DNA of 64,000 bases from Bacteroidales bacterium. Its GTDB lineage: Bacteria > Bacteroidota > Bacteroidia > Bacteroidales > UBA10428. Position 1 is the first letter of the stretch. The number at the start of each line of letters is the position of its first letter. The DNA lies in contig JAFGQZ010000001.1 in NCBI GenBank assembly GCA_016935435.1, positions 1 to 64,000 of the forward strand, written 5' to 3'. This document shows positions 1-64,000 of the stretch, in pieces. The position numbers and the translations under genes are program-made. Under the pieces are notes generated by a model. It saw nothing but the letters and a program-made list of their open reading frames with translations, was not told the origin of the DNA and made no database searches.

Positions 1-299
1 GCCGGCAGTAGAAAGCGCTTTTCCACTTCGAACAAAACGCACAACTTAGGTAAAACTTTAAGCCGCAAATTTACTAAGTTTAATATTTTATTCAATTTTT
101 ATGATTAAAAACACCAGCTATTTTTCTACATAATACTTGCATTTTGAAAAATCTGTTATTAAGGATACACTTAAAAGCTAAAAATTGCCGATTTTTGCAC
201 CTATACATATTTTTCACAAAGAAAGTTAGTGTAACTTAACCGGAAACAGGCTAACATAACATTTATGAATAACAGGTTAATTAACTTATATATATTCTC
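1..299. other. Intergenic leader, no gene seen
   Basis: No convincing coding region is visible in the first 299 bases. On the minus strand TAAATTTG (66-73) matches the Bacteroidota -7 box TAnnTTTG, with an ATTG at the expected upstream distance (93-96), so a weak promoter may fire leftward out of the window. The right part carries a 33-nt sequence found again near 39.5 kb (separate entry). Confidence 0.5.
218..250 (+). repeat. Dispersed repeat copy 1
   Basis: About 33 bases containing AGTGTAACTTAA followed, after a variable base, by CG and AAACAGG. A second copy lies at 39494-39526 in the same orientation, with five or six mismatches. Both sit in non-coding DNA between regions of unrelated function. 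Similarity fades afterwards, but both are followed within about 20 bases by ATTTATG. Origin is unknown: it could be a leader element or a remnant of a mobile repeat. Confidence 0.5.
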
Positions 300-1256
300 G
301 TGATAAACTTCAACAATAACCCCGTATGCAGGCTTTTTGGGATAGAATACCCCATAATACAGGGCGGAATGGTATGGTGCAGCGGGCACAAACTGGTATC
401 GGCAGTAAGCAATGCCGGAGGCCTGGGCCTATTGGGCGCCGGCTCAATGACCCCTGAAATACTACAGGAACACATTGATAAAACCAAAACAGAAACGGAT
501 AAACCCTTTGGGGTTAACCTTCCCTTAATACACAGGCAGGTTGCCGGTTTAATTGAAGTAGTGCTGAAAAATAAAATTAAAATAGTGTTTACATCGGCAG
601 GAAACCCGGCCCAATGGACACAGGTGCTTAAGGCCAATGGGTGCAAAGTTGCCCATGTAATAGCCAACACAAAGTTTGCCCAAAAAGCTGCCGACTCTGG
701 TGCCGACGCCATTGTGGCCGAAGGTTTCGAAGCTGGTGGCCATAACGGACGAGAAGAAACAACAACCTTTACCTTACTGCCCCTGATAAGGCAATCGGTG
801 CAAATACCGGTAATTGCCGCCGGCGGTATGTACAATGGCAGCTCGTTGCTGGCGGCTGCTGCCCTGGGTGCATCCGGCATTCAGTTAGGCAGCAGGTTTG
901 CCGTTTGCGACGAATCGTCGGCACACGAAAATTTCAAAAACTACGTTTATCAATCGGGCGAAGGTGCAACCAGGCTTTTGCTAAAAAGGCTTATACCAGT
1001 GAGGCTTATATTGAACGATTTTGCCATGCAGGTTATAGAAACAGAAACAAAAGGTGCCTCTGTTGCCGAATTAACAAATCTTTTGGGCTCCGGAAGGTGC
1101 AAAAAAGGCGTTTTTGAAGGCGACCTTTCAGAAGGCGAACTCGAAATCGGACAGGTTGCTGCCCTGATAAAGAAAAAAGAAACTGCCAAAGAAATTATTG
1201 AAGATATTGTTCATGGATATTTCAAAGAGCTTGAACGTGTTTGCAATCAACCTTAA
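300..1256 (+). CDS. NAD(P)H-dependent flavin oxidoreductase (FabK / 2-nitropropane dioxygenase-like)
   Basis: A 318-aa TIM-barrel flavoprotein of the nitronate monooxygenase/FabK family. The N-terminal QGGM (21-24) and the run of small residues around 39-48 form the FMN site. AGGH (145-148) holds the family catalytic histidine. AAGGMYNG (173-180) and GASGIQLGSRF (190-200) are the usual FMN-phosphate loops. The start is GTG at 300, the first codon in frame just before the conserved N-terminus. Its 3' end overlaps the next gene by 44 bases. FabK-type enoyl-ACP reductase and nitronate monooxygenase cannot be told apart from sequence alone. Family assignment is secure, substrate is not. Confidence 0.88.
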   Translation: MINFNNNPVCRLFGIEYPIIQGGMVWCSGHKLVSAVSNAGGLGLLGAGSMTPEILQEHIDKTKTETDKPFGVNLPLIHRQVAGLIEVVLKNKIKIVFTSAGNPAQWTQVLKANGCKVAHVIANTKFAQKAADSGADAIVAEGFEAGGHNGREETTTFTLLPLIRQSVQIPVIAAGGMYNGSSLLAAAALGASGIQLGSRFAVCDESSAHENFKNYVYQSGEGATRLLLKRLIPVRLILNDFAMQVIETETKGASVAELTNLLGSGRCKKGVFEGDLSEGELEIGQVAALIKKKETAKEIIEDIVHGYFKELERVCNQP

Positions 1257-2772
1257 AACAGTTGCCGTTGCACTTTTTTTCTCGGTAAACCTGTATTCTT
1301 TTGCCCAATCAATAGAACAACAGGTTGTAAAAATTAAATATATTGCCCTGAATTCGGGAAATATTGAAATTGAATGGGAAAAGTTGCCCACTCCCGATAT
1401 TACCCACTATACCATTAGCTATTTGAAATTTACAGGCAACAACCCCATACCAAGCTTTAACCCTGTTGAGGGCATTTCGGTGAATGCCTCGGCAACTCCG
1501 TTTGCATCTTTCAGCCCCGACTTGCTCGCAGGTGTGGACATACACAACCAGCCTGTTGTTTTTGCCGTACAAGCCCACGCAGGCATTCAAAAAAGTAACT
1601 CCGACAACGAAAACTGGGACAGCACAATAGTGCTTAAAGCAAGTTTCGATAGTTGCCAGGGCACTGCCAGCCTAAGCTGGAACCGGTACGATTTTAACAT
1701 GTGGGATTATAATTTGTTGGCCTACAGAATTTACCTTTCGGAAAACAACAGCCCATACATTTTGTACCGTACTGTTTATACCGAACAATATACCATTGAA
1801 GGACTGCGGCCAAATACCGACTATTCGGTTTTTATAGCTGCCATACCCGACAACAATAGCCTGGGGGCTGATTCCGCCACTTCGTTCTCAATAGGTTTTA
1901 ATACCCGCATGGAGCGCGTTCCGGAATATATTTATGCCGATTTTGCAACATTCAGCAACGGAAATGCCTTAGTTCAATTTTCGGTTGACCCATTAGGCGA
2001 AATATCCCGTTTTAACCTGCTGCGTGCAAGTTTAGTTGACAGGGTTTTTGAAACTATTGCCCAGCTTAATGCCACCAACAATAAAATAAGTTTTACCGAC
2101 AAGTCCGATTTTCTTTCGGGGCCATATTTATACAGTGTCGATGCTATAAATACCTGCAATATTATTGCCCGCTCATCAGAAAATACTGCTTCAACAATTA
2201 TTCTGGAAGCAAACATTACAGAGCAGGGGCCTTTACTAACCTGGAACGAATATATTGAATGGCCAGGCGGTGTTGCCAACTATATTATTGAACGCAGGCT
2301 CGACAACAACAACTATCAGATATTGCAATCTGTTGTGTCGGCCCCATTTACCGACACCGAACTAAAAACCCTTACCGGTCAAGGCCTTCAGTCGGGCGTA
2401 TGTTATCGCATAACTGCGGTTGAAGGCTTTCCGGGCGAAAACAGCGCCCACACCAGCACTACTAATGAAGTTTGTATTGAAATGCCCTTAAACATCAGGT
2501 TCGATTTCGATGCATTTATTCCCGGAAGCGCCACCGGAAACAATTCTTTTGGCCCTGCAATAGATTATTTGCCCGATGAATTTATTTTCGAAATACTGGA
2601 TCGCTCCGGAAGAATTGTTTACCGCTCCACCGACCCCCTTAATTGCCGGTGGGATGGAAAAATCAATAACCGGCCTGCACCTGAAGGTGCTTATATGTAT
2701 GTTCTGCAATACAGCATTCAAGGAGGCCGAAAGCATGTAATAAGGGGAAGTGTTGCCGTTGTATATCCTTAG
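1213..2772 (+). CDS. Secreted FnIII-repeat protein with T9SS type-B-like C-terminal sorting domain
   Basis: A 519-aa exported protein. I chose ATG 1213 over the TTG at 1198 because the signal peptide then begins normally and ends at ...YSFAQ. The body has several fibronectin-type-III-like beta modules (for example GNIEIEWEKLPTPDITHYTI, and repeated L.W..Y and Y.I.R patterns). The last 90 residues (DEFIFEILDRSGRIVYRS..., WDGKINN, PAPEGAYMYVLQY, final GSVAVVYP) follow the gliding-motility-associated C-terminal pattern used as a type IX secretion signal. It overlaps the upstream flavoprotein gene by 44 bases, suggesting co-transcription. Probably an extracellular or surface-attached adhesin or matrix protein; ligand unknown. 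Confidence 0.8.
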   Translation: MDISKSLNVFAINLKTVAVALFFSVNLYSFAQSIEQQVVKIKYIALNSGNIEIEWEKLPTPDITHYTISYLKFTGNNPIPSFNPVEGISVNASATPFASFSPDLLAGVDIHNQPVVFAVQAHAGIQKSNSDNENWDSTIVLKASFDSCQGTASLSWNRYDFNMWDYNLLAYRIYLSENNSPYILYRTVYTEQYTIEGLRPNTDYSVFIAAIPDNNSLGADSATSFSIGFNTRMERVPEYIYADFATFSNGNALVQFSVDPLGEISRFNLLRASLVDRVFETIAQLNATNNKISFTDKSDFLSGPYLYSVDAINTCNIIARSSENTASTIILEANITEQGPLLTWNEYIEWPGGVANYIIERRLDNNNYQILQSVVSAPFTDTELKTLTGQGLQSGVCYRITAVEGFPGENSAHTSTTNEVCIEMPLNIRFDFDAFIPGSATGNNSFGPAIDYLPDEFIFEILDRSGRIVYRSTDPLNCRWDGKINNRPAPEGAYMYVLQYSIQGGRKHVIRGSVAVVYP

Positions 2773-2848
2773 TTTTTCTACATCGTAAAAACTACGCCGA
2801 ATTTCATTATTTTTGTGCTTCATTTTCGATACGCAAAGTAACTTTTAC

Positions 2849-5086
2849 ATGGAAGTACCAATTGAAATAGAAGAGGCCGGGATACGCGAGAAATTTTACG
2901 ATCTGCTAAATTCCTGTACCCGATGCACCCCGGAAGGCAAAGAATTGATTACCAAAGCTTTCAGGCTTGCGTACGAAGCACATAAAGGCATGCTCCGAAA
3001 ATCGGGCGAACCTTATATAATCCACCCATTGTCTGTTGCCAAAATAGTCAGCAACGACATCGGCCTGGGTTCAAAATCTATAGCCTGTTCGCTGCTGCAC
3101 GATGTTGTTGAAGACACCGACTATACCCTTGAGGATATTGAGCGTTTGTTCGGTGAAAAGATTGCCTCGATTATTAACGGGCTGACAAAAATTTCGGGCG
3201 TTTTCGACAATAAAAGTTCGCTGCAAGCCGAGAATTTCAGAAAAATGCTACTCACCCTTTCCGACGATGTAAGGGTAATTCTTATAAAAATTGCCGACAG
3301 GCTCCATAATATGCGCACCCTCGACAGCCTGCCCCAGCACAAACAAATGAAAATTTCGAGCGAAACCATTTACTTATACGCCCCCCTTGCCCACCGCTTA
3401 GGTTTATATGCCATAAAAACCGAACTGGAAGATTTAAGCCTTAAATACAGGTACCCTAAAATTTATGACGAACTGAACGAAAAGCTCCAGAAGAACGAAA
3501 ATGAAAGAAAAGTATTTCTGGAAGAATTTAAAAAGCCAATCGACGAACGGCTTAGGGAGTATGGGCTGAAATATGAAATTACAGGCAGGCTGAAATCGGT
3601 TTATTCTATCTGGCAGAAGATGCAAAACAAAAATGTGCCTTTCGAGGAAATCTTCGATTTAATGGCCATTCGAATAGTGTTTGAACCCGACGACAGGCTC
3701 GCCGAAAAAACACAGTGCTGGAATATATATTCGCTCATTACCGATATTTTTATGCCTAAGCCCGAGCGAATACGCGACTGGGTAAGCACCCCAAAGGCAA
3801 ACGGTTACGAAGCCCTGCACGCCACAGTTATGGGCCCTAAGGGAAACTGGGTGGAGGTACAGATTCGTTCGAAACGTATGGACGAAATAGCAGAAAAAGG
3901 TTTTGCCGCACACTGGAAATATAAACAATCGGACGATCAGGAAACCGAAATAGACAAGTGGCTGAAACAAATACGTGAACTGCTAGCCGATCCAAACTCC
4001 GATGCCCTTGAATTCCTCGACGATTTTAAGCTAAACCTTTTTGCCACCGAAATCTTTATTTTTACCCCTCGCGGCGATATAAAAACACTTCCTTCAAATG
4101 CCAACGTTCTCGATTTTGCATATCACATCCACAGTAAAATTGGCCACAAAGCCATTGGTGCTAAAGTTAACCATAAACTGGTGCCCCTGGTACATATTCT
4201 GCGTAGTGGCGACCAAGTCGAAATTATTACATCCGATAAGCCTCAATCGCGCATTGAATGGTTAAACAAAGTAAATACAGCCAAAGCCAAAACCGCTATT
4301 AAAGAATACCTGAAAGCCGAAACCAAAAACCGAATCGAAAAAGGCAAACAAATACTCGAAGATAAACTTGAAGAACTTAAGCTAAAACCCAGCAACCGCA
4401 TTTTCCGGAAACTCCTTCCAAACTACCAGGTAACTTCAAAAGATGAACTTTACAGCAAAATAGCCATTGGCATTATTTCGCTCGACGACCTGAAAAAAAT
4501 TCTTAAAAAGAACACAAAAAATAAATGGATACGTTATTGGACCCTGCAGTTTAACTCGAAAAACAACGACGATGATTTCGATGGCGATTTACCTGAAGAA
4601 GAAGTAGAAATTACCCACGAAGCTAAAAAAGAACCAGTTTACCTTGGGGAAACATCGGATCCGTCCAACCTTAACTACACCATTGCACAATGTTGCAAAC
4701 CCATTCCCGGCGACGAAGTAATAGGCTTTGTTGACGAATACAACCAGGTTATTGTGCATAAAAGTAAATGTCCCGAATCAATAAAATTATCATCGAGCTA
4801 CGGAAACCGCATAACCGATGTTAAATGGACAACCCACAAAGTATATTCGTTTTTGGTTAAGATAGCCCTTTCCGGCACCGACAAATTTGGCATTTATAAC
4901 GATATTACAACAATTATTACCAAACAACTAAATGCCAATATCAGAAATATCAACCTCGAGAGCCACGATGGTATATGGGAAGGCACCATTGAGCTGTATG
5001 TACATGACACCAAAGACCTCAACAATCTTATGATGAACCTTGGGAAAATAAAAGGGGTGGGATCGGTTAAACGTGTAGAAAAATAA
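2849..5086 (+). CDS. spoT: Bifunctional (p)ppGpp synthetase/hydrolase (RelA/SpoT family)
   Basis: A 745-aa long RSH enzyme that makes and degrades the stringent-response alarmone. ATG 2849 is chosen because the GTG at 2813 would add a non-conserved tail. Order of domains: HD hydrolase with HDVVEDT (H84, D85), synthetase region with RLKSVYSIWQKM, DLMAIRIVF and YEALHATV...GFAAHWKYK, TGS domain from IFIFTPRGDIKTLPSNANVLDFAYHIH, a zinc-finger-like CC motif (AQCCKPIPGDEVIGF) and a C-terminal ACT domain. Both catalytic halves keep their hallmark residues, so it should be bifunctional. Full length for the family, with a Fur-family gene downstream. Confidence 0.96.
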   Translation: MEVPIEIEEAGIREKFYDLLNSCTRCTPEGKELITKAFRLAYEAHKGMLRKSGEPYIIHPLSVAKIVSNDIGLGSKSIACSLLHDVVEDTDYTLEDIERLFGEKIASIINGLTKISGVFDNKSSLQAENFRKMLLTLSDDVRVILIKIADRLHNMRTLDSLPQHKQMKISSETIYLYAPLAHRLGLYAIKTELEDLSLKYRYPKIYDELNEKLQKNENERKVFLEEFKKPIDERLREYGLKYEITGRLKSVYSIWQKMQNKNVPFEEIFDLMAIRIVFEPDDRLAEKTQCWNIYSLITDIFMPKPERIRDWVSTPKANGYEALHATVMGPKGNWVEVQIRSKRMDEIAEKGFAAHWKYKQSDDQETEIDKWLKQIRELLADPNSDALEFLDDFKLNLFATEIFIFTPRGDIKTLPSNANVLDFAYHIHSKIGHKAIGAKVNHKLVPLVHILRSGDQVEIITSDKPQSRIEWLNKVNTAKAKTAIKEYLKAETKNRIEKGKQILEDKLEELKLKPSNRIFRKLLPNYQVTSKDELYSKIAIGIISLDDLKKILKKNTKNKWIRYWTLQFNSKNNDDDFDGDLPEEEVEITHEAKKEPVYLGETSDPSNLNYTIAQCCKPIPGDEVIGFVDEYNQVIVHKSKCPESIKLSSSYGNRITDVKWTTHKVYSFLVKIALSGTDKFGIYNDITTIITKQLNANIRNINLESHDGIWEGTIELYVHDTKDLNNLMMNLGKIKGVGSVKRVEK

Positions 5087-5153
5087 CAGGGAAGTCTATA
5101 AGTTTTTACAAAAACTCCTAAACATCAGCAACCACATAACTTTTTCATTACAA

Positions 5154-5174
5154 AATATGCTATATTAGCATATT
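5154..5174. promoter_or_regulatory. Perfect palindrome upstream of the Fur-family gene
   Basis: AATATGCTA, a three-base TAT spacer, then TAGCATATT: a perfect 9+9 inverted repeat ending 20 bases before the ATG of the Fur-family regulator. Fur and PerR bind AT-rich dyads of this size, so it is a natural candidate for an autoregulatory operator. That role is an inference from position and symmetry. Confidence 0.55.
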
Positions 5175-5194
5175 ATTTTTAATTAGTCTAAGTT

Positions 5195-5632
5195 ATGATA
5201 TCTGCTGAGACTAAAGAAACCGTAAAAAAAATCTTTACCGACTACCTGGAAAAAAAAGGGCACAGGAAAACCCCCGAAAGGTTTGCAATACTCGAAGAAA
5301 TTTATTCGCGCGAAGGGCACTTCGATATTGAAACCCTGTATATTTTTATGAAAAATAAAAATTACAGGGTAAGCAGGGCAACTTTATACAACACCATAGA
5401 ACTTCTGCTTGACTGTAGCCTGGTTGTTAAACACCAGTTTGGCAAAAACATTGCACAGTTCGAAAAAGCATATCGCTGTATTCAGCACGACCATTTAATA
5501 GATATTGAAAGCGGCGAGGTTTTTGAGTTCTGCGATCCGCGGATGCAGGAAATTATTCGCACAGCCTGCGAACTAAACGGGTTCGACTTGTCGCACCACT
5601 CGCTTTACATATACGGGAAGAAGAAAGCTTAA
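5195..5632 (+). CDS. Fur-family transcriptional regulator
   Basis: A 145-aa metalloregulator with an N-terminal winged helix ([20 protein letters not shown], then [19 protein letters not shown] as recognition region) and a C-terminal dimer/metal domain ([21 protein letters not shown]98 and H100 as likely ligands). The usual C-terminal CxxC zinc pair is missing, so it belongs to the Fur members without the structural zinc cysteines. It could be iron- or peroxide-responsive; the sequence does not decide. A perfect palindrome lies 20 bases upstream, and a composite repeat begins right after its stop codon. Confidence 0.9.
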
Positions 5633-5750
5633 AGTTCAAAATTTTCAGTAAACAATAAACAGCTAATATGAAAATGTAATAATTAATAAATTCATTTTCT
5701 TCATTTTCTTCATTTTCTTCATTTTCTTCATTTTCTTCATTTTCTTCATT
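5633..5750 (+). repeat. Composite 3' repeat, locus 1 (degenerate heptamers plus 9-nt array)
   Basis: Directly after the Fur-family stop codon come one AAAGTTCAAA-like unit, a degenerate CAGTAAACAATAAACAG (a decayed CAGTGAA array), an AATAATTAA stretch, then six perfect tandem copies of the 9-mer CATTTTCTT (5693-5746) plus CATT. Module order and orientation match three other loci in this window. A minus-strand reading gives a repeated NEE peptide with no other sign of coding. Confidence 0.85.
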
Positions 5751-5823
5751 ATAATACAGAATCGGCAAAACTATTGAAAAACACAGCGGCTTTTTGTACC
5801 TTTAGTCAATTATTACCCTAATT

Positions 5824-6507
5824 ATGAGCTTCTTGAAACTTATTTGCATACTTACAATAAGTTTTTTTCTGCAAGCCGACAAATTTACTGTTGAACGGGA
5901 AAAGATGGTAAAAGAACAAATTGTTGCAAGGGGAATTACCGACAAAGCCTTACTTAAAGCCTTTTACGATGTCGAAAGGCATTTGTTTGTGCCTGAAGAA
6001 CAGGCAATGTATGCCTATTACGATGGCCCTCTGCCTATAGGCTATGGCCAAACCATTTCGCAACCTTATATTGTGGCCTATATGACCGATGCCCTTGAAG
6101 TTAAACCAACCGACAAAGTACTTGAAATCGGCACCGGGTCGGGGTATCAGGCTGCTATACTGGCAAAACTGGCAAAGGAAGTTTTTACTATTGAAATTGT
6201 CAAGCCCCTGGGCCTCGAAGCGCGGGAGCGTTTGAAAGGTCTTAACTATAACAATGTACAGGTAAAAATTGGCGATGGCTATGCAGGTTGGAAAGAGTTT
6301 GCCCCTTTCAACAAAATTATGATAACGGCGGCTGCCCCTGTAATACCGGAACCCCTGCTGGAACAACTCGCCGAAGGCGGCAAACTAATTATGCCTGTTG
6401 GCGCACAGCATGCCACCCAACAATTAGTGCTGGCAGAAAAGAAGAATGGCAAAATCAGAAAAAACTACCTTCTGGCTGTAAGGTTTGTGCCCTTTACAAG
6501 GGAATAA
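5824..6507 (+). CDS. pcm: Protein-L-isoaspartate O-methyltransferase
   Basis: A 227-aa SAM-dependent enzyme that methylates L-isoaspartyl residues in damaged proteins to start their repair. The Pcm substrate and SAM motifs are clear: GYGQTISQPYIVAYMTDAL, LEIGTGSGYQAAILAKLA (motif I), VFTIEIVKPLG, GDGYAGWKEFAPFNKIMITAAAP and the closing LVLAEKKNG...VRFVPF. The first 18 residues are hydrophobic (MSFLKLICILTISFFLQA), which is unusual for a cytoplasmic repair enzyme and may mark a signal peptide, giving a periplasmic form. An internal start near VEREKM would remove it. Confidence 0.93.
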   Translation: MSFLKLICILTISFFLQADKFTVEREKMVKEQIVARGITDKALLKAFYDVERHLFVPEEQAMYAYYDGPLPIGYGQTISQPYIVAYMTDALEVKPTDKVLEIGTGSGYQAAILAKLAKEVFTIEIVKPLGLEARERLKGLNYNNVQVKIGDGYAGWKEFAPFNKIMITAAAPVIPEPLLEQLAEGGKLIMPVGAQHATQQLVLAEKKNGKIRKNYLLAVRFVPFTRE

Positions 6508-6631
6508 ACTTTTCATTGGCCATAAACATGAAAGCTGCCCGATATTATTGCCCCTCCAAAAAAGCTGCCTGGTAACAATAACTTCATATTTTGTTAAAAC
6601 AAACAATACAATTGCTGTTCAATGTATCGAC

Positions 6632-6639
6632 TACTTTTG
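6632..6639 (+). promoter_or_regulatory. Candidate -7 box (TAnnTTTG)
   Basis: TACTTTTG fits the Bacteroidota -7 consensus and lies about 20 bases before the ATG at 6659. The upstream element is only ATTG at 6611-6614 with a 17-base gap, slightly short, so support is moderate. Confidence 0.35.
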
Positions 6640-6658
6640 CCATAAGAAATAAAAATCA

Positions 6659-6922
6659 ATGGCAAAAGTTAAATTTATCGAGCTCACCCTGGGAAATTAC
6701 ACCATACACCACGGATATAACAGCAGTGGCTCGGAACATAAAGAGCTATTCAGTGTTGAAATTCCGAAACAGGTTATTATACCTTTAGATTCGGTTGTTT
6801 ATGCCGATAACGAGCATATTGTTACAAGGTACATTGCCGGAAGGCTAATATACTGGGAATACCATAACGGGTATGAATATCTGAAGAACAAGCTCACAAA
6901 GAGCACTGCAAAGCCTTTTTAG
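6659..6922 (+). CDS. Small hypothetical protein
   Basis: An 87-aa protein beginning MAKVKFIELTLGNYTIHHGY. It has no signal peptide or membrane segment. The composition is mixed alpha/beta with many aromatic residues (YIAGRLIYWEYHNGYEY) and a basic tail. I do not recognise the family. Coding is supported by an upstream TAnnTTTG-like box, a plausible ATG and codon usage like its neighbours. It converges on the chemoreceptor gene that follows on the other strand. Confidence 0.6.
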   Translation: MAKVKFIELTLGNYTIHHGYNSSGSEHKELFSVEIPKQVIIPLDSVVYADNEHIVTRYIAGRLIYWEYHNGYEYLKNKLTKSTAKPF

Positions 6923-7018
6923 TAAGCCCTTTATTGCATGTAATTAATACAGCACTTTTATTTACGGGCAGGCAATAAAAACTATCGCCAATAGTAAATA
7001 CTTAATTTACGGGGGTTG

Positions 7019-9064
7019 TTAAAACGATTCAAATTCGTTTTCGTCGATATTTTCGTGTCCGCCAGGTTTAAGCGTAATGTTCGCACCTTTCGAAAATACA
7101 GGGACATGAGGTTTTTTAACCTCCGGGCCTTGTTTGTAGCTGTATCCCTTCTCTGAAATAGTGTCAACTTTAAAATAGCCAATTATTTCCCTCAGGCGCC
7201 CGGCCTGCGATGCCAGTTCTTCCGAACCCGAGGCCATTTGTTCCGATGATGTGACGTTTTGCTGTGTAACATTGTTTAATTGTTGTAAAGCATTATTAAC
7301 CTGGGTGGCGCCGTTATCCTGCTCAAGGCTGGCCGAGGCAATCTCTTGTATAAGCCGGGTAGTGTTCTGCACTTTGGGTATTGTATCGGCCATAACCTTA
7401 CCGGCCCCACTCGCCAAATCAAAGCTTTCGCGGGTAAGTTTTACAATTTCTTCGGCAGCAAGCTTGCTTTTCTCAGCCAACTTACGTACTTCTGAGGCCA
7501 CCACGGCAAACCCTTTACCATGTTCGCCTGCGCGGGCAGCTTCAACAGCAGCGTTAAGGGCAAGAATGTTGGTTTGAAAAGCAATATCGTTAATAATGCC
7601 AATTTTGTCGAGAATAGTTTTGTTTGCTTCAACGGCCTTTCCTGAAAGTTGAGCAACATCTGAAATGCCTGAGTTTGCATCAAGCGAAATTTCTTCGGTT
7701 TTTTTGGCATTCTGCGTATTGCTCGAAATATTGGCAGCCATTTCCTCCATGGTCGATGATATTTCTTCCACGGCAGCTGCCTGTTCGTTGGCACCCTGCG
7801 ACAACTGTTGCGATGATGAACTTAGCTGCATACTGGCCTCTGCTATATTGTCGGCACTGGTTGAAATTCCCCCGATTATGTCTTTTAATTTTTCACCCAT
7901 ATTTTGCAAGGCAAACGACAACTGGCCAATTTCGTCATTGCGCGCAAGCTTAATGTTGCCCGTTAAATCGCCGGCTGCTATCTTACCGGCAAAATTTACT
8001 GTTTCAAGTATAGGTTTTGTAATGTTTTTACTTACAAAAAACAAAAGGACCAGCAACAATAACAAACCGGGAAATGAAATAAGAAATACAACTATTTTTA
8101 AATTGCGTGTTTTAACCAATACCTCGTTTAACGGTACAGCATAGCCAAACCCCCATGCTTTCCCGGTATTGCCTATTTCTATCGGGTCAACAACTATATA
8201 TGATTCAGCCCCTATGGCACTTGCAAAGAAAGTAGCATCAAACACTTCCCCGTTGTTTATATGTTCAGCCAATTTATTTACGTTCTGCTCACCCAGCATA
8301 TCGGCTTCCGACTCAACCAGCGCTTTGTCGATATGCGATGGATCGAAGTGGGCAACCACCTTGCCTTCGTTAGAGAACACTGCCATAATTTTTTTCTCGC
8401 TATCGATGAATTCCTGCAAACTGCCCAAATCAATATCAACACCGGCAACCCCAAAAAATTTTCCATCACTGCCAAAAATGGGCACACTAATGCTAGAAAT
8501 ATAAGTTTTAACCCCTGTGCCGGTATAATCGTACCAATAAGGCTCAATAATTGCTTCGCGCTCTTCGTTTTTAGGTTTCAGAAAATAATCGGAAACTAAA
8601 ACTTCCTGCTCCTGCGGCAAACTAATTTTAAACTCTGTGCCAGCGCGGTAGAAAGCAGGTGAATAGCGCCCAGCATCGTTTGCATAAACAGTGTTTCTGT
8701 TGTTGATATCGTTACCATCGAGCACGTTGGGCTCTAGCACCACCCAGGCACTTTTAAACTGTTCGTTCAGTTTTAACACATCTTTAATAATATCAGCATA
8801 AACCTCGCGCCTGTTTTCTGCCGGTATCGATTTATAGGCAGAGAAGGTTCCGGCCAGTGTACGGGCGGTAATAAAACCTTCGTCAAAAAGATTTTCGGCT
8901 GTCTGGGAGTACATATTGGCCCTTTCGCGGGCAGCTTTCAGTTCATCATCGGTTACAATACGGTTAACCCTCACTGATATAAAGGTTATAACCAATGTAA
9001 AAATTAAGGTTACTGCCGAACCTATCAGCAGCATTATTCGTGTTTGCAGTTTCTTTGATTTCAT
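7019..9064 (-). CDS. Methyl-accepting chemotaxis protein with dCache sensor
   Basis: A 681-aa transmembrane chemoreceptor. TM1 is at about residues 9-30, a large periplasmic double-Cache-like sensor follows (contains [15 protein letters not shown] and GVAGVDIDL), TM2 is near 325-345, then HAMP ([23 protein letters not shown]) and the MCP signalling hairpin. The hairpin tip reads [18 protein letters not shown]. The extreme C-terminus ENEFESF resembles the NWETF tether that binds CheR and CheB in other bacteria. The ligand cannot be read from sequence. It stands alone, far from the two CheA genes in the window. A ten-base A run lies just upstream of the start. Confidence 0.94.
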
Positions 9065-9137
9065 GAAAATTGTTTTTTCAGTTTTAATAAAAGAAAAAAA
9101 AAACCTACAATTGCTAACAAGTATTAGTAACAGTCAT

Positions 9138-9581
9138 TTATAATTTTTTTCTCAGATAAACCATATCAACAAGTTGTATTCCATCTTCGTACATCGGGTG
9201 GTCATAATTATCGATAAAAAAATTCTTAATAATATGAGATTTTTCAAACCCACAGCTTTTATAAAACGATAATATTGTTGGAGTTTCGCCTGTTCCGACA
9301 AGCATAGTTTTAAAGTTGTTTTTGAAATAATCCGACACATATTTTATTAGGACCCTGGCATATCCTTTTCCCCGGTATTTTTTATATGTAGCAATGTTTT
9401 TTAATTCGCAGGTTTCTTTATTTATCGCTACAACAACACAAACAGTTTTCAGGTCATCATCGAACAGTACAAACATTTCGCCACTTTCCAGATATTTGTC
9501 AATCATATCCTCTTGTTCATCTGCTAATAGCAACAAATCGAGGTATTGCTTCTTGTTTTTGACAATCTTTTCTATTCTCAT
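9138..9581 (-). CDS. GNAT-family N-acetyltransferase
   Basis: A 147-aa single-domain acetyltransferase. The acetyl-CoA motif A is clear: [20 protein letters not shown] (Q/R-x-x-G-x-G/A type RGKGYA), followed by motif B with [17 protein letters not shown]. The substrate is unknown. Codon choice is clearly more AT-rich than in the flanking chemoreceptor and DUF389 genes. With the inverted repeat and the next two ORFs it forms a patch that looks acquired. Confidence 0.88.
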
Positions 9582-9646
9582 TATTTGATAATACTCGTTA
9601 AAATAAAATAGGGCAAACTGTTTTGTTGTAATAGTATGTTTTCGTT

Positions 9647-9799
9647 TGCTTGTCGCAAACGGTTTGCGTGTTAGAGCTGTGGCGGTTAGGTGGAGTTATC
9701 ACTTATCAGTTTACACCGACTTAACGGGCTAGGGAAGACGCTAAAACACTTGAAGCCCCCGCCATTGCTTAAACACGCTGTTAACGGCATCTGCAAACA
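9647..9799. repeat. Long imperfect inverted repeat (attC-like architecture)
   Basis: The left arm (about 9647-9684) and right arm (about 9761-9799) pair imperfectly. GTTTGC pairs with GCAAAC at the outside. GCGTGTTagaGCtgTGGCGG pairs with CCGCCATTGCTTAAACACGC inside, 15 of 19 positions in the inner arm. About 75 bases of unpaired DNA lie between. This long folded shape with mismatched arms, next to small promoterless accessory ORFs, recalls integron attC sites. The R-box consensus GTTRRRY is not met, so it is only a resemblance. Small palindromes (GCAAACGGTTTGC, 9655-9667) are nested in the left arm. Confidence 0.55.
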
Positions 9800-9813
9800 A
9801 CTAAACTTTTACT

Positions 9814-9954
9814 CTATTTTTTTAAAGATTTTAATTTTAATCTCGATTTATTTGTTCTGATAAATTCACTTATAGCCTTTTCTTCCTCTTTAGTCAATGC
9901 TGATTCCTGTGTTCCAATAAAATCAACATCTAATTCTTTCGTTTTAGTCTTCAT
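9814..9954 (-). CDS. 46-aa small protein downstream of the GNAT-like gene
   Basis: The ORF runs from ATG 9954 to TAG 9814 and encodes MKTKTKELDVDFIGTQESAL followed by a glutamate-rich helix (TKEEEKAISEFI) and a lysine-rich end (RLKLKSLKK). It starts four bases after the stop of the 177-aa gene, so the two are very likely translationally coupled. It is acidic in the middle and basic at the end, with no membrane segment. The pair has the size and spacing of a toxin-antitoxin or effector/partner module, but function is not established. Confidence 0.6.
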   Translation of the reverse strand: MKTKTKELDVDFIGTQESALTKEEEKAISEFIRTNKSRLKLKSLKK

Positions 9955-9958
9955 GGCT

Positions 9959-10492
9959 TTATAATATATTAGTGAAATATTTATTTATCAATTTCAATGC
10001 AGCATTAGTCTCAATAATCATTAATCTGCCACCAAAATGAACAGCTCCCAAACTTTCAACATAGTGGTCAATCAGTTGGGTTTTAGAAACAAATGCTACA
10101 TTGCCTTCATGTCCTCTTTGAAAGGATAATTTGCATGCAAAAGCAACTAAGTTTCCAGGAACACCTGAGTATAATTTTGTTTTTCCTTTATTAAAAGGTG
10201 CACTTTCTACAAGATGCATAAACACATGGTCAGATTTAACTTCCAAGCTTATTAATCCTTGAATAATTGCTTGATTATTAACGATTGTTAATTTAAAGAC
10301 ATCTCGTTCAGGTTTCTTTAGTTCTAATTTCCAATCGAATTGCCAACCATTCTTTTTAGTTATAATTTTTAAATCTGCATTTGTTATTCGAACAATATCT
10401 GTAGAAAAACTATCCCCCGAAATAGTATTTTTAATGGAGTTTGTCAACTCATCAATTTCTATATCTATTCCAGAATTTGTTTTCTTTTTCAT
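9959..10492 (-). CDS. GNAT-like hypothetical protein, possible toxin-like partner
   Basis: A 177-aa soluble protein. Residues 108-150 (YSGVPGNLVAFACKLSFQRG, then NVAFVSKTQLIDHYVESLGA) follow the layout of GNAT motif A and B: a glycine-containing loop at the start of a helix, a beta strand, then Y..xLGA. The N-terminal 60 residues look like a separate small domain. Family is inferred from fold pattern only, with no exact match recognised. It has AT-rich codon use and is coupled to the 46-aa ORF. A substrate-modifying acetyltransferase or a GNAT toxin would both fit. Confidence 0.6.
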   Translation of the reverse strand: MKKKTNSGIDIEIDELTNSIKNTISGDSFSTDIVRITNADLKIITKKNGWQFDWKLELKKPERDVFKLTIVNNQAIIQGLISLEVKSDHVFMHLVESAPFNKGKTKLYSGVPGNLVAFACKLSFQRGHEGNVAFVSKTQLIDHYVESLGAVHFGGRLMIIETNAALKLINKYFTNIL

Positions 10493-10580
10493 TTTGTAAA
10501 AATACTAAATTTTGACCTCTTTCTCTTATTTGGTTCCTTTGAAGTTATTAGGTGAAAATGCATTACCGCTATCATTTGTA

Positions 10581-11900
10581 TTACTCATAAAACACCTTTA
10601 TTTGCCGGCCTTTTAATCGTTCTTCCAACCAATTGCTAATTTTGGTTTTTTCTGCGGCTTTTAGGCCCGATCCTGTTGAAAATACCACTACGGAAGTTTT
10701 CAAAGGTTCAGAAAGGGTATCGTGAAAAGAATACGACTCGGAATACAAACACCCTTGCAATTGTGGAAAAATAGTTTTTATCTCTCCCAAAAGCACCTGC
10801 CCGTATTTTTGTTGGATTACTAAACTGTCGGCCTCGGCAGATTTTTTTTCCAGTGCTGTGTTTAAACCAAATATTTGTTCCTTAAGCTTCGACAATTCTA
10901 CATTTTTATCATCGATATTGCTAAAAGCAAGCCCTTGTTCTATCGATATGGCTGCATTTTTTATCTTAAAATCGACCGACTTCTGTATAATTTTCGATTT
11001 TTGGGCTTCCGATAAAGTAGTGCCCCCATAAACCAGCACAATTGCCTGCGATTTTGGGTCGATATTGTGTTTTAGCAGATAGTTCCCTTCGAAAAGCGAA
11101 ACATTTGAAACATATTGTCCGGCCTTTTGTATAAAATCTTCCTGCTTTACAAGCCTGTACCCAAAATAAATACTGGGCAGAAGCACAATAATAATTGTTA
11201 ACGATACCATTCTGTTGATTTTGCTTCTTCGGCCTTCGTCAATAATGCTCCGGATAGGAAACTTTAACAATTGCGACACCATTACCGAAGCAATAGCAAT
11301 AAATATGGTATTTATGGTAAACAAATATATAGCCCCAAAGAAAAAATTAAACTGGCCGGTGGCCAGCCCATAGCCGGCAGTGCAAAGTGGGGGCATAAGG
11401 GCTGTTGCAATTGCCACACCCGGTATTACGTTGCCTTTTTGCTTGCAGCTTATTGCAACAATTCCGGCCAAACCGCCAAACAAAGCAATTAACACATCGT
11501 AAATTGTTGGGCTGGTGCGTGCCAGCAATTCTGAATGGGCTGTTGAAACAGGGCTAAGCGCAAAATAAGCTGTTGAAGCTATAAGGCTCGCTATTATGGC
11601 AAATGTAAAGTTCTTAACCGATTTTCTGAACAAAACAAAATCATAGGTGGCTATGCTGTAGCCCATGCCGTTTATTGGCCCCATAAGCGGAGAAATTAGC
11701 ATTGCACCAATAATTACGGCAGTAGAGTTCATGTTCAGGCCTACCGAGGCAATTACAATGGCAAAAATTAAAATCCAAAGGTTGGTGCCCTTAAATACAA
11801 TGCCTTTTTTAATTTCTTCATAAACAAAATCGGGATTTTCCAGTTCCGACTCCAGGTTAAAAAAATGTATTATTCTCCTGAGAATTACAAATGCATTCAT
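10581..11900 (-). CDS. DUF389 (TIGR00341-type) membrane protein
   Basis: A 439-aa integral membrane protein. The conserved DUF389 core spans roughly residues 40-220: VGLNMNSTAVIIGAMLISPLMGPINGMGYS, a second helix pair with IASTAYFALSP, then GLAGIVAIS and GVAIATALMPPLCTAGYGLATG, with five or six membrane segments. The C-terminal 200 residues are soluble (VYGGTTLSEAQKSKIIQKSV, coiled coil near VELSKLKEQIFGLNTALEKK). The role of the family is unknown. It stands alone between the accessory patch and a divergent plus-strand gene. Confidence 0.9.
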   Translation of the reverse strand: MNAFVILRRIIHFFNLESELENPDFVYEEIKKGIVFKGTNLWILIFAIVIASVGLNMNSTAVIIGAMLISPLMGPINGMGYSIATYDFVLFRKSVKNFTFAIIASLIASTAYFALSPVSTAHSELLARTSPTIYDVLIALFGGLAGIVAISCKQKGNVIPGVAIATALMPPLCTAGYGLATGQFNFFFGAIYLFTINTIFIAIASVMVSQLLKFPIRSIIDEGRRSKINRMVSLTIIIVLLPSIYFGYRLVKQEDFIQKAGQYVSNVSLFEGNYLLKHNIDPKSQAIVLVYGGTTLSEAQKSKIIQKSVDFKIKNAAISIEQGLAFSNIDDKNVELSKLKEQIFGLNTALEKKSAEADSLVIQQKYGQVLLGEIKTIFPQLQGCLYSESYSFHDTLSEPLKTSVVVFSTGSGLKAAEKTKISNWLEERLKGRQIKVFYE

Positions 11901-12122
11901 TATAAAGTAATTGTTATAATCATTATTAAATTAGTAATTTTTACAATGCTAAAACTTTTTTTACAGGTATTTTAACCCTTCAGCAACAATTCGCTGCCTG
12001 CGCCAATAATTTTACATTTTCAATACGTGTGTGGTAGGCTTGTCTTGTATTATTATAAAACAACAATTCAGAAAGCTTTCATAATTTATAAAAACAAGAT
12101 GTCAAACTTAAACGACAATACA

Positions 12123-13403
12123 ATGAAACGGTTATTAACTACAGGCATATTTTTTATGCTTTCGACGACTTTGCTGCTGGCATCCGGCGGCGATAAAAAG
12201 CCAAGGCATTCCTTCTCCGACACTACAAACTTTATCGAAATTGAAGGCAAACTTATAGATGAGGCAACAAAAAAGCCCGTTGTATTTGCTACTGTGTTTG
12301 TAACAGGCACAAGCATTGGTACGGTATCGAACATCGATGGGGAGTTTATCCTGAAAGTTCCCAAAAACAAAGAACAAGCAACCATTTCGTTTGCCCACAT
12401 TGGCTACGAAAACAAAATAGTTGCAGTTGCCGGGTTACTAGCCCCAATCAATACCATTGAAATTAAAACGGCAACTGTGCCTATCGATGAAGTGGTTGTG
12501 CGCCCTGCCGACGGACTGGCAATTATACTGGCAGCACTTGAAAAAATACCATCGAACTATAGCGATGTTGCTGAAATGCAAACAGCGTTTTACCGCGAAA
12601 CAGTAAAGCAAAACAAAAAATACGTTTCGGTATCGGAAGCTGTGCTCGATATATATAAGGCACCCTATAAATCGACCTTCGACTACGACAGGCTAAAAAT
12701 ATATAAAGGCCGTAAAAGCCACGATGTAAAAAAAATGGACACAGTTGTTGTAAAATTGCAAGGGGGTCCGAAAACCAGTTTGCTGCTCGATGTGGTTAAA
12801 AACCCCGGAGACATTCTTGACCGCGAAACACTTGAGTATTACAATTTTTTTCTTGCCGGTATCACCACTGTTGACAACCGCGAAACATACGTAATTCATT
12901 TCGACCAGAAAGATGGTGTGGAATACCCGCTTTACATGGGAAATATTTACATCGACACAAAAACATATGCCTTTAGCGGATTCGACTTTAACCTAAGCGA
13001 AAAAGGGCTTCCGTATGCATCGAAATACCTGGTTAAGAAAAAACCGGTAAACATGAAAATAGATGTGGAAAACGGCCATTATTTGATAAAATACCGCTTC
13101 GACAACGATCGCTGGTACCTCAATTATGTGCGCTCCGAAATTGAATTCAGCAGCAAATGGAAACAAAAATTGTTTAAATCGGATTTCCAGATTATGCTCG
13201 AAATGGCCGTAACCGACAGGGACAGGGAAAATATCGAAAAGTTTGCAACTAAAGAAACTGTCAAATTAAATGAAGTGTTTGCCGACCAGGTATCGTACTT
13301 TGAAGACGACAGCTTCTGGGGCGATTACAACACCATTAAGCCCGATGAGTCGATTGAAGTTGCTATTGAAAAACTAAACCGTAAACTTAAAAGAAGACAG
13401 TAA
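12123..13403 (+). CDS. Surface-associated protein with carboxypeptidase-regulatory-like domain
   Basis: A 426-aa exported protein. ATG 12123 starts a standard signal peptide (MKRLLTTGIFFMLSTTLLLAS); ATG 12099 would add eight residues. Residues about 38-120 form a CarboxypepD_reg-like beta-sandwich (IEIEGKLIDEATKKPVVFATVFVTGTSIGTVSNIDGEFIL, ISFAHIGYE). The rest is a beta-rich domain common in Bacteroidota proteins that carry this module (YREFV-like FYRETVKQNKKYVSVSEAVLDIY, YPLYMGNIYIDTKTYAFSGF, KYRFDNDRWYLNYVRSEIEF). There is no TonB barrel. Probably periplasmic or outer-membrane-attached; function unknown. A clean terminator follows 45 bases after the stop. Confidence 0.75.
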   Translation: MKRLLTTGIFFMLSTTLLLASGGDKKPRHSFSDTTNFIEIEGKLIDEATKKPVVFATVFVTGTSIGTVSNIDGEFILKVPKNKEQATISFAHIGYENKIVAVAGLLAPINTIEIKTATVPIDEVVVRPADGLAIILAALEKIPSNYSDVAEMQTAFYRETVKQNKKYVSVSEAVLDIYKAPYKSTFDYDRLKIYKGRKSHDVKKMDTVVVKLQGGPKTSLLLDVVKNPGDILDRETLEYYNFFLAGITTVDNRETYVIHFDQKDGVEYPLYMGNIYIDTKTYAFSGFDFNLSEKGLPYASKYLVKKKPVNMKIDVENGHYLIKYRFDNDRWYLNYVRSEIEFSSKWKQKLFKSDFQIMLEMAVTDRDRENIEKFATKETVKLNEVFADQVSYFEDDSFWGDYNTIKPDESIEVAIEKLNRKLKRRQ

Positions 13404-13447
13404 ATATATTGGCTTACAATAATTAAGGTAGTTAGTTAAAGGTAAAG

Positions 13448-13476
13448 GCGGCCCTTATACAGGGTCGCTTTTTTTT
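13448..13476 (+). terminator. Intrinsic terminator
   Basis: GCGGCCCT, a short loop, then AGGGTCGC (one G-T pair) followed by eight or more T. It closes the plus-strand gene ending at 13403. Confidence 0.85.
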
Positions 13477-13505
13477 ACAAGGGCTGACCATAAGAAGTTC
13501 TTGTT

Positions 13506-13538
13506 TTTGACCGTAAACCAAACTCATCTTTAAGTTTT
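13506..13538 (+). promoter_or_regulatory. Candidate Bacteroidota promoter
   Basis: TTTG (13506-13509), 21 bases, then TAAGTTTT (13531-13538), a near match to TAnnTTTG. It lies about 45 bases upstream of the lipoprotein pseudogene, whose ATG at 13583 is preceded by a full Shine-Dalgarno (GGAGG, 13571-13575). Such strong ribosome sites are uncommon in Bacteroidota. Confidence 0.4.
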
Positions 13539-13582
13539 TATGTATATTAAACAAAAAAACAGTTCTAAGAGGAGGAAAAGCT

Positions 13583-14381
13583 ATGAAAAAAAATTATTTT
13601 GCAATTGTGCTTTGTTCTGCATTAATAATGTTTTTCGGATGTATAAAAGAAAATGAAAACGAAGGTAAAAAAAACTGGTACACTGAAATTTAAAACTTTA
13701 AACCCGATGGCAACAACTGGCACCAAAAGCACAACATCAACAGAAATTGGCACAGAAAACCCGCCGCTTACCGGCGACACAACTATTACAATAAATACCA
13801 GCATGAGGGTGTGTATTGGCGATGTATGGGTTTCACAAGATGAAGTAAAAGCAGGCAACCCCGACAACCTTGAATGGATAAGGCTTACCAACGAAACCAA
13901 TCGCGAGCTGAAACTGATTGAAGATTACACCTTCGATCCAAAAACCCTGCCTGTTGGCACTTATACGAGCATTAAAATGTCGCTCAGAAATATCTTCTAC
14001 CGATATGTCGAACTGGATAAAGACAATTCTGTTAAATATGAACTACCTGAAACAATGGGCAGTTGGTTCGATGCCTGCAACGAAAACGACACTTCGTGGG
14101 TTAAGCCCGACTACTTCTCTACCGATGGGAACCATAAACTGAACGACAATGGCGTGTTTGAAGTTTCAGCTGCCGGGGAGAAAATCGCAGGCTTCACTGT
14201 TGATGAAGGTAAAACTGTAATTGTTACCTGGCGGTTTGGGGCCGGTGCCACCGAACCCTGAACAAACTACCTGATAGACGAAAACAAGAACGGTGTTTGG
14301 GACTGCGGCACAGATTACATCGAAATAGAATGCCCCCCGGAAATGGAATACATGGCCGATTTTTTAATTGAATATGAATAA
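13583..14381 (+). pseudogene. Disrupted lipoprotein gene (frameshift plus in-frame stop)
   Basis: ATG 13583 begins a lipoprotein signal (MKKNYFAIVLCSALIMFFGC, lipidation Cys at the end), then the frame closes after GKKNWYTEI. The downstream body is open in the +1 frame from about 13653 to 14261 (TGTLKFKTLNPMATTGTKST..., RVCIGDVWVSQDEVKAG). The switch falls in a run of eight A near 13667-13674. That frame then meets TGA at 14259, where TGG (Trp) would continue into NYLIDENKNGVWDCGTDYIE and a stop at 14379-14381. Two lesions suggest a decaying gene. An A-run indel plus a base error in the assembly, or slippage control, are alternatives. Family not recognised. Confidence 0.7.
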
Positions 14382-14406
14382 TAACTAACTTAATTTTAGC
14401 TATCAC

Positions 14407-14490
14407 AAAACAATTACGACAATGTGCCGAAGGGTAAAAGTAACCCAAAAACCAAGTCGTAATTGTTTTTTGCAGTACACTGCATTTTTT
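14407..14490. terminator. Bidirectional terminator with a 14-bp perfect stem
   Basis: AAAACAATTACGAC (14407-14420) pairs perfectly with GTCGTAATTGTTTT (14456-14469) around a 35-base loop. Just after lies GCAGT-AC-ACTGC with eight T. It sits between the convergent lipoprotein pseudogene (+) and chemoreceptor (-), and can serve both. Confidence 0.75.
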
Positions 14491-14518
14491 TTATGTTCTT
14501 TTGAATATTTTTTAAAGG

Positions 14519-16534
14519 TTAAAAGTTCTCGAATTGGCTGTCGTCAATATCTCTATTACCCTTAAATTGAAGGGCTGTTAACGATTTCCCATTACTATTT
14601 TGCTTTTTAGCCTTCCGTACTTCTTCAGTCTTTTTGCTTATTACAGTTTTCACTGTTTTTCTGCTTTTTTCAGTGCCAACCTTAAAAAACGAGAGCATTT
14701 CGTCGAGTTGCCCGGCTTCACTGGCCAGTTCCTCCGAACTTGACGATAATTCTTCGGAGAAAGAAGCATTCTGCTGGGTAATGCTGTTGAGCTGTAAAAT
14801 AGCCGAACTAATCTGGTTGGCCCCACTGTTTTGTTCTAAACTGGCTGCATTAATTTCCTGTACGAGTTTCACCGTTTTATCAATTTCGGGCAAAAGGGTA
14901 TTAATAAGGTTATCGCTTTCTTCGGTATTCTGTACACTTTGTAAAGCCAGGCTAACAATTTCGTCTGCTGCCACCTTGCTCCTCTCGGCAAGCTTTCGCA
15001 CTTCGGCTGCCACAACTGCAAAACCTTTACCGTGTTCGCCCGCCCGTGCTGCCTCAACAGCAGCATTTAAGGCAAGTATATTGGTCTGAAAAGCTATGTC
15101 GTTGATTATAGTTATTTTGCTCGAAATGGCCTTAATCGACTCCAGGCTTCTTTTCCCTGCAAATTCCACCTTTTTCATTATTCCCGAAGCATTAAACACA
15201 ATTGATTCGGCCAACTGTGCATTTTCTTTGTTCTGCTCTATATTGGCAGTCATCTCTTCTATTGATGAGGTTACTTCTTCTGTTGATGATGCCTGTTCGG
15301 TTGCCCCTTCCGACAATTGAATCGAGCTGCTGCTAATTTGCTGGCTGGCCGAAGCTACATTTGCCGATGCTGTTTGAATGCCTAAAAATATGTCTTTCAA
15401 CTGGCAGGTCATTTCATTTAGGGCTTCAGCCATTTGTCCGATTTCGTCCTGCTGATTCAAGTGTAACAAATCTGACAAATCGCCGCCTGCAAGCCTTTTG
15501 GAATGAACAACCATTTGATTTATTGCCCGCGACAACATTCTGGCAATTAGCGAATTAATAATCACAAACAAAAGCACACCAACAGAAATGGCAAAAATAA
15601 TTCCATTTCTAACTTTACGGATTATCCCGAAAAGTTCTTCCTCATACAACGATACTGACACAAATGATTCTATAGGCTTTACATATTGGTAATACTGGTA
15701 TTTCCATTCCCCACCCCATTCATACCGTAATTTCTGTACCCCTGCTTTCTGAGTATCCATTTGCTTAAAAAACAATTCGCCATTTATATTTCCCCCCTCA
15801 CTTTCAGGATGTATAATAAAATTTCCATCAATATCAACAACAAAAGGGTAACCCGATTCAAAATAGTTTTTGTTGTTAAAATAAGCCTTTAGGGAACTAA
15901 AGTCTTTCTCATTTACAGCCACCCCAATAATGCCCTTTAACTCATTATTAACATATAAGGGCGAGTAGTTTGTCAACATCCAGCTCCCCACAACAATTGC
16001 CCTGCCATGATACCTTTGACCTTTTTCAATACTTTCAACAATTGCAGAATTAAACTCTAAGATTGTACCTAAGGCCCTGTTTCCATTATTATCAGTAACA
16101 TTCGTTGATATACGGACATAGCCCGCATTTGTTTTTTGAAAAACCGACACATAACAATTGCTTAACTCACCAATGTTGTCAACATCAAAATTACTATTGT
16201 TTAGGTTACGGCCATTAAGGTTCCAAACAAAAGTTTCCAAATTTCCAACTTTAAGCTTTTCTTTGGTTTCAGAAATATTTCCCTCGCCTGCCAGGTACAA
16301 CAAAGCTATTTCCATAGAATTGTTAACATGTTGTTGGTTGTCTTTTATCTGAACATTAATTAGCTCTGATAAATCTGTAACCTGTTCTGCCATTCGTGCG
16401 TCGGTATCTCTTAGTATCTGCTTTTTTTGAACATTAGTTGTATATATAGCCATTAAAATAAAAATAACGGCAAAAACCATTGTAAGTACAAGGTTTAACC
16501 TTACTCCAATTTTTAAGTCTTTAATTCGTTTCAT
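14519..16534 (-). CDS. Methyl-accepting chemotaxis protein with Cache_3-Cache_2-like sensor
   Basis: A 671-aa chemoreceptor. TM1 is at about 13-33. The periplasmic domain (about 34-310) has the Cache_3-Cache_2 pattern ([50 protein letters not shown]). TM2 ([18 protein letters not shown]) is followed by HAMP and the MCP hairpin with tip [18 protein letters not shown]. The end, DDSQFENF, parallels the ESF/ETF ends of the other two receptors here. The hairpin tip matches the receptor at 7 kb rather than the one at 55 kb, so these two probably share a signalling array. Confidence 0.94.
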
Positions 16535-16675
16535 AAATTATAGTTTAAGGTTCGATATTTTGGCAAACAAACTCTTAAATGCATTGTTGAGAAAATAAAA
16601 AGCCTTAAATAATAATATTCTCTATGCCTGCATTAAATGGTTTTTACCTGAAACCATTTTGCTGCCAATTGTTTT

Positions 16676-16702
16676 AAAGCAGTATTAATTTACTGCTTTT
16701 TT
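16676..16702. terminator. Hairpin with T-run between DUF4846 and chemoreceptor genes
   Basis: AAAGCAGTA, six-base loop, TACTGCTTT, then six T on the plus strand. The flanking genes are both on the minus strand, where the trailing U-run is only three bases, so efficiency in that direction is doubtful. A second AT-rich hairpin lies at 16635-16659. Confidence 0.4.
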
Positions 16703-16758
16703 ATAAAATATTAGACATTTATTCAATTTACACTGCCTGAATTTTCGAAAAACCAAAA

Positions 16759-17556
16759 CTACTCCACAAACCTTCTTAGATCGTCCTTATTAAAAACCCA
16801 TTCGGGGGTAATAATTTCATCGGACAAGCTAATTGCGTACCAGGGGCTAAGTTGCTTATCGACAGGGTTTGTTAATATATGGATACTTTGTGCAGGCATA
16901 TAACTTTGTGCCAGCAAATAAATTTTCGACCCGTCGGTTTTATTTACAGCCATGTCAACAACAATAACGGCATGCCCATAGGGTTCCCTTTTTTGTATAA
17001 ACACATCGCCAATACGCATTGAGTCGATGCTGGCAACCTTTTGCAACTGCCCGTGCAACGAACGGGTATTTGCATACGAAAATACATAGTCCATATATTT
17101 TCGGAAAGCTTTATAAGCCGTATCGCCTGCACTATAACCGAGAAAATACCGTGGCTTTCCGTCCGACACAAAATGAAAGGCTATTTCGCTGTGCCTCTTT
17201 TGGCTGTAAAGGAACTCCCCCCTTAAACGCATAACCGCATCGGCACATTGTTGAAGGTCGCGTTTGCCTACATCTAAATCGATAACGGCAACATGAACCC
17301 TTTGGTTAATTTTAGGCAACCCGTTATAATAAAACACCTTTGAGCCCTTGGGCAACAAAACAAGGTTTTGCAGAAAATATCCAAAAGTGCCGGGCTTTTC
17401 TTCAATTCTGACATAACCTTCTGGCAGTTTTATCCTGTCACAAATTTTATCCGATTGCTTTACTGAGTCTTTTGTTTGCCTAAATTCCTGGCTATCAACT
17501 GCCGGCTTGCACGACCAATTCACAATTACCATAACAGAAAACAGAATCTTTATCAT
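16759..17556 (-). CDS. DUF4846-family lipoprotein
   Basis: A 265-aa protein. The start at 17556 is chosen because it gives a lipoprotein signal, MIKILFSVMVIVNWSC, lipidated at Cys16; the longer reading to 17643 buries this. The rest is a DUF4846 domain: LPEGYVRIEEKPGTFGYFLQ, YNGLPKINQRVHVAVIDLDV, CADAVMRLRGEFLYSQKR, IGDVFIQKREPYGHAVIVVDMA and SPWYAISLSDEIITPEW. Domain function is unknown. Likely anchored in the inner or outer membrane facing the periplasm. Confidence 0.85.
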   Translation of the reverse strand: MIKILFSVMVIVNWSCKPAVDSQEFRQTKDSVKQSDKICDRIKLPEGYVRIEEKPGTFGYFLQNLVLLPKGSKVFYYNGLPKINQRVHVAVIDLDVGKRDLQQCADAVMRLRGEFLYSQKRHSEIAFHFVSDGKPRYFLGYSAGDTAYKAFRKYMDYVFSYANTRSLHGQLQKVASIDSMRIGDVFIQKREPYGHAVIVVDMAVNKTDGSKIYLLAQSYMPAQSIHILTNPVDKQLSPWYAISLSDEIITPEWVFNKDDLRRFVE

Positions 17557-17676
17557 GATTGAAGGTTGAGGTTTTAAATAATCTTTTTCTCTAATAATAT
17601 GAATGATCAATATCACTACTAACTTTTCAGCAAATATCAACAATTCTTGCTATATTAAAGGGTTAAATTCTTATAC

Positions 17677-17970
17677 ATGAACGGCAAACTAAAAAATACC
17701 GATAAAAACACTGTATTAAAAACAGGCAGCGATTTAAACATTGAAGTTATAAAAGATTTGTATAAGCAACTTGTAGAGCTTTTTAAAAGAAACGAGCCTT
17801 TTGTAATAAAATCGCCCGGCATAAAAAACATCGATCTTACCGGCATACAATTTCTTTACCATGCAAAAAAAACTGGTGAAACCAACAATACACCAGTTAC
17901 ATTCGACCTGAATTTTTCCGAAGAGGTAAAACAGTTTTTGTCTAAAACCGGTTTTAGCAGTTTAATTTAA
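17677..17970 (+). CDS. STAS-domain protein in a CheA operon
   Basis: A 97-aa single STAS (anti-sigma-antagonist type) domain. FVIKSPGIKNIDLTGIQFLYHAKK matches the strand and helix that carry the regulatory serine in SpoIIAA; here the position is Thr55 (DLTG). It is followed 15 bases later by a receiver gene and then CheA, all in one run, so it likely takes part in the same pathway. STAS proteins act as phosphorylatable switch partners, but the kinase partner here is not evident. Confidence 0.8.
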   Translation: MNGKLKNTDKNTVLKTGSDLNIEVIKDLYKQLVELFKRNEPFVIKSPGIKNIDLTGIQFLYHAKKTGETNNTPVTFDLNFSEEVKQFLSKTGFSSLI

Positions 17971-17985
17971 AACATCAATTATTTT

Positions 17986-18354
17986 ATGGCCCGAAAAAAG
18001 AGAATACTCTTATTTGAAGAATTTGAAAGCATCAGGAACATTCTTGTAAAAACATTGGAAAAAAAAGACGCAGAAACCATAATTGTAAGTTCTTTTAACG
18101 ATGCAAAAAAACAGTTAAACGGCACGGGTTTTAGCATGGCAATAATCGATTTCGACAATAAAAACCACCAATCGCTTGAGTTAATAAAATATATGCGAGA
18201 AACCTCAAGCTATATTTTTACTCCTATTATACTGCTTATTACAGGCAACAAGGAGCAATTTACCGATCGGCTTTCGGGGTATAATATTGCCTGCTACCTT
18301 ACAAAACCGTTCGATATGGCTTTGTTTAATTCTGTTACCGACCGATTTAAATAA
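17986..18354 (+). CDS. CheY-like receiver protein with altered acid pocket
   Basis: A 122-aa stand-alone receiver domain. The phosphoacceptor Asp55 (MAIIDF), the switch Thr (LLITGN) and the Lys (YLTKPFD) are all present. The usual N-terminal acid pair DD is replaced by EE (LLFEEFES), which may alter Mg binding. It has no output domain. Located between the STAS gene and cheA, it is the obvious phosphoacceptor candidate for that CheA, as a CheY analogue acting on a non-flagellar target. Confidence 0.85.
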   Translation: MARKKRILLFEEFESIRNILVKTLEKKDAETIIVSSFNDAKKQLNGTGFSMAIIDFDNKNHQSLELIKYMRETSSYIFTPIILLITGNKEQFTDRLSGYNIACYLTKPFDMALFNSVTDRFK

Positions 18355-18394
18355 AACTCTTCAATAACAAAAATAGTTGCTAAAAAACACCCTT

Positions 18395-20851
18395 ATGGAC
18401 AACGAAAAAATAACTGATAAATATAAATCCGAGCTGCTACAGCTATTAAGTTCTCTCGAAAAAATGCTTAAAGGTATTTCGGGCACACCTGCAAATAATT
18501 TGGTAAAACAAGTTTACTCAATTGTGCACAAAATAAACCAAACTGCCGTTGAAACGGGGTTAAACTACCTTTCGAACCTGTTTGCCCCCATCGAAAAGAA
18601 AATTTCTGCGGCAATAGAACAAAAACAAACCCTCGAACAGCCAGAACTTACCATAATTATTAGCGCTGCGGCCACCGGACAGGAACTTACCAACGATTCG
18701 GGGCTAAACCGTCCCGGAATGAAAACAGCTTACGAAAACATAAAGAAAACAATTCTATCGGCATTTTCGGCCGAAACAACCAACGAACAAAGTTCATTCT
18801 CCAACAGCAGGTTCGAAGAAATTTTTAAAGATGAGGCCATAGACCTGATAAACCAGCTAGAGGAGAAACTATTGCAACTCGAAGGTACACCCGACGACCC
18901 GGCACTTATCGACAATGTTTTTCGTATAATGCACACCCTTAAGGGAAACAGCAATATGTTCGGGCACAAGTACCTTGGCGAAATTACCCATCACCTCGAA
19001 AATGTTTACGATGGCATACGCAGCCATAAATTCGATGTTACCCGACAAATACTGGAAATAACCCTGCAATGTATCGACCACTTCCGAAACCTGATTGACG
19101 ACCCCGAACTATCCGACACTTCGAACAAGGTAATCCAGGAAAGCATTCTTAGCGATATAACCGAAATAAGCGAAAGCGACAATAACCAATCGGCACCCGA
19201 GGCCAAAATTGGCAAGATTGCCGGAGGGGTACAAAGTTTTTATATCTTTTTTAAACCCAACAGCGATATATTTAAAGATGGCACCAACCCTTTATACTAT
19301 GTTTACGACTTAAACGATTTGGGCGATTGTTTAATATTACCGGTTCTTGCCGAAGCTCTCCAGCTCGAAAAAATTGAGCCGGAAAAATGCTATATGTCGT
19401 GGCATATACTGCTGGTTACAAAAGAAACCAAAGAAACCATAGGCGACAACTTTATGTTCCTGAACGAGAACAGCCAGCCCGATATATCCATAGTATCGAA
19501 AACCGATGTTCTAAAAGACAAGCAATTTATCGACAAATTTATGCTGCTGTCCACAAAACCGGTTTCTATTGCCTCTGATTTGGCAGCACAGGCAATTGCC
19601 GAAGCAAAAACAGAAGAAAAAAACTCTGTAAAATCAAAAACAACTGCTGCTGACGCATCGGTTGCAAGCATAAGGGTGGCATCGGCCAAAGTCGATTTAA
19701 TGATGAACCTTATCAGCGAACTGGTAACCAAGCAGGCAGAGCTCAGCATGCTGGCAAATAACCAGAACAATGCACAATTGCTGGAAGTAGCCGAAAGTAT
19801 CGAATCGATATCGCGCGATTTACGCGACAATGCATTCAGTATATCGCTTATACCACTTGAAAAAACGGTATTGCGCTTTCAACGATTGGTGCGCGACGTA
19901 GCAGCCAAGTTTAACAAAAAAGTGAATTTTATTGTCGAAGGCAAAGAAACCGAACTGGATAAAACCATTATCGAGAAAATTGTCGATCCGATTATGCACA
20001 TTCTCCGCAATAGTATTGACCATGGCATTGAAACCCCCGACCAGCGGCTTGCCTTGGGCAAACCCGAAATTGGCGAAATAAAACTAAAGGCTTACCCCTC
20101 GGGGGCACACGTAGTAATTGAAATTACCGACGACGGTTCGGGCATCAATGTGGAAAAAGTTCGAAAAACCGCTGTAAAAAAAGGCTACATCGGGGCAAGC
20201 GACGAACTCTCAACCGACCACATGCTAAAACTTATACTTTCGCCAGGCTTCTCCACCGCCGACAATGTAAGCGAGGTTTCGGGCAGGGGCGTTGGCATGG
20301 ACGTTGTACACCAAAAAATTAAAGAAATACGTGGCGAACTGGAAATCTACACACAGGAAAACAAAGGCACAACACTAATAATCAGGCTCCCACTAACAAT
20401 TTCCATCATCGATTCGCTATTGGTACTAATCGGTTCTACCTATTACTTAATACCCCTGGCGGTAGTTCAGCGGTGTGCCGAGGTAAAAACCCAGGTTATT
20501 ACCGAATCGCCGGTAAGATACCTGAACCTCGATGGCGAATATATTCCGTTTGTCGATCTGCACAAAGAATTCGACATAAAAGAAGAACGTGCCGATTACC
20601 AACGATTAATTATGCTCAAACATAAAAATATGCTGATAGCACTGGTTGTCGATCATATTATTGGCAACCACCAGGCAGTGCTAAAAGCCCTCGGACAAGC
20701 TTACCGCAAACAGGAAGTAGTTTCGGGGGCAAGCATCCTCGGAAACGGCGAAGTGGCCCTGGTGCTCGACACCAACAAGTTGTTACAGGAATACATGTCA
20801 GAACGAGAAGTTGAATTGGAAAGATTATACAAACAAAGCATTAAAGTTTAA
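18395..20851 (+). CDS. cheA: Chemotaxis histidine kinase CheA (array 1)
   Basis: An 818-aa CheA. ATG 18395 is preferred over TTG 18377. An HPt-like but H-poor helical region (about 1-100) precedes the true HPt domain with IMHTLKGNSNMFG (phospho-His180). A P2-like region follows (FYIFFKPNSDIFKDGTNPLY, SWHILLVTKET), then the dimerisation helices (ASAKVDLMMNLISELVTKQAELS), HATPase_c (MHILRNSIDHGIE, ITDDGSGIN, SGRGVGMDVV) and a C-terminal CheW-like regulatory domain ending near YKQSIKV. All catalytic boxes are intact. It forms an operon with the STAS and receiver genes. Confidence 0.95.
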   Translation: MDNEKITDKYKSELLQLLSSLEKMLKGISGTPANNLVKQVYSIVHKINQTAVETGLNYLSNLFAPIEKKISAAIEQKQTLEQPELTIIISAAATGQELTNDSGLNRPGMKTAYENIKKTILSAFSAETTNEQSSFSNSRFEEIFKDEAIDLINQLEEKLLQLEGTPDDPALIDNVFRIMHTLKGNSNMFGHKYLGEITHHLENVYDGIRSHKFDVTRQILEITLQCIDHFRNLIDDPELSDTSNKVIQESILSDITEISESDNNQSAPEAKIGKIAGGVQSFYIFFKPNSDIFKDGTNPLYYVYDLNDLGDCLILPVLAEALQLEKIEPEKCYMSWHILLVTKETKETIGDNFMFLNENSQPDISIVSKTDVLKDKQFIDKFMLLSTKPVSIASDLAAQAIAEAKTEEKNSVKSKTTAADASVASIRVASAKVDLMMNLISELVTKQAELSMLANNQNNAQLLEVAESIESISRDLRDNAFSISLIPLEKTVLRFQRLVRDVAAKFNKKVNFIVEGKETELDKTIIEKIVDPIMHILRNSIDHGIETPDQRLALGKPEIGEIKLKAYPSGAHVVIEITDDGSGINVEKVRKTAVKKGYIGASDELSTDHMLKLILSPGFSTADNVSEVSGRGVGMDVVHQKIKEIRGELEIYTQENKGTTLIIRLPLTISIIDSLLVLIGSTYYLIPLAVVQRCAEVKTQVITESPVRYLNLDGEYIPFVDLHKEFDIKEERADYQRLIMLKHKNMLIALVVDHIIGNHQAVLKALGQAYRKQEVVSGASILGNGEVALVLDTNKLLQEYMSEREVELERLYKQSIKV

Positions 20852-20888
20852 CTGCTTTCCGGTATTTTTGCATAAAGAATTTTAAGGC

Positions 20889-21233
20889 ATGGCAAAAGAC
20901 TGGAAAGAAAGGCTGGGAGTGGTGTACTCCACAAACCCCGAATTTGGTTACTCAAAGCAGGAAGAAGAAATACAGGAAACCCTTCCCAAAGCACAGCAAA
21001 ACCTAAAAGTCCGTATCGACCGTAAACAACGTAAAGGTAAAGTTGCCACACTAATAGAAGGGTTTATTGGTACACCCGGCGATTTGGATGTCCTGGCAAA
21101 AAAACTAAAAACCAAATGCGGAGTTGGCGGCACATCGAAAGATGGGGTAATATTAATACAGGGCGATTTCTGCCAAAAAATTATTGAAATACTGGTTAAC
21201 GAAGGCTACAAAGCAAAAAAAGCCGGGGGATAG
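20889..21233 (+). CDS. SUI1/eIF1-like translation factor (YciH family)
   Basis: A 114-aa protein with the SUI1 domain: LKVRIDRKQRKGKVATLIEG, GDLDVLAKKLKTKCGVGGTS and DGVILIQGDFCQKIIEIL. Bacterial members (YciH) bind the 30S subunit and can influence initiation fidelity; a stress role has been proposed. It lies 37 bases after cheA with no terminator seen, so it may be co-transcribed by chance. Full length for the family. Confidence 0.93.
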   Translation: MAKDWKERLGVVYSTNPEFGYSKQEEEIQETLPKAQQNLKVRIDRKQRKGKVATLIEGFIGTPGDLDVLAKKLKTKCGVGGTSKDGVILIQGDFCQKIIEILVNEGYKAKKAGG

Positions 21234-21364
21234 GCATTTATGCCCTAAACGAAGGTGCAATTAAATTATGGGGCCTGTTGAAATTAAAAAAAAGTAAATA
21301 CCTTCGCTGCCAAAATCCCGAATACCGGCAAGAACTACACTTTTACAAGCTTAAAAAGGGCAGA

Positions 21365-22741
21365 ATGCTACACAAAAATATCGAAGCACTGGAAAAGGGC
21401 AGTATTAAACGATTGCTCTGGAGGTTTTTTTTGCCTTCGTTTGCCGGGGTAATCCTAAATTCGCTCTATAATATTGTCGATCGTATTTTTATCGGACAGG
21501 GTGTTGGGGCCCTTGCGCTCTCAGGGGTAAGTGCCGTATTCCCTGTAATGCTCATTCTCATGGGGTTTGGTATGCTCATAGGCATTGGCGCGGGAGTACG
21601 TTTGTCTATCACATTGGGCAAAAAAGATTTCGCAATGGCTGAAAAAGTACTGGGCAATGCCTTTGTGCTCATTATTATTGTATCGGTATTCTTAACATTC
21701 CTGGGATTTGCAATAAAAGGCCCTCTCTTACAATTATTTGGCGTAAGCAGCGAAACCTTTGCCTATGCCAACAGCTATCTGAACATTATTTTGCCAGGCA
21801 CTATATTTGGCACCATGGGCTTTTCGCTGAACAATATCATCCGGTCCGAAGGAAATGCCAAAGTTGCAATGTATTCCATGCTTATAAGCGCCGGCCTGAA
21901 CCTGTTGCTCGATCCCTTGTTTATTTTTGTTTTTGACATGGGTGTAAAAGGTGCAGCTTGGGCAACCGTAATCTCACAAATGGCCCTTGCTGTATGGGTT
22001 ATTTTACATTTCACCGGTAAGAAAGCCGTAATAAGGCTCAAGCCGGCAAAATTCAGGCTGGAAGGGGAAATTATATGGTATATAATTACGGTTGGTTTTG
22101 CCCCCTTTTCAATGCAAATTGCTGCCAGTTTTGTTCAGGGCACTTTTAATACGCAATTAATAAAATTTGGCGGCGACCTGGCAATTGGGGCAATGGGCAT
22201 AATTAACAGTTATGCCATGCTGGTGCTCATGTCTATAATTGCAGTTAATATGGCCTCGCAGCCCATAGTTGGTTTTAACTTTGGTGCAAAAAACTTCCTT
22301 CGGGTAAAACAAACGCTTAAAATATGCCTTTTTGCCGGTTCGGTTATTTCTATTAGCGGTTTTTTGTTTGCACAGGTTTTTCCCGGTTTAATTGTAAAAC
22401 TTTTTAATATAAGCAACAACGAACTTATTGATACCGGCATACAGGGGCTTCGGATTTTTATGGCAGCCTGGCCTGTTGTGGGTTTCCAGATTATTGCGAG
22501 CAATTACTTTCAATCGACTGGTAAAGCAGGTATGGCCGTTTTTTTATCGCTGCTCCGGCAAGTGCTGGTATTAATACCGGTTTTATTAATCCTGCCGGAC
22601 TATATCGGGCTTAAAGGCGTTTGGCTTTCCGGCCCTGTTTCCGATATGATTGCCGGAATTGTTTGCTTATGGCTACTGGCACGCGAAATAAAACGGTTGG
22701 AATATTCTGTTAAGACAGAAAATATAATTCCCCGGGAATAA
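21365..22741 (+). CDS. MATE-family efflux transporter
   Basis: A 458-aa membrane protein with about twelve transmembrane helices in two homologous halves. The start at ATG 21365 puts the conserved KGSIKRLLWRFFLPSFAGV near the N-terminus; the TTG at 21278 would add 29 polar residues. Typical MATE motifs are LYNIVDRIFIGQGVGALALSG, GMLIGIGAGVRLSI and NMASQPIVGFNFGAKN. It probably exports cationic drugs or metabolites by Na+ or H+ antiport; substrate unknown. Its end is two bases from the convergent peptidase gene's stop. Confidence 0.93.
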   Translation: MLHKNIEALEKGSIKRLLWRFFLPSFAGVILNSLYNIVDRIFIGQGVGALALSGVSAVFPVMLILMGFGMLIGIGAGVRLSITLGKKDFAMAEKVLGNAFVLIIIVSVFLTFLGFAIKGPLLQLFGVSSETFAYANSYLNIILPGTIFGTMGFSLNNIIRSEGNAKVAMYSMLISAGLNLLLDPLFIFVFDMGVKGAAWATVISQMALAVWVILHFTGKKAVIRLKPAKFRLEGEIIWYIITVGFAPFSMQIAASFVQGTFNTQLIKFGGDLAIGAMGIINSYAMLVLMSIIAVNMASQPIVGFNFGAKNFLRVKQTLKICLFAGSVISISGFLFAQVFPGLIVKLFNISNNELIDTGIQGLRIFMAAWPVVGFQIIASNYFQSTGKAGMAVFLSLLRQVLVLIPVLLILPDYIGLKGVWLSGPVSDMIAGIVCLWLLAREIKRLEYSVKTENIIPRE

Positions 22742-22743
22742 AA

Positions 22744-24069
22744 TCAATCTAATTGCAACTGTTTGTTCCTTTTTTGCAAAAGGCTGGTATCCACTTCCAT
22801 GTTGAGCCAATGGCCGAGGGTTTCGGCAAGGAATTTTAGCTCGTCAGGCAACATATTTCTAATACGTGCATCGCCATGGTTCCTGCTATTCAAAAAAAAC
22901 CATACCGAATTTGTTTCACCCGAAGGCTGTATTGCTGTAGCCGACCAGGTATCGACCGTGCCATAAATATACACAATATTGTTTCCATAACTTTTTAACC
23001 ATGCAAGGGCATTTAAAGCCAATGTACTGTCGTACTCTGCATCCATCATATTGGGCGGAAAAGTGGCCAAAGGGTTTTTTTCTTCTGAAAAGGTTTTTAT
23101 CAGGGTATCGAAGCAGGCAGCCCTGTAGCCATAATACCCCATTTCGGTAGCTGCCTGGTAATAGTGCGACGAAAATTTTTCCATCTCCCCATCGGAAAAG
23201 AAACCAATATCGGAAACCGTAAGCAGGTGTACAATTATTTGCTCAACAGACGAACCTTCTTCAGGAATAAGGGAACAGTCGTAGCCCCATTGCCAAAACG
23301 AAAACGGATATTCGAGCACCGAATATTCAAATGCCTTTTCAAGGGTAAGAAAAGTAAACTCATATCCGGTTTCATAGCTGTAATTTTGCATGATAGGCAA
23401 AATGGAGTCGCGCTTTTGCAACACAAGGCGCTGAAATTTTTTTATATTATCGCGGCATTCGGCGCTTCCAACCGTATCGAGAAATGTATAAATGCGCTTA
23501 TCTTCGACCGAAAGGTTAAAAGGTGCAACATAAGGGATACTTACGGTTACATCTTCGGGGTAAAAATAACGATAGTAGAGGGTTGTTTGTCCACCCTTGC
23601 TAATACCTGTGCTTACCCAGTTTCCGGAGTACAATTCTTTGAAAATATGGTTAATTCTGTGCAAATCTGCTGTTGCCTGCTCCAGGTTAAGAAAGGAATA
23701 ATTCATTGTATCCGGAATGCTTTTGCCAAAGTACCGGTGCTCGGCCTGTAACTGGTTAGCATTTAGCAACAGTGTTACTTCGCCGATATAGTTCGAAGGA
23801 CAGTCGTACCCTTCGGTAACAAAAACTACTGGCAATGTAAAATCGCGGTGCGATAAATACAATTTTTGGAGAAAGCTTCCGCGTTCGGGGTTTTTATGAT
23901 CGAGCGGTTGTTCAATAAAAATTTCATAGGCTGTTTTAAAACCATCGGGGACACTAATTTTTTTATAGTATAAGCCTGGAACATTGTTTAAGAAACTTTC
24001 CAAAGTTCGTTTCTGTGCCGAGGCATGGGTAAGCAAGAAAATTGCTGCAAGCAACACTGTGTTTCTCAT
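22744..24069 (-). CDS. Secreted S28/S37-type serine peptidase
   Basis: A 441-aa secreted hydrolase. The signal peptide MRNTVLLAAIFLLTHASA is followed by an alpha/beta-hydrolase of the PS-10 (Pfam S37) tripeptidyl-peptidase type found in Bacteroidota. LYYKKISVPDGFKTAYEIFI, EHRYFGKSIP, the nucleophile elbow GISKGGQT, VDTWSA for the acid and RNHGDAR for the histidine are all present, so a complete Ser-Asp-His triad can be proposed. It probably trims N-terminal peptides in the periplasm or outside the cell. Confidence 0.88.
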   Translation of the reverse strand: MRNTVLLAAIFLLTHASAQKRTLESFLNNVPGLYYKKISVPDGFKTAYEIFIEQPLDHKNPERGSFLQKLYLSHRDFTLPVVFVTEGYDCPSNYIGEVTLLLNANQLQAEHRYFGKSIPDTMNYSFLNLEQATADLHRINHIFKELYSGNWVSTGISKGGQTTLYYRYFYPEDVTVSIPYVAPFNLSVEDKRIYTFLDTVGSAECRDNIKKFQRLVLQKRDSILPIMQNYSYETGYEFTFLTLEKAFEYSVLEYPFSFWQWGYDCSLIPEEGSSVEQIIVHLLTVSDIGFFSDGEMEKFSSHYYQAATEMGYYGYRAACFDTLIKTFSEEKNPLATFPPNMMDAEYDSTLALNALAWLKSYGNNIVYIYGTVDTWSATAIQPSGETNSVWFFLNSRNHGDARIRNMLPDELKFLAETLGHWLNMEVDTSLLQKRNKQLQLD

Positions 24070-24193
24070 AAGAGCTAAAAAGGTTAAGTCTATAATATAG
24101 TTTTAAAACTTTGAAAAAGATGGCAGCATTAATTCAATTTTTGAAATTAACCTATTTTGATAGAAATCGAAATTTTTTATTACGGCATCACAT

Positions 24194-24228
24194 AAAAAAA
24201 AAGCATCCGGTAGTTTTTTGCCGGATGC
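24194..24228 (-). terminator. Intrinsic terminator of the uronate operon
   Basis: On the minus strand GCATCCGG, a 10-base loop and CCGGATGC are followed by nine T. It lies about 50 bases beyond the stop of the KDPG aldolase gene, the last gene of the uronate cluster. Confidence 0.9.
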
Positions 24229-24274
24229 CCATACAAAGTTTCCGGAAAACCGGATATAGAAGTATGTTTACTGC

Positions 24275-24946
24275 TTACTTTTTTAGTTCCCTTACAATAG
24301 CAACCACTTCGCGTACAAGTTCTTCTATTTCTTTGAATTTGCCACTGGCAATAATTTCGGCAGGGAAAAGCTGTGAACCCAGGCCTACACATGTGGCGCC
24401 AGCCTTAAACCAGGACGTTAAGTTGTCTTTTTCGGGCAATACGCCTCCCGAAGGCATAATGCTTGTCCACGGGCAGGGACCTTTTACAGCACTCACAAAC
24501 GAAGGCCCGCCAACCTCTTTGCCCGGAAATATTTTAACAATTTCTGCACCCAGTTCTTCGGCAAGGCCAATTTCTGAAATGGTGCCACAACCCGGCAGCC
24601 ACGGAATTTTTCGGCGGTTGCATGTTTTTGCTATTTCGGGGTTTAACAGCGGCGACACCAAAAAATTTGCCCCTAACTGAATATAAAGGGCTGCCGTAGC
24701 CGCATCGGCTATAGAACCTGCGCCAAGAACCATGTCTGGGCATTCTGTGGCACACCATTTATTCACTTCGGCGAAAACTTCGTGAGCATAGTCGCCGCGG
24801 TTGGTAAATTCAAATACTCGTGCGCCGCCAACATAACACGCTTTAATAACCTTTTTTACAATTTCAGCATCTTTGTTGTAATACAAGGGAACAATACCGG
24901 TTTCTATCATGGTATTGAGCACTTTCATCCTGTTAAACCTGGCCAT
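24275..24946 (-). CDS. kdgA: KDPG aldolase (2-dehydro-3-deoxy-6-phosphogluconate aldolase)
   Basis: A 223-aa class I aldolase that splits KDPG to pyruvate and glyceraldehyde-3-phosphate. Family marks are FEFTNRGDYAHEVF (substrate Arg loop), VLGAGSIADAATAALYIQLGANFLVSP, EIVKIFPGKEVGG (Schiff-base Lys in VKIFPG) and SIMPSGGV. It is the last gene of the uronate locus, before a strong terminator. The last enzyme of the KDG branch is thus encoded at the end of the transcript. A composite repeat separates it from kdgK. Confidence 0.95.
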   Translation of the reverse strand: MARFNRMKVLNTMIETGIVPLYYNKDAEIVKKVIKACYVGGARVFEFTNRGDYAHEVFAEVNKWCATECPDMVLGAGSIADAATAALYIQLGANFLVSPLLNPEIAKTCNRRKIPWLPGCGTISEIGLAEELGAEIVKIFPGKEVGGPSFVSAVKGPCPWTSIMPSGGVLPEKDNLTSWFKAGATCVGLGSQLFPAEIIASGKFKEIEELVREVVAIVRELKK

Positions 24947-24993
24947 GTTTTTTTTACATTTTATTATTTATATATAGGTTGAGGTTGAGCTAT

Positions 24994-25155
24994 AAGCGAA
25001 CGAAGAAAATGAAGGAAAATAATTAACAATTAGCACATTATCAAATCTTCAGTTCACTGTTCACTGTTCACTTATTACAGTTAACATATAAACTTTAAAC
25101 TTTGAACTTTAAACTTTAAACTTTGAACTTTAAACTTTAAACTTTAAACTTTGAA
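24994..25155 (-). repeat. Composite 3' repeat, locus 2
   Basis: On the minus strand, starting at the kdgK stop codon: nine tandem copies of the heptamer AACTTTR (25091-25153, read here on plus), then three copies of GTTCACT (25052-25072), an AATAATTAA stretch (25018-25026) and a GAAGAAAATGAAGGAAAAT block (25002-25020). Module order and orientation relative to the upstream gene match loci 1, 3 and 4. Confidence 0.9.
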
Positions 25156-26190
25156 CTATCGGCTAACCCTTCCCGAGCCATCGCCTTTCATAAGTTTTTC
25201 AACCTCATCTACCATTACGCGGTTATAGTCGCCATAAATGGTATGCTTAAGGCACGAAGCAGCCACAGCAAAGTTCAGGGCTTTTTGGTCGTCGTTTTTA
25301 TAAGTAAGGAGCCCGTATATCAAACCTCCCATGAACGAGTCGCCGCCACCAACGCGATCGACAATGTGAGTAATCTGATAGACAGGGGCCTGGTAAATCT
25401 TGTGCCCGTCCCACAGAACACCCGACCATGTATTATGGTTGGCGCTTACCGAGCCGCGGAGGGTAGTAATAACCTTTTTGCACCTCAGAAACCTTGCCAT
25501 AATCTGCTCCGAAACCGATTGATACGCAGCAGCCTCGACATGGCCTTTGGTTACGTCAACACCATCGGGACGAATTCCCAGTGCCATTTCGGCATCTTCC
25601 TCGTTGCCCAGTACCACATCGCAGCCCTCAACCAGCAGGGGCATTACTTCGCCAGCGGTTTTCCCGTATTTCCAAAGGTTTTTCCGAAAGTTCAGGTCGC
25701 ACGAAACGGTTATCCCCTTTTCATTTGCAGTTTTTATGCCTTCGAGGCATACCTCAGCAGCACCTTGCGAAATGGCGGGGGTAATACCGGTCCAATGGAA
25801 CCATGTAGCATCTTTTAAAACATTGGCCCAGTTTACCATACCCGGTTTTATTTGCGAAACTGCCGAACCAGAGCGGTCGTATATAACCTTGCTGGCACGG
25901 CTTACAGCTCCGGTTTCGAGGAAATAAATGCCCATTCTTTCGCCACCGTAAATAATACTATTGGTATCGACACCCAGTCCGCGCAGTTCGTTAACACATG
26001 CCCGGACAATATCGTTATTGGGCAGCCGGGTTACAAAACTTGCAGGTATGCCATAGTTTGCCAGCGACACGGCAACATTGGCTTCGCCCCCGCCAAAAGT
26101 CGAGCTTAAATTGTTCGACTGCCCAAACCTCTCAAACCCGGGTGTTGCCAAACGGAGCATCACTTCCCCAAAGGTTACTACTCTTTCCAT
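25156..26190 (-). CDS. kdgK: 2-keto-3-deoxygluconate kinase (PfkB family)
   Basis: A 344-aa ribokinase-fold sugar kinase that phosphorylates KDG to KDPG. It starts FGEVMLRLATPGFERFGQ and FGGGEANVAVSLANYG, the typical KdgK N-terminus. SCDLNFRKNLW and VVLGNEEDAEMALGI follow. The ATP-binding and catalytic end is DRVGGGDSFMGGLIYGL (anion hole with catalytic Asp). The gap to uxaC is 15 bases. A second, more divergent homologue lies at 35 kb in the same locus. Confidence 0.93.
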   Translation of the reverse strand: MERVVTFGEVMLRLATPGFERFGQSNNLSSTFGGGEANVAVSLANYGIPASFVTRLPNNDIVRACVNELRGLGVDTNSIIYGGERMGIYFLETGAVSRASKVIYDRSGSAVSQIKPGMVNWANVLKDATWFHWTGITPAISQGAAEVCLEGIKTANEKGITVSCDLNFRKNLWKYGKTAGEVMPLLVEGCDVVLGNEEDAEMALGIRPDGVDVTKGHVEAAAYQSVSEQIMARFLRCKKVITTLRGSVSANHNTWSGVLWDGHKIYQAPVYQITHIVDRVGGGDSFMGGLIYGLLTYKNDDQKALNFAVAASCLKHTIYGDYNRVMVDEVEKLMKGDGSGRVSR

Positions 26191-26205
26191 TTAAAATGTA
26201 TTCAA

Positions 26206-27606
26206 TTAAAAATTAAAATAATTTTTCGCGTTATAATAACAAATATCTTCGACCATTCTGCCTAATAAGCCCATATCGTTCGGAATTTCACCATTTTCAA
26301 CATCGGTGCCAATTACGTTACACAAGATACGACGGAAATACTCATGCCTCGGAAACGACAGGAAACTGCGCGAGTCGGTGAGCATTCCAATAAAGCGGCT
26401 CAACAACCCAAGTGTCGATAAGGTATTTAATTGCCTCTCCATACCATCTTTCTGGTCGAGGAACCACCAGCCCGAACCCCACTGAATTTTACCAGGAGTT
26501 TTCCCATCCTGAAAATTGCCCAGCATTGTGGCCAGCACTTCATTGTCGGAAGGGTTTATATTGTACAAAATGGTTTTTGCGAGTTTTTCTTCTTTATCGA
26601 GCCTGTCGAGAAAGCGCGACATACTTATAGCTTGTTTAAAATCGCCAATGGAATCGAAACCCGTGTCGGCTCCAATTGCTGCAAACATGCGCGAATTGTT
26701 GTTACGTATCGGCCCCAGATGGTATTGCTGTACCCAGCCTTTTTCAAAATCCATCACCGCATACTCATACAACATTGCCGATTTGAACTTAATGATTTCG
26801 TCTGCCGAAAGTTCTTTCCCTTCCCTGATTTTCAGAAAGGCCGATTCGACTTCTCCCGGGGTATATTTTTCAGCATAAAAACAATCGAGGCCATGATCGG
26901 AAACCCTGCAACCATTAGCATGAAAGAAAGCATGACGTTTGCGCAAGGCCTCCAGCAAAGCAGTAAAGGTGCCAATTTCGATGTCCGATGCAGCAGAGAG
27001 CTGGTCGATATAAGCATTGTAGGCCTGAACATTCTCAACAGCCATCGATTTATCGGGCCTCCAGGCTGGAAACACGCTAAATGGTGCCCCACTGGTTTTT
27101 ATCTTTATGTGGTGTTCGAGCGAATCGGCCGGATCGTCGGTAGTGCAAACCACTTCAACGTTCATTTTTTGCAGAAGCCCGTGCACACGGTAATTGTTGT
27201 GCTGGAGCATTTCTGTAGTGATATTATAAATTTTATCGGCCGTTGAAGGGTTCAGCAGCTCGGTAATATTGAAATATCTTTGCAGCTCCATGTGTGTCCA
27301 ATGGTACAGGGGGTTACGCAGGGTATAGGGCACGGTTTCGGCCCATTTCAGAAATTTTTCACGGTCGCCGGCATTGCCTGTACAGTATTTTTCGTCGATA
27401 CCGTTTGTTCGCATGGCCCGCCATTTATAATGATCGCCATATAAAAGGGCCTGGGCAATGTTTTCGAAGCGATGGTTATCGGCCATCATTTTGGGCACTA
27501 AATGATTGTGGTAATCAATAACCGGCATTTTTGCAGCATGCTCGTGATAAAGGTAAGCCGCCGTATCGGAATGCAACAAAAAATCTTTATCGAGAAAGGT
27601 TTTCAT
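26206..27606 (-). CDS. uxaC: Glucuronate/galacturonate isomerase
   Basis: A 466-aa enzyme of the amidohydrolase-like UxaC family, converting D-glucuronate to D-fructuronate and D-galacturonate to D-tagaturonate. The N-terminal HEHAAKMPVIDYHNHLVP has the metal-binding HxH. LRNPLYHWTHMELQRYF, CTTDDPADSLEHH, SDHGLDCFYAE and MLTDSRSFLSFPRHEYFRRI are diagnostic. Length matches the family (about 470). It is the entry step for uronates, directly upstream of kdgK in the transcript. Confidence 0.97.
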   Translation of the reverse strand: MKTFLDKDFLLHSDTAAYLYHEHAAKMPVIDYHNHLVPKMMADNHRFENIAQALLYGDHYKWRAMRTNGIDEKYCTGNAGDREKFLKWAETVPYTLRNPLYHWTHMELQRYFNITELLNPSTADKIYNITTEMLQHNNYRVHGLLQKMNVEVVCTTDDPADSLEHHIKIKTSGAPFSVFPAWRPDKSMAVENVQAYNAYIDQLSAASDIEIGTFTALLEALRKRHAFFHANGCRVSDHGLDCFYAEKYTPGEVESAFLKIREGKELSADEIIKFKSAMLYEYAVMDFEKGWVQQYHLGPIRNNNSRMFAAIGADTGFDSIGDFKQAISMSRFLDRLDKEEKLAKTILYNINPSDNEVLATMLGNFQDGKTPGKIQWGSGWWFLDQKDGMERQLNTLSTLGLLSRFIGMLTDSRSFLSFPRHEYFRRILCNVIGTDVENGEIPNDMGLLGRMVEDICYYNAKNYFNF

Positions 27607-27639
27607 ACGTTATTTTTTTAAAGTTAAGGGTGAGGTACG

Positions 27640-27777
27640 AGTTAATGAAGAAAATGAAAAACATGCAAATAATTAAGTGTCTGCATATTCTAACATTTCA
27701 CCATTCACTGTTCACTGTTCACTGTTCACTGTTCACTTTGAACTTTGAACTTTAAACTTTGAACTTTGAACTAAAGC
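27640..27777 (-). repeat. Composite 3' repeat, locus 3
   Basis: Between kduD and uxaC. Read along the minus strand after the kduD stop: AACTTTR heptamers (four copies, 27741-27768), GTTCACT heptamers (four perfect plus one variant, 27703-27737), an AATAATTAA stretch and AATGAAGAAAATGAAAA (27644-27660). The same four modules appear in the same order as in the other loci. Confidence 0.9.
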
Positions 27778-28575
27778 TCACACCTCATTCTCCCCCTTTA
27801 CATACCCGAAGTTAGCAAGAATGCCCCCATCGACAAAAAGAATATGTCCGTTTACAAAGTTACTGGCTTTTGAGGCTAAAAAGAGGGCGGCATTGCCGAT
27901 ATCTTCGGGTTCGCCCCAACGGGCAGCCGGTGTGCGGGTCATAACCAAGTCGTTAAACGGGTGGTTTCCCTCGCGAATTGGCGCAGTTTGCGAAGTTGCA
28001 ATATAACCCGGGCCAATGCCATTGACCTGGATATTGTACTTAGCCCATTCGCAGCACATGTTGGCGGTAAGCAATTTCAACCCTCCTTTTGCGGCGGCAT
28101 AGGCCGATACGGTGTTCCTTCCATAAATGCTCATCATGGAACACATATTAATGATTTTGCCGTTTCGCCTCTGAATCATTCCCGGGGCAACACGCTTGGC
28201 AACAATTAATGGCGCCACCAGGTCGATATCGATAACCTGTTTAAACTCGGCAACAGGCATATCGAGAATAGGTATTCGCTTAATAATGCCGGCATTGTTT
28301 ACCAGAATATCTACAGGCCCTAATTCTTTTTCGATTTCGCCAATACCCCTGTCAACCCCGGTTTCGTTGGTTACATCAAACACAAGGGTGTAGGCATCGA
28401 TGCCTACTTTTTTAAATTCGGCTTTGGCAGAAGCAAGTTTTTCTTCCGACAAATCGTTTACGGCAATTTTAGCCCCGGCTTTGCCCAGGGCAATGGCTAT
28501 TGCCATTCCAATACCATGAGTTCCTCCGGTAACCAGGGCAACTTTACCGTTTAAACCGAAAAGTTCGTTTATCAT
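27778..28575 (-). CDS. kduD: 2-dehydro-3-deoxy-D-gluconate (KduD-type) SDR dehydrogenase
   Basis: A 265-aa short-chain dehydrogenase. The start at 28575 is chosen because the longer reading to 28719 overlaps kduI and lacks similarity. TGGTHGIG is the NAD-binding loop, NNAGI the structural motif and S...YAAAKGG the catalytic set; GPGYIATSQTAPIRE and ARWGEPEDIGNAALFLAS are KduD-like. With KduI upstream it turns 5-keto-4-deoxyuronate, from unsaturated uronates, into KDG. SDR specificity is inferred mainly from context. Confidence 0.9.
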   Translation of the reverse strand: MINELFGLNGKVALVTGGTHGIGMAIAIALGKAGAKIAVNDLSEEKLASAKAEFKKVGIDAYTLVFDVTNETGVDRGIGEIEKELGPVDILVNNAGIIKRIPILDMPVAEFKQVIDIDLVAPLIVAKRVAPGMIQRRNGKIINMCSMMSIYGRNTVSAYAAAKGGLKLLTANMCCEWAKYNIQVNGIGPGYIATSQTAPIREGNHPFNDLVMTRTPAARWGEPEDIGNAALFLASKASNFVNGHILFVDGGILANFGYVKGENEV

Positions 28576-28615
28576 TTTTTTCAGCGTTATATTAAGATTC
28601 AATATATAAACATGC

Positions 28616-29461
28616 TTACCTGAGTTCCGAAGGCTGAACGATATCCATATCGCCATAATCGAGGTTTTCGCCCCCCATGCCCCAGATAAAAGCATATTTG
28701 GCCGTGCCCACACCAGCATGTATCGACCATGTAGGGGAAATTACCGCCTCTTCGTTTCCGGCCCATATATGGCGGGTTTCCTGTGGCTGGCCCATAAAAT
28801 GGCACACCGCCTGGTTTTCGGGAAGCTCGAAGTAGAAATAAGCCTCCATTCTGCGGCTGTGCGTATGGGGCGGCATTGTATTCCAAACACTGCCGTCTTT
28901 AAATTCGGTAAGCCCCATTTGCAACTGACAGGTTTCTACTACACTGTTAACTATAAGACGGTTTATACGCCTCTCGTTAGAAGTTGAAGCTGACCCCATT
29001 TCGAGTGAATCGGCCCCGGCAAGGCCTATCTTCTTTAACGGGTATTCTTTGTGCGCGGGGGTAGAATTAAAATACAACTTTGCAGGATTTTCCGGATCGG
29101 AAGATGCAAAAATTACCGACCTTACACCTTTGCCCACATAGAGAGCTTCTTTATGATCGAGAACAATCGTTTGCCCGTCGCATAAAATTTTAGCCACGCC
29201 ACCAATATTTATAATTCCTAACTCCCTTCGCGAGAGGAAAAAATCGGCCTTCAGCGGATCGATGGTTTCCAGGCTCAGGGGTTTGTTAACCGGAAAAGCA
29301 CCGCCAATAATTAATCGGTCGTAGTCGGAATAAACCAGGTTAACCGAATCGGCTTCAAACAGCCCCTGAACAAGAAATTCCTCACGCAGTCGTTGTGTGT
29401 CGTACAATTTGGCATCGCGAAAGTGAGAAGCATAACGGATTTGATATTTCATATTTGTCAT
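28616..29461 (-). CDS. kduI: 5-keto-4-deoxyuronate isomerase
   Basis: A 281-aa cupin-fold isomerase, family-typical length. It converts 5-keto-4-deoxyuronate (DKI) to 2,5-diketo-3-deoxygluconate during breakdown of unsaturated uronates released by lyases. MPPHTHSRRMEAYFYFELPE carries the zinc ligands (two His and Glu), with the remaining His in SPTWSIHAGVGTAKYAFIWGM. RYASHFRDAKLYDTQRLREEFLV is the usual start. Its presence implies the organism uses pectin, alginate or glycosaminoglycan lyase products, not just free uronates. Confidence 0.97.
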   Translation of the reverse strand: MTNMKYQIRYASHFRDAKLYDTQRLREEFLVQGLFEADSVNLVYSDYDRLIIGGAFPVNKPLSLETIDPLKADFFLSRRELGIINIGGVAKILCDGQTIVLDHKEALYVGKGVRSVIFASSDPENPAKLYFNSTPAHKEYPLKKIGLAGADSLEMGSASTSNERRINRLIVNSVVETCQLQMGLTEFKDGSVWNTMPPHTHSRRMEAYFYFELPENQAVCHFMGQPQETRHIWAGNEEAVISPTWSIHAGVGTAKYAFIWGMGGENLDYGDMDIVQPSELR

Positions 29462-29580
29462 AAACAGTAAATAATTATATTTAGCAGCAAAGTTTCATAA
29501 TAATATTTTAAAAAGAAAGCAACTTTCTATAAATAATAGAAAAAGACAAGTTTTTCAAACAGGCTTGTTCAAATAAAAAG
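29462..29580. other. Intergenic region between kduI and the transporter gene
   Basis: 119 AT-rich bases. A small hairpin (AGAAAG, CAA, CTTTCT at 29514-29528) is followed on the minus strand by a short T-run and could weakly terminate the transporter transcript. No clear TTTG/TAnnTTTG promoter for kduI could be assigned. Confidence 0.35.
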
Positions 29581-31035
29581 TTACAGAATAATTGGTTTAT
29601 ACCTTGGTACGAGAATTTTCATAACCGACCATCCAATCAAATAAGCAATTGCACAAATCGAAAACATAATAAAGTAGCCCGATTCTATACCTTCGAAACC
29701 AAACAATTTCATGTTGCTGATCTTGGAAAAATCGAAAAGCAGCCCCGAGCCCTTATTAATTAATACAGAGCCGAGCCCGCCAGCCATACCCCCAATTCCG
29801 GTAATTGTAGCAATAGCCGATTTTGGGAACATATCGCCGATTGTAGAAAAAATATTTGCCGACCATGCCTGATGGGCAGCACCAGCAATACCAATAATAA
29901 TTATCGGGAACCAATACGATATGCTGCCTAAAGGTTGGGCCATTAATGCCAACAGGGGGAAAAAGGCAAAAATAAGCATCGATTTCATACGTGCAGCATA
30001 GGGGTTCATACCAAATTTATTAACAAACAGCGATGGTAACCACCCCCCGATAATTGAAAGCAATGTAATTGCATATAAAATAAACAGCAACAACTGGGCC
30101 ATTGAAGAGTCGGAAGTTAGGCCATACACATCGCTAAGGTATGCCGGGGTCCAAAACAAATAAAACCACCAAACGCCATCGGTCATAAATTTACCAAAGG
30201 CAAAAGCCCAGGTTTGTTTATACTTAAAACTTTGCTTGAGCGAAATTTTTGTTCCCTTGTTGGCTGTTGCAGAAATGTCTCCATTTTCATTAGCAGAATC
30301 CTGGTGAATATATTCAAACTCCGCTTTATTCACCAATGGATGTACATCAGGCTTTTTATACATAAATACCCAAAACCCCATCCAAATAAACCCCAGGGCG
30401 CCAATAATTATAAAAGACATTTCCCATCCGTATTTTGCTGCAATAACGGGTATAGTAACGGGAGCAGCCAGTGCCCCTATTGTAGAACCCGCATTAAAAA
30501 TACTGGTAGCATAAGCACGATCCTTCTTGGGGAAATATTCGGCGGTGGCTTTAATTGCTGCCGGAAAGTTACCTGCTTCGCCAAGAGCAAGAATAAAACG
30601 TGCAAATATAAATAAAGTAACGCTCACGGTTACAATCATGCCAACATTGTCAACCATTCCAATTGCTTCTTTTGCCCCCTCAAAACCCACAAACCATTTT
30701 CCGGCAACAATACCTGAAGTGGCAATACCACAAAAAGCATGTATAATAGCGCCTACCGACCATATACCAATTGCCCACAGGAAACCTTTTTTTGTATCGA
30801 GCCAGTCGATAAACCTGCCTGCCAAAAGAAGGCTCACAGCATAAAAGAGCGAAAAGAGGGCTGTTATGTTCCCATAGTCGTTGTTCGTCCAGTGAAACTC
30901 GGGTGCAATAAAATCTTTCCAGGTTAACGAAAGTACCTGGCGATCGAGATAATTGATAGCAGTAGCAAAAAACAACAAGCTACAGATAACCCATCTGTAA
31001 TTTGTCATTTTCTCTGAAATTGTTTTTGTTGACAT
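29581..31035 (-). CDS. exuT: MFS hexuronate transporter (ExuT-like)
   Basis: A 484-aa major facilitator with about 12 membrane helices. The N-terminal NYRWVICSLLFFATAINYLDRQVLSLT and the loop GRFIDWLDTKKGF, with GEAGNFPAAIKATAEYFPKKDRAYATSIFNAGSTIGALAAP, are typical of the anion:cation symporter branch that carries galacturonate, glucuronate and related acids. It is the import gene of the locus, 21 bases after gnd in the same direction. Specificity is from context. Confidence 0.93.
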   Translation of the reverse strand: MSTKTISEKMTNYRWVICSLLFFATAINYLDRQVLSLTWKDFIAPEFHWTNNDYGNITALFSLFYAVSLLLAGRFIDWLDTKKGFLWAIGIWSVGAIIHAFCGIATSGIVAGKWFVGFEGAKEAIGMVDNVGMIVTVSVTLFIFARFILALGEAGNFPAAIKATAEYFPKKDRAYATSIFNAGSTIGALAAPVTIPVIAAKYGWEMSFIIIGALGFIWMGFWVFMYKKPDVHPLVNKAEFEYIHQDSANENGDISATANKGTKISLKQSFKYKQTWAFAFGKFMTDGVWWFYLFWTPAYLSDVYGLTSDSSMAQLLLFILYAITLLSIIGGWLPSLFVNKFGMNPYAARMKSMLIFAFFPLLALMAQPLGSISYWFPIIIIGIAGAAHQAWSANIFSTIGDMFPKSAIATITGIGGMAGGLGSVLINKGSGLLFDFSKISNMKLFGFEGIESGYFIMFSICAIAYLIGWSVMKILVPRYKPIIL

Positions 31036-31056
31036 ACTATTTGAGATATAATTTAA

Positions 31057-32508
31057 TTAAACAGAATAAGTTGTCGAGGCCGTTTCGCCGCCGCGGCCTG
31101 TCCAGTTGGTATGAAAGAATTCTCCACGGGGCTTATCGATACGTTCGTAGGTATGTGCGCCAAAGTAATCGCGCTGTGCCTGCAACAGGTTTGCAGGGAG
31201 CCTTTCGGAGCGGTACCCGTCGAAATAAGTTAATGCTGTGGCCAGTGCCGGTACCGGAATACCATTTGCAACTGCTGCCCCTATAACCCTGCGCCAACCT
31301 GCCTGAGCAGCTTCGACTTTTTCTTTAAAGTAAGGATCGAGCAAGAGGTTGGTAAGACCTGGATTTTTATCGAAAGCCTCTTTAATTTTACCGAGGAACA
31401 CCGAGCGTATAATACACCCGCCGCGCCACATAAGCGCAATACCTCCATTGTTCAGGTTCCATCCATATTCTTTTGCAGCTTCGCGCATAAGCACATACCC
31501 CTGCGCGTACGATACAATTTTCGATGCAAACAAGGCCTGGCGTATATCTTCCACAAAGGCTTTTTTATCGCCGCTGAAAGCAGGTTTCGGACCACTGAGC
31601 ACCTTTGAGGCAATTACGCGTTCGTCTTTCTGCGACGAAAGGCAACGGGAAAATACAGCTTCGCCGATGAGCGTAAGCGGCACTCCTAAATCGAGCGCTG
31701 CAACGCCTGTCCATTTACCGGTTCCTTTTTGCCCAGCAGTGTCGAGGATTTTTTCTACCAATGGTTCCCCGTTCTCTTTATAGCCTAAAATATCGCGGGT
31801 AATTTCGATAAGGTAACTGTCGAGGTCGCCTTTGTTCCATTCAGCAAAAACCTGGTGCATTTCGTCGGCCGACAGTCCAACCAGTTCTTTCATAATTTGG
31901 TAGGCCTCGCAAATAAGCTGCATGTCGCCATATTCAATGCCATTGTGTACCATTTTAACAAAGTGGCCTGCACCATTTTCGCCAACCCATTCGCAACAAG
32001 GCGAGCCATCTTCTACTTTTGCGGCTATCGACTGGAAAATTGGCCTGACATGTTCCCAGGCTTTGGGTGAGCCCCCGGGCATAATCGAAGGGCCCAAAAG
32101 GGCTCCCTCTTCGCCACCTGATACTCCGGTACCGATGTATAAAAAACCTTTACTTTCGACATAAGCCGCACGCCTGATAGTATCGGGGAAATGGGTATTG
32201 CCCCCATCGATAATAATATCGCCGGGTTCGAGGTGGGGAAGAAGCTGTTCGATAAAATCGTCAACAGCTTTGCCTGCCTTCACCAGCATCATCACTTTAC
32301 GCGGCCTTTCGAGCGACTTAACAAATTCTTCTATAGAATGGGCAGCAATAAATTTTTTCCCTTTGCCCCTGCCCTGCACAAATTTATCGACTTTATCGAC
32401 TGTGCGGTTAAAAACAGCTACCGTGTAGCCTTTGCTTTCCATATTTAACACAAGGTTCTCGCCCATTACGGCAAGGCCTATCAATCCAATATCGGCTAAT
32501 GTTTTCAT
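31057..32508 (-). CDS. gnd: 6-phosphogluconate dehydrogenase (decarboxylating)
   Basis: A 483-aa enzyme making ribulose-5-phosphate, CO2 and NADPH from 6-phosphogluconate. The Rossmann start IGLIGLAVMGENLVLNMESKGYTVAVFNRT, VSGGEEGALLGPSIMPGG, WTGVAALDLGVPLTLIGEAVFSRCLSS and IALMWRGGCIIRS are all canonical. Length fits. It is unusual inside a uronate operon, where a phosphogluconate step is not needed for the KDG branch, and hints at gluconate intake. Confidence 0.96.
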   Translation of the reverse strand: MKTLADIGLIGLAVMGENLVLNMESKGYTVAVFNRTVDKVDKFVQGRGKGKKFIAAHSIEEFVKSLERPRKVMMLVKAGKAVDDFIEQLLPHLEPGDIIIDGGNTHFPDTIRRAAYVESKGFLYIGTGVSGGEEGALLGPSIMPGGSPKAWEHVRPIFQSIAAKVEDGSPCCEWVGENGAGHFVKMVHNGIEYGDMQLICEAYQIMKELVGLSADEMHQVFAEWNKGDLDSYLIEITRDILGYKENGEPLVEKILDTAGQKGTGKWTGVAALDLGVPLTLIGEAVFSRCLSSQKDERVIASKVLSGPKPAFSGDKKAFVEDIRQALFASKIVSYAQGYVLMREAAKEYGWNLNNGGIALMWRGGCIIRSVFLGKIKEAFDKNPGLTNLLLDPYFKEKVEAAQAGWRRVIGAAVANGIPVPALATALTYFDGYRSERLPANLLQAQRDYFGAHTYERIDKPRGEFFHTNWTGRGGETASTTYSV

Positions 32509-32524
32509 AAGCTATTCGTTATAT

Positions 32525-33511
32525 TTATTTTTTGTAATATTCTTTTACCACTTCACCCATAACCCAGCTGGTGCGTGCCCCGGTTTCTCCGGTCGATGGC
32601 GATTTACCTTTTCCAAGCAATTCGTTTACGATTTCCTGTACCAGGTAAAACTGAACATGCCCGGGCCTTTCGTTCCGAAATACCTGCCTGTTGCCGTCGG
32701 TCATTAACTGGATAGGCGAAAAACTGTAACACGAAAAATTTATGTTCCCATTTTCGCCGGTAATTTCAATTTGGTCGGTATTGGTATCGGACGAAGCCAC
32801 AAAACACCACTCGCCTGAACCAACAACGCCATTTTTGAATTCAAAAACAGCAGCAAGGGTATCTTCGGCGGCATATAGCCCGCCCCTGTTGCTTGCAATG
32901 CCTTTTACCCTAACCACCGGCCCGAATAAATAATCGAGGTAGTCGAGCTGGTGCGATGCCAGGTCGAAAAAATGACCAGCTCCGGCAACTTCAGGCAAAA
33001 CCCGCCAGGGCAAATTGCCATTGAGTTCGTCGTTCGATGGAGGTTTTATTAGTTTTAATGCCACCGACAATGGTTTGCCAATGGCGCCGCTATCGATTAA
33101 TTGTTTCACTCTTAAAAAGCCAGGCAACATTCGCCGGTAATAGGCCACAAAAATTGGCACACCTGTATCTTCCGAAACAGCAAGCATTTGCCGGCACTCG
33201 CTATAGTTAAGTGCCATAGGCTTTTCGACATACACCGGTTTTCCTGCACGAAGGGCTTTAATGGCGTATGCGGCATGGGTATCGGGCGGGGTGGCAATAT
33301 AAACGGCATTAACCTTTTTATCGGCAATCAGCTCATCGGCATTTGAATACCATGCCGGCACTCCGTGCCTATGGGCGTAATCGGCCGCTTTTGCAGCATC
33401 GCGGCGCATTACTGCCACAAGTGCCGAATTTTCGGCCTTATAAAAAGCCGGGCCGCTTTTTACCTCAGTAACATTACCACATCCGATTATGCCCCAGTTT
33501 ACTTTTTCCAC
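32525..33511 (-). CDS. Gfo/Idh/MocA-family oxidoreductase
   Basis: A 328-aa NAD(P)-dependent sugar oxidoreductase. The N-terminal Rossmann motif is VNWGIIGCGNVTEV, the cofactor loop VYIATPPDTHAAYAIKALRAGKPVYVEKPMALNYSE has the EKP triad Lys, and the C-terminal domain has GGAGHFFDLASHQLDYLDYLFG with the catalytic His region. It is the sixth gene of the locus, between the LarA homologue and gnd. The substrate is unknown; a sugar acid or its reduced alcohol is likely. Confidence 0.9.
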   Translation of the reverse strand: MEKVNWGIIGCGNVTEVKSGPAFYKAENSALVAVMRRDAAKAADYAHRHGVPAWYSNADELIADKKVNAVYIATPPDTHAAYAIKALRAGKPVYVEKPMALNYSECRQMLAVSEDTGVPIFVAYYRRMLPGFLRVKQLIDSGAIGKPLSVALKLIKPPSNDELNGNLPWRVLPEVAGAGHFFDLASHQLDYLDYLFGPVVRVKGIASNRGGLYAAEDTLAAVFEFKNGVVGSGEWCFVASSDTNTDQIEITGENGNINFSCYSFSPIQLMTDGNRQVFRNERPGHVQFYLVQEIVNELLGKGKSPSTGETGARTSWVMGEVVKEYYKK

Positions 33512-33551
33512 TTCTGTGTATTTTAATTGTTAACAGCTGTTGAAGTTACAA

Positions 33552-34826
33552 TTATTCTTTAAATCTGTCTTTAGTTGCCCACAAACCAATTGCCGGGTTA
33601 GAGATGAAAAAAACCTCTTCGCCGTCGGGCATCAGGTTGAAGCCTTCGTTTAGCCGCTCCGGATTGTATTTTTGCAAAGTACCCTCTAATGGCGCATACC
33701 CGAAATTAACACTCTCAATTTCTTTTTGCGTAAGGTTTCCCGGACAATATGTAACCGAAAACCGTCCCTCGGAACTTCCATGTATTAAGTGGGCCGCTGC
33801 TCCAAGGTTATTTTGTAATTCCAGGTTCTCCGAAACATCCTTGAGGGTTGCGGGGGTACCCCGATAACCGTATTTGCGTATAAGACGGTCGATTTCGGGA
33901 TCTTCGCCAAACTCCCGGAGCCCGGGGGCAAGCACAATTAGTTCGCCCTTATCGGCCAAAGCCATGCGGGTACGGTATATGCTTTTATTTCCCAGCCAGG
34001 TGCTTTTAAACTCCGATGGATCGAGATACACCACAACTTTTTTCAAAGGTTTTTCGAGCATGGTAAAGTTAACTTTAAGCGACAACGCGGCTGCCTGGGC
34101 AAAAACTTCTTCATCGTCGCCAATAAACAAGCCCCTTACAACAAGTTCCCCATTGCTATTGCGGGCAACAACCGTATGGACATAAACCACCGGCAGATGC
34201 GGAATGAAATTGTCCGATGCGTAGTTTAACAATTTACGCACCGGATTGTTTGCCCTCCCCATAACCTTTTCCATGCCATATACAGCCCCGACAAAATGGC
34301 TTTTGTTAATAGCCTCGGAGCCACCGGTACCAACAAACAGGTTTTTGTTATAGTTTGCCATACCAATTACTTCGTGTGGCACCACCTGTCCTATTGACAA
34401 AATCAGATCGTGCCGGCCCGAAACCAACAAAGAGTTAAGCTGTGCCGGCCAGTTAAAATCGAGCGCCCCGCCCGTAACTTCAGAAACAAATTCGCCAGGC
34501 ACAGTGCCAACATTAACTACATCGTTGCGCCAATTGTGCACCCTGAACAAATTTTCGGGAACCCCCAGGAACATGTGCCGTATTTCTTTGTCTGTCATGG
34601 CAAAGTGGGTACCCAGTGCTGGCAGTATGTCGGTAATTTTTTCGCCAAAATACTCATAGGCGAACGATGTAAGATCGCCTGCCCTGGAATGAAAACGTGT
34701 GAAGTCGGGTGGAATAACCAATACCCTTTTACGTTCGCCAAGTTTTGCCAATGCGCCGTACAAACCATGTTTTAAGTCGTTGGGCGAAAGTGTGTCTGTT
34801 TCGGAGCCTGTTTTATAATAAATCAT
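33552..34826 (-). CDS. LarA-family nickel-pincer epimerase, probable gluconate/mannonate 2-epimerase
   Basis: A 424-aa homologue of lactate racemase LarA (DUF2088). LarA binds its nickel-pincer cofactor through Lys184, with His108, His174 and His200. Here His74 lies in GTHFAMT, and His151, Lys161 and His177 in VVPHEVIGMANYNK...NKSHF keep exactly the 10- and 16-residue spacings of 174-184-200. Some LarA homologues epimerise D-gluconate. Placed next to UxuA, such a reaction would make mannonate, its substrate. Pincer biosynthesis genes (larB, larC, larE) are not in the window. Family is secure; substrate is inferred. Confidence 0.85.
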   Translation of the reverse strand: MIYYKTGSETDTLSPNDLKHGLYGALAKLGERKRVLVIPPDFTRFHSRAGDLTSFAYEYFGEKITDILPALGTHFAMTDKEIRHMFLGVPENLFRVHNWRNDVVNVGTVPGEFVSEVTGGALDFNWPAQLNSLLVSGRHDLILSIGQVVPHEVIGMANYNKNLFVGTGGSEAINKSHFVGAVYGMEKVMGRANNPVRKLLNYASDNFIPHLPVVYVHTVVARNSNGELVVRGLFIGDDEEVFAQAAALSLKVNFTMLEKPLKKVVVYLDPSEFKSTWLGNKSIYRTRMALADKGELIVLAPGLREFGEDPEIDRLIRKYGYRGTPATLKDVSENLELQNNLGAAAHLIHGSSEGRFSVTYCPGNLTQKEIESVNFGYAPLEGTLQKYNPERLNEGFNLMPDGEEVFFISNPAIGLWATKDRFKE

Positions 34827-34903
34827 TTACAAAATTTTATACCTTGTATGTTTCCTGAATGCCGATAAACGATTTGTTTCCATTCCTTATGTTTTTATGA
34901 AAC

Positions 34904-34928
34904 CCGGGCAACCTTAACAGCTGCCCGG
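34904..34928. other. GC-rich hairpin between kinase and LarA-homologue genes
   Basis: CCGGGCA, 11-base loop, TGCCCGG. Neither strand continues with a U-run, so it is more likely an mRNA processing or stability hairpin inside the operon than a terminator. The 166-base gap around it holds no other visible signal. Confidence 0.35.
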
Positions 34929-34992
34929 ATTAACTAACCAACCATCAACCTAAACCCCAATTCTCCAATGAAGTAAAACCGGCTCATAAAAA

Positions 34993-36072
34993 CTATCGTT
35001 TTACCCTTGCATTTCCTTCCCACACGCTCCAAACCATATCTTCGTCGGCAGGCTGCGCGTAATCGGTAACAAAGGTAGTGGCAAGCGCCCCGCTGGCCCA
35101 GCCAAACCTGGCACAAAGTTCGGGTTCCCATCCTTTTAGAATACCATAAAGCAGCCCCCCAACAAAACCATCGCCACCGCCAATACGGTCGAGCACATGA
35201 ATTTCGCGCGGCTCAATAAAGCACCATTGGTTGCCGGCTAGCATAATAGCACCCCAAAGGTGTGTGTTCGAATCTGTTACCTGCCGCAGAGTTGTTGCAA
35301 AAACCGAAGTGTTTGGATATTTACGCTTTACGTTCTCAATCATGCCCTTAAAGCTTTCAATTTTGTCGAGTATGCCCTTGCCTCCGGCATCTGGGCCATC
35401 GATGCCCAGACAAAGCTGAAAATCTTCCTCGTTTCCAACCAGTATATCCGACAGGGAAGCAATTTCGCTGAAGATATCCGAAAGCCTTTGTTCGCAACCT
35501 TTCCAGAACGATGCCCTGTAGTTCAGGTCGAACGATATTTTTGTCCCGAACTTTTTTGCCGCACGTGCCAGTTCGAGGCAGAAATTACCGGTATCGGGCG
35601 ACAGGGCAGCAATAAGTCCCGAAAGGTGCACCACTTGTACCCCTTCATCTCCAAAAATTCTATCGAGATCGAAATCCTTCACATTTAAAGTACGGCCAAC
35701 TTCGCCAGCCCTGTCGTTCTGTACACGCGGTCCACGGGCACCAAAGCCGCTGTCGGCAATATTAAACTGGTGCCGGTAACCCCAGGGGCCACCCTGTTCA
35801 ACCTCGGGGCCTTCAAAATCGATGTGACGGCCTTTGAGGTTGCTTTTAATAAATTGAGCTACCGGACTGCCCTTCACAAAAGTTGTTAAAACTTTAACGG
35901 GCATTCCCAAAAAGGCAGGAATGCTGGCTACGTTAGTCTCGGCGCTTGTAGCCTGCATTTTAAAGGTATCGCTGCAATGCACGGGCTGGCCGTTAACGGG
36001 TGTAATGCGCACACCCATGCTGGTTGGCACCAGAAGCGAATATTTAAAATTGCTTTTTAGTTGTAAATTCAT
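34993..36072 (-). CDS. PfkB-family sugar kinase, second KDG-kinase-like protein
   Basis: A 359-aa ribokinase-fold kinase. ATG 36072 is taken as start, with ATG codons at 36078 and 36090 possible. ISFDLNYRASFWKGCEQRL, ILVGNEEDFQLCLGI and DRIGGGDGFVGGLLYGIL parallel the KdgK at 25 kb. The N-terminal 100 residues are rearranged (VHCSDTFKMQATSAETNVAS, then an insertion around EQGGPWGYRHQFN). It may be a second KDG kinase or act on another deoxy sugar acid. It lies between uxuA and the LarA homologue. Confidence 0.85.
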   Translation of the reverse strand: MNLQLKSNFKYSLLVPTSMGVRITPVNGQPVHCSDTFKMQATSAETNVASIPAFLGMPVKVLTTFVKGSPVAQFIKSNLKGRHIDFEGPEVEQGGPWGYRHQFNIADSGFGARGPRVQNDRAGEVGRTLNVKDFDLDRIFGDEGVQVVHLSGLIAALSPDTGNFCLELARAAKKFGTKISFDLNYRASFWKGCEQRLSDIFSEIASLSDILVGNEEDFQLCLGIDGPDAGGKGILDKIESFKGMIENVKRKYPNTSVFATTLRQVTDSNTHLWGAIMLAGNQWCFIEPREIHVLDRIGGGDGFVGGLLYGILKGWEPELCARFGWASGALATTFVTDYAQPADEDMVWSVWEGNARVKR

Positions 36073-36119
36073 AGTCATCAGGTTTATCAACAGTAACTAT
36101 TTTTATTAACTGAATTATT

Positions 36120-37340
36120 TTAATTAAAAACCACCCCGCTTTTTTCAATACCCATTTCGAGGCCGCGCAATTCAGCCATGCCCCGCAGCAGGCCGATTGC
36201 TGAATAACCCGGGTTTGTTTTTTTCTTCAGGTCGTCGAGTATGGTATGGCCGTGGTCGGCACGCATAGGAATTTGTTCGTCGCGCCGGTTGGCAGAATGG
36301 CGCCTTCTTTGTTCCTTCAGTACGGCAACAATTACCTTGTACATATCGACATCGCCCCTCAGATGGCTGGCTTCGTGAAAACTTCCATACGGGTCGCGCT
36401 GGGTGCTGCGCAAATGGAGGAAATTTATCCGGTTTCCGAGGCGTTCAATCATACCGGGCAGATCGTTATCGGGCCTTACCCCTAACGAACCGGTGCAAAA
36501 GCAAAGTCCGTTGTAAACCGAATCGTAAACATTCACGATATATTGTAAATCCGATTCAGTGCTTACCACACGCGGAAGCCCAAACAAAGACACAGGCGGA
36601 TCGTCGGGGTGAATTGCCAGCCGTACCCCCGATTCAATGGCAACGGGCACGATGCGTTCGAGAAAATATTTAAGGTTCTCGCGGTATTGCGCAGTGCCGA
36701 TGCAAGAGTATTCGTTGAGCCTGTGGCGAAACTCCTCAATATCGTACCCTTCCTGTCCGCCGGGCAAGCCTGCAATAATGTTTTTCTGCAACACATAGCG
36801 TTGCTCTTCCGACATCGATTCGAACCTGGTTTTTGCAGCCGTTACCAATTCATCGGAGTAGTCGCCTTCGGCACCCTTGCGACGGAGCATAAACAGGTCG
36901 AAGGCAGCAAATTCGCGGAAGTCGAAAGCCAGCGCCCTCGCCCCGTCTTCCAGTTCAAGCGAAAGGTTTGTGCGTGTCCAGTCAACCACAGGCATCCAGT
37001 TATAGGTTATAACCGGTATGCCTACCTTCCCGACATTACGTATCGATTCGATATATTTTTCGATCCACAGATCGCGCAAAGGTTTGCCCTGCTTGATATC
37101 TTCATGCACCGGAATGCTTTCAATAACAGACCATGTGAGCCCCCTGGGCACCGATGGCTGAAGGCTGTCATCCCATTCAATGTGGCGTTTACGCTCTATT
37201 AAAGCCTTTTCGGACCACACCTCTCCTATTGGCACCTCGTGCAAAGCCGTAACAATGCCTGTTGCACCAGCCTGACGTATATCGGCCAGCGAAACCGGAT
37301 CGTGCGGCCCGTACCAGCGCCATGTTTGTTCCATTGCCAT
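36120..37340 (-). CDS. uxuA: D-mannonate dehydratase
   Basis: A 406-aa UxuA-type dehydratase making KDG from D-mannonate. MAMEQTWRWYGPHDPVSLAD is the canonical start (37340; the upstream reading is not conserved). GATGIVTALHEVPIGEVW, LAIHPDDPPVSLFGLPRVVST, CFCTGSLGVRPDNDL, NFLHLRSTQRDPYGSFHEAS and MRADHGHTILDD hold the metal and catalytic residues. It lies 32 bases after the SDR gene, so it is part of the same transcript. Confidence 0.96.
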   Translation of the reverse strand: MAMEQTWRWYGPHDPVSLADIRQAGATGIVTALHEVPIGEVWSEKALIERKRHIEWDDSLQPSVPRGLTWSVIESIPVHEDIKQGKPLRDLWIEKYIESIRNVGKVGIPVITYNWMPVVDWTRTNLSLELEDGARALAFDFREFAAFDLFMLRRKGAEGDYSDELVTAAKTRFESMSEEQRYVLQKNIIAGLPGGQEGYDIEEFRHRLNEYSCIGTAQYRENLKYFLERIVPVAIESGVRLAIHPDDPPVSLFGLPRVVSTESDLQYIVNVYDSVYNGLCFCTGSLGVRPDNDLPGMIERLGNRINFLHLRSTQRDPYGSFHEASHLRGDVDMYKVIVAVLKEQRRRHSANRRDEQIPMRADHGHTILDDLKKKTNPGYSAIGLLRGMAELRGLEMGIEKSGVVFN

Positions 37341-37372
37341 ATCAGTCTCCTTCAATCTGTTTTCAATTATTA

Positions 37373-38224
37373 CTATACTCCGCCAAAAGCGCTGTACCCA
37401 CCATCGACAGGAATACAAACGCCGGTAATAAACCGCGACATATCGGACAATAGAAATGCTACAGCCCCCTGTAATTCATCCACTTCGCCATAGCGCCCCA
37501 TAGGTGTGTTGTTTAAAACCTTTTGCCCGCGTGGTGTGGGCTTGCTGGTTTTTTCATCGACCATTAGAAAATAATTCTGCTTCGTTAAAAAGAAACCCGG
37601 GGCAACCGCATTAACCCTGATGCCTGTTTTGGCAAGGTGAACTGCAAGCCATTGGGTGAAATTATTAATGGAAGCTTTGGCGGCAGAATAGGCCGGTATT
37701 TTTGTAAGCGGTTTAAACGAATTCATCGACGAAATATTAATTACCGAACCGCTTCCGCTTTCAAGCATATCGCGGGTAAAAACCATTGTAGGCAGGAGTG
37801 TCCCTTTAAAATTCAGGTCGAAAACCCACTGGAAGGCTTCAATATCGAGGCCATAGAAAGTTTTTTCGAGCTCTACGAGGTTTTCTTTTCCCATTTGCTC
37901 AAGTTGGGTAGTTGCTTTAGGCGAATTTCCGCCGGCACCATTAATTAACAAATCGATTTTGCCCAGTTCGCTGTTTATCAATCGTTTTGCCTCTTCAAGC
38001 GATGATCGGTCGAGTACATTGGCTTTGTATCCGCGTGTTGTTGTGCCAGAGTCGGCTTCGATGGCCGCAGCAGTATTGCGGGCATTTTCTTCATTTAAAT
38101 CGATTATGGCCGTTTTTATGCCCATTGACGCCAACCCTTTGGCCAATGCGGTACCGATTACACCTGCCCCGCCGGTAAGCACACAAACCTTGCCGGCCAA
38201 ATCGTCGAAACTCATTCTATTCAT
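37373..38224 (-). CDS. uxuB: SDR-family mannonate/fructuronate oxidoreductase
   Basis: A 283-aa short-chain dehydrogenase likely reducing D-fructuronate to D-mannonate. LTGGAGVIGTALAKGLASMG is the cofactor loop, NGAGGNSPKATT the family marker, SSMNSF and YSAAKASINNF the catalytic Ser, Tyr and Lys, with FFLTKQNYFLMVDEKT in the substrate loop. SDR-type UxuB is known as an alternative to the long-chain enzyme. Its ATG (38224) overlaps the LacI stop by eight bases, so translation is coupled; ATG 38215 is the alternative start. Confidence 0.87.
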   Translation of the reverse strand: MNRMSFDDLAGKVCVLTGGAGVIGTALAKGLASMGIKTAIIDLNEENARNTAAAIEADSGTTTRGYKANVLDRSSLEEAKRLINSELGKIDLLINGAGGNSPKATTQLEQMGKENLVELEKTFYGLDIEAFQWVFDLNFKGTLLPTMVFTRDMLESGSGSVINISSMNSFKPLTKIPAYSAAKASINNFTQWLAVHLAKTGIRVNAVAPGFFLTKQNYFLMVDEKTSKPTPRGQKVLNNTPMGRYGEVDELQGAVAFLLSDMSRFITGVCIPVDGGYSAFGGV

Positions 38225-39302
38225 GCTTTGAATTAATATTTTTTATATGGTACTGGTAGTTATCTTTCATAACTATATCGATAGGACTGTAATTCATGCG
38301 TTCAATTTGTTTATCCTGTAGCAAATAATTAAATAGCGACATAACACAGTTATAGCCTTGCTCTTCGGGTTTCTGGCAAATTAAAAAATCAATAATTCCC
38401 TCTTCCATGTACTTTACGCTTTCTTCAACAAGATCGTAACCAATTAACAAAGTACCTGACAGGTTATAATGTTTAAGCAATGGCACAACTGTATGCACCC
38501 TGGAGTTAGTAACAAAAACACCAGCCAGGTTTCCTGCGTCATAAAACAATTTTGAAAGGGTGTGATCGGGCTCATCGTCATCGACCAAATCGATTTCAAC
38601 CGGCTCAGGCTTAATACTCAAATGCGGATTGTCGGTGAAAAACGACATAAAACCCTGCTCGCGTTTTATGATATGCGAAAAAGAAGCCCTGTTTTTTGCA
38701 AGTTTTAGCACCAACACCCTTGAATTCTTTGGAAGCCCATAGCTCATAAGCCTTGCAGCCATATAGCCGCTCAGAAAAGCATTTTGGCCAAAATACCCCA
38801 ACACTTCACTTGTTGAAATATTCGAGTCGATAAATACAACAGGTATTTTTCTGATATTACAAAGCAGCAGCATGCGCTGTGAGGTATCTACAAAATGGGG
38901 CGAAAAAACAATTCCATCGGGAACCGATAATATTATTTCGTTAAGTTTTTGCTCAAACTCCACTTCATTATCAATAGCATAGGTAAACACTTCTACCCGG
39001 GTGCTGTAATCTTTTATTTCGCCCTTTGCCTTATTAATCCCTGCCAGTGGCTTTTCCCAGTATGGGTTCGAAATATCCGACGAAGGAATGAGCACGCATA
39101 TCCTGAAAGTTTTTTTCAATGCCAGCGACTTGGCCAACAGGTTTGGCGTATAACCAAGCTCTTTTATTATTTTAAGCACCTTTTCGCGCGTTTCGGCTTT
39201 TACTTCGCCACGGTTGTGCAATACCCTATCGACTGTACCGGCAGATATGCCAGCCAATCGGGCAATGTCTTTAATCCTTATTTTATCGTCGGCGGCAATC
39301 AT
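38217..39302 (-). CDS. LacI-family transcriptional regulator of the uronate locus
   Basis: A 361-aa repressor. The start is ATG 39302, since the longer reading to 39377 would run through the promoter. IRIKDIARLAGISAGTVDRVLHNRGEV is the LacI helix-turn-helix, the hinge VLKIIKELGYTPNLLAKSLA follows, and the periplasmic-binding-protein-like effector domain fills 70-350 (ICVLIPSSDISNPYWEKPLAGI). It overlaps the SDR gene by eight bases, so regulator and enzymes share one transcript. Two matching palindromes flank its promoter, giving a case for autoregulation. The ligand is unknown, a uronate intermediate being likely. Confidence 0.93.
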   Translation of the reverse strand: MIAADDKIRIKDIARLAGISAGTVDRVLHNRGEVKAETREKVLKIIKELGYTPNLLAKSLALKKTFRICVLIPSSDISNPYWEKPLAGINKAKGEIKDYSTRVEVFTYAIDNEVEFEQKLNEIILSVPDGIVFSPHFVDTSQRMLLLCNIRKIPVVFIDSNISTSEVLGYFGQNAFLSGYMAARLMSYGLPKNSRVLVLKLAKNRASFSHIIKREQGFMSFFTDNPHLSIKPEPVEIDLVDDDEPDHTLSKLFYDAGNLAGVFVTNSRVHTVVPLLKHYNLSGTLLIGYDLVEESVKYMEEGIIDFLICQKPEEQGYNCVMSLFNYLLQDKQIERMNYSPIDIVMKDNYQYHIKNINSKHE

Positions 39303-39317
39303 ATTGGTTTTAAAATT

Positions 39318-39333
39318 CCGTGTTCGTACACGG
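39318..39333 (-). promoter_or_regulatory. Operator-like palindrome 2 (at the transcription start)
   Basis: CCGTGTTCGTACACGG, a 16-base dyad with one mismatched pair and a central CG. It shares the core CGTGTnCGnACACG with the palindrome at 39362-39381. It lies just downstream of the -7 box, covering the expected transcription start, so a bound repressor would block initiation. Confidence 0.65.
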
Positions 39334-39364
39334 CAAATATATACATATTTTTTAATAATGCAAA
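39334..39364 (-). promoter_or_regulatory. Promoter of the LacI regulator and uronate operon
   Basis: On the minus strand TTTG (39364-39361), 19 bases, then TATATTTG (39341-39334), a full match to the Bacteroidota consensus TTTG-N19-TAnnTTTG. It lies 32 bases before the regulator ATG and is bracketed by two operator-like palindromes. Confidence 0.75.
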
Positions 39365-39381
39365 CGTGTGCGCACACGTTT
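39362..39381 (-). promoter_or_regulatory. Operator-like palindrome 1 (over the -33 box)
   Basis: A perfect 20-base palindrome with half-site AAACGTGTGC and a central CG, as LacI-family operators usually have. It overlaps the -33 TTTG. Its centre is 46 bases from the second site, near 4.4 helical turns. Confidence 0.75.
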
Positions 39382-39628
39382 TTTTAAATTAAGTTGTTAT
39401 ATTATAAATTTATTTTGCCTGCCCCTTTAGGTAAAGTATAGCCAGTTCAGTTAATAAATAGAATTAAACCTGTTTATTTGAATTTATTTTTTGCAAGAAA
39501 GGCAGTGTAACTTAATCGTAAACAGGGTGAACAGATGAGATTTATGTGGCCTCTTCGGGCTCAAGAAAATCAAACAATATGGTTAAAAATATTAGCAACA
39601 GCGGGCAAGCTCTTCAACAATAACGGTT
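39382..39628. other. Intergenic region upstream of the uronate promoter
   Basis: 247 bases between the LacI promoter and the 3' end of the hybrid kinase gene. Apart from the dispersed repeat (separate entry) I see no ORF, RNA gene or clear terminator. Confidence 0.5.
39494..39526 (+). repeat. Dispersed repeat copy 2
   Basis: A 33-base partner of the sequence at 218-250: AAGAAAG, AGTGTAACTTAA, CG and AAACAGG are shared in the same order and spacing. Both copies lie in non-coding DNA. Confidence 0.5.
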
Positions 39629-42589
39629 TTAGATATTCCCGGCGGCAAGATGTTTGCGGATTTTAATCAGAAGTTCGGTTGCGTTTATAGGTTTAGCTAC
39701 AAAATCGACACAACCTGCATCGTAAGCCTTCTGTTTGTCTTCGTCAAGGGCAAAAGCTGTTTGTGCAATTACAGGTATTTCAGGCCTGATTTTTTTTATG
39801 CGGCGTGTTGTTTCGTAACCATCGAGGCCAGGCAGTTTAACATCCATGAGAACCAGGTTAATCTGCGGGTTTTCGCTAAAAATGTCAATAGCCTCCAGCC
39901 CCGATGGGGCATGTAAAAGTTCAGCGCAGTACTCACTAAGTAATTCTTCGAAATATTTAAAAGAGAAATAATCGTCTTCAACAACCAATAAATGAAGTGG
40001 GACCACTGTTTTTGCATCGTCAGCTTCAGTTATGCTGCTGTCGGGACTATGCAATTGATTGTCGGTTTTAAATGGCAACGACAAATAGAAGCAGGCCCCC
40101 TGCCCTTTCTCCGACTCAACCCATATTTCGCCTCCCAGAAGGTGAGTGTATGCTTTAGATATGGCAAGGCCAAGACCCGAGCCTTCAAATTTTCGCGACA
40201 GGTTGGTGTCTTCCTGCACAAAACGCTCAAAAATAAGTTTATGGTTTTCTTTGGCAATGCCAACCCCGGTATCTTTTACATAAAAAACTATATTGCCCTG
40301 TTTGTATAAACAACCAACTTCAATTTCACCGGCAGATGTAAATTTTATTGCATTCTTTATAAAGTTTGTAAGGATACTATAAATTTTTTCTTTATCGGTA
40401 AAGGTTTCGTTCTGGTCGGCAACCAATTGGTTTACCACTCTATATTTCAAACCTTTGGCTTCTGTTTCGGTGCGGAAAAGCAAATCGAGTTCGTGTAAAA
40501 GCTCGTGGACATTTATTCTCGTTTCAAACACACTTACCTGCCCCGATTCTATTCGTGAAATATCGATTAAGTCGTTAATGGTTGCCAGAAGGCGTTTGCT
40601 GCTGCGTTCGACAATATCGATATAAGTATTTTTTGCTGCCGGTGAGATATTATCGTTCCTGAGCAGCGAGGTAAAGCCCAAAATACCGTTCATGGGTGTG
40701 CGTATCTCGTGGCTCATATTGGCCAAAAATGCCGATTTCATCCTGTCGCTTTGTTCGGCCTTTTCTTTTGCTTCTTTGAGCTCGGCATTTATAAGCTGAA
40801 TATGCACCAGGCTTTCGTTAAGCTCTTCGTTTAAGGCAAGGTATTTCTCATTGGTCTGTTTTAGTTCCCCTTCCAGTAACTTCTGACGGGTAAAATCAAT
40901 TGCATAGCCAATAATTCCCGAAACCTTTTTCGATGCCCCGTAAAACACAGAAAGGGAAACATTTGCATGGAATGTCCCCCCGTCTTTTTTTATCATGGGC
41001 ACTTCGAGGTAATACTCGCCTTCAGTTGACATTCGCTTTGCGATATGTTCGTTAAACATTTGTTTGTGTTCATCCGGAACCAGAAAGGAAACATGCTTGC
41101 CAATCACCTCTTCTTCATTAAAACCGTGTAGTTTCTGTGCCCCCTTGTTCCAATCGGTTATAAGGCCCTGTGTATCGGCAGCAAAAATTGAGTCGTGCAC
41201 CTGATCGACAATCTGGGCCTGGCGCCCGATAATATTCTCAGCGTCTTTTAATGAGGTTATATCCTGTATGGTGCCAAAAATTTCAACTACTACATTTTTT
41301 TCATCGTGTTTTGCCTTGCATAACCCCTGAACCCATTTTTCTTTTCCTTCTTTATGGTCGGTTATCTTGAACACCATATTGTGCTGTTCGCGGCCACCAT
41401 TAACCAAGCTTTGAAACACACCCTCCACTTCCTGCTTAAAGTCGGGATGAACTATGGAAAGCCAACCGTCAAAATCTTTTTTATAATGGCTGTCTATGCC
41501 GAAAATATTGTCGAGTTCCTTTGAGCAGCTCCAGAAACCATGTACAATATTTAGAGTAAAGTGCCCAAGTTTTGCTATGCGCTGGGCTTCGCGCAACATC
41601 AACTCACTGTCGGTCAATTGCTTTTGTTGTTGCCTGTCGGCCGATTGATCGCGCAGGATAATTACCATGCCTTTTTGCTTGCTGCTTTCATCGACTATTG
41701 GTGACGCACTGTATGTTACCGGATATTTTTCGTCCTGGCGCGAAACAGCTAAAACACCATTCGACAATCCAATAATACGCCCCTGCTCCAGAACATTGGC
41801 AACCGGGTTTGGCAAAAGCTTACCCGATACTTCGTCCTCCAGCCTGACAACTTTTTCACAACTGGTTCCTATTGCTTCATTTTCGGTATAACCAGTTAAT
41901 TTTTCAGCGCTTAGGTTAAGTTTTTGCACAATGCCATTGGCATCGGTAATAATAACTGCATCGCCAATGCTATAAAAAGTGGCACGGAACAACGATTCGG
42001 CCTGGGCAATTTTCGCGGCTGCAACAATTTTTACTTCTTCGCCATGTATAAAATAAGCAATTAGCATAAATACAGGGGGGAACAATACCAAAACCGGCTG
42101 CCAGATATTGCCTAAAATATGCCATGCCCCGGGCCATGGAAGTGTTAATTGTGCCCCCAACATTACCAGATGCGACACAAAGCCAATGAAATAAAACCCC
42201 AAAAGGTTGAATTTATGTACTTTTCTTAGGTATATCTGCCTAAAGGACAAACCGGTAAGCGCACACAAAACTATTGTGGAAACCCCGGCATAAACACCTA
42301 TTCCGCCAACATACAACCTAAAAAACGATGCTACGGCAACAGCAATTACCGAAGGTATTATGCCCCCAAACAAACCTGCCAGGGTGAGTATAACAGAACG
42401 CCCGTCGTAAATAATGCCCGGCTCCATTTCAAAAGGCATATTCATGGCAGCAACAGCAACCCCGCCAAACAACAAACCGCTAAATACAACAAAGAGTTTC
42501 GGTTTGCCTTTGCGCAAACGCGCCACTAAACCATAAAGCATGGTTAGAGTAACTAAAAGTGTGGCATTCTGGAAAAAATCGACAAACAT
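39629..42589 (-). CDS. Hybrid sensor histidine kinase with 5TMR-LYT membrane domain
   Basis: A 986-aa membrane kinase. Residues 1-190 form a LytS/YhcK-like five-helix receptor (FEMEPGIIYDGRSVILTLAG, FFRLYVGGIGVYAGV). Three PAS domains follow at about 200-590 (first ATFYSIGDAVIITDANGIVQ), then a coiled coil, HisKA with FLANMSHEIRTPMNGILGF (phospho-His627), HATPase_c and a C-terminal receiver (NLVLMDVKLPG, Asp916). It belongs to a three-gene block of minus-strand kinases. The fused receiver suggests a phosphorelay rather than direct transfer to DNA-binding output, so a separate HPt or response regulator is expected. Confidence 0.93.
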   Translation of the reverse strand: MFVDFFQNATLLVTLTMLYGLVARLRKGKPKLFVVFSGLLFGGVAVAAMNMPFEMEPGIIYDGRSVILTLAGLFGGIIPSVIAVAVASFFRLYVGGIGVYAGVSTIVLCALTGLSFRQIYLRKVHKFNLLGFYFIGFVSHLVMLGAQLTLPWPGAWHILGNIWQPVLVLFPPVFMLIAYFIHGEEVKIVAAAKIAQAESLFRATFYSIGDAVIITDANGIVQKLNLSAEKLTGYTENEAIGTSCEKVVRLEDEVSGKLLPNPVANVLEQGRIIGLSNGVLAVSRQDEKYPVTYSASPIVDESSKQKGMVIILRDQSADRQQQKQLTDSELMLREAQRIAKLGHFTLNIVHGFWSCSKELDNIFGIDSHYKKDFDGWLSIVHPDFKQEVEGVFQSLVNGGREQHNMVFKITDHKEGKEKWVQGLCKAKHDEKNVVVEIFGTIQDITSLKDAENIIGRQAQIVDQVHDSIFAADTQGLITDWNKGAQKLHGFNEEEVIGKHVSFLVPDEHKQMFNEHIAKRMSTEGEYYLEVPMIKKDGGTFHANVSLSVFYGASKKVSGIIGYAIDFTRQKLLEGELKQTNEKYLALNEELNESLVHIQLINAELKEAKEKAEQSDRMKSAFLANMSHEIRTPMNGILGFTSLLRNDNISPAAKNTYIDIVERSSKRLLATINDLIDISRIESGQVSVFETRINVHELLHELDLLFRTETEAKGLKYRVVNQLVADQNETFTDKEKIYSILTNFIKNAIKFTSAGEIEVGCLYKQGNIVFYVKDTGVGIAKENHKLIFERFVQEDTNLSRKFEGSGLGLAISKAYTHLLGGEIWVESEKGQGACFYLSLPFKTDNQLHSPDSSITEADDAKTVVPLHLLVVEDDYFSFKYFEELLSEYCAELLHAPSGLEAIDIFSENPQINLVLMDVKLPGLDGYETTRRIKKIRPEIPVIAQTAFALDEDKQKAYDAGCVDFVAKPINATELLIKIRKHLAAGNI

Positions 42590-42768
42590 ACTTTTTAAAT
42601 AAAGACTATTATCCTTTTGTTTTCAGGCAACACATAATTGGGTTCAACATTGCTGTTGTTGTTTTTTTTCATCTCTATTAAAGATAATAAACAAATGCAA
42701 AAGAAAAAATGTACCCGGAGATATTTAACATACACAAAGTAAATTTATTTACCCGATTCTGCCTTTTC

Positions 42769-43167
42769 CTATTCGTCGGGCAAGGCAATATCGCCGGGGA
42801 ACGAGTACCCTCCACTGTTAACTATCTGCATGGCCTTTTCGAGTTCGTCGAAAACGTTCGACTTGCTTACAAACCCCTTAAACCCCGATTCGATAAGCAG
42901 TTGCAGGTCAACATCGTCTTTAAACTGCGACACAGCCAGAAATTTTAGTTTTTTATTGTTCCAAAGCCCCAGTTTTGTGGCCTGCAAGCCGTTAATGCCG
43001 GGCATGTTTATGTCCATCAGCACAATATCGGCATCGATAATTTTCTGTTGTAAAAACTCGTCGCCGGTAGTAGCTTCGCCAACTATTTCATAACTATGGT
43101 GGCTTTCCAGGAAAAGCCGGAGGCTGGCCCTGAATTTTTCGTTGTCATCGACAAGATAAATTTTCAT
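42769..43167 (-). CDS. Stand-alone response regulator receiver (NarL-type)
   Basis: A 132-aa receiver lacking a DNA-binding domain. MKIYLVDDNEKFRASLRLFL has the acid pair, Asp52 (VLMDINMPG) is the phosphoacceptor, Ser replaces Thr in FLAVSQFKD, and the Lys is in FVSKSN. It sits 41 bases downstream of the 1577-aa HisKA_3 kinase, the partner type of NarL receivers, so the two are probably a pair. Without the LuxR helix-turn-helix its output must be protein-protein. Confidence 0.88.
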   Translation of the reverse strand: MKIYLVDDNEKFRASLRLFLESHHSYEIVGEATTGDEFLQQKIIDADIVLMDINMPGINGLQATKLGLWNNKKLKFLAVSQFKDDVDLQLLIESGFKGFVSKSNVFDELEKAMQIVNSGGYSFPGDIALPDE

Positions 43168-43208
43168 TTTTTGTTTTGTTTAATGTTCATATTTGCTGCT
43201 AAAAAAAA

Positions 43209-46200
43209 TTACAAGGGCAGGCTAATCTGGTATTCGATGCCCTTTTCAACGCCAGGCACAAACTGAACTGTGCCCCCCAACAAACCAATACGGCTTACAA
43301 TATTAAACAGCCCCATGCCCTTTTTGACCATTTTCATAGCTTCGAAATCGAAAGTCTTTCCGTTATTGGAGAAAACAAGCCACACTTTTGTTTCTTCGGT
43401 AAATAGCCGAATAGCCATAGTTGCAGCCCCGGCGTGCTTTACTGTGTTATTTACCAACTCGGTTGTAACCCGGTAAAGGGTAACATTAAATTCTTCGGGT
43501 AAACCAACCCCGATATTGTACTCAAAAACAATATCGATTTTTGCTACCGGCCTGAGCTTATCGAGATAACGCTGAATGGCAGCTTTTAGCCCAAAATCGG
43601 TAAGCACCTGGGGACTAAGGTTGTTCGATATAAGCGAAACGTGGTTTATGGCATCGTTTATGGTTGAGACAAACTGTTCGCTAATGGTTTTTTTTAACCT
43701 ACGGTTTGTTGTGTTAAAGTAGGTTTGGGCATAAAGCTTTACAGTTGAAAGCAAAGGGCCTATTCCATCGTGGAGTTCGCGCGAAATGCGCTTACGTTCC
43801 TGTTCTTCGGTTTGTATTATGGTGCCCAGAATTTTCTGCTCCATAAGTTTTTGTTCGGTTATGTCTTCGAGGGTAAGCAGGAAGGTTTCGGCAGCCCCGG
43901 TGGCCGAAATTGTCATAGAAAGAAGGAAAGTAAGTTTTCGGGGCATACCTCCCGCAACCGAATGTACTTCTATTTTTTGCTTATTAACTTCTTTTTTACC
44001 TTTTATACAATCGAGCACTGTGCTGCGCAGTGTGCAGCTATTACAAAGGTCGCTAAAACCGCACCCGCGTTCGTCGTTAAGGCTGTTTATGCACATGAGG
44101 GCGTTTCCGAACCTCAAGTTGCCCTCAATTTTTTCTGATCCTCCCGAAAACTCGCAGCTGGTGTTATTGGCTTTAATAATATCGCCATGGGCATCGAGCA
44201 AAAACATTAAGGCCGGCGAATTATCGAAAATAAGCTGCAACTGTTTTTCGCTTTCAATTAGTGCCAATTCGCCATTTTTACGCTCCGAAATATCTTCGTG
44301 TTGAATAATAACCGAATCGAGCTTGCCATCTTCGTTGAGAATCGGGTAGGCTTTGTTGAAGAACCACCTTTTTAACGGCTTCGACACTTTTATCCCGGTA
44401 GTTTCTGAGGCGTAGGCAATATCGAAGTTCACTTCCCAGTTTACGGTTTCTTTGTTTTCGAAAACCCTCTTCAACTTATTGATTACACCAGAACGGATTA
44501 TTTCTCCATCGTGCAGTATGTTGTATTTGTGCCCCTCAATATCTTTGGGCTGCACACCAAACAATTCCGAAAGTTTAGGGTTTATGCGCACACACCAACC
44601 TTCGGCATCGAGCAGTTGGGTGCTGGTGGCCGACTGCAGATACAATTGTTCAAAGAAATAGCTGCTTTTTCGCAGGGCTGCTTCGCTTTTCAATAGCTCT
44701 TCCTTAGCCTTCAGCTCTTCGGTAATATCTTTAAAAGTACAGTATGTCTGCCTGAATTCGCCATATTGTGTATAACCAATACACCCTTCGAAAGAAACAA
44801 ATATTTCGGTTTTGTCTTTTCTAACCATTTTAAACTGAACATCGTGAATGTAGCCTTGTTCTTTAAACTTTGGAAAATTTTTTTTAAAATGTTCAACAAA
44901 GCCAGGGTGCAGGAACGATCCAAACCATTCCCCAACAACTTCGTTACGGCTGTAACCTAAGATTTTAAACCACATGGGGTTTACATCAAGTATATTGCCA
45001 TGCTCGTTCAGCGACTGGTATGCCAGTGGGGCATTCTCGTACAAGGCCCTGTATTTTTCCTCGCTGATTTTTATTTTTTCGTTGGCATCGCAAAGTTCTT
45101 CGTTAGTGGCGCGGATTTCTTCTTCTGCCGATAGCAGCTCGTCGTTGTGGAGCTTTAGCTCTTCGATATATTTAACCCTTTCTGAAATATCGCGCATAAT
45201 GCCGAGGTTGCCAATCCATTGCCCATTGCTGTCGAACAGCTTGGCACCAAAGGTTTCGCCGGGAAAATTTTGTCCGTTTTTATGGCTGTAATATGTGAGG
45301 TAGAAATTATCGGAGGCCTTTGAATTGACATTGAACACACTTTCGCCGGAATTTTTATAATGCTCGTTGCCGGCATACAGCATTTGGGTGCTTTTGCCAA
45401 TTACCTCCTCAGGCTTATAACCAAAGGTTTTTAATATACCTTGGTTGGCATGTTGTATAACCCTGTTTTTATCGGCAATAACAACCCCATCGGAAATGGC
45501 ATTGAACATGGTTTCGAAAAGCAGCTTTTGCTCTTTTAGCTTTTCTTCAGCCAGTTTTCGCCTGGTAATATCGGTAATAATGCCATGCCAAAGGGTACTG
45601 CCATCGGGCATTAGCTGTGGCTTGGCGTTACAAAAGCGCCAGCGCAGCCCCTGCCCGGGGAGAATTACCCGAAACTCGCTTTCGTAGTTGGTTTGGTTTT
45701 TTGCTGAGTCGTTAATTGTACGCACAATGTAATCTAGGTCGTCGGGGTGCAGGCGGTTAAATACCGGTGAAGCATCATCGCGAACATCATCGGGTGTTAC
45801 TTCGTAAATATTCCACATTCCGGGGCTGGCATAAGGAAAAGCCGAACGTCCATCGGGGTAAAGCCGGTATTGGTAAACAACTCCCGGGACTTGTGCTGTG
45901 AGGTTTTTCAGTAACTCGTAGCTTTCTTCGAGCTTCATTTCGATTAGTTGCTTGTCGGTAATATCCTGGATAATGCCGGCCAAACGCCGGTTAGTGCCTT
46001 TTTCATCTATGTAATGCCTTCCGCAGGCCCAAACCCACCTGGTTTCGCCATCGGCACGCATTATACGGAAACGTATATCAATGTTCCCAGTGGATTCAAC
46101 TGCTTCGCGGAATTTTGTCTCCACCATCGGGCGGTCGATTTCCAGAACATGCTCCATGAATAATTCGTAGTTCCATTCAGGCAACAATTCGTTGTAGCCA

Positions 46201-47942
46201 AAAACCTGGTCGTGCTCAAGGGTGCGCACGGCAGTATATGAATTTAAATCAAAGTCCCATGCCCCGGTATGGCTTGCCGAAAGTGAAAACTGCAAGCGGC
46301 TTTCGGTTTCGCGTAATTTTTCAATTGTATGGTTAAGCTCTTTTTCGTTTTCGAGCCAGTCGGTAATATCCCTGGCTGCGGCATAAATTCTATTGCCACG
46401 GGGCGCCGATTTCCATTCAATCCATCGGTAGTTGCCATTTTTGCACCGATAGCGGTTAGTGAAGTTTAAAATATTTTTTTGCCCTGCCAGCAGTCGAACA
46501 GCATTTAGGGTTGCCTCTATATCGTCGGGGTGAACAAAATCGAGAAACTTCCGGCCTTCCAGTTCCTGTGCAGTATAACCCAGAACATTTTCCCATTCTT
46601 TGTTGACCCTTATAAAATAACCATCGGTATTGGCAAGACAAAGCAAATCGAGGGCACAATCGAAAAACAAGGTCAACTCTTCGTTTCGTTCTTTTATTTC
46701 CTCTTCTATGAGTTTACGATCGGTAATTACATCGGCGTAAAGTACAATGCCCCCGATATTGCCCGACTGTTCGTACCAGGGCCGGCACTCCCAGCGTGTC
46801 CATTCCACAGAGCCATCGTCGCGGAAATAGGGTTCTTCGTCGGCGCCCAGTATTTCCCCAGCCAGGGCACGGCGATGGGCTTCCTTCCATTTCTCGGGCA
46901 AATCGGTAAACACATCGTAATGGTACTTGCCAATAATATCTTCTTCTTTAATCTTGTACTCCTGCAAATAACGTTTACTCACGTTTATATACCTCAAATT
47001 ATTGTCGAAAACTGCAATGGCGTTCAGGCTGTGTTTAATAACATAATCAAGCAAATCGTGCGAATGCTTAATTTTCTGGTCGGCCTTTATGCGTTCCGAA
47101 ATATCTTTTACAAAAACCAGCGCTCCCGGCTGGTTGTTATAATTTACAGGCATTGCCGATACTTCAACATCAACAGGGGTATTGTCGAGTTTAATATGTT
47201 TGTGTTCAGCCCTGTCCGATACCCTGTGTTTTTCATTAAACTGTTGGATACGCTGTTTAACAATATTTTTAAAATCGGGGTGTATGCGGCTAAGTACTTC
47301 CGAACCCAGAAGATCATCGGGGCTTTCGGCGCCATAGAGCCTTGCTGCTGCCTTGTTTAGATAAGCAAATTTCTCTTTAGACTGTATAAAAATAGGCTCA
47401 GGGGCGTTGTCGAGCAAATTTTTAAACTGGGCTTCGTTTTCACGTGCCTTTTGTTCCGACTCGGCACGTTTACGTTCGTTTTTTTTCTGTTCTGAAATAT
47501 TGCTTAATACGGCCACTACATATTCTACTTTATTGTTCGCACCTGTAAGCGGAAATATGGTTTCGTGCAGGAAAACACTATCGTGCCGGGTACCCCATTT
47601 GCCAGCAGTTTCACCAAGCTTATATTCGAATTCGTGCGAATATTCCTGCCCTTTATAAACTTTCTCGTAAATTTTACTGGTGCCATGGGCCACAGAAAAC
47701 TCATCGCTCAATACATTAAAACTGCCAACACCTGTAAGTGCACTTTCCAGGCCCAGCAGCTTCTGTTGTGCCGTGTTCATGCTGAAGGATGTTCCGTTTT
47801 CGTCGAAAACCTGGATACCAAAGGGCAGTTTATCGAAAATGCCCTGCAGCAGTTTTACCTTTTGGTTTAATATCAAGTTTTCAGCTTCAAGCTTTTCAAA
47901 CTTTTTCTCCAGTTCGGCATAGTTTATTTTATTGCTGCCCAT
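43209..47942 (-). CDS. Giant multi-PAS sensor histidine kinase (HisKA_3)
   Basis: A 1577-aa soluble kinase with about ten PAS domains in series, followed by HisKA_3 (RISRELHDGIGPLLSTVKLY, phospho-His1391) and HATPase_c. No membrane segment is apparent, so it probably senses internal signals. PAS modules begin near LPFGIQVFDENG, APEPIFIQSKEK, SLNAIAVFDNNL, ALDLLCLANTDG, SASHTGAWDFDL, VPGVVYQYRLYP, ISDGVVIADKNR, APLAYQSLNEHG, SATSTQLLDAEG and SPALMFLLDAHG. The last one carries a cysteine cluster (MCINS, GCGF, LCNSCTLR). It pairs with the downstream receiver. Confidence 0.93.
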   Translation of the reverse strand: MGSNKINYAELEKKFEKLEAENLILNQKVKLLQGIFDKLPFGIQVFDENGTSFSMNTAQQKLLGLESALTGVGSFNVLSDEFSVAHGTSKIYEKVYKGQEYSHEFEYKLGETAGKWGTRHDSVFLHETIFPLTGANNKVEYVVAVLSNISEQKKNERKRAESEQKARENEAQFKNLLDNAPEPIFIQSKEKFAYLNKAAARLYGAESPDDLLGSEVLSRIHPDFKNIVKQRIQQFNEKHRVSDRAEHKHIKLDNTPVDVEVSAMPVNYNNQPGALVFVKDISERIKADQKIKHSHDLLDYVIKHSLNAIAVFDNNLRYINVSKRYLQEYKIKEEDIIGKYHYDVFTDLPEKWKEAHRRALAGEILGADEEPYFRDDGSVEWTRWECRPWYEQSGNIGGIVLYADVITDRKLIEEEIKERNEELTLFFDCALDLLCLANTDGYFIRVNKEWENVLGYTAQELEGRKFLDFVHPDDIEATLNAVRLLAGQKNILNFTNRYRCKNGNYRWIEWKSAPRGNRIYAAARDITDWLENEKELNHTIEKLRETESRLQFSLSASHTGAWDFDLNSYTAVRTLEHDQVFGYNELLPEWNYELFMEHVLEIDRPMVETKFREAVESTGNIDIRFRIMRADGETRWVWACGRHYIDEKGTNRRLAGIIQDITDKQLIEMKLEESYELLKNLTAQVPGVVYQYRLYPDGRSAFPYASPGMWNIYEVTPDDVRDDASPVFNRLHPDDLDYIVRTINDSAKNQTNYESEFRVILPGQGLRWRFCNAKPQLMPDGSTLWHGIITDITRRKLAEEKLKEQKLLFETMFNAISDGVVIADKNRVIQHANQGILKTFGYKPEEVIGKSTQMLYAGNEHYKNSGESVFNVNSKASDNFYLTYYSHKNGQNFPGETFGAKLFDSNGQWIGNLGIMRDISERVKYIEELKLHNDELLSAEEEIRATNEELCDANEKIKISEEKYRALYENAPLAYQSLNEHGNILDVNPMWFKILGYSRNEVVGEWFGSFLHPGFVEHFKKNFPKFKEQGYIHDVQFKMVRKDKTEIFVSFEGCIGYTQYGEFRQTYCTFKDITEELKAKEELLKSEAALRKSSYFFEQLYLQSATSTQLLDAEGWCVRINPKLSELFGVQPKDIEGHKYNILHDGEIIRSGVINKLKRVFENKETVNWEVNFDIAYASETTGIKVSKPLKRWFFNKAYPILNEDGKLDSVIIQHEDISERKNGELALIESEKQLQLIFDNSPALMFLLDAHGDIIKANNTSCEFSGGSEKIEGNLRFGNALMCINSLNDERGCGFSDLCNSCTLRSTVLDCIKGKKEVNKQKIEVHSVAGGMPRKLTFLLSMTISATGAAETFLLTLEDITEQKLMEQKILGTIIQTEEQERKRISRELHDGIGPLLSTVKLYAQTYFNTTNRRLKKTISEQFVSTINDAINHVSLISNNLSPQVLTDFGLKAAIQRYLDKLRPVAKIDIVFEYNIGVGLPEEFNVTLYRVTTELVNNTVKHAGAATMAIRLFTEETKVWLVFSNNGKTFDFEAMKMVKKGMGLFNIVSRIGLLGGTVQFVPGVEKGIEYQISLPL

Positions 47943-48017
47943 TTTGTTTTTATTATAATTTTTCGCAATACAAAAACATTTTAAGAATAGAATTTTGCAA
48001 ACTGCCTTTTAGGTACT

Positions 48018-50957
48018 TTACACTTTCACGGGGAGTGTAAATTTAAAATTGCTGCCTAATCCTACGGCACTTTCCACCCAGATTTCACCACCGTGGCGTT
48101 CGACAAACTCTTTGCACAACAACAGCCCCAGCCCCGAACCTTTTTCTTGTGAAGTTCCGGCCCTTATGGCATTCTTTTCGAGTGTAAACAGCTTTTCGAT
48201 AATGTTTTTTTCCATACCAACGCCATTATCGGCAATCGATATCTCAACCCAATCTCTTGTATTTTTGGCACTTACAGCTACCTTCCCCTCATTTGGGGTA
48301 AATTTCAAGGCATTCGACAACAAGTTGCGCAAAATGGTTTTTAACATATCGATATCGGCAAAAACATTAAGTTCGGGGGGAAAAGAATACGACAATGAAA
48401 TGTTTTTCGACTGTGCCATGGGATTGACAATGCCAAATACTTCAAACAACAGGGGTTTTAACCCCAAAGGTTGCGGGTTGAAATTTATCTGCCCCGTTTG
48501 CGATTTGGCCCAGTTTAAAAGGTTGTCGAGCAGCGAAAGGGTGTTTTGTGCCGAACGGCTTATAGTTTCCACGTAGCGCTTTGCCCGTTCAGCATCGCAA
48601 TTATCAACTATATCGTTTAACAACTCGGAATAACCCAGAATAATGTTAAAAGGGTTCCGCAAGTCGTGGGCAATTATCGAAAAAATCTTGTCTTTTGTAA
48701 CATTAAGCTGTTGTAGTTGCTTTTCCCTGTTCTCGGCTTCTTCCTTTGCAACAAGCAGCTCATTTTCGAATTTTTTGCGGTCGGTGAGATCGGTATGTGT
48801 CCCTATCATCCTTAAAGGTTTTCCATCGGGTGAGTATTTCATAATTTTTCCCCTGTCGAGAATCCATTTAAAGGTACCGTCTTTGCATAATAAACGGTGA
48901 ATATTTGAGTAAACGGGCCATTTGCCGCTTATATGCATTTGTATGTCGGAAATGCATTGTTGCAAATCGTCGGGGTGCACCCGTTTTTCCCATTCGCCCA
49001 GGTTATTTGCTATTTCCCATTCTTCGAAGCCCAGCATTTTTTTCCATTGTTTTGAAAAAAACACCTCGTTGGTTTGCAGGTTCCAGTCCCATACCCCGTC
49101 GTTTGCACCTTCAAGGGCAAATTTCCAACGTTCCTCGTTCATTTCTGCCTGTGATTTTGCTTCTTCCAGTTTGTCGCGGTATTCCAGGCGGGCAAAAGCA
49201 ATTTCAATGGCCGAGCTTACTTCTTCGAAAAATGCCACAAAACCCGGCTGTATTTTCCCTTCGTGCCAGCTGTTTAATTGCAGTAATCCGGCTATTGAGT
49301 TGTTTATCCTGAGCGGCACGAGCAAAAGCGACTGGTAGCCGGTATCGATACAGCATGGCCTGAAACCCGGCACTTTATCCGCCAAAATACCAGAATAAGC
49401 CTTAAAATTATTAATAAAAAAACTTCCCTTGATTGTAAATCCAGGCAAGCCTTCAACAGGAGTGCCGCTTATAACGCTTCCGCAAAGGCAGTCGAGCAGT
49501 GGGCTGCCATCGATGTTGTGCTTTATATGCCCCTCTTTTTCGCAAAACGAACAAATAAAATTGCCATTAGAAACAAAATCGGCAGAAAACCCCAGGTGTG
49601 AGTAATACGGGTAATCGTCGCCATTTTTAAGGCGTATGCCTACCGAATCGAAAGCAGTAAATTGTTTTATCTCAGCCAGAATATCGTTTACCATGCTGTC
49701 GAGATTGTGCGAACGGTTCAATATCCGTAAAACTTTTCCGTATAATTCCTGCCGCTGTTCGGCAAGCTTTCTTTCGTTAATATCGAATATATATGCCTTA
49801 ATCTGTACAAGCTCGTTTTTCTCGTCATAGTCGCCTGTAATATTTTCAATAATGTGAATGAGGCTGCCATCTTTGCGGGTTCGGATGGTTTCGTAGTTTC
49901 TAAGTTGTTTATGGCTATTCAGCGATGACAGGATCATTTGCAGCTCGTTTGTGCTATTGTGCAAAACTGCAATGCTTTGGCCGATTATTTCATCTTTCGA
50001 AGAATAGCCGAAAATATCGAGAAACGAAGCATTGCAATCTTTAATTATTCCATTGGTATCGATAATTAAATCGCCGGTAAGGTCGTCTTCAAATAGTTTC
50101 CTGAATTTTGCCTCGCTGTCTTTTAGCTTTTTCAGGGCAAGTACCTTATCGGTAATATCAAACGAAAAGCCGGCAATATACCGTGTTTTGTCGCCCAGTT
50201 CTATCGGAAACTTAAGTGTGGAATAATATTTGCCATTAAATTCTTCCTGAACTTCAACAGTTTTGTGCTCTTTCAAAACTTTCAGATCGTCGGCGTCCAT
50301 ATTGCGGGCAAATTCCGGGGGGAACAGCTCGCTGTTTATTTTGCCCAGCATATTTTGGGTTGGGATCCCCAAAAGGGTTTCGAAATTGCCGCTTAACTTT
50401 TTTGCCCTGAGTTTCTCATCTTTAAAATATATCAGGGCTGGACTGAGTTTTAAAAACTGTCCGAATATTTCCTGTTCGGTTTCAAGCTTATTTTTAGTTT
50501 CAGTAAGCTCGGTGTTTAACCGGTGTAATAATTCTTCGACGTTTTTCCTTTCGGTTACATCAACAAATGTGGCAAGCTTGCATTCCTCGTCCATGAATGT
50601 TATTTTACTGTCGCTGACATCGGCATAAAATAATTCGTTGTTCTTTTTTAAACAGGGTACATTTCTTAATGTTTTTTCGGGTGCCCCGAAAGCCTCACCG
50701 GCCATTTCCATAAAATGGGCCGGGTGCAAACCTGTAAAATGGAGCCCGGGAATTTCACCGGGGATATAATTAAAGAGCCTGCAAAACGATTTGTTTGCAA
50801 AAACTAAAAAACCAGTGCGTAAACTAGCAATAACAATACCTTCGGCAATATTGTCGAAAATTGTTTTGTACAACTCAACCTCTTTGTGCAAAATTGCCAC
50901 ATTATGGCCCAGCCTGTCTTGTGTATGAGGGTTTTCGTCCATAAAATGCCCAAACAT
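48018..50957 (-). CDS. PAS/GAF sensor histidine kinase
   Basis: A 979-aa kinase without clear membrane segments. PAS domains are near the start (TIFDNIAEGIVIASLRTG), at LSPALIYFKDEK and at LFEDDLTGDLIIDTNG, then a GAF domain (about 430-600, with FICSFCEKEGHI and LLDCLCGSVISG), another PAS (FALEGANDGVWDWNLQTN), HisKA (IFSIIAHDLRNPFNIILGY, phospho-His764) and HATPase_c ending GSNFKFTLPVKV. It has no receiver. The cysteines in the GAF domain may bind a metal or heme, though this is unproven. Its response regulator is not adjacent. Confidence 0.92.
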   Translation of the reverse strand: MFGHFMDENPHTQDRLGHNVAILHKEVELYKTIFDNIAEGIVIASLRTGFLVFANKSFCRLFNYIPGEIPGLHFTGLHPAHFMEMAGEAFGAPEKTLRNVPCLKKNNELFYADVSDSKITFMDEECKLATFVDVTERKNVEELLHRLNTELTETKNKLETEQEIFGQFLKLSPALIYFKDEKLRAKKLSGNFETLLGIPTQNMLGKINSELFPPEFARNMDADDLKVLKEHKTVEVQEEFNGKYYSTLKFPIELGDKTRYIAGFSFDITDKVLALKKLKDSEAKFRKLFEDDLTGDLIIDTNGIIKDCNASFLDIFGYSSKDEIIGQSIAVLHNSTNELQMILSSLNSHKQLRNYETIRTRKDGSLIHIIENITGDYDEKNELVQIKAYIFDINERKLAEQRQELYGKVLRILNRSHNLDSMVNDILAEIKQFTAFDSVGIRLKNGDDYPYYSHLGFSADFVSNGNFICSFCEKEGHIKHNIDGSPLLDCLCGSVISGTPVEGLPGFTIKGSFFINNFKAYSGILADKVPGFRPCCIDTGYQSLLLVPLRINNSIAGLLQLNSWHEGKIQPGFVAFFEEVSSAIEIAFARLEYRDKLEEAKSQAEMNEERWKFALEGANDGVWDWNLQTNEVFFSKQWKKMLGFEEWEIANNLGEWEKRVHPDDLQQCISDIQMHISGKWPVYSNIHRLLCKDGTFKWILDRGKIMKYSPDGKPLRMIGTHTDLTDRKKFENELLVAKEEAENREKQLQQLNVTKDKIFSIIAHDLRNPFNIILGYSELLNDIVDNCDAERAKRYVETISRSAQNTLSLLDNLLNWAKSQTGQINFNPQPLGLKPLLFEVFGIVNPMAQSKNISLSYSFPPELNVFADIDMLKTILRNLLSNALKFTPNEGKVAVSAKNTRDWVEISIADNGVGMEKNIIEKLFTLEKNAIRAGTSQEKGSGLGLLLCKEFVERHGGEIWVESAVGLGSNFKFTLPVKV

Positions 50958-51250
50958 TAACCAAACATCAACTGCACTTGCTTTTTTATGCCAGCCAATG
51001 CTGTAATCAAGTTAGCAAAAAATTAACAAAACCCCTTAAGTATTTTTTGTGGCTAGACTTAATTTTGTTGGTGCATGGCATATGGGGTAAGTTTAGAAAA
51101 AGACAACTACCCAGAAGAATGTTAGTTTTCTGGCATGGCATCGTACAAATGTATGAGGAAAAAATCGTACATATTACATTGAAATTCATTATATAGCCGA
51201 TGCTTTTCGATTTTTGCCGTTATAATTTTATATGTATATATCGGCAAAAA
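50958..51250. other. Divergent intergenic region before the second che operon
   Basis: 293 AT-rich bases between the PAS/GAF kinase and cheA 2, which diverge. TAATTTTG at 51060-51067 matches the -7 box TAnnTTTG on the plus strand, but the nearest TTTG upstream is only 10 bases away. No ORF with convincing coding signal. Confidence 0.4.
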
Positions 51251-53251
51251 ATGGAATCGTCTATTAATAAGTTTAAAGACAAGTTTATTGAAGAGGCCAA
51301 CGGCTTGCTCGACCAGCTGGAAAACGATTTGCTGGAACTTGAACACAAACCGCTTGAAAAGGAACTAACAGAATCGGCATTCAGGGCCTTGCATACCATA
51401 AAGGGGGCAAGCAACATGTTTGGGTTCGGGTATATTTCGGATTTTACCCACCATCTGGAAAGTTTGTACCAACTTATTAGGGAACAAAAACTAACTTTTA
51501 ACAGCAATATCTCCGACCTCACTTTCCAATCGGTCGATCATATCCGGAAGATGCTTAGCGATGAAACTTTATCGGAAACATCGAACAAAAGCAAACACAA
51601 AAAACTCATTGAGGGCATCGAACGTGCAATAGAACAGAAGCCCTCCAATGAAGGGGTAATGGAGCCAACTGCCAATAATGTCACAGAAAATTCACCCGGC
51701 ACATGGCACATATTGTTACGCACCTCTGAGGCGTTGTTTTTCAGGGGCATAAACCTTGTAAGTATTTTTCATGAGCTCTCGTCGCTGGGCCGTTTTCAGG
51801 TTTCTCGTATCGACACCATGAGTTCCGACAACACCGATACATGGAGCATTTTTTTGCATACCACAGCCGGTGAACAGGAAATACGCGAAGTATTTCTGTT
51901 TATCGACGACGACTGTACATTTGTGAAACTGGCAGAAAACAACAATAGTTTAGATTTTGTAAACAGCCCGGCTGAACAGACAGATGATAGTGATAGTTTA
52001 TCGATTCTCGATTTTATTGAAAGCGGCAACGCCTCCGGAACAAAACCTATAAACAATGAGCAGGCAAACCAGAACGGGCAACAGCCACAGTTCAGGAAAC
52101 AAACCAGCAAACGAATATCGGTAGAGTCGTCAAAAATCGACCACCTCATGTTCCTGGTAAGCGAACTTATAACCGTAAATTCGCAGTTAAACCTCTCAAC
52201 ACGCTCCGAGCAGTTTAACCCTGTAAGGCCCTACCTCGAAAAAGTTGACAGCCTGGCAAAGCAGTTCCGCAACAATGCCCTCGACATAAGGCTTGTACCA
52301 TTAAGCGATACGGTATTGAGGTTTCAGCGGCTTATCCGCGATTTGTCGAAGCAATTAAACAAACAAATCAACTTTAAAACCCAGGGCACCAATACCGAGC
52401 TCGACAAAAACACTATCGACCAGCTTACCGAACCGCTAATGCATATTATCCGCAATTGTATCGACCATGGTATAGAAAGCCCCGAAGCCCGCATAAAAAA
52501 AGGAAAAACCGAAAACGGCACCATTACTATGTCGGCCTATTGTTCGGGCAACAATGTGTATATAATTATTTCAGACGATGGCAGCGGCATCAACGATGAA
52601 AAAGTCCGCCAAAAGGCCATAGACAAAGGCTTGTTGCTACCAGGCGAAAAACCTGCAAAAAAAGTGTTGTACGATTTTATTTTTATGCCAGGCTTTTCAA
52701 CCGCCCAAAGCCTTACAGAGGTATCGGGGCGTGGCGTGGGAATGGATGTTGTTAAACGCCGTATAAACGATTTGCGAGGCGAGGTTTTTGTAGATTCGGA
52801 ACCCAACAACGGCACTACTTTTACCCTAAAACTGCAACAATCGATGTCGATTATCGATTCGCTCCTTTTTACGGTAGGCAACAGCTTTTTTACCGTGCCA
52901 ATAGCAGAAATCGACAAATGCATACAAGTAGAGAACACCGATATTGTAAAACAACGCCACACCTCTACCCTGCCCTTTAACAATAAACTAATTCCATTTG
53001 TTGACCTTCGCAACCTGCTTGTTGCAGATGGCGCTTACCCCGAAAGCCTCAAATCGATAATTATTCACAGCAACGAAAAAGAAATGGCCTTGCTGTGCGA
53101 TAAAATTATTGGCGAACACCAGGCTGTACTGAAACCTTTAGGCAAATCGTTCCGCGAACAAAAATATATAACGGCGGCAAGCCAAATGGGCGATGGCAAT
53201 ATGGCATTCATGATCGACACCAATGTGCTGTTTAAACTTTCGAGCGTGTAA
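51251..53251 (+). CDS. cheA: Chemotaxis histidine kinase CheA (array 2)
   Basis: A 666-aa CheA, first gene of the second chemotaxis operon. ATG 51251 gives the HPt domain directly (FRALHTIKGASNMFG, phospho-His48). A P2-like region follows (TWHILLRTSEALFFRGINLV, DTWSIFLHTTAGE), then dimerisation helices (SSKIDHLMFLVSELITVNSQLN), HATPase_c (MHIIRNCIDHGIESPEARI, ISDDGSGIND, VSGRGVGMDVVKRR) and a CheW-like domain. It is shorter than the CheA at 18 kb, lacking the extra N-terminal helical region, and intact in all catalytic boxes. Confidence 0.95.
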   Translation: MESSINKFKDKFIEEANGLLDQLENDLLELEHKPLEKELTESAFRALHTIKGASNMFGFGYISDFTHHLESLYQLIREQKLTFNSNISDLTFQSVDHIRKMLSDETLSETSNKSKHKKLIEGIERAIEQKPSNEGVMEPTANNVTENSPGTWHILLRTSEALFFRGINLVSIFHELSSLGRFQVSRIDTMSSDNTDTWSIFLHTTAGEQEIREVFLFIDDDCTFVKLAENNNSLDFVNSPAEQTDDSDSLSILDFIESGNASGTKPINNEQANQNGQQPQFRKQTSKRISVESSKIDHLMFLVSELITVNSQLNLSTRSEQFNPVRPYLEKVDSLAKQFRNNALDIRLVPLSDTVLRFQRLIRDLSKQLNKQINFKTQGTNTELDKNTIDQLTEPLMHIIRNCIDHGIESPEARIKKGKTENGTITMSAYCSGNNVYIIISDDGSGINDEKVRQKAIDKGLLLPGEKPAKKVLYDFIFMPGFSTAQSLTEVSGRGVGMDVVKRRINDLRGEVFVDSEPNNGTTFTLKLQQSMSIIDSLLFTVGNSFFTVPIAEIDKCIQVENTDIVKQRHTSTLPFNNKLIPFVDLRNLLVADGAYPESLKSIIIHSNEKEMALLCDKIIGEHQAVLKPLGKSFREQKYITAASQMGDGNMAFMIDTNVLFKLSSV

Positions 53252-53324
53252 AGTTCAGGTAAAAAAAAAACACAACCCTGGTAAACAAAACAACAAATGC
53301 AATAACCAAAAAACATATACACAG

Positions 53325-53792
53325 ATGAAGAACACCTACTTATCGTTTGTAATTGGCGACGAACAATACGCCGTAAATGTTTTTAAAGTGCTTGAAGTAC
53401 TCGAAAAACAAGTAATATCGAGAGTGCCCAATGCCCCACATTTTATAAAAGGAATAGTGAATTTCAGGGGCGACATTGTGCCCGTTTTTGAGTCGCGCGA
53501 CAAATTTAACCTGCCACCCCGGCCCGAAGGCTCATCGTATGTAATTATTGTTCTCGATTTATCGAAAGAGAACGAAATTTTCCGCATTGGGGCCGTTGTT
53601 GACAGGGTGAAAGATGTTCTTGAAATAGACGATGCCGAAATAAAGGCAGTACCGGCAATGAGCAAAGACTTCAACACTAAATTCCTGAACGGTATTTACA
53701 AGCTCGACAATAAATTCATCCTGCTGCTCGATGTCGAAAAAGTTTTTACCGATGAGGAAGTAACCGTTATGTCGAAAATAGCAGAAGTGTAG
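53325..53792 (+). CDS. cheW: CheW adaptor protein
   Basis: A 155-aa CheW, the scaffold that links receptors to CheA. ATG 53325 gives the normal start (MKNTYLSFVIGDEQYAVNVFK). VLEVLEKQVISRVPNAPHFIKGIVNFRGDIVPVFE is the canonical core with the NFRGDIVPV motif, and IGAVVDRVKDVLEI the second. It lies 73 bases after cheA and 20 before cheR. It probably recruits the receptor encoded two genes downstream. Confidence 0.95.
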   Translation: MKNTYLSFVIGDEQYAVNVFKVLEVLEKQVISRVPNAPHFIKGIVNFRGDIVPVFESRDKFNLPPRPEGSSYVIIVLDLSKENEIFRIGAVVDRVKDVLEIDDAEIKAVPAMSKDFNTKFLNGIYKLDNKFILLLDVEKVFTDEEVTVMSKIAEV

Positions 53793-53812
53793 TCCTCTAA
53801 AACAACTGTTCC

Positions 53813-54418
53813 ATGGCGTTTACTTTCTTTTTTCGCGATGAACAAATACTGTCGCTGGCCGTGCAAAACCTTGTTCCACTGTCGATTGGCAGGGCCAATG
53901 TGCACATTTTAAATGCCGGTTGCGCCATGGGCATGGAAACCTACACCTTTGCCATTCTCCTGGCCGAAAGCATAGGAAAATTTGCCCTTAGGAACATAAA
54001 AATACATGCTGTGGATATCGATAACGAAAATGTTGACTTTGGTAAAACGGTTACTGAAGGTATTTATCATAAAGAACACTTACAGCGCATTCCCCCGGCT
54101 TTATTCTCAAAATATTTCAGGGCTTATGGCAATGGCGAATATTTTATAATTGGCGAAGAACTGCGCAGCCTGGTTACTTTCAAAAAGCTCGATTTACTGG
54201 AATTAACGCCCCTGCGCACCGATTACAGCTTGATTATCTGCAAAAACGTGCTTTTACATTTTAGCTACAACCAGCGTATCGAAGTGCTTAAAATGTTCCA
54301 CAGCTCGTTGCTCGAAGGCGGGCTTCTCGCTATGGAAAACACCCAGGCTATGCCCGCTGAACTTGCCGGAAAATTTAAAAAGCTGGTCGATTATGCACAA
54401 TTATACGCAAAAACCTAA
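53813..54418 (+). CDS. cheR: CheR-like methyltransferase, catalytic domain only
   Basis: A 201-aa CheR homologue covering the SAM-binding domain. FFRDEQILSLAVQNLVP starts where a normal CheR leaves its N-terminal helical domain, which is absent. Motif I is NAGCAMGMETYTFAILLAE (usually SAGCSTGEEPYS), with HAVDIDNENVDFG, YFRAYGNGEYFIIGEELRSL and IICKNVLLHFSYNQRIEVL further on. Several usual residues are changed (CSTGEE to CAMGMET), so activity is possible but uncertain. It starts 20 bases after cheW and ends six before the next gene. Confidence 0.82.
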   Translation: MAFTFFFRDEQILSLAVQNLVPLSIGRANVHILNAGCAMGMETYTFAILLAESIGKFALRNIKIHAVDIDNENVDFGKTVTEGIYHKEHLQRIPPALFSKYFRAYGNGEYFIIGEELRSLVTFKKLDLLELTPLRTDYSLIICKNVLLHFSYNQRIEVLKMFHSSLLEGGLLAMENTQAMPAELAGKFKKLVDYAQLYAKT

Positions 54419-54424
54419 GCCCTC

Positions 54425-55006
54425 ATGAAAATTATCAATTTAACTGAAGACAGCAAGCGTTACACATCGAATGTGTTCCTGGTGCTTGGCACATGGAACG
54501 CAGTTGATGATGCTAACACGCTTATTGATGTGGGCAGCGATGAAAACATTATTGGTAAAATAGGTGCTATAAATACAGGGCTCGGAAAAAAGAAAGTCGA
54601 TCAGGTTATACTTACACACAGCCATTCCGACCATTCGGCAATACTGCCAATTATTAAAGAAGCATACAACCCTATAGTTTATGCGCTCAACCCGCACATT
54701 AAGGGGGTTGACCGCCTTCTCGCCGATGGAATGGTGTTGCGCATAGCCGAACAGTATTTCGAGGTTTTCCATATAACAGCGCACAGCTGCGACTCGGTTT
54801 GCCTTTACTGTAAAACCGACGGGGTACTTTTTGCAGGGGACACCAGCTTTCCGATAGAATTTGAAAATAACCGTCTGAAGGCCGAAAACGAACAAGTGCT
54901 CAAACGGCTGGCAAAAATGAACATAAAAACGGTTTACCCCGGGCATGGCGCCCCAAGGCAATACGCCAACAACCAATTCAGGATAATTAAAGAAAAACAA
55001 TTTTAA
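54425..55006 (+). CDS. Metallo-beta-lactamase-fold hydrolase in the che operon
   Basis: A 193-aa MBL-fold protein with a complete metal set: THSHSDHS (His65, His67, Asp69, His70), His120 (ITAHSCDS), Asp139 (FAGDTSF) and His174 (YPGHGAP). This is the binuclear HxHxDH glyoxalase-II-like site, not the HxExD of the flavodiiron type. Sandwiched between cheR and the receptor gene (six and 29 bases apart), it is almost certainly co-expressed. The substrate is unknown, and a role in signal processing or as a sensor is inferred. Confidence 0.85.
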
Positions 55007-55035
55007 ATATTTTAACCATAAACGGAGGAAATACT

Positions 55036-57771
55036 ATGAACAAGCTAAAAATCAGGACAAAACTGCTTATCAGTTTTTTTATACTGATAATCATTTCAGG
55101 GGTTATCGGGTACCTGGGTATCACAAAAATCCATGAAATAGATGAAAAAGACACCGAACTTTACGAAGTGGTTACAAAACCTTTGGGCGAGTTGAACGAA
55201 GTCGTTTACAATTTTCAACAGATACGGGTAATTTACCGCGATTATGTAAGGGAAAACAATGTAGGGCAAATTAATGCCCAGATTTCAAAACGCAAGGAAA
55301 TAAGTGATACAATAGGTTTGCTGATGGCTGAATATGAGAAATCTATCCGTACCGATAATGGAAGAAAGCTTATGGACAATTATTTTGCCAACCGCAACCA
55401 GTTTATTGAAGATTTGGAAACAGTAGAAAAGCTGGCATTGGAAAATAACGATGCCGAGGCGTATGAATTTATCGACAACGGCAGCATTAGTAAAACCGTA
55501 AACAATTACGAAGCCGCCCTAATGGCACTTGTTGATAATAAGATAGAAAGGGGCAAAGGAATAGCCGATGAAAACACAAAAACGGCCAACGCAGCATCGC
55601 GCCTGATGTTTATTTTTCTTGTATTCGGAATTTTTGCAGCCACAATACTGGGGCTGGTTGTTTCAACCAACATACAGAATATAATTAAATCGGTGGTAAA
55701 ACAAACCAAAGAACTTGTTGACGCTGCCATTGCCGGAAGGCTGGCCACACGGGCAAAACCAGAAGACACTAACGCAGAGTTCAGGGAAATTGTTGTGGGC
55801 ATTAACCGCACCCTCGATGCAGTTATCGGCCCCCTTAACGTAGCTGCCGAATATATCGACCGGATTGCCAAAGGCAATATACCCGAAAAAATTACCGACA
55901 CTTATAATGGCGATTTCAACGAAATAAAAAACAACCTCAATGCCTGTATCGATGCCATTAACATGCTTATTTCCGATGCCACCCTGCTTGCCGGTGCAGC
56001 TATTGAAGGCAAACTTGCCACCCGTGCCGATGCAACCATGCACGAAGGCGACTACCGAAAAATTGTTGAAGGCGTAAACAACACCCTCGATGCAGTTATC
56101 GGCCCGCTGAATGTGGCTGCCGAATATATCGACCGGATTTCGAAAGGGAACATACCCAATAAAATTACCGACACTTATAATGGCGACTTCAACGAAATTA
56201 AAAACAACCTCAACGAATGTATCGGCAACCTCAACGGGCTTATCGATGAAATGAACCACATGTCGAGAGAACACGACCTGGGCGACATTGATGTAGTAAT
56301 GGATGTTTCGAAATTCCAAAACTCGTACCGCGATATGGCCGAAGGCGTAAACAATATGGTTGCCGGCCATATAACCGTAAAGAAAAAAGCCATGGCCTGT
56401 GTAAAAGAATTTGGCGAAGGCAATTTCGAAGCGCCCCTTGAAAAGTTTCCGGGCAAAAAAGCATTTATTAACGAAACCATCGAACAGGTACGTGCAAACC
56501 TGAAAGCCCTTATTGACGATGCCAATATGCTGGCCCGGGCCGCAGTTGAAGGAAAATTGCAAACCCGTGCCGATGCCACCAGGCACCAGGGCGATTTCAG
56601 AAAAATTGTTGAAGGCGTAAACAACACCCTCGATGCTGTTATCGGCCCTCTTAACGTAGCTGCCGACTACCTTTCACTAATATCAATCGGCGACATGCCT
56701 GCACTGATTACAGAAAAATACAATGGCGATTTCAATACCATAAAAAACAACCTGAACAAGCTCATTGAAGCAATCAACCAGGTAATTGACAAGGCCAAGG
56801 CCGTCGCAGAAGGCGATTTGACCGTTTCGCTGGCGCCGCGTTCGGAAAACGACGAATTGATGAAAGCCCTCGACTCAATGGTTAAGGCAAATGCCAATAT
56901 TATCAACGAATTTATTAACGCAATCGACAATATTGTACAGGCAAGCCAGCAACTTCAATCGGTTGCCGTACAAATATCGCAGGGTTCAACAGAACAGGCA
57001 TCGTCAACCGAAGAAGTTTCATCGTCGATGGAGCAAATGGTTGGAAATATTAACCAAAACTCCGACAATGCACGGCAAACCGAACAAATAGCGCTGCGGG
57101 CATCGGCCGATATTATTGAAGGGAACAAGGCTGTTACCATAACAGTTGATGCCATGAAAAAAATTGCCGAGAAAATATCGATAGTTGGCCAAATTGCCGA
57201 AAAAACCGATTTGCTTGCCATAAATGCAGCCATTGAAGCTGCAAGGGCAGGCGAACAAGGCAAAGGCTTTGCTGTAGTTGCTGCCGAAGTGCGCAAGCTT
57301 GCCGAAAACAGCCAGGCCGCAGCTAAAGAAATCGACGAACTTTCGAAATCGAGTGTGAAAATAGCCGACGAATCGGGCGTATTACTGCAGAAAATAGTTC
57401 CCGACATACAAAAAACAGCCACTCTGGTACAAGAAATTGCCGCAGCCAGTTCTGAACAAAATTCGGGCGCCAACCAGGTAAACAATGCCATTATGCAATT
57501 AAACCAGGTTACCCAGCAAAACGCATCGGCATCGGAAGAAATGTCGTCGAGCGCCGAAGAACTGGCCAGTCAGGCTGAACAGCTTAAAGACCTCATTTCG
57601 TTCTATAAAACCGGCAAAGAATCAAGAACCGAAACCAGGTCGTTGCGAGAAAAAGATAAGGGCTCAAAAATAAAACTCTCCATGCCCCAGCCCGATATAC
57701 ATAAAACCTCTAAGGGAAAGGTAGAGATAAAACTCACCGACAGCGGCGACGATAGTTTTGAAACCTTCTGA
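55036..57771 (+). CDS. Methyl-accepting chemotaxis protein with four ~91-residue HAMP-like repeats
   Basis: A 911-aa receptor with a GGAGG ribosome site (55024-55028). TM1 is about 9-28 and TM2 about 193-216, with a four-helix-bundle sensor between. A stretch of four ~91-residue repeats follows (starting about 223, 316, 407 and 497). Three share [32 protein letters not shown] and similar; the third unit is divergent. A further HAMP-like piece ([19 protein letters not shown]) leads to the MCP hairpin with tip [19 protein letters not shown]. It ends DDSFETF. The tip differs from the other two receptors, suggesting its own CheA/CheW (this operon). Confidence 0.94.
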
Positions 57772-57801
57772 TTTGCCGGTAAGAAAACAACTCTTTTTCA
57801 T

Positions 57802-57837
57802 AAAAGCCTGTCCTGAAAATATTTGGGACAGGCTTTT
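57802..57837 (+). terminator. Intrinsic terminator of the che operon
   Basis: AAAAGCCTGTCC pairs with GGACAGGCTTTT around a 12-base loop, with a T-run at the end. It closes the CheA-CheW-CheR-MBL-receptor operon. Confidence 0.9.
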
Positions 57838-57908
57838 CAATTATCTGTTTTTTTTGTAGATTAAAAGTACATTATATGCTATTAAAAACACTTTGAGAAA
57901 ACTAAAAT

Positions 57909-59351
57909 ATGACTGGCGAAAAAAGCACAATATTGTATGTCGATGACGACTCGATAAACCTCGAAATATTCAGGGAATTTTTTCAGAACTGTTTTAATGT
58001 TATTACTGTTAAAACCACTTCCGAAGCCGACGAAATACTAAAAAAAATACCTGTAAAGGTTATTATATCCGATCAATGCATGCCCCATGAAACCGGAATC
58101 GATTTTATTAAACGAATAAACACCCATTACCCCGATGCAATAAAAATTATACTTACGGCATTTGCAAGCCAGGATATGGCCGTAGAAGCAATAAATGAGG
58201 CAGGCGTGTTCAAATACCTGCTCAAACCCTGGAAATACGAAGCTTTAAAGGAAACTATTGACAGTTCGATAAGGGAATTCGACCTCAGGCACGAAAAAAA
58301 ACAACTACTTATTGAACTACAAGAAAAAAACGATGCCCTGGTTTATGCCTATAAAAAACTCGAAGCCAACGAGAAAAAATTTCATGCTGTATTTTCAAAC
58401 AGCAACGACAGCATTTATATACTTAACCCTCAAAAACAAATTATTGAAGCAAACAAAGCCTTCCTGGATTTAACCGGCTGTAACGAACCTGTTGACAAAC
58501 CTGAAAGAATTACCTCCTATATAACAAAGAAATTCCCGATACTTATAAACAAACCTTTTGAACTGGCAAAAAATATTAAAACCGTTGGCGATATTGAATT
58601 AAACATCGGGCCCAACGATGACAGGTTTATTGAAATAAACAGCAATAAAATTTACACCGACAAAAGCAGTATGATATTTTCGATTATACGCGACATAAGC
58701 GATAGACGTATGCTCGAAAAAAAAATTGTTGAGGCCATAATCCACACACAGGAGGAAGACCAGGCTAAATATGCCCGCGAGCTGCACGACGGGCTTGGGC
58801 CCCTGCTATCGACCCTTAAAATGCACATACAATGGATTGCCGACCCTAACAATTCTGTTAACAAAGAAAAAATTACAGAACATGCCATTCTTACCATCGA
58901 TAAGGCCATAAGCAGTGTAAAAGAAATTGCCAACGGCCTTAGCCCTCATATTTTGCAACGCTTCGGACTGGTAAATGCCGTTTCGGCATATATCGGGCAT
59001 ATTAAACAATCGACCGATATAGAATTCTTGTTTTCATCGAACCTTAACGAACGCCTGAAGCCAAATGTCGAGCTCGGGCTGTACCGTATAATACTTGAAT
59101 GCATAAATAATTCGGTTAAACACGCCCGGGCAAAAAAAATAATTGTTAAATTTAATAAACAACACAGCCTTTTGTTTATTGAACTTACCGATAATGGCAG
59201 GGGCTTCGATGTGCAAAAAGAACTCAACGAGGGCAGCGGTATGGGCCTGTTTAATATTCGAAACCGTGTAAACCATATCGGAGGCGAGCTGAATATAATA
59301 TCGAACGTTAACATTGGTACAGAAATATCTATAATAATAAATGTTGGTTGA
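57909..59351 (+). CDS. Receiver-PAS-HisKA_3 sensor kinase
   Basis: A 480-aa soluble kinase with an unusual order: N-terminal receiver (ILYVDDDSINLEIFREFF, VIISDQCMPH with Asp55, LTAFAS and LKPWK), a coiled coil, PAS (FHAVFSNSNDSIYILNPQKQ), HisKA_3 (AKYARELHDGLGPLLSTLKM, phospho-His293) and HATPase_c. The input receiver could accept phosphate from CheA or another kinase, and so link the upstream chemotaxis operon to the LuxR regulator 17 bases downstream. Partner inferred, domains clear. Confidence 0.93.
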   Translation: MTGEKSTILYVDDDSINLEIFREFFQNCFNVITVKTTSEADEILKKIPVKVIISDQCMPHETGIDFIKRINTHYPDAIKIILTAFASQDMAVEAINEAGVFKYLLKPWKYEALKETIDSSIREFDLRHEKKQLLIELQEKNDALVYAYKKLEANEKKFHAVFSNSNDSIYILNPQKQIIEANKAFLDLTGCNEPVDKPERITSYITKKFPILINKPFELAKNIKTVGDIELNIGPNDDRFIEINSNKIYTDKSSMIFSIIRDISDRRMLEKKIVEAIIHTQEEDQAKYARELHDGLGPLLSTLKMHIQWIADPNNSVNKEKITEHAILTIDKAISSVKEIANGLSPHILQRFGLVNAVSAYIGHIKQSTDIEFLFSSNLNERLKPNVELGLYRIILECINNSVKHARAKKIIVKFNKQHSLLFIELTDNGRGFDVQKELNEGSGMGLFNIRNRVNHIGGELNIISNVNIGTEISIIINVG

Positions 59352-59368
59352 AATAAAGACTTCTGTTT

Positions 59369-60022
59369 ATGGACAAAAAGATTAAGGTATTTATCGTTGA
59401 CGATCACGATATTTTCCGCGATGGCATAAAACTGTTGCTATCGAGTGGCAACATTGCCGAAATTATTGGCGAAGCATCAAACGGACAAGAATTCTTAGAG
59501 ATGGTGAGCTCATACTCTCCCGATGTGGTTTTAATGGATATAGCCATGCCGGTACTCGATGGGGTTGAAACTTCAAAGCGGGCACACGAAAAATACCCAA
59601 ACCTTAAAATACTGGCTTTAACCATGTTTGGTGAAGAAAAATATTACTACCAGATGATACAGTGCGGGGTTAAAGGCTTTATATTAAAATCGGCCGGCAT
59701 TAACGAACTTTTAAGGGGCATTAGCGAAGTAGCCCGGGGGCATAGTTACTTCTCGTCGGAACTCATTGAGAAAATCATTACAAGCCTCTCGAACCAAAGC
59801 AACCAGTCGGATATTGCAACCTCGGGGCTTACAAAACGCGAAATTGAAGTATTGAAGCTCGTGGCACTGGGCCATACCAACGAAGAAGTTGCCGGAAAAC
59901 TGAACATCAGCACTACTACCGTGCGCACACACCGGGCAAACCTGATAAGCAAAACCGGGTGCGCGAACACTGCCAGCCTTGTTATGTTTGCCATAAAAAA
60001 TAAATTTGTTGAAGTGTGCTAA
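59369..60022 (+). CDS. NarL/LuxR-type response regulator
   Basis: A 217-aa transcription factor. The receiver (KVFIVDDHDIFRDGIKLLL, Asp57 in VLMDIAMPV, Thr in ALTMFG, Lys in ILKSAG) is joined to a LuxR helix-turn-helix (LTKREIEVLKLVALGHTNEE, then STTTVRTHRANLISKTG). It lies 17 bases after the REC-PAS-HisKA_3 kinase and is its cognate output. A composite repeat starts just after the stop. Confidence 0.95.
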   Translation: MDKKIKVFIVDDHDIFRDGIKLLLSSGNIAEIIGEASNGQEFLEMVSSYSPDVVLMDIAMPVLDGVETSKRAHEKYPNLKILALTMFGEEKYYYQMIQCGVKGFILKSAGINELLRGISEVARGHSYFSSELIEKIITSLSNQSNQSDIATSGLTKREIEVLKLVALGHTNEEVAGKLNISTTTVRTHRANLISKTGCANTASLVMFAIKNKFVEVC

Positions 60023-60140
60023 GAGTTTATAGTGAGCAGTGAACAGTGAACAGTGAACAGTGAACTGTTTTTTAATTTAAAGTTTTATGCTTCATTCCCT
60101 TCATTCCCTTCATTCTTTCATTCATTTCATTAACCTTGTT
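60023..60140 (+). repeat. Composite 3' repeat, locus 4
   Basis: Immediately after the LuxR regulator stop: four perfect CAGTGAA heptamers (60037-60064), a T-rich link, then a 9-nt array (TTCATTCCC twice, TTCATTCTT, 60091-60117) with decayed units beyond. The AACTTTR module is missing or decayed. The last heptamers and ACTGTT form a short hairpin followed by T, so the block may also act as a terminator. Confidence 0.85.
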
Positions 60141-60155
60141 TTAATGCCATACCTC

Positions 60156-63100
60156 CTACAAAGGAAACTGCTGAGGGTTGCCATCGCTATGTTTTGCTGC
60201 ATATTCCGAGGGGAGCATATTAAATTCGTCTTTAAAATACCGGCTGAAATATTTTGGGTTGTTAAACCCCACCTCGTAGGCTATCTCCGAAACACGCAAC
60301 TGGCTCTTTTGCAACAATTGTGCTGCCCGTTTCAAGCGTAATACCCGTATAAACTCTATAGGCGATTTTCCGGTTAACGACAAAAGCTTTTTGTACAGGT
60401 GTACCCGGCTCATGCCAAGTTCGCGGCCCAGCTGTTCTACCGAAAAACCAGGGTTCGATATGTTCTGCTCGACAATTTCGAGAGCCTTGCGAATAAGCTT
60501 TTCATCGACAGTGGTAACTGAAATTTCCGAAGGGTTAATCTCAATTTTTTTGTTGAAAAGCTCTTTTAACGATTTTCTTTGGTTAATAAGGTTTTTTACC
60601 TGCATATCCAGTACCTCAAAACTAAAAGGTTTTGTAACATACGCATCGGCACCTTCTTCGAAACCGGTTTTTTTCTGTTCGTCGGATGTTTTTGCAGTTA
60701 GCAATATTATAGGTATATGCGAAGTGCTGGCGTTGGTTTTTATAGTGCGGCAAAGTTCGATTCCATCAACCACAGGCATCATAATATCGCTGATAATAAG
60801 GTCGGGTATTTCTGCAAGGGCCATTTCGGTTCCGGTTTTGCCATTGTCGGCCTCCAGAATATTGTATTTATAGCCCAGGTTATCTCGCAAATAAAACCTT
60901 AAATCTTCGTTATCTTCAACAATTAAAACCACAGGCAACAGGCTGTCGGTTTTTTTTAATGCAGAAGCAGAATCAATTTCATTCACCGCTATTAACTGCC
61001 CGTCGCTACCAAGGCTAATTATCTGTTTTTCAACAGGAAGCTTGAAAATAAAGCTGCTACCTTGTCCTTCAATACTTTCTGACCAGATTTCGCCACCATG
61101 TAATTTAACAAACTCCAGGGTTAACGACAAGCCTATGCCAGTTCCGTGTTCAACAACCCTGTTGCTTTTATCGGCCTGGATAAACCTTTCAAAAATTTTA
61201 TCGAGCTTATCGGCTGGTATGCCGATGCCAGTATCGCGCACCTTTACCTGCAAGGCTTTAGTATTATTGCCCGAAACATGCTTTTTGCCTGGCACCAGGT
61301 CGATTTCATCGATATAGTCGATTTCTACGGTAATTTCGCCATTTTCCAGGGTATATTTGAAAGCGTTCGACAAAAGGTTGAACATAATTTTTTCCATTTT
61401 GTCATGGTCGAACTGCATAAACAGCTCTTTAATGCCTGAACGGAACTTAAGGGCAATTTTCTTTTTCAGGGCCAGATCGGTAAAAGAAACTGCCATTTCT
61501 TTCAGAAAGGCAACTATGTCGCCCATTGAAGGGTTCAGTTTAAGCCCGCTGACTTCCAGCTTCCGAAAATCGAGCAACTGGTTAACAAGGTTCAGTAACC
61601 GTTTGGAGTTACGGTAAATTGTTTGTAGCGGATCTTCGAGCTCTTTATATTTTAATTCTTTAATTATTTTTTCAAGCGGGGTAATGATTAATGTAAGAGG
61701 GGTGCGGAATTCATGCGATATATTTGTAAAAAACTTAATTTTGAGTAAATCAAGTTCGTGCTGTCGGGCAGCCTCCTGAACGGCAAATTTTTCATTGCCC
61801 CTTTTTCTTTCTTTCACAATAATAATCCACCTTAAAGCAACCAGCAACACTAAAACAAATAAACCGTAAAACCCTATGGCCAATTTGGTTTTCCATAATG
61901 GCGGCAAAATATCAATGAATAGGGTTGTTTCGCTTCCGCTCCATGTACCATCGCTGTCAGAAGCTGCTACCCTCAATATGTATTGTCCGGGAGGGATGTT
62001 TGTATATGTTGCCCGTCTCCGCTCTGAAGGTACAAACTTCCAGCTTTTGTCGAAACCTTCAAGTTTATATTTAAACAAGCACTTCGATGGTAAGACGGCG
62101 CCAAGTACCGAAAAATCGAAAGTTAGCATGTTCTCGTTATGCTTTAGCCCTATTTTTGTGGTTTCAGAAATAGTATTGTTCAAAATAACACGGCCCTGAA
62201 ACTTCATATTTGCAAGCAACTCTCTGTTGTTTAGGTAAAAACCTGTTATAATAGCTACAGGTGCCGACTTATCGGAAGTTATGTTGGCAGGATCAAAAAA
62301 ATTAATACCCCTGTTACCACCAAACAATAAAATGCCATTTTTGGTTTTTGCCGAAGCCAGGGTGCGGAAACCGGCAGCTTGCACCCCATCGTCGGACGAA
62401 TAGTTAACAACCCGGAATTCCAAAGGCTCGTACGATTGAATGGTAACCGACGATAAACCACTGAGGGTTGAAACCCAAATGCGGTTTAGGTTATCCTCTT
62501 CAATACTACAGATGTAATCGTTTTGCAATCCGTTATTTGAATTGATTTTATAAAATGTATTGTTGGATTTATTATAAATATTTAACCCGCCGGCCGTGCC
62601 AATTACCAAATGCCCGTCGGAGAGCCTGTAAAGGCAGTGTATATGGTTACCCGACAACGATACATGGTTTTCTGCCGAATGCCTGTATAGCCGAATAGCC
62701 CCTGTAACTGCATTATAAGTGTTCAAGCCCGAATTGGTGCCTATCCAAATAATACTGTCTTTATCTTTTATAAGGCTGCTTATATAGTTTGAGGAGACAG
62801 ATCCCGACAAAACCCTCCTGCTTGTGTTTTCAGCAATATTGTACTCAATTATGCCATCGGCCATAGTTGCCAGCCATAATATGCCAGGCTTATACTCAAG
62901 AATGCTTTTAACACTGGCAGCATTATTTACTACTGATACTGGTATAAGTTTTCCCGATTGACGATCGAATTTCTTTAACCCGCCTAAAAAGCTGCCCGCC
63001 CATAAATTATTCTCAGAATCGCATAATACCGATGTAAAAACATCTTCGTTTTTAGGTGTTTGGGCTAATTTTATCATGTTTAACCTGCCCTTGTCGTAAA

Positions 63101-64000
63101 TATAACCTGCCAACCCTTTTTCTGTTGCAACCCATATTGTATTTTTAGCGTCGATGCAAATTGAATTAATTTTGTTTGCCGGAAGTTTTTTGCTTTCGTT
63201 CCAGGTGTTTTCTAACGTTTCAAACTTAAATATCGACGGGTGGTAATAACATACCCCCGACCCCCAGGTACCTACCCAAACTTTCCCCGATTTTTCGATG
63301 AGCAAGGCTGAAATATCAGAACCTGTAAGCGAATGCGGATCGAATTCGTTATACTGATAATGTTTTACAATTTTGCTGTTTTCGATGTCGATAAGGAACA
63401 AACCGCTTGTTGATGAGCCAATCCATAAAATTCCATTCTTATCGGGTTCAAGTGCAGTTACAAAACCTTTTGCGGCTTCAGGGTGGTTGCCAAACAGTAA
63501 CTCGCTTACTGTTAAGTTAGCAACATTAACAACATACAACTTGCCATATCCGCCTGCTATTATTTTCCCCTGATAGTAAGTAAGTTTAGTAACACCCCTT
63601 TCCCCCTCAAAAGGCAAAACAATGATGTTCTCAACCCGGCTTTTTTCCGCATTGAAGAATACCAGGTTGGTTCCGTTAAAAAGAACTGCAAGCCGGCCGT
63701 CGGGCAGGCAAAGCATGTCTGTAACATTGTTGCCAATGGTTATACTGGTATTGTTTTTCAGAACAATGCGCGAAAAGCTGTTATTGTGTTTATTGTACCG
63801 GCAAAGCCCACCACCGCGAGTACCAATAAACAAAACGCCCGACTCGTGAAAACTTAAGGCAGTAATATAATTTGAACTAATAGTTGTTGTGTCGGCATCG
63901 ACAGAAAAATACCGGGTAAATGTTTCGGTAAACCTGTTGAACTTATTTAATCCGCTTTCGGTGCCAAACCAAAGGTTGCTTTCGTTGTCCTCGACAATTT
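60156..64000 (-). CDS. Hybrid two-component regulator (propeller, kinase, receiver, AraC), partial
   Basis: A SusR/HTCS-type regulator truncated by the right edge; the frame is open to base 64000 (WFGTESGLNKFN is readable near the edge), and the TTG at 63833 is not a real start. The visible part has many Reg_prop propeller repeats (such as LWAGSFLGGLKKFD, LWLATMADGIIEYN, IWIGTNSGLNTYN), a Y_Y_Y domain (LPSKCLFKYKLEGFDKSWKF), a TM, HisKA with FFTNISHEFRTPLTLI, HATPase_c, a receiver (LIISDIMMPVVDG) and an AraC helix-turn-helix (LGMSRVHLYKKLLSLTG, VGFNNPKYFSRYF). Such one-chain regulators bind oligosaccharides in the periplasm and switch glycan-use genes, probably beyond this window. Confidence 0.96.
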   Translation of the reverse strand, partial: IVEDNESNLWFGTESGLNKFNRFTETFTRYFSVDADTTTISSNYITALSFHESGVLFIGTRGGGLCRYNKHNNSFSRIVLKNNTSITIGNNVTDMLCLPDGRLAVLFNGTNLVFFNAEKSRVENIIVLPFEGERGVTKLTYYQGKIIAGGYGKLYVVNVANLTVSELLFGNHPEAAKGFVTALEPDKNGILWIGSSTSGLFLIDIENSKIVKHYQYNEFDPHSLTGSDISALLIEKSGKVWVGTWGSGVCYYHPSIFKFETLENTWNESKKLPANKINSICIDAKNTIWVATEKGLAGYIYDKGRLNMIKLAQTPKNEDVFTSVLCDSENNLWAGSFLGGLKKFDRQSGKLIPVSVVNNAASVKSILEYKPGILWLATMADGIIEYNIAENTSRRVLSGSVSSNYISSLIKDKDSIIWIGTNSGLNTYNAVTGAIRLYRHSAENHVSLSGNHIHCLYRLSDGHLVIGTAGGLNIYNKSNNTFYKINSNNGLQNDYICSIEEDNLNRIWVSTLSGLSSVTIQSYEPLEFRVVNYSSDDGVQAAGFRTLASAKTKNGILLFGGNRGINFFDPANITSDKSAPVAIITGFYLNNRELLANMKFQGRVILNNTISETTKIGLKHNENMLTFDFSVLGAVLPSKCLFKYKLEGFDKSWKFVPSERRRATYTNIPPGQYILRVAASDSDGTWSGSETTLFIDILPPLWKTKLAIGFYGLFVLVLLVALRWIIIVKERKRGNEKFAVQEAARQHELDLLKIKFFTNISHEFRTPLTLIITPLEKIIKELKYKELEDPLQTIYRNSKRLLNLVNQLLDFRKLEVSGLKLNPSMGDIVAFLKEMAVSFTDLALKKKIALKFRSGIKELFMQFDHDKMEKIMFNLLSNAFKYTLENGEITVEIDYIDEIDLVPGKKHVSGNNTKALQVKVRDTGIGIPADKLDKIFERFIQADKSNRVVEHGTGIGLSLTLEFVKLHGGEIWSESIEGQGSSFIFKLPVEKQIISLGSDGQLIAVNEIDSASALKKTDSLLPVVLIVEDNEDLRFYLRDNLGYKYNILEADNGKTGTEMALAEIPDLIISDIMMPVVDGIELCRTIKTNASTSHIPIILLTAKTSDEQKKTGFEEGADAYVTKPFSFEVLDMQVKNLINQRKSLKELFNKKIEINPSEISVTTVDEKLIRKALEIVEQNISNPGFSVEQLGRELGMSRVHLYKKLLSLTGKSPIEFIRVLRLKRAAQLLQKSQLRVSEIAYEVGFNNPKYFSRYFKDEFNMLPSEYAAKHSDGNPQQFPL

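Follow-up and report, generated by a model that had tools for sequence, protein, structure and literature searches.

A STAS-receiver-CheA gene triplet of a Bacteroidales genome as a likely relocated CheS-CheY-CheA-type chemosensory module

Introduction

The closest described counterpart of the locus reported here is the CheS-CheY1-CheA system of S. meliloti, for which Dogra 2012 is reportedly the source study. According to the available portions of three papers, CheS binds CheA, tunes the receiver and sharpens the response curve, and CheY1 binds 100-fold more strongly to the CheA-CheS complex (PMC12654446, PMC4214558, PMC8429497). One of these, a review, classes most STAS-only proteins as anti-sigma antagonists in its available portion and raises the idea that CheS might act on sigma factors, for which it describes evidence as lacking (PMC12654446). 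As for CheA kinases with an unusual phosphotransfer region, Pseudomonas aeruginosa ChpA likewise has more than one Hpt-type domain, some of them His-less, but it carries a C-terminal receiver and the CheA described below has none (PMC10782961, available portion).

Here we describe a triplet of STAS, receiver and CheA genes in a 64,000-nucleotide stretch of a Bacteroidales genome (the window). It shares with the S. meliloti system the STAS-receiver-CheA order, a homologous P2-like domain and one kinase with two receivers, and both STAS proteins are 97-amino-acid single-domain proteins encoded directly upstream of the receiver gene and cheA. On the other hand, the window system differs from that of S. 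meliloti in having no flagellar marker, a changed acid pair in the receiver, an extra Hpt-type domain, and STAS and CheA genes that lie apart from the che operon of the genome, which is on contig C105. We favor, with moderate confidence, the reading that the triplet is a relocated CheS-CheY-CheA-type chemosensory module and that its receiver may be on the way to losing the Mg2+ site. Systems of this kind are known; new against the literature searched are their spread through Bacteroidota operons, the split operon and the paired change in receiver and Hpt-type domain.

Results and discussion

Genes of the triplet

Open reading frames and Pfam matches bear out the three consecutive forward-strand genes of the initial annotation, with the following features:

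17677..17970, + strand: STAS-domain protein of 97 aa, a putative CheS-like adaptor with an Asp53-Leu54-Thr55-Gly56-Ile57-Gln58 motif (Pfam, alignment)
17986..18354, + strand: single-domain receiver of 122 aa with a Glu11-Glu12 acid pair, Asp55, Thr86 and Lys107 (Pfam, alignment)
18377..20851, + strand: CheA kinase, 824 aa counted from TTG 18377 (Pfam)
18395..18796, + strand: predicted extra P1/Hpt-type domain at the CheA N-terminus, residues 7-140; His51 and Glu73 present, Hpt-motif Lys and Gly substituted (model, profiles)
18812..19162, + strand: canonical P1/Hpt domain of CheA, residues 146-262, with His186 (Pfam, alignment)
19226..19552, + strand: P2-like domain of CheA, residues 284-392, homologue of S. 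meliloti CheA residues 178 to ~262 (sequence profiles)

The STAS and receiver genes are separated by 15 bases, and the receiver and CheA genes by 22 bases, or by 40 if CheA starts at the in-frame ATG 18395, which fits the CheA starts of relatives better than TTG 18377 does. A divergent DUF4846 gene lies upstream of the triplet and a SUI1-domain gene downstream. The genome consists of 107 contigs at 93.5% completeness, and the triplet is on contig C50. Pfam places the 97-aa protein in the STAS family at 25.5 bits (cut-off 22.6) and the receiver in Response_reg at 30.3 bits (cut-off 30.2). Pfam recognition of the relatives' STAS proteins is uneven, with 6 of the 10 Bacteroidota relatives scanned passing a cut-off, and no NCBIfam model exceeded its cut-off among the matches listed for STAS, receiver (the best 25 of 43) and CheA.

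Gene order in relatives

Of 99 genomes searched with the window CheA, 41 gave a match, among them the window genome itself (E up to 1e-30). The named collection comprises 77 CheA loci, and 30 loci from the 99-genome search were analysed. Gene order was read without L059, L082 and L086-L129 (46 of the 77 named loci), and the count leaves out L053-L057, which are contigs of L024-L028, and L060, a duplicate of L031. Selection by similarity to the window CheA and at least 1.2 kb of upstream sequence gave 50 loci, the window included, after 5 of 55 with shorter flanks were dropped. STAS and receiver genes both precede CheA in 36 of these 50 loci, a receiver alone in five, a STAS gene alone in three and neither in six, although the 50 are not independent because near-copies are included (L064-L067, L070/L072, L078/L080). 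A receiver profile turns L065 from STAS-only into a triplet, for a total of 37, and adds a receiver to L079 and L084, which had neither. CheW directly follows CheA in 25 of 30 named loci, the exceptions being four same-genus triplets and L085. Within the genus, five of eight genomes have the triplet CheA; it is missing from G001 (95% complete), G003 (66%) and G004 (69%), and in G002, G005 and G008 it is the sole CheA found at E up to 1e-30.

The same arrangement is found outside Bacteroidota. The S. meliloti record, which does not itself use the names CheS and CheY1, reads globin-coupled sensor, STAS (97 aa), response regulator, CheA, CheW, CheR, CheB, response regulator, CheD; the Phaeobacter record has a similar STAS-receiver-CheA order, and a STAS gene also lies upstream of CheA in Azospirillum and Shinella, making four of the five plasmid records examined. 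In the fifth, from Persicobacter (Bacteroidota), receiver and CheA genes are followed by one for a SpoIIE-type phosphatase, and there is no STAS gene. Among loci chosen by CheA similarity, STAS-receiver-CheA is thus a common chemotaxis gene order in Bacteroidota, in line with the earlier proposal that the three genes belong together. No STAS gene in a Bacteroidota che operon was described among the literature matches listed, a set with subscription papers mostly outside its scope. These findings suggest that Bacteroidota chemotaxis operons regularly include a STAS adaptor next to CheY and CheA, as described in alphaproteobacteria.

A che operon lacking STAS and CheA genes

Three relatives (G014, G085 and G046) have a complete operon in the order X, STAS, CheY, CheA, CheW, CheR, HK, CheD, CheB, PAS protein, where the STAS of G046 (L033) was recognised by a STAS profile. 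In the window genome, contig C105 reads X, CheY, CheW, CheR, HK, CheD, CheB, PAS protein, HK-receiver, which is the order of the three relatives with just STAS and CheA absent; the gaps measure only 21 and 36 nt. The C105 CheY is 85% identical to the CheY of the complete operon in G014, compared to 28% for the window receiver. Three CheAs were found in the window genome by the CheA search, and the window's scores best against the complete-operon CheAs (551-561 vs 434-466 bits). The complete operon shares the STAS-receiver-CheA order with the triplet, and its CheA and STAS are homologous to those of the window; its receiver, however, has an Asp-Asp pair, its CheA has no extra Hpt-type domain, and only in the window genome do STAS and CheA lie outside the operon.

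Since C105 is without STAS and CheA, we infer that the triplet would supply both in trans. Judged by gene content in a genome that is 93.5% complete, the triplet probably serves the C105 operon in this way. The joint absence of STAS and CheA genes from an otherwise ordered operon is a natural case that supports a STAS-CheA partnership. Against supply by the triplet, the other two CheAs of the window genome could serve C105 instead.

The STAS protein

The window STAS has diverged from S. meliloti CheS beyond the reach of a direct match. In hhalign comparisons, CheS scored a probability of 1.3 against the Bacteroidota STAS profile and 10.1 with Phaeobacter added, and the link reached 96.5 only once the Azospirillum and Shinella STAS proteins were included. 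A 20-sequence STAS profile, window included, matches RsbV in a search of PDB sequences (E 0.0003). In RsbV and SpoIIAA, the phosphorylated residue is the Ser directly after a conserved Asp. The alignment sets the profile consensus Asp-Leu-Ser opposite Asp-Ser-Thr of RsbV, and the window has Asp53-Leu54-Thr55; the initial annotation had placed a Thr at the switch position, but it is Leu54 that aligns with the RsbV Ser, and Thr55 comes one residue later.

This holds across the family. An iterated search seeded by the window STAS alone, and therefore motif-free, gathered 43 proteins, or 42 without the L060 duplicate, and a profile seeded with 26 sequences by a motif demanding a hydrophobic residue after Asp returned the same 43. 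None of the 42 Che-linked STAS proteins has Ser or Thr right after the conserved Asp, the residue there being Leu in 29, Ile in 7, Val in 3 and Met, Pro and Asp in one each. The second residue after Asp is Thr in 12, Ser in 10, Ala in 10 and others in the rest, while a Gln five residues past Asp is present in all 42.

These results bear on a partner-switching explanation, in which CheA- or receiver-driven phosphorylation would free the STAS protein for an anti-sigma or other STAS partner. Such a role is consistent with the suggestion in the review that CheS might act on sigma factors (PMC12654446, available portion), with 15 SpoIIE-type matches in the window genome, with the phosphatase gene after CheA in Persicobacter, and with SiaC and DUF6272 genes that lie on the opposite strand beyond the STAS-less CheA of G077 (L051). 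It is very unlikely, however, given that the canonical phospho-site is without Ser or Thr in 42 of 42 STAS proteins, the window's Leu54 included, and that the triplet has the gene order of che operons. The kinase side points the same way: only 3 of 14 HATPase_c_2 matches in the genome exceed the cut-off, two of them in frames longer than 1000 aa, and the sole standalone one (on C18) adjoins a gene with an iron hydrogenase large-subunit domain rather than a sigma factor gene. HATPase_c_2 matches within the window are confined to 48096-48323 and 59091-59279, where they score under the cut-off and form part of longer frames. The window STAS therefore differs from an RsbV/SpoIIAA-type anti-sigma antagonist both in its phospho-site and in having no match to an RsbW-type kinase (HATPase_c_2) near its gene. 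Partner-switching parts mixed into chemotaxis, as first proposed for this locus, are not supported by a family with 0 of 42 switch Ser/Thr residues, a regular che-operon order and a rhizobial CheS that binds CheA, as far as the available portions of the CheS papers go.

Domains of CheA

Pfam recognises Hpt, H-kinase_dim, HATPase_c and CheW domains in CheA, all over their cut-offs. Ahead of these, the additional helical N-terminus noticed earlier is modelled by AlphaFold2 as a five-helix P1 fold (residues 1-142; mean pLDDT 85.8 from a 7-row alignment, with the last nine residues below 50). At E up to 0.001 it has five PDB fold matches, all to CheA P1 chains, 1i5n among them with a TM-score of 0.77-0.81 (by target). 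An extension profile matches canonical P1 at an hhalign probability of 98.6, compared to 2.0 with reversed columns and 7.6 for the best of 100 column shuffles, and the match persists with the four His-less rows (98.1) or the three His rows (97.2). On profile and model evidence, the N-terminus is a predicted second P1/Hpt-type domain. It was first described as H-less, but residues 7-140 form the domain and His51 falls in the phospho-His column.

In the alignment with the canonical P1, His51 takes the position of His186 and Glu73 that of Glu208 (TTG-start numbering). The three changed-receiver genomes have both residues, and the four others have neither. The HxxKG motif is incomplete in the extension, where the residues after His51 that would be Lys and Gly are Asn and Gln; of the seven rows, none keeps Gly and one keeps Lys. 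The canonical P1 domains (28 of 28) conserve all five of His, Lys, Gly, His and Glu. The extension is slightly more conserved within the changed-receiver trio (27-36% identity vs 17-28%). Outside the window genus, where five of eight relatives have it, the extra domain was seen only in one related MAG, and it was also seen in L058. A search across the class found matches in 4 of 395 genomes, the window's included, and the extension is uncovered in the other three because their alignments start at profile position 121 or later. An origin from a standalone Hpt gene, as in the receiver-CheA spacer of L039, L078 and L080, is unsupported (hhalign 61). By family precedent, CheA would autophosphorylate on His186 of the canonical P1, and the extra domain may act as a second phospho-acceptor or a decoy kinase substrate.

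The P2-like domain matches S. meliloti CheA from residue 178 at an hhalign probability of 99.2 (E 2e-19), and four alphaproteobacterial rows at 99.9, compared to 28.3 for the best of 100 column shuffles. A Foldseek search gave no match at E up to 0.001; P2 of T. maritima CheA (1u0s_A) ranked 16, with a VIA-align Z of 6.6 that ribosomal S6 and other folds equal, so the evidence for homology comes from the sequence profiles. The CheS site, reportedly mapped to S. meliloti CheA residues 163-256, overlaps the P2-homologous part (178 to ~262). The domain was found in 54 of 55 CheAs (some of these rows built the profile), and it is no mark of a CheS site because it is also present in 10 of 11 CheA loci without an adjacent STAS gene. 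By analogy with S. meliloti CheS, the window STAS would dock on CheA, most likely on the P2-like domain, and help to hold the receiver.

The receiver

The Glu-Glu acid pair and Asp55 of the receiver are as initially annotated, and Thr86 and Lys107 are kept as well. The pair is Asp-Asp in 42 of 47 receivers of CheA loci with readable pairs; the departures are Glu-Glu in the window, Ile-Glu in G005, Glu-Asp in G007 and Glu-Asp in two receivers outside that clade. In a CheA core tree, the three changed-pair genomes form a clade (100/99) that is sister to three genomes with Asp-Asp receivers (100/97), with L058 outside, in a bootstrap that was not fully settled. Receivers share 42-47% identity in the changed-pair trio vs 68-70% in the Asp-Asp trio, while kinase core identity is alike (77-79% and 73-78%); the difference between trios counts as a single evolutionary contrast. 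By the definition in the available portion of PMC12632262, the window receiver does not qualify as a pseudo-receiver, because Glu-Glu is still acidic. Judging from its residues, the window receiver may be losing its Mg2+ site.

The rapid divergence of receiver and extra Hpt-type domain could also be read as decay of a paralogue with little function left. We consider this the least probable explanation, as the CheA core domains score over their cut-offs, the canonical P1 is 64-84% and the kinase core 66-79% identical across six genomes, and three relatives have no other CheA at the search threshold used. More probable, though still fairly unlikely, is that the triplet is an independent chemosensory operon in which the Glu-Glu receiver is fully functional and is the window CheA's own output CheY. 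Asp55, Thr86 and Lys107 are kept, both pair positions are acidic, and four same-genus triplets have no other che genes in their available flanks; on the other hand, the receiver diverges fast in this clade, one relative has Ile-Glu, and C105 has a canonical CheY without an adjoining CheA. In the favored reading of a relocated module, the window receiver would be a spare, acting as a phosphate sink or as a CheA-bound regulator in the course of losing its Mg2+ site.

Predicted output

The flagellar marker FHIPEP has no match in the window genome, and on this absence a flagellar output was ruled unlikely. The initial annotation, which saw no flagellar switch in the region, agrees with this one genome-wide marker, but the genome does hold much chemotaxis machinery (7 CheW-domain, 8 MCP-domain and 2 CheB matches). 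Its further suggestion of a phosphorylation-controlled STAS binder instead of a flagellar switch stands in so far as a flagellar output is unlikely, whereas Leu54 and the che-operon order speak against the partner-switching role. Gliding and type 9 secretion markers are present, namely GldL, GldJ at 462 bits with its neighbours (cut-off 458.2) and PorX at 807 bits (cut-off 300). The host is probably a gliding bacterium and, by the one marker, flagellum-less.

In Flavobacterium, the phosphorylated CheY-like domain of PorX binds GldL (PMC10951265, available portion). By analogy with this binding of a CheY-like domain to a protein of the type 9 secretion/gliding motor (PMC10951265, PMC5005315, available portions), an action of CheY on the gliding motor is plausible as the output. 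The output of the window system would then be the canonical Asp-Asp CheY of C105, perhaps acting on the GldL/GldM motor. This makes it testable what a chemosensory kinase controls in a genome with gliding-motor genes and no flagellar marker, for example through CheY on GldL. A fuller scenario is decidedly unlikely in all its parts at once: STAS and CheA would have left the operon as a pair and now serve the orphaned CheY in trans, the receiver would be turning from a phosphate sink into a non-catalytic CheA-bound regulator, the extra Hpt-type domain, its His-Glu pair kept or regained, would take over as an intramolecular phosphate sink, so that the sink shifts from receiver to kinase, and the gliding motor rather than a flagellum would be controlled. 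PorX differs from the system proposed here in carrying a PglZ domain and in relying on PorY for sensing, and CheA goes unmentioned in the available portion of PMC10951265.

Other chemosensory genes of the genome

Beyond the STAS-receiver-CheA triplet, the genome carries a second and a third chemosensory system, and a che operon on contig C105 whose gene order is that of the complete operons of relatives, minus STAS and CheA.

Window, 51200-57771: second chemosensory cluster (CheA, CheW, short CheR, metallo-hydrolase-like protein, MCP)
Contig C65, locus L016, 7102-11466: third chemosensory system (CheY, CheA, CheW, MCP)
Contig C105, locus L018, 1904-12132: che operon without STAS and CheA (CheY, CheW, CheR, HK, CheD, CheB)
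L018, 10426-12132, and locus L161, 1546-3357: ~570-600 aa protein, 5' of STAS or CheY

In the second cluster, no CheY directly adjoins CheA, the MCP has repeated internal segments, and the metallo-hydrolase-like protein was assigned by eye. The CheY of the third system has an Asp-Asp acid pair, and no STAS gene adjoins this system. Several che operons of Bacteroidota encode the ~570-600 aa protein ahead of their STAS or CheY gene; against Pfam, the C105 copy gave no hit at E ≤ 0.01.

Hpt and partner-switch-type genes

Inside STAS-receiver-CheA operons of relatives, three standalone Hpt genes that retain the His lie between receiver and CheA.

L039, 3537-3914, minus strand: Hpt
L078, 5890-6447: Hpt
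L080, 5905-6462: Hpt
L051 (genome G077), 3-952, strand opposite CheA: SiaC (Pfam) and DUF6272 genes, past the CheA 3' end
L138 (Persicobacter plasmid), 4974-8862: CheA with a SpoIIE-type phosphatase gene immediately 3' of it
L142 (contig C18), 1450-3238: small RsbW-like ATPase, adjoining an iron hydrogenase large-subunit domain gene

The SiaC and DUF6272 genes are partner-switch-type parts near a chemosensory kinase, in this case a STAS-less CheA.

Taxon labels

Contig L059, labeled Thermosynechococcaceae, shares 98.9% identity across 3454 bases with L061, a Cytophagales contig, and is probably mis-binned. The STAS-CheY-CheA operons of L063 and L077, from MAGs labeled Thalassovita and Omnitrophota, reflect either gene transfer or mis-binning.
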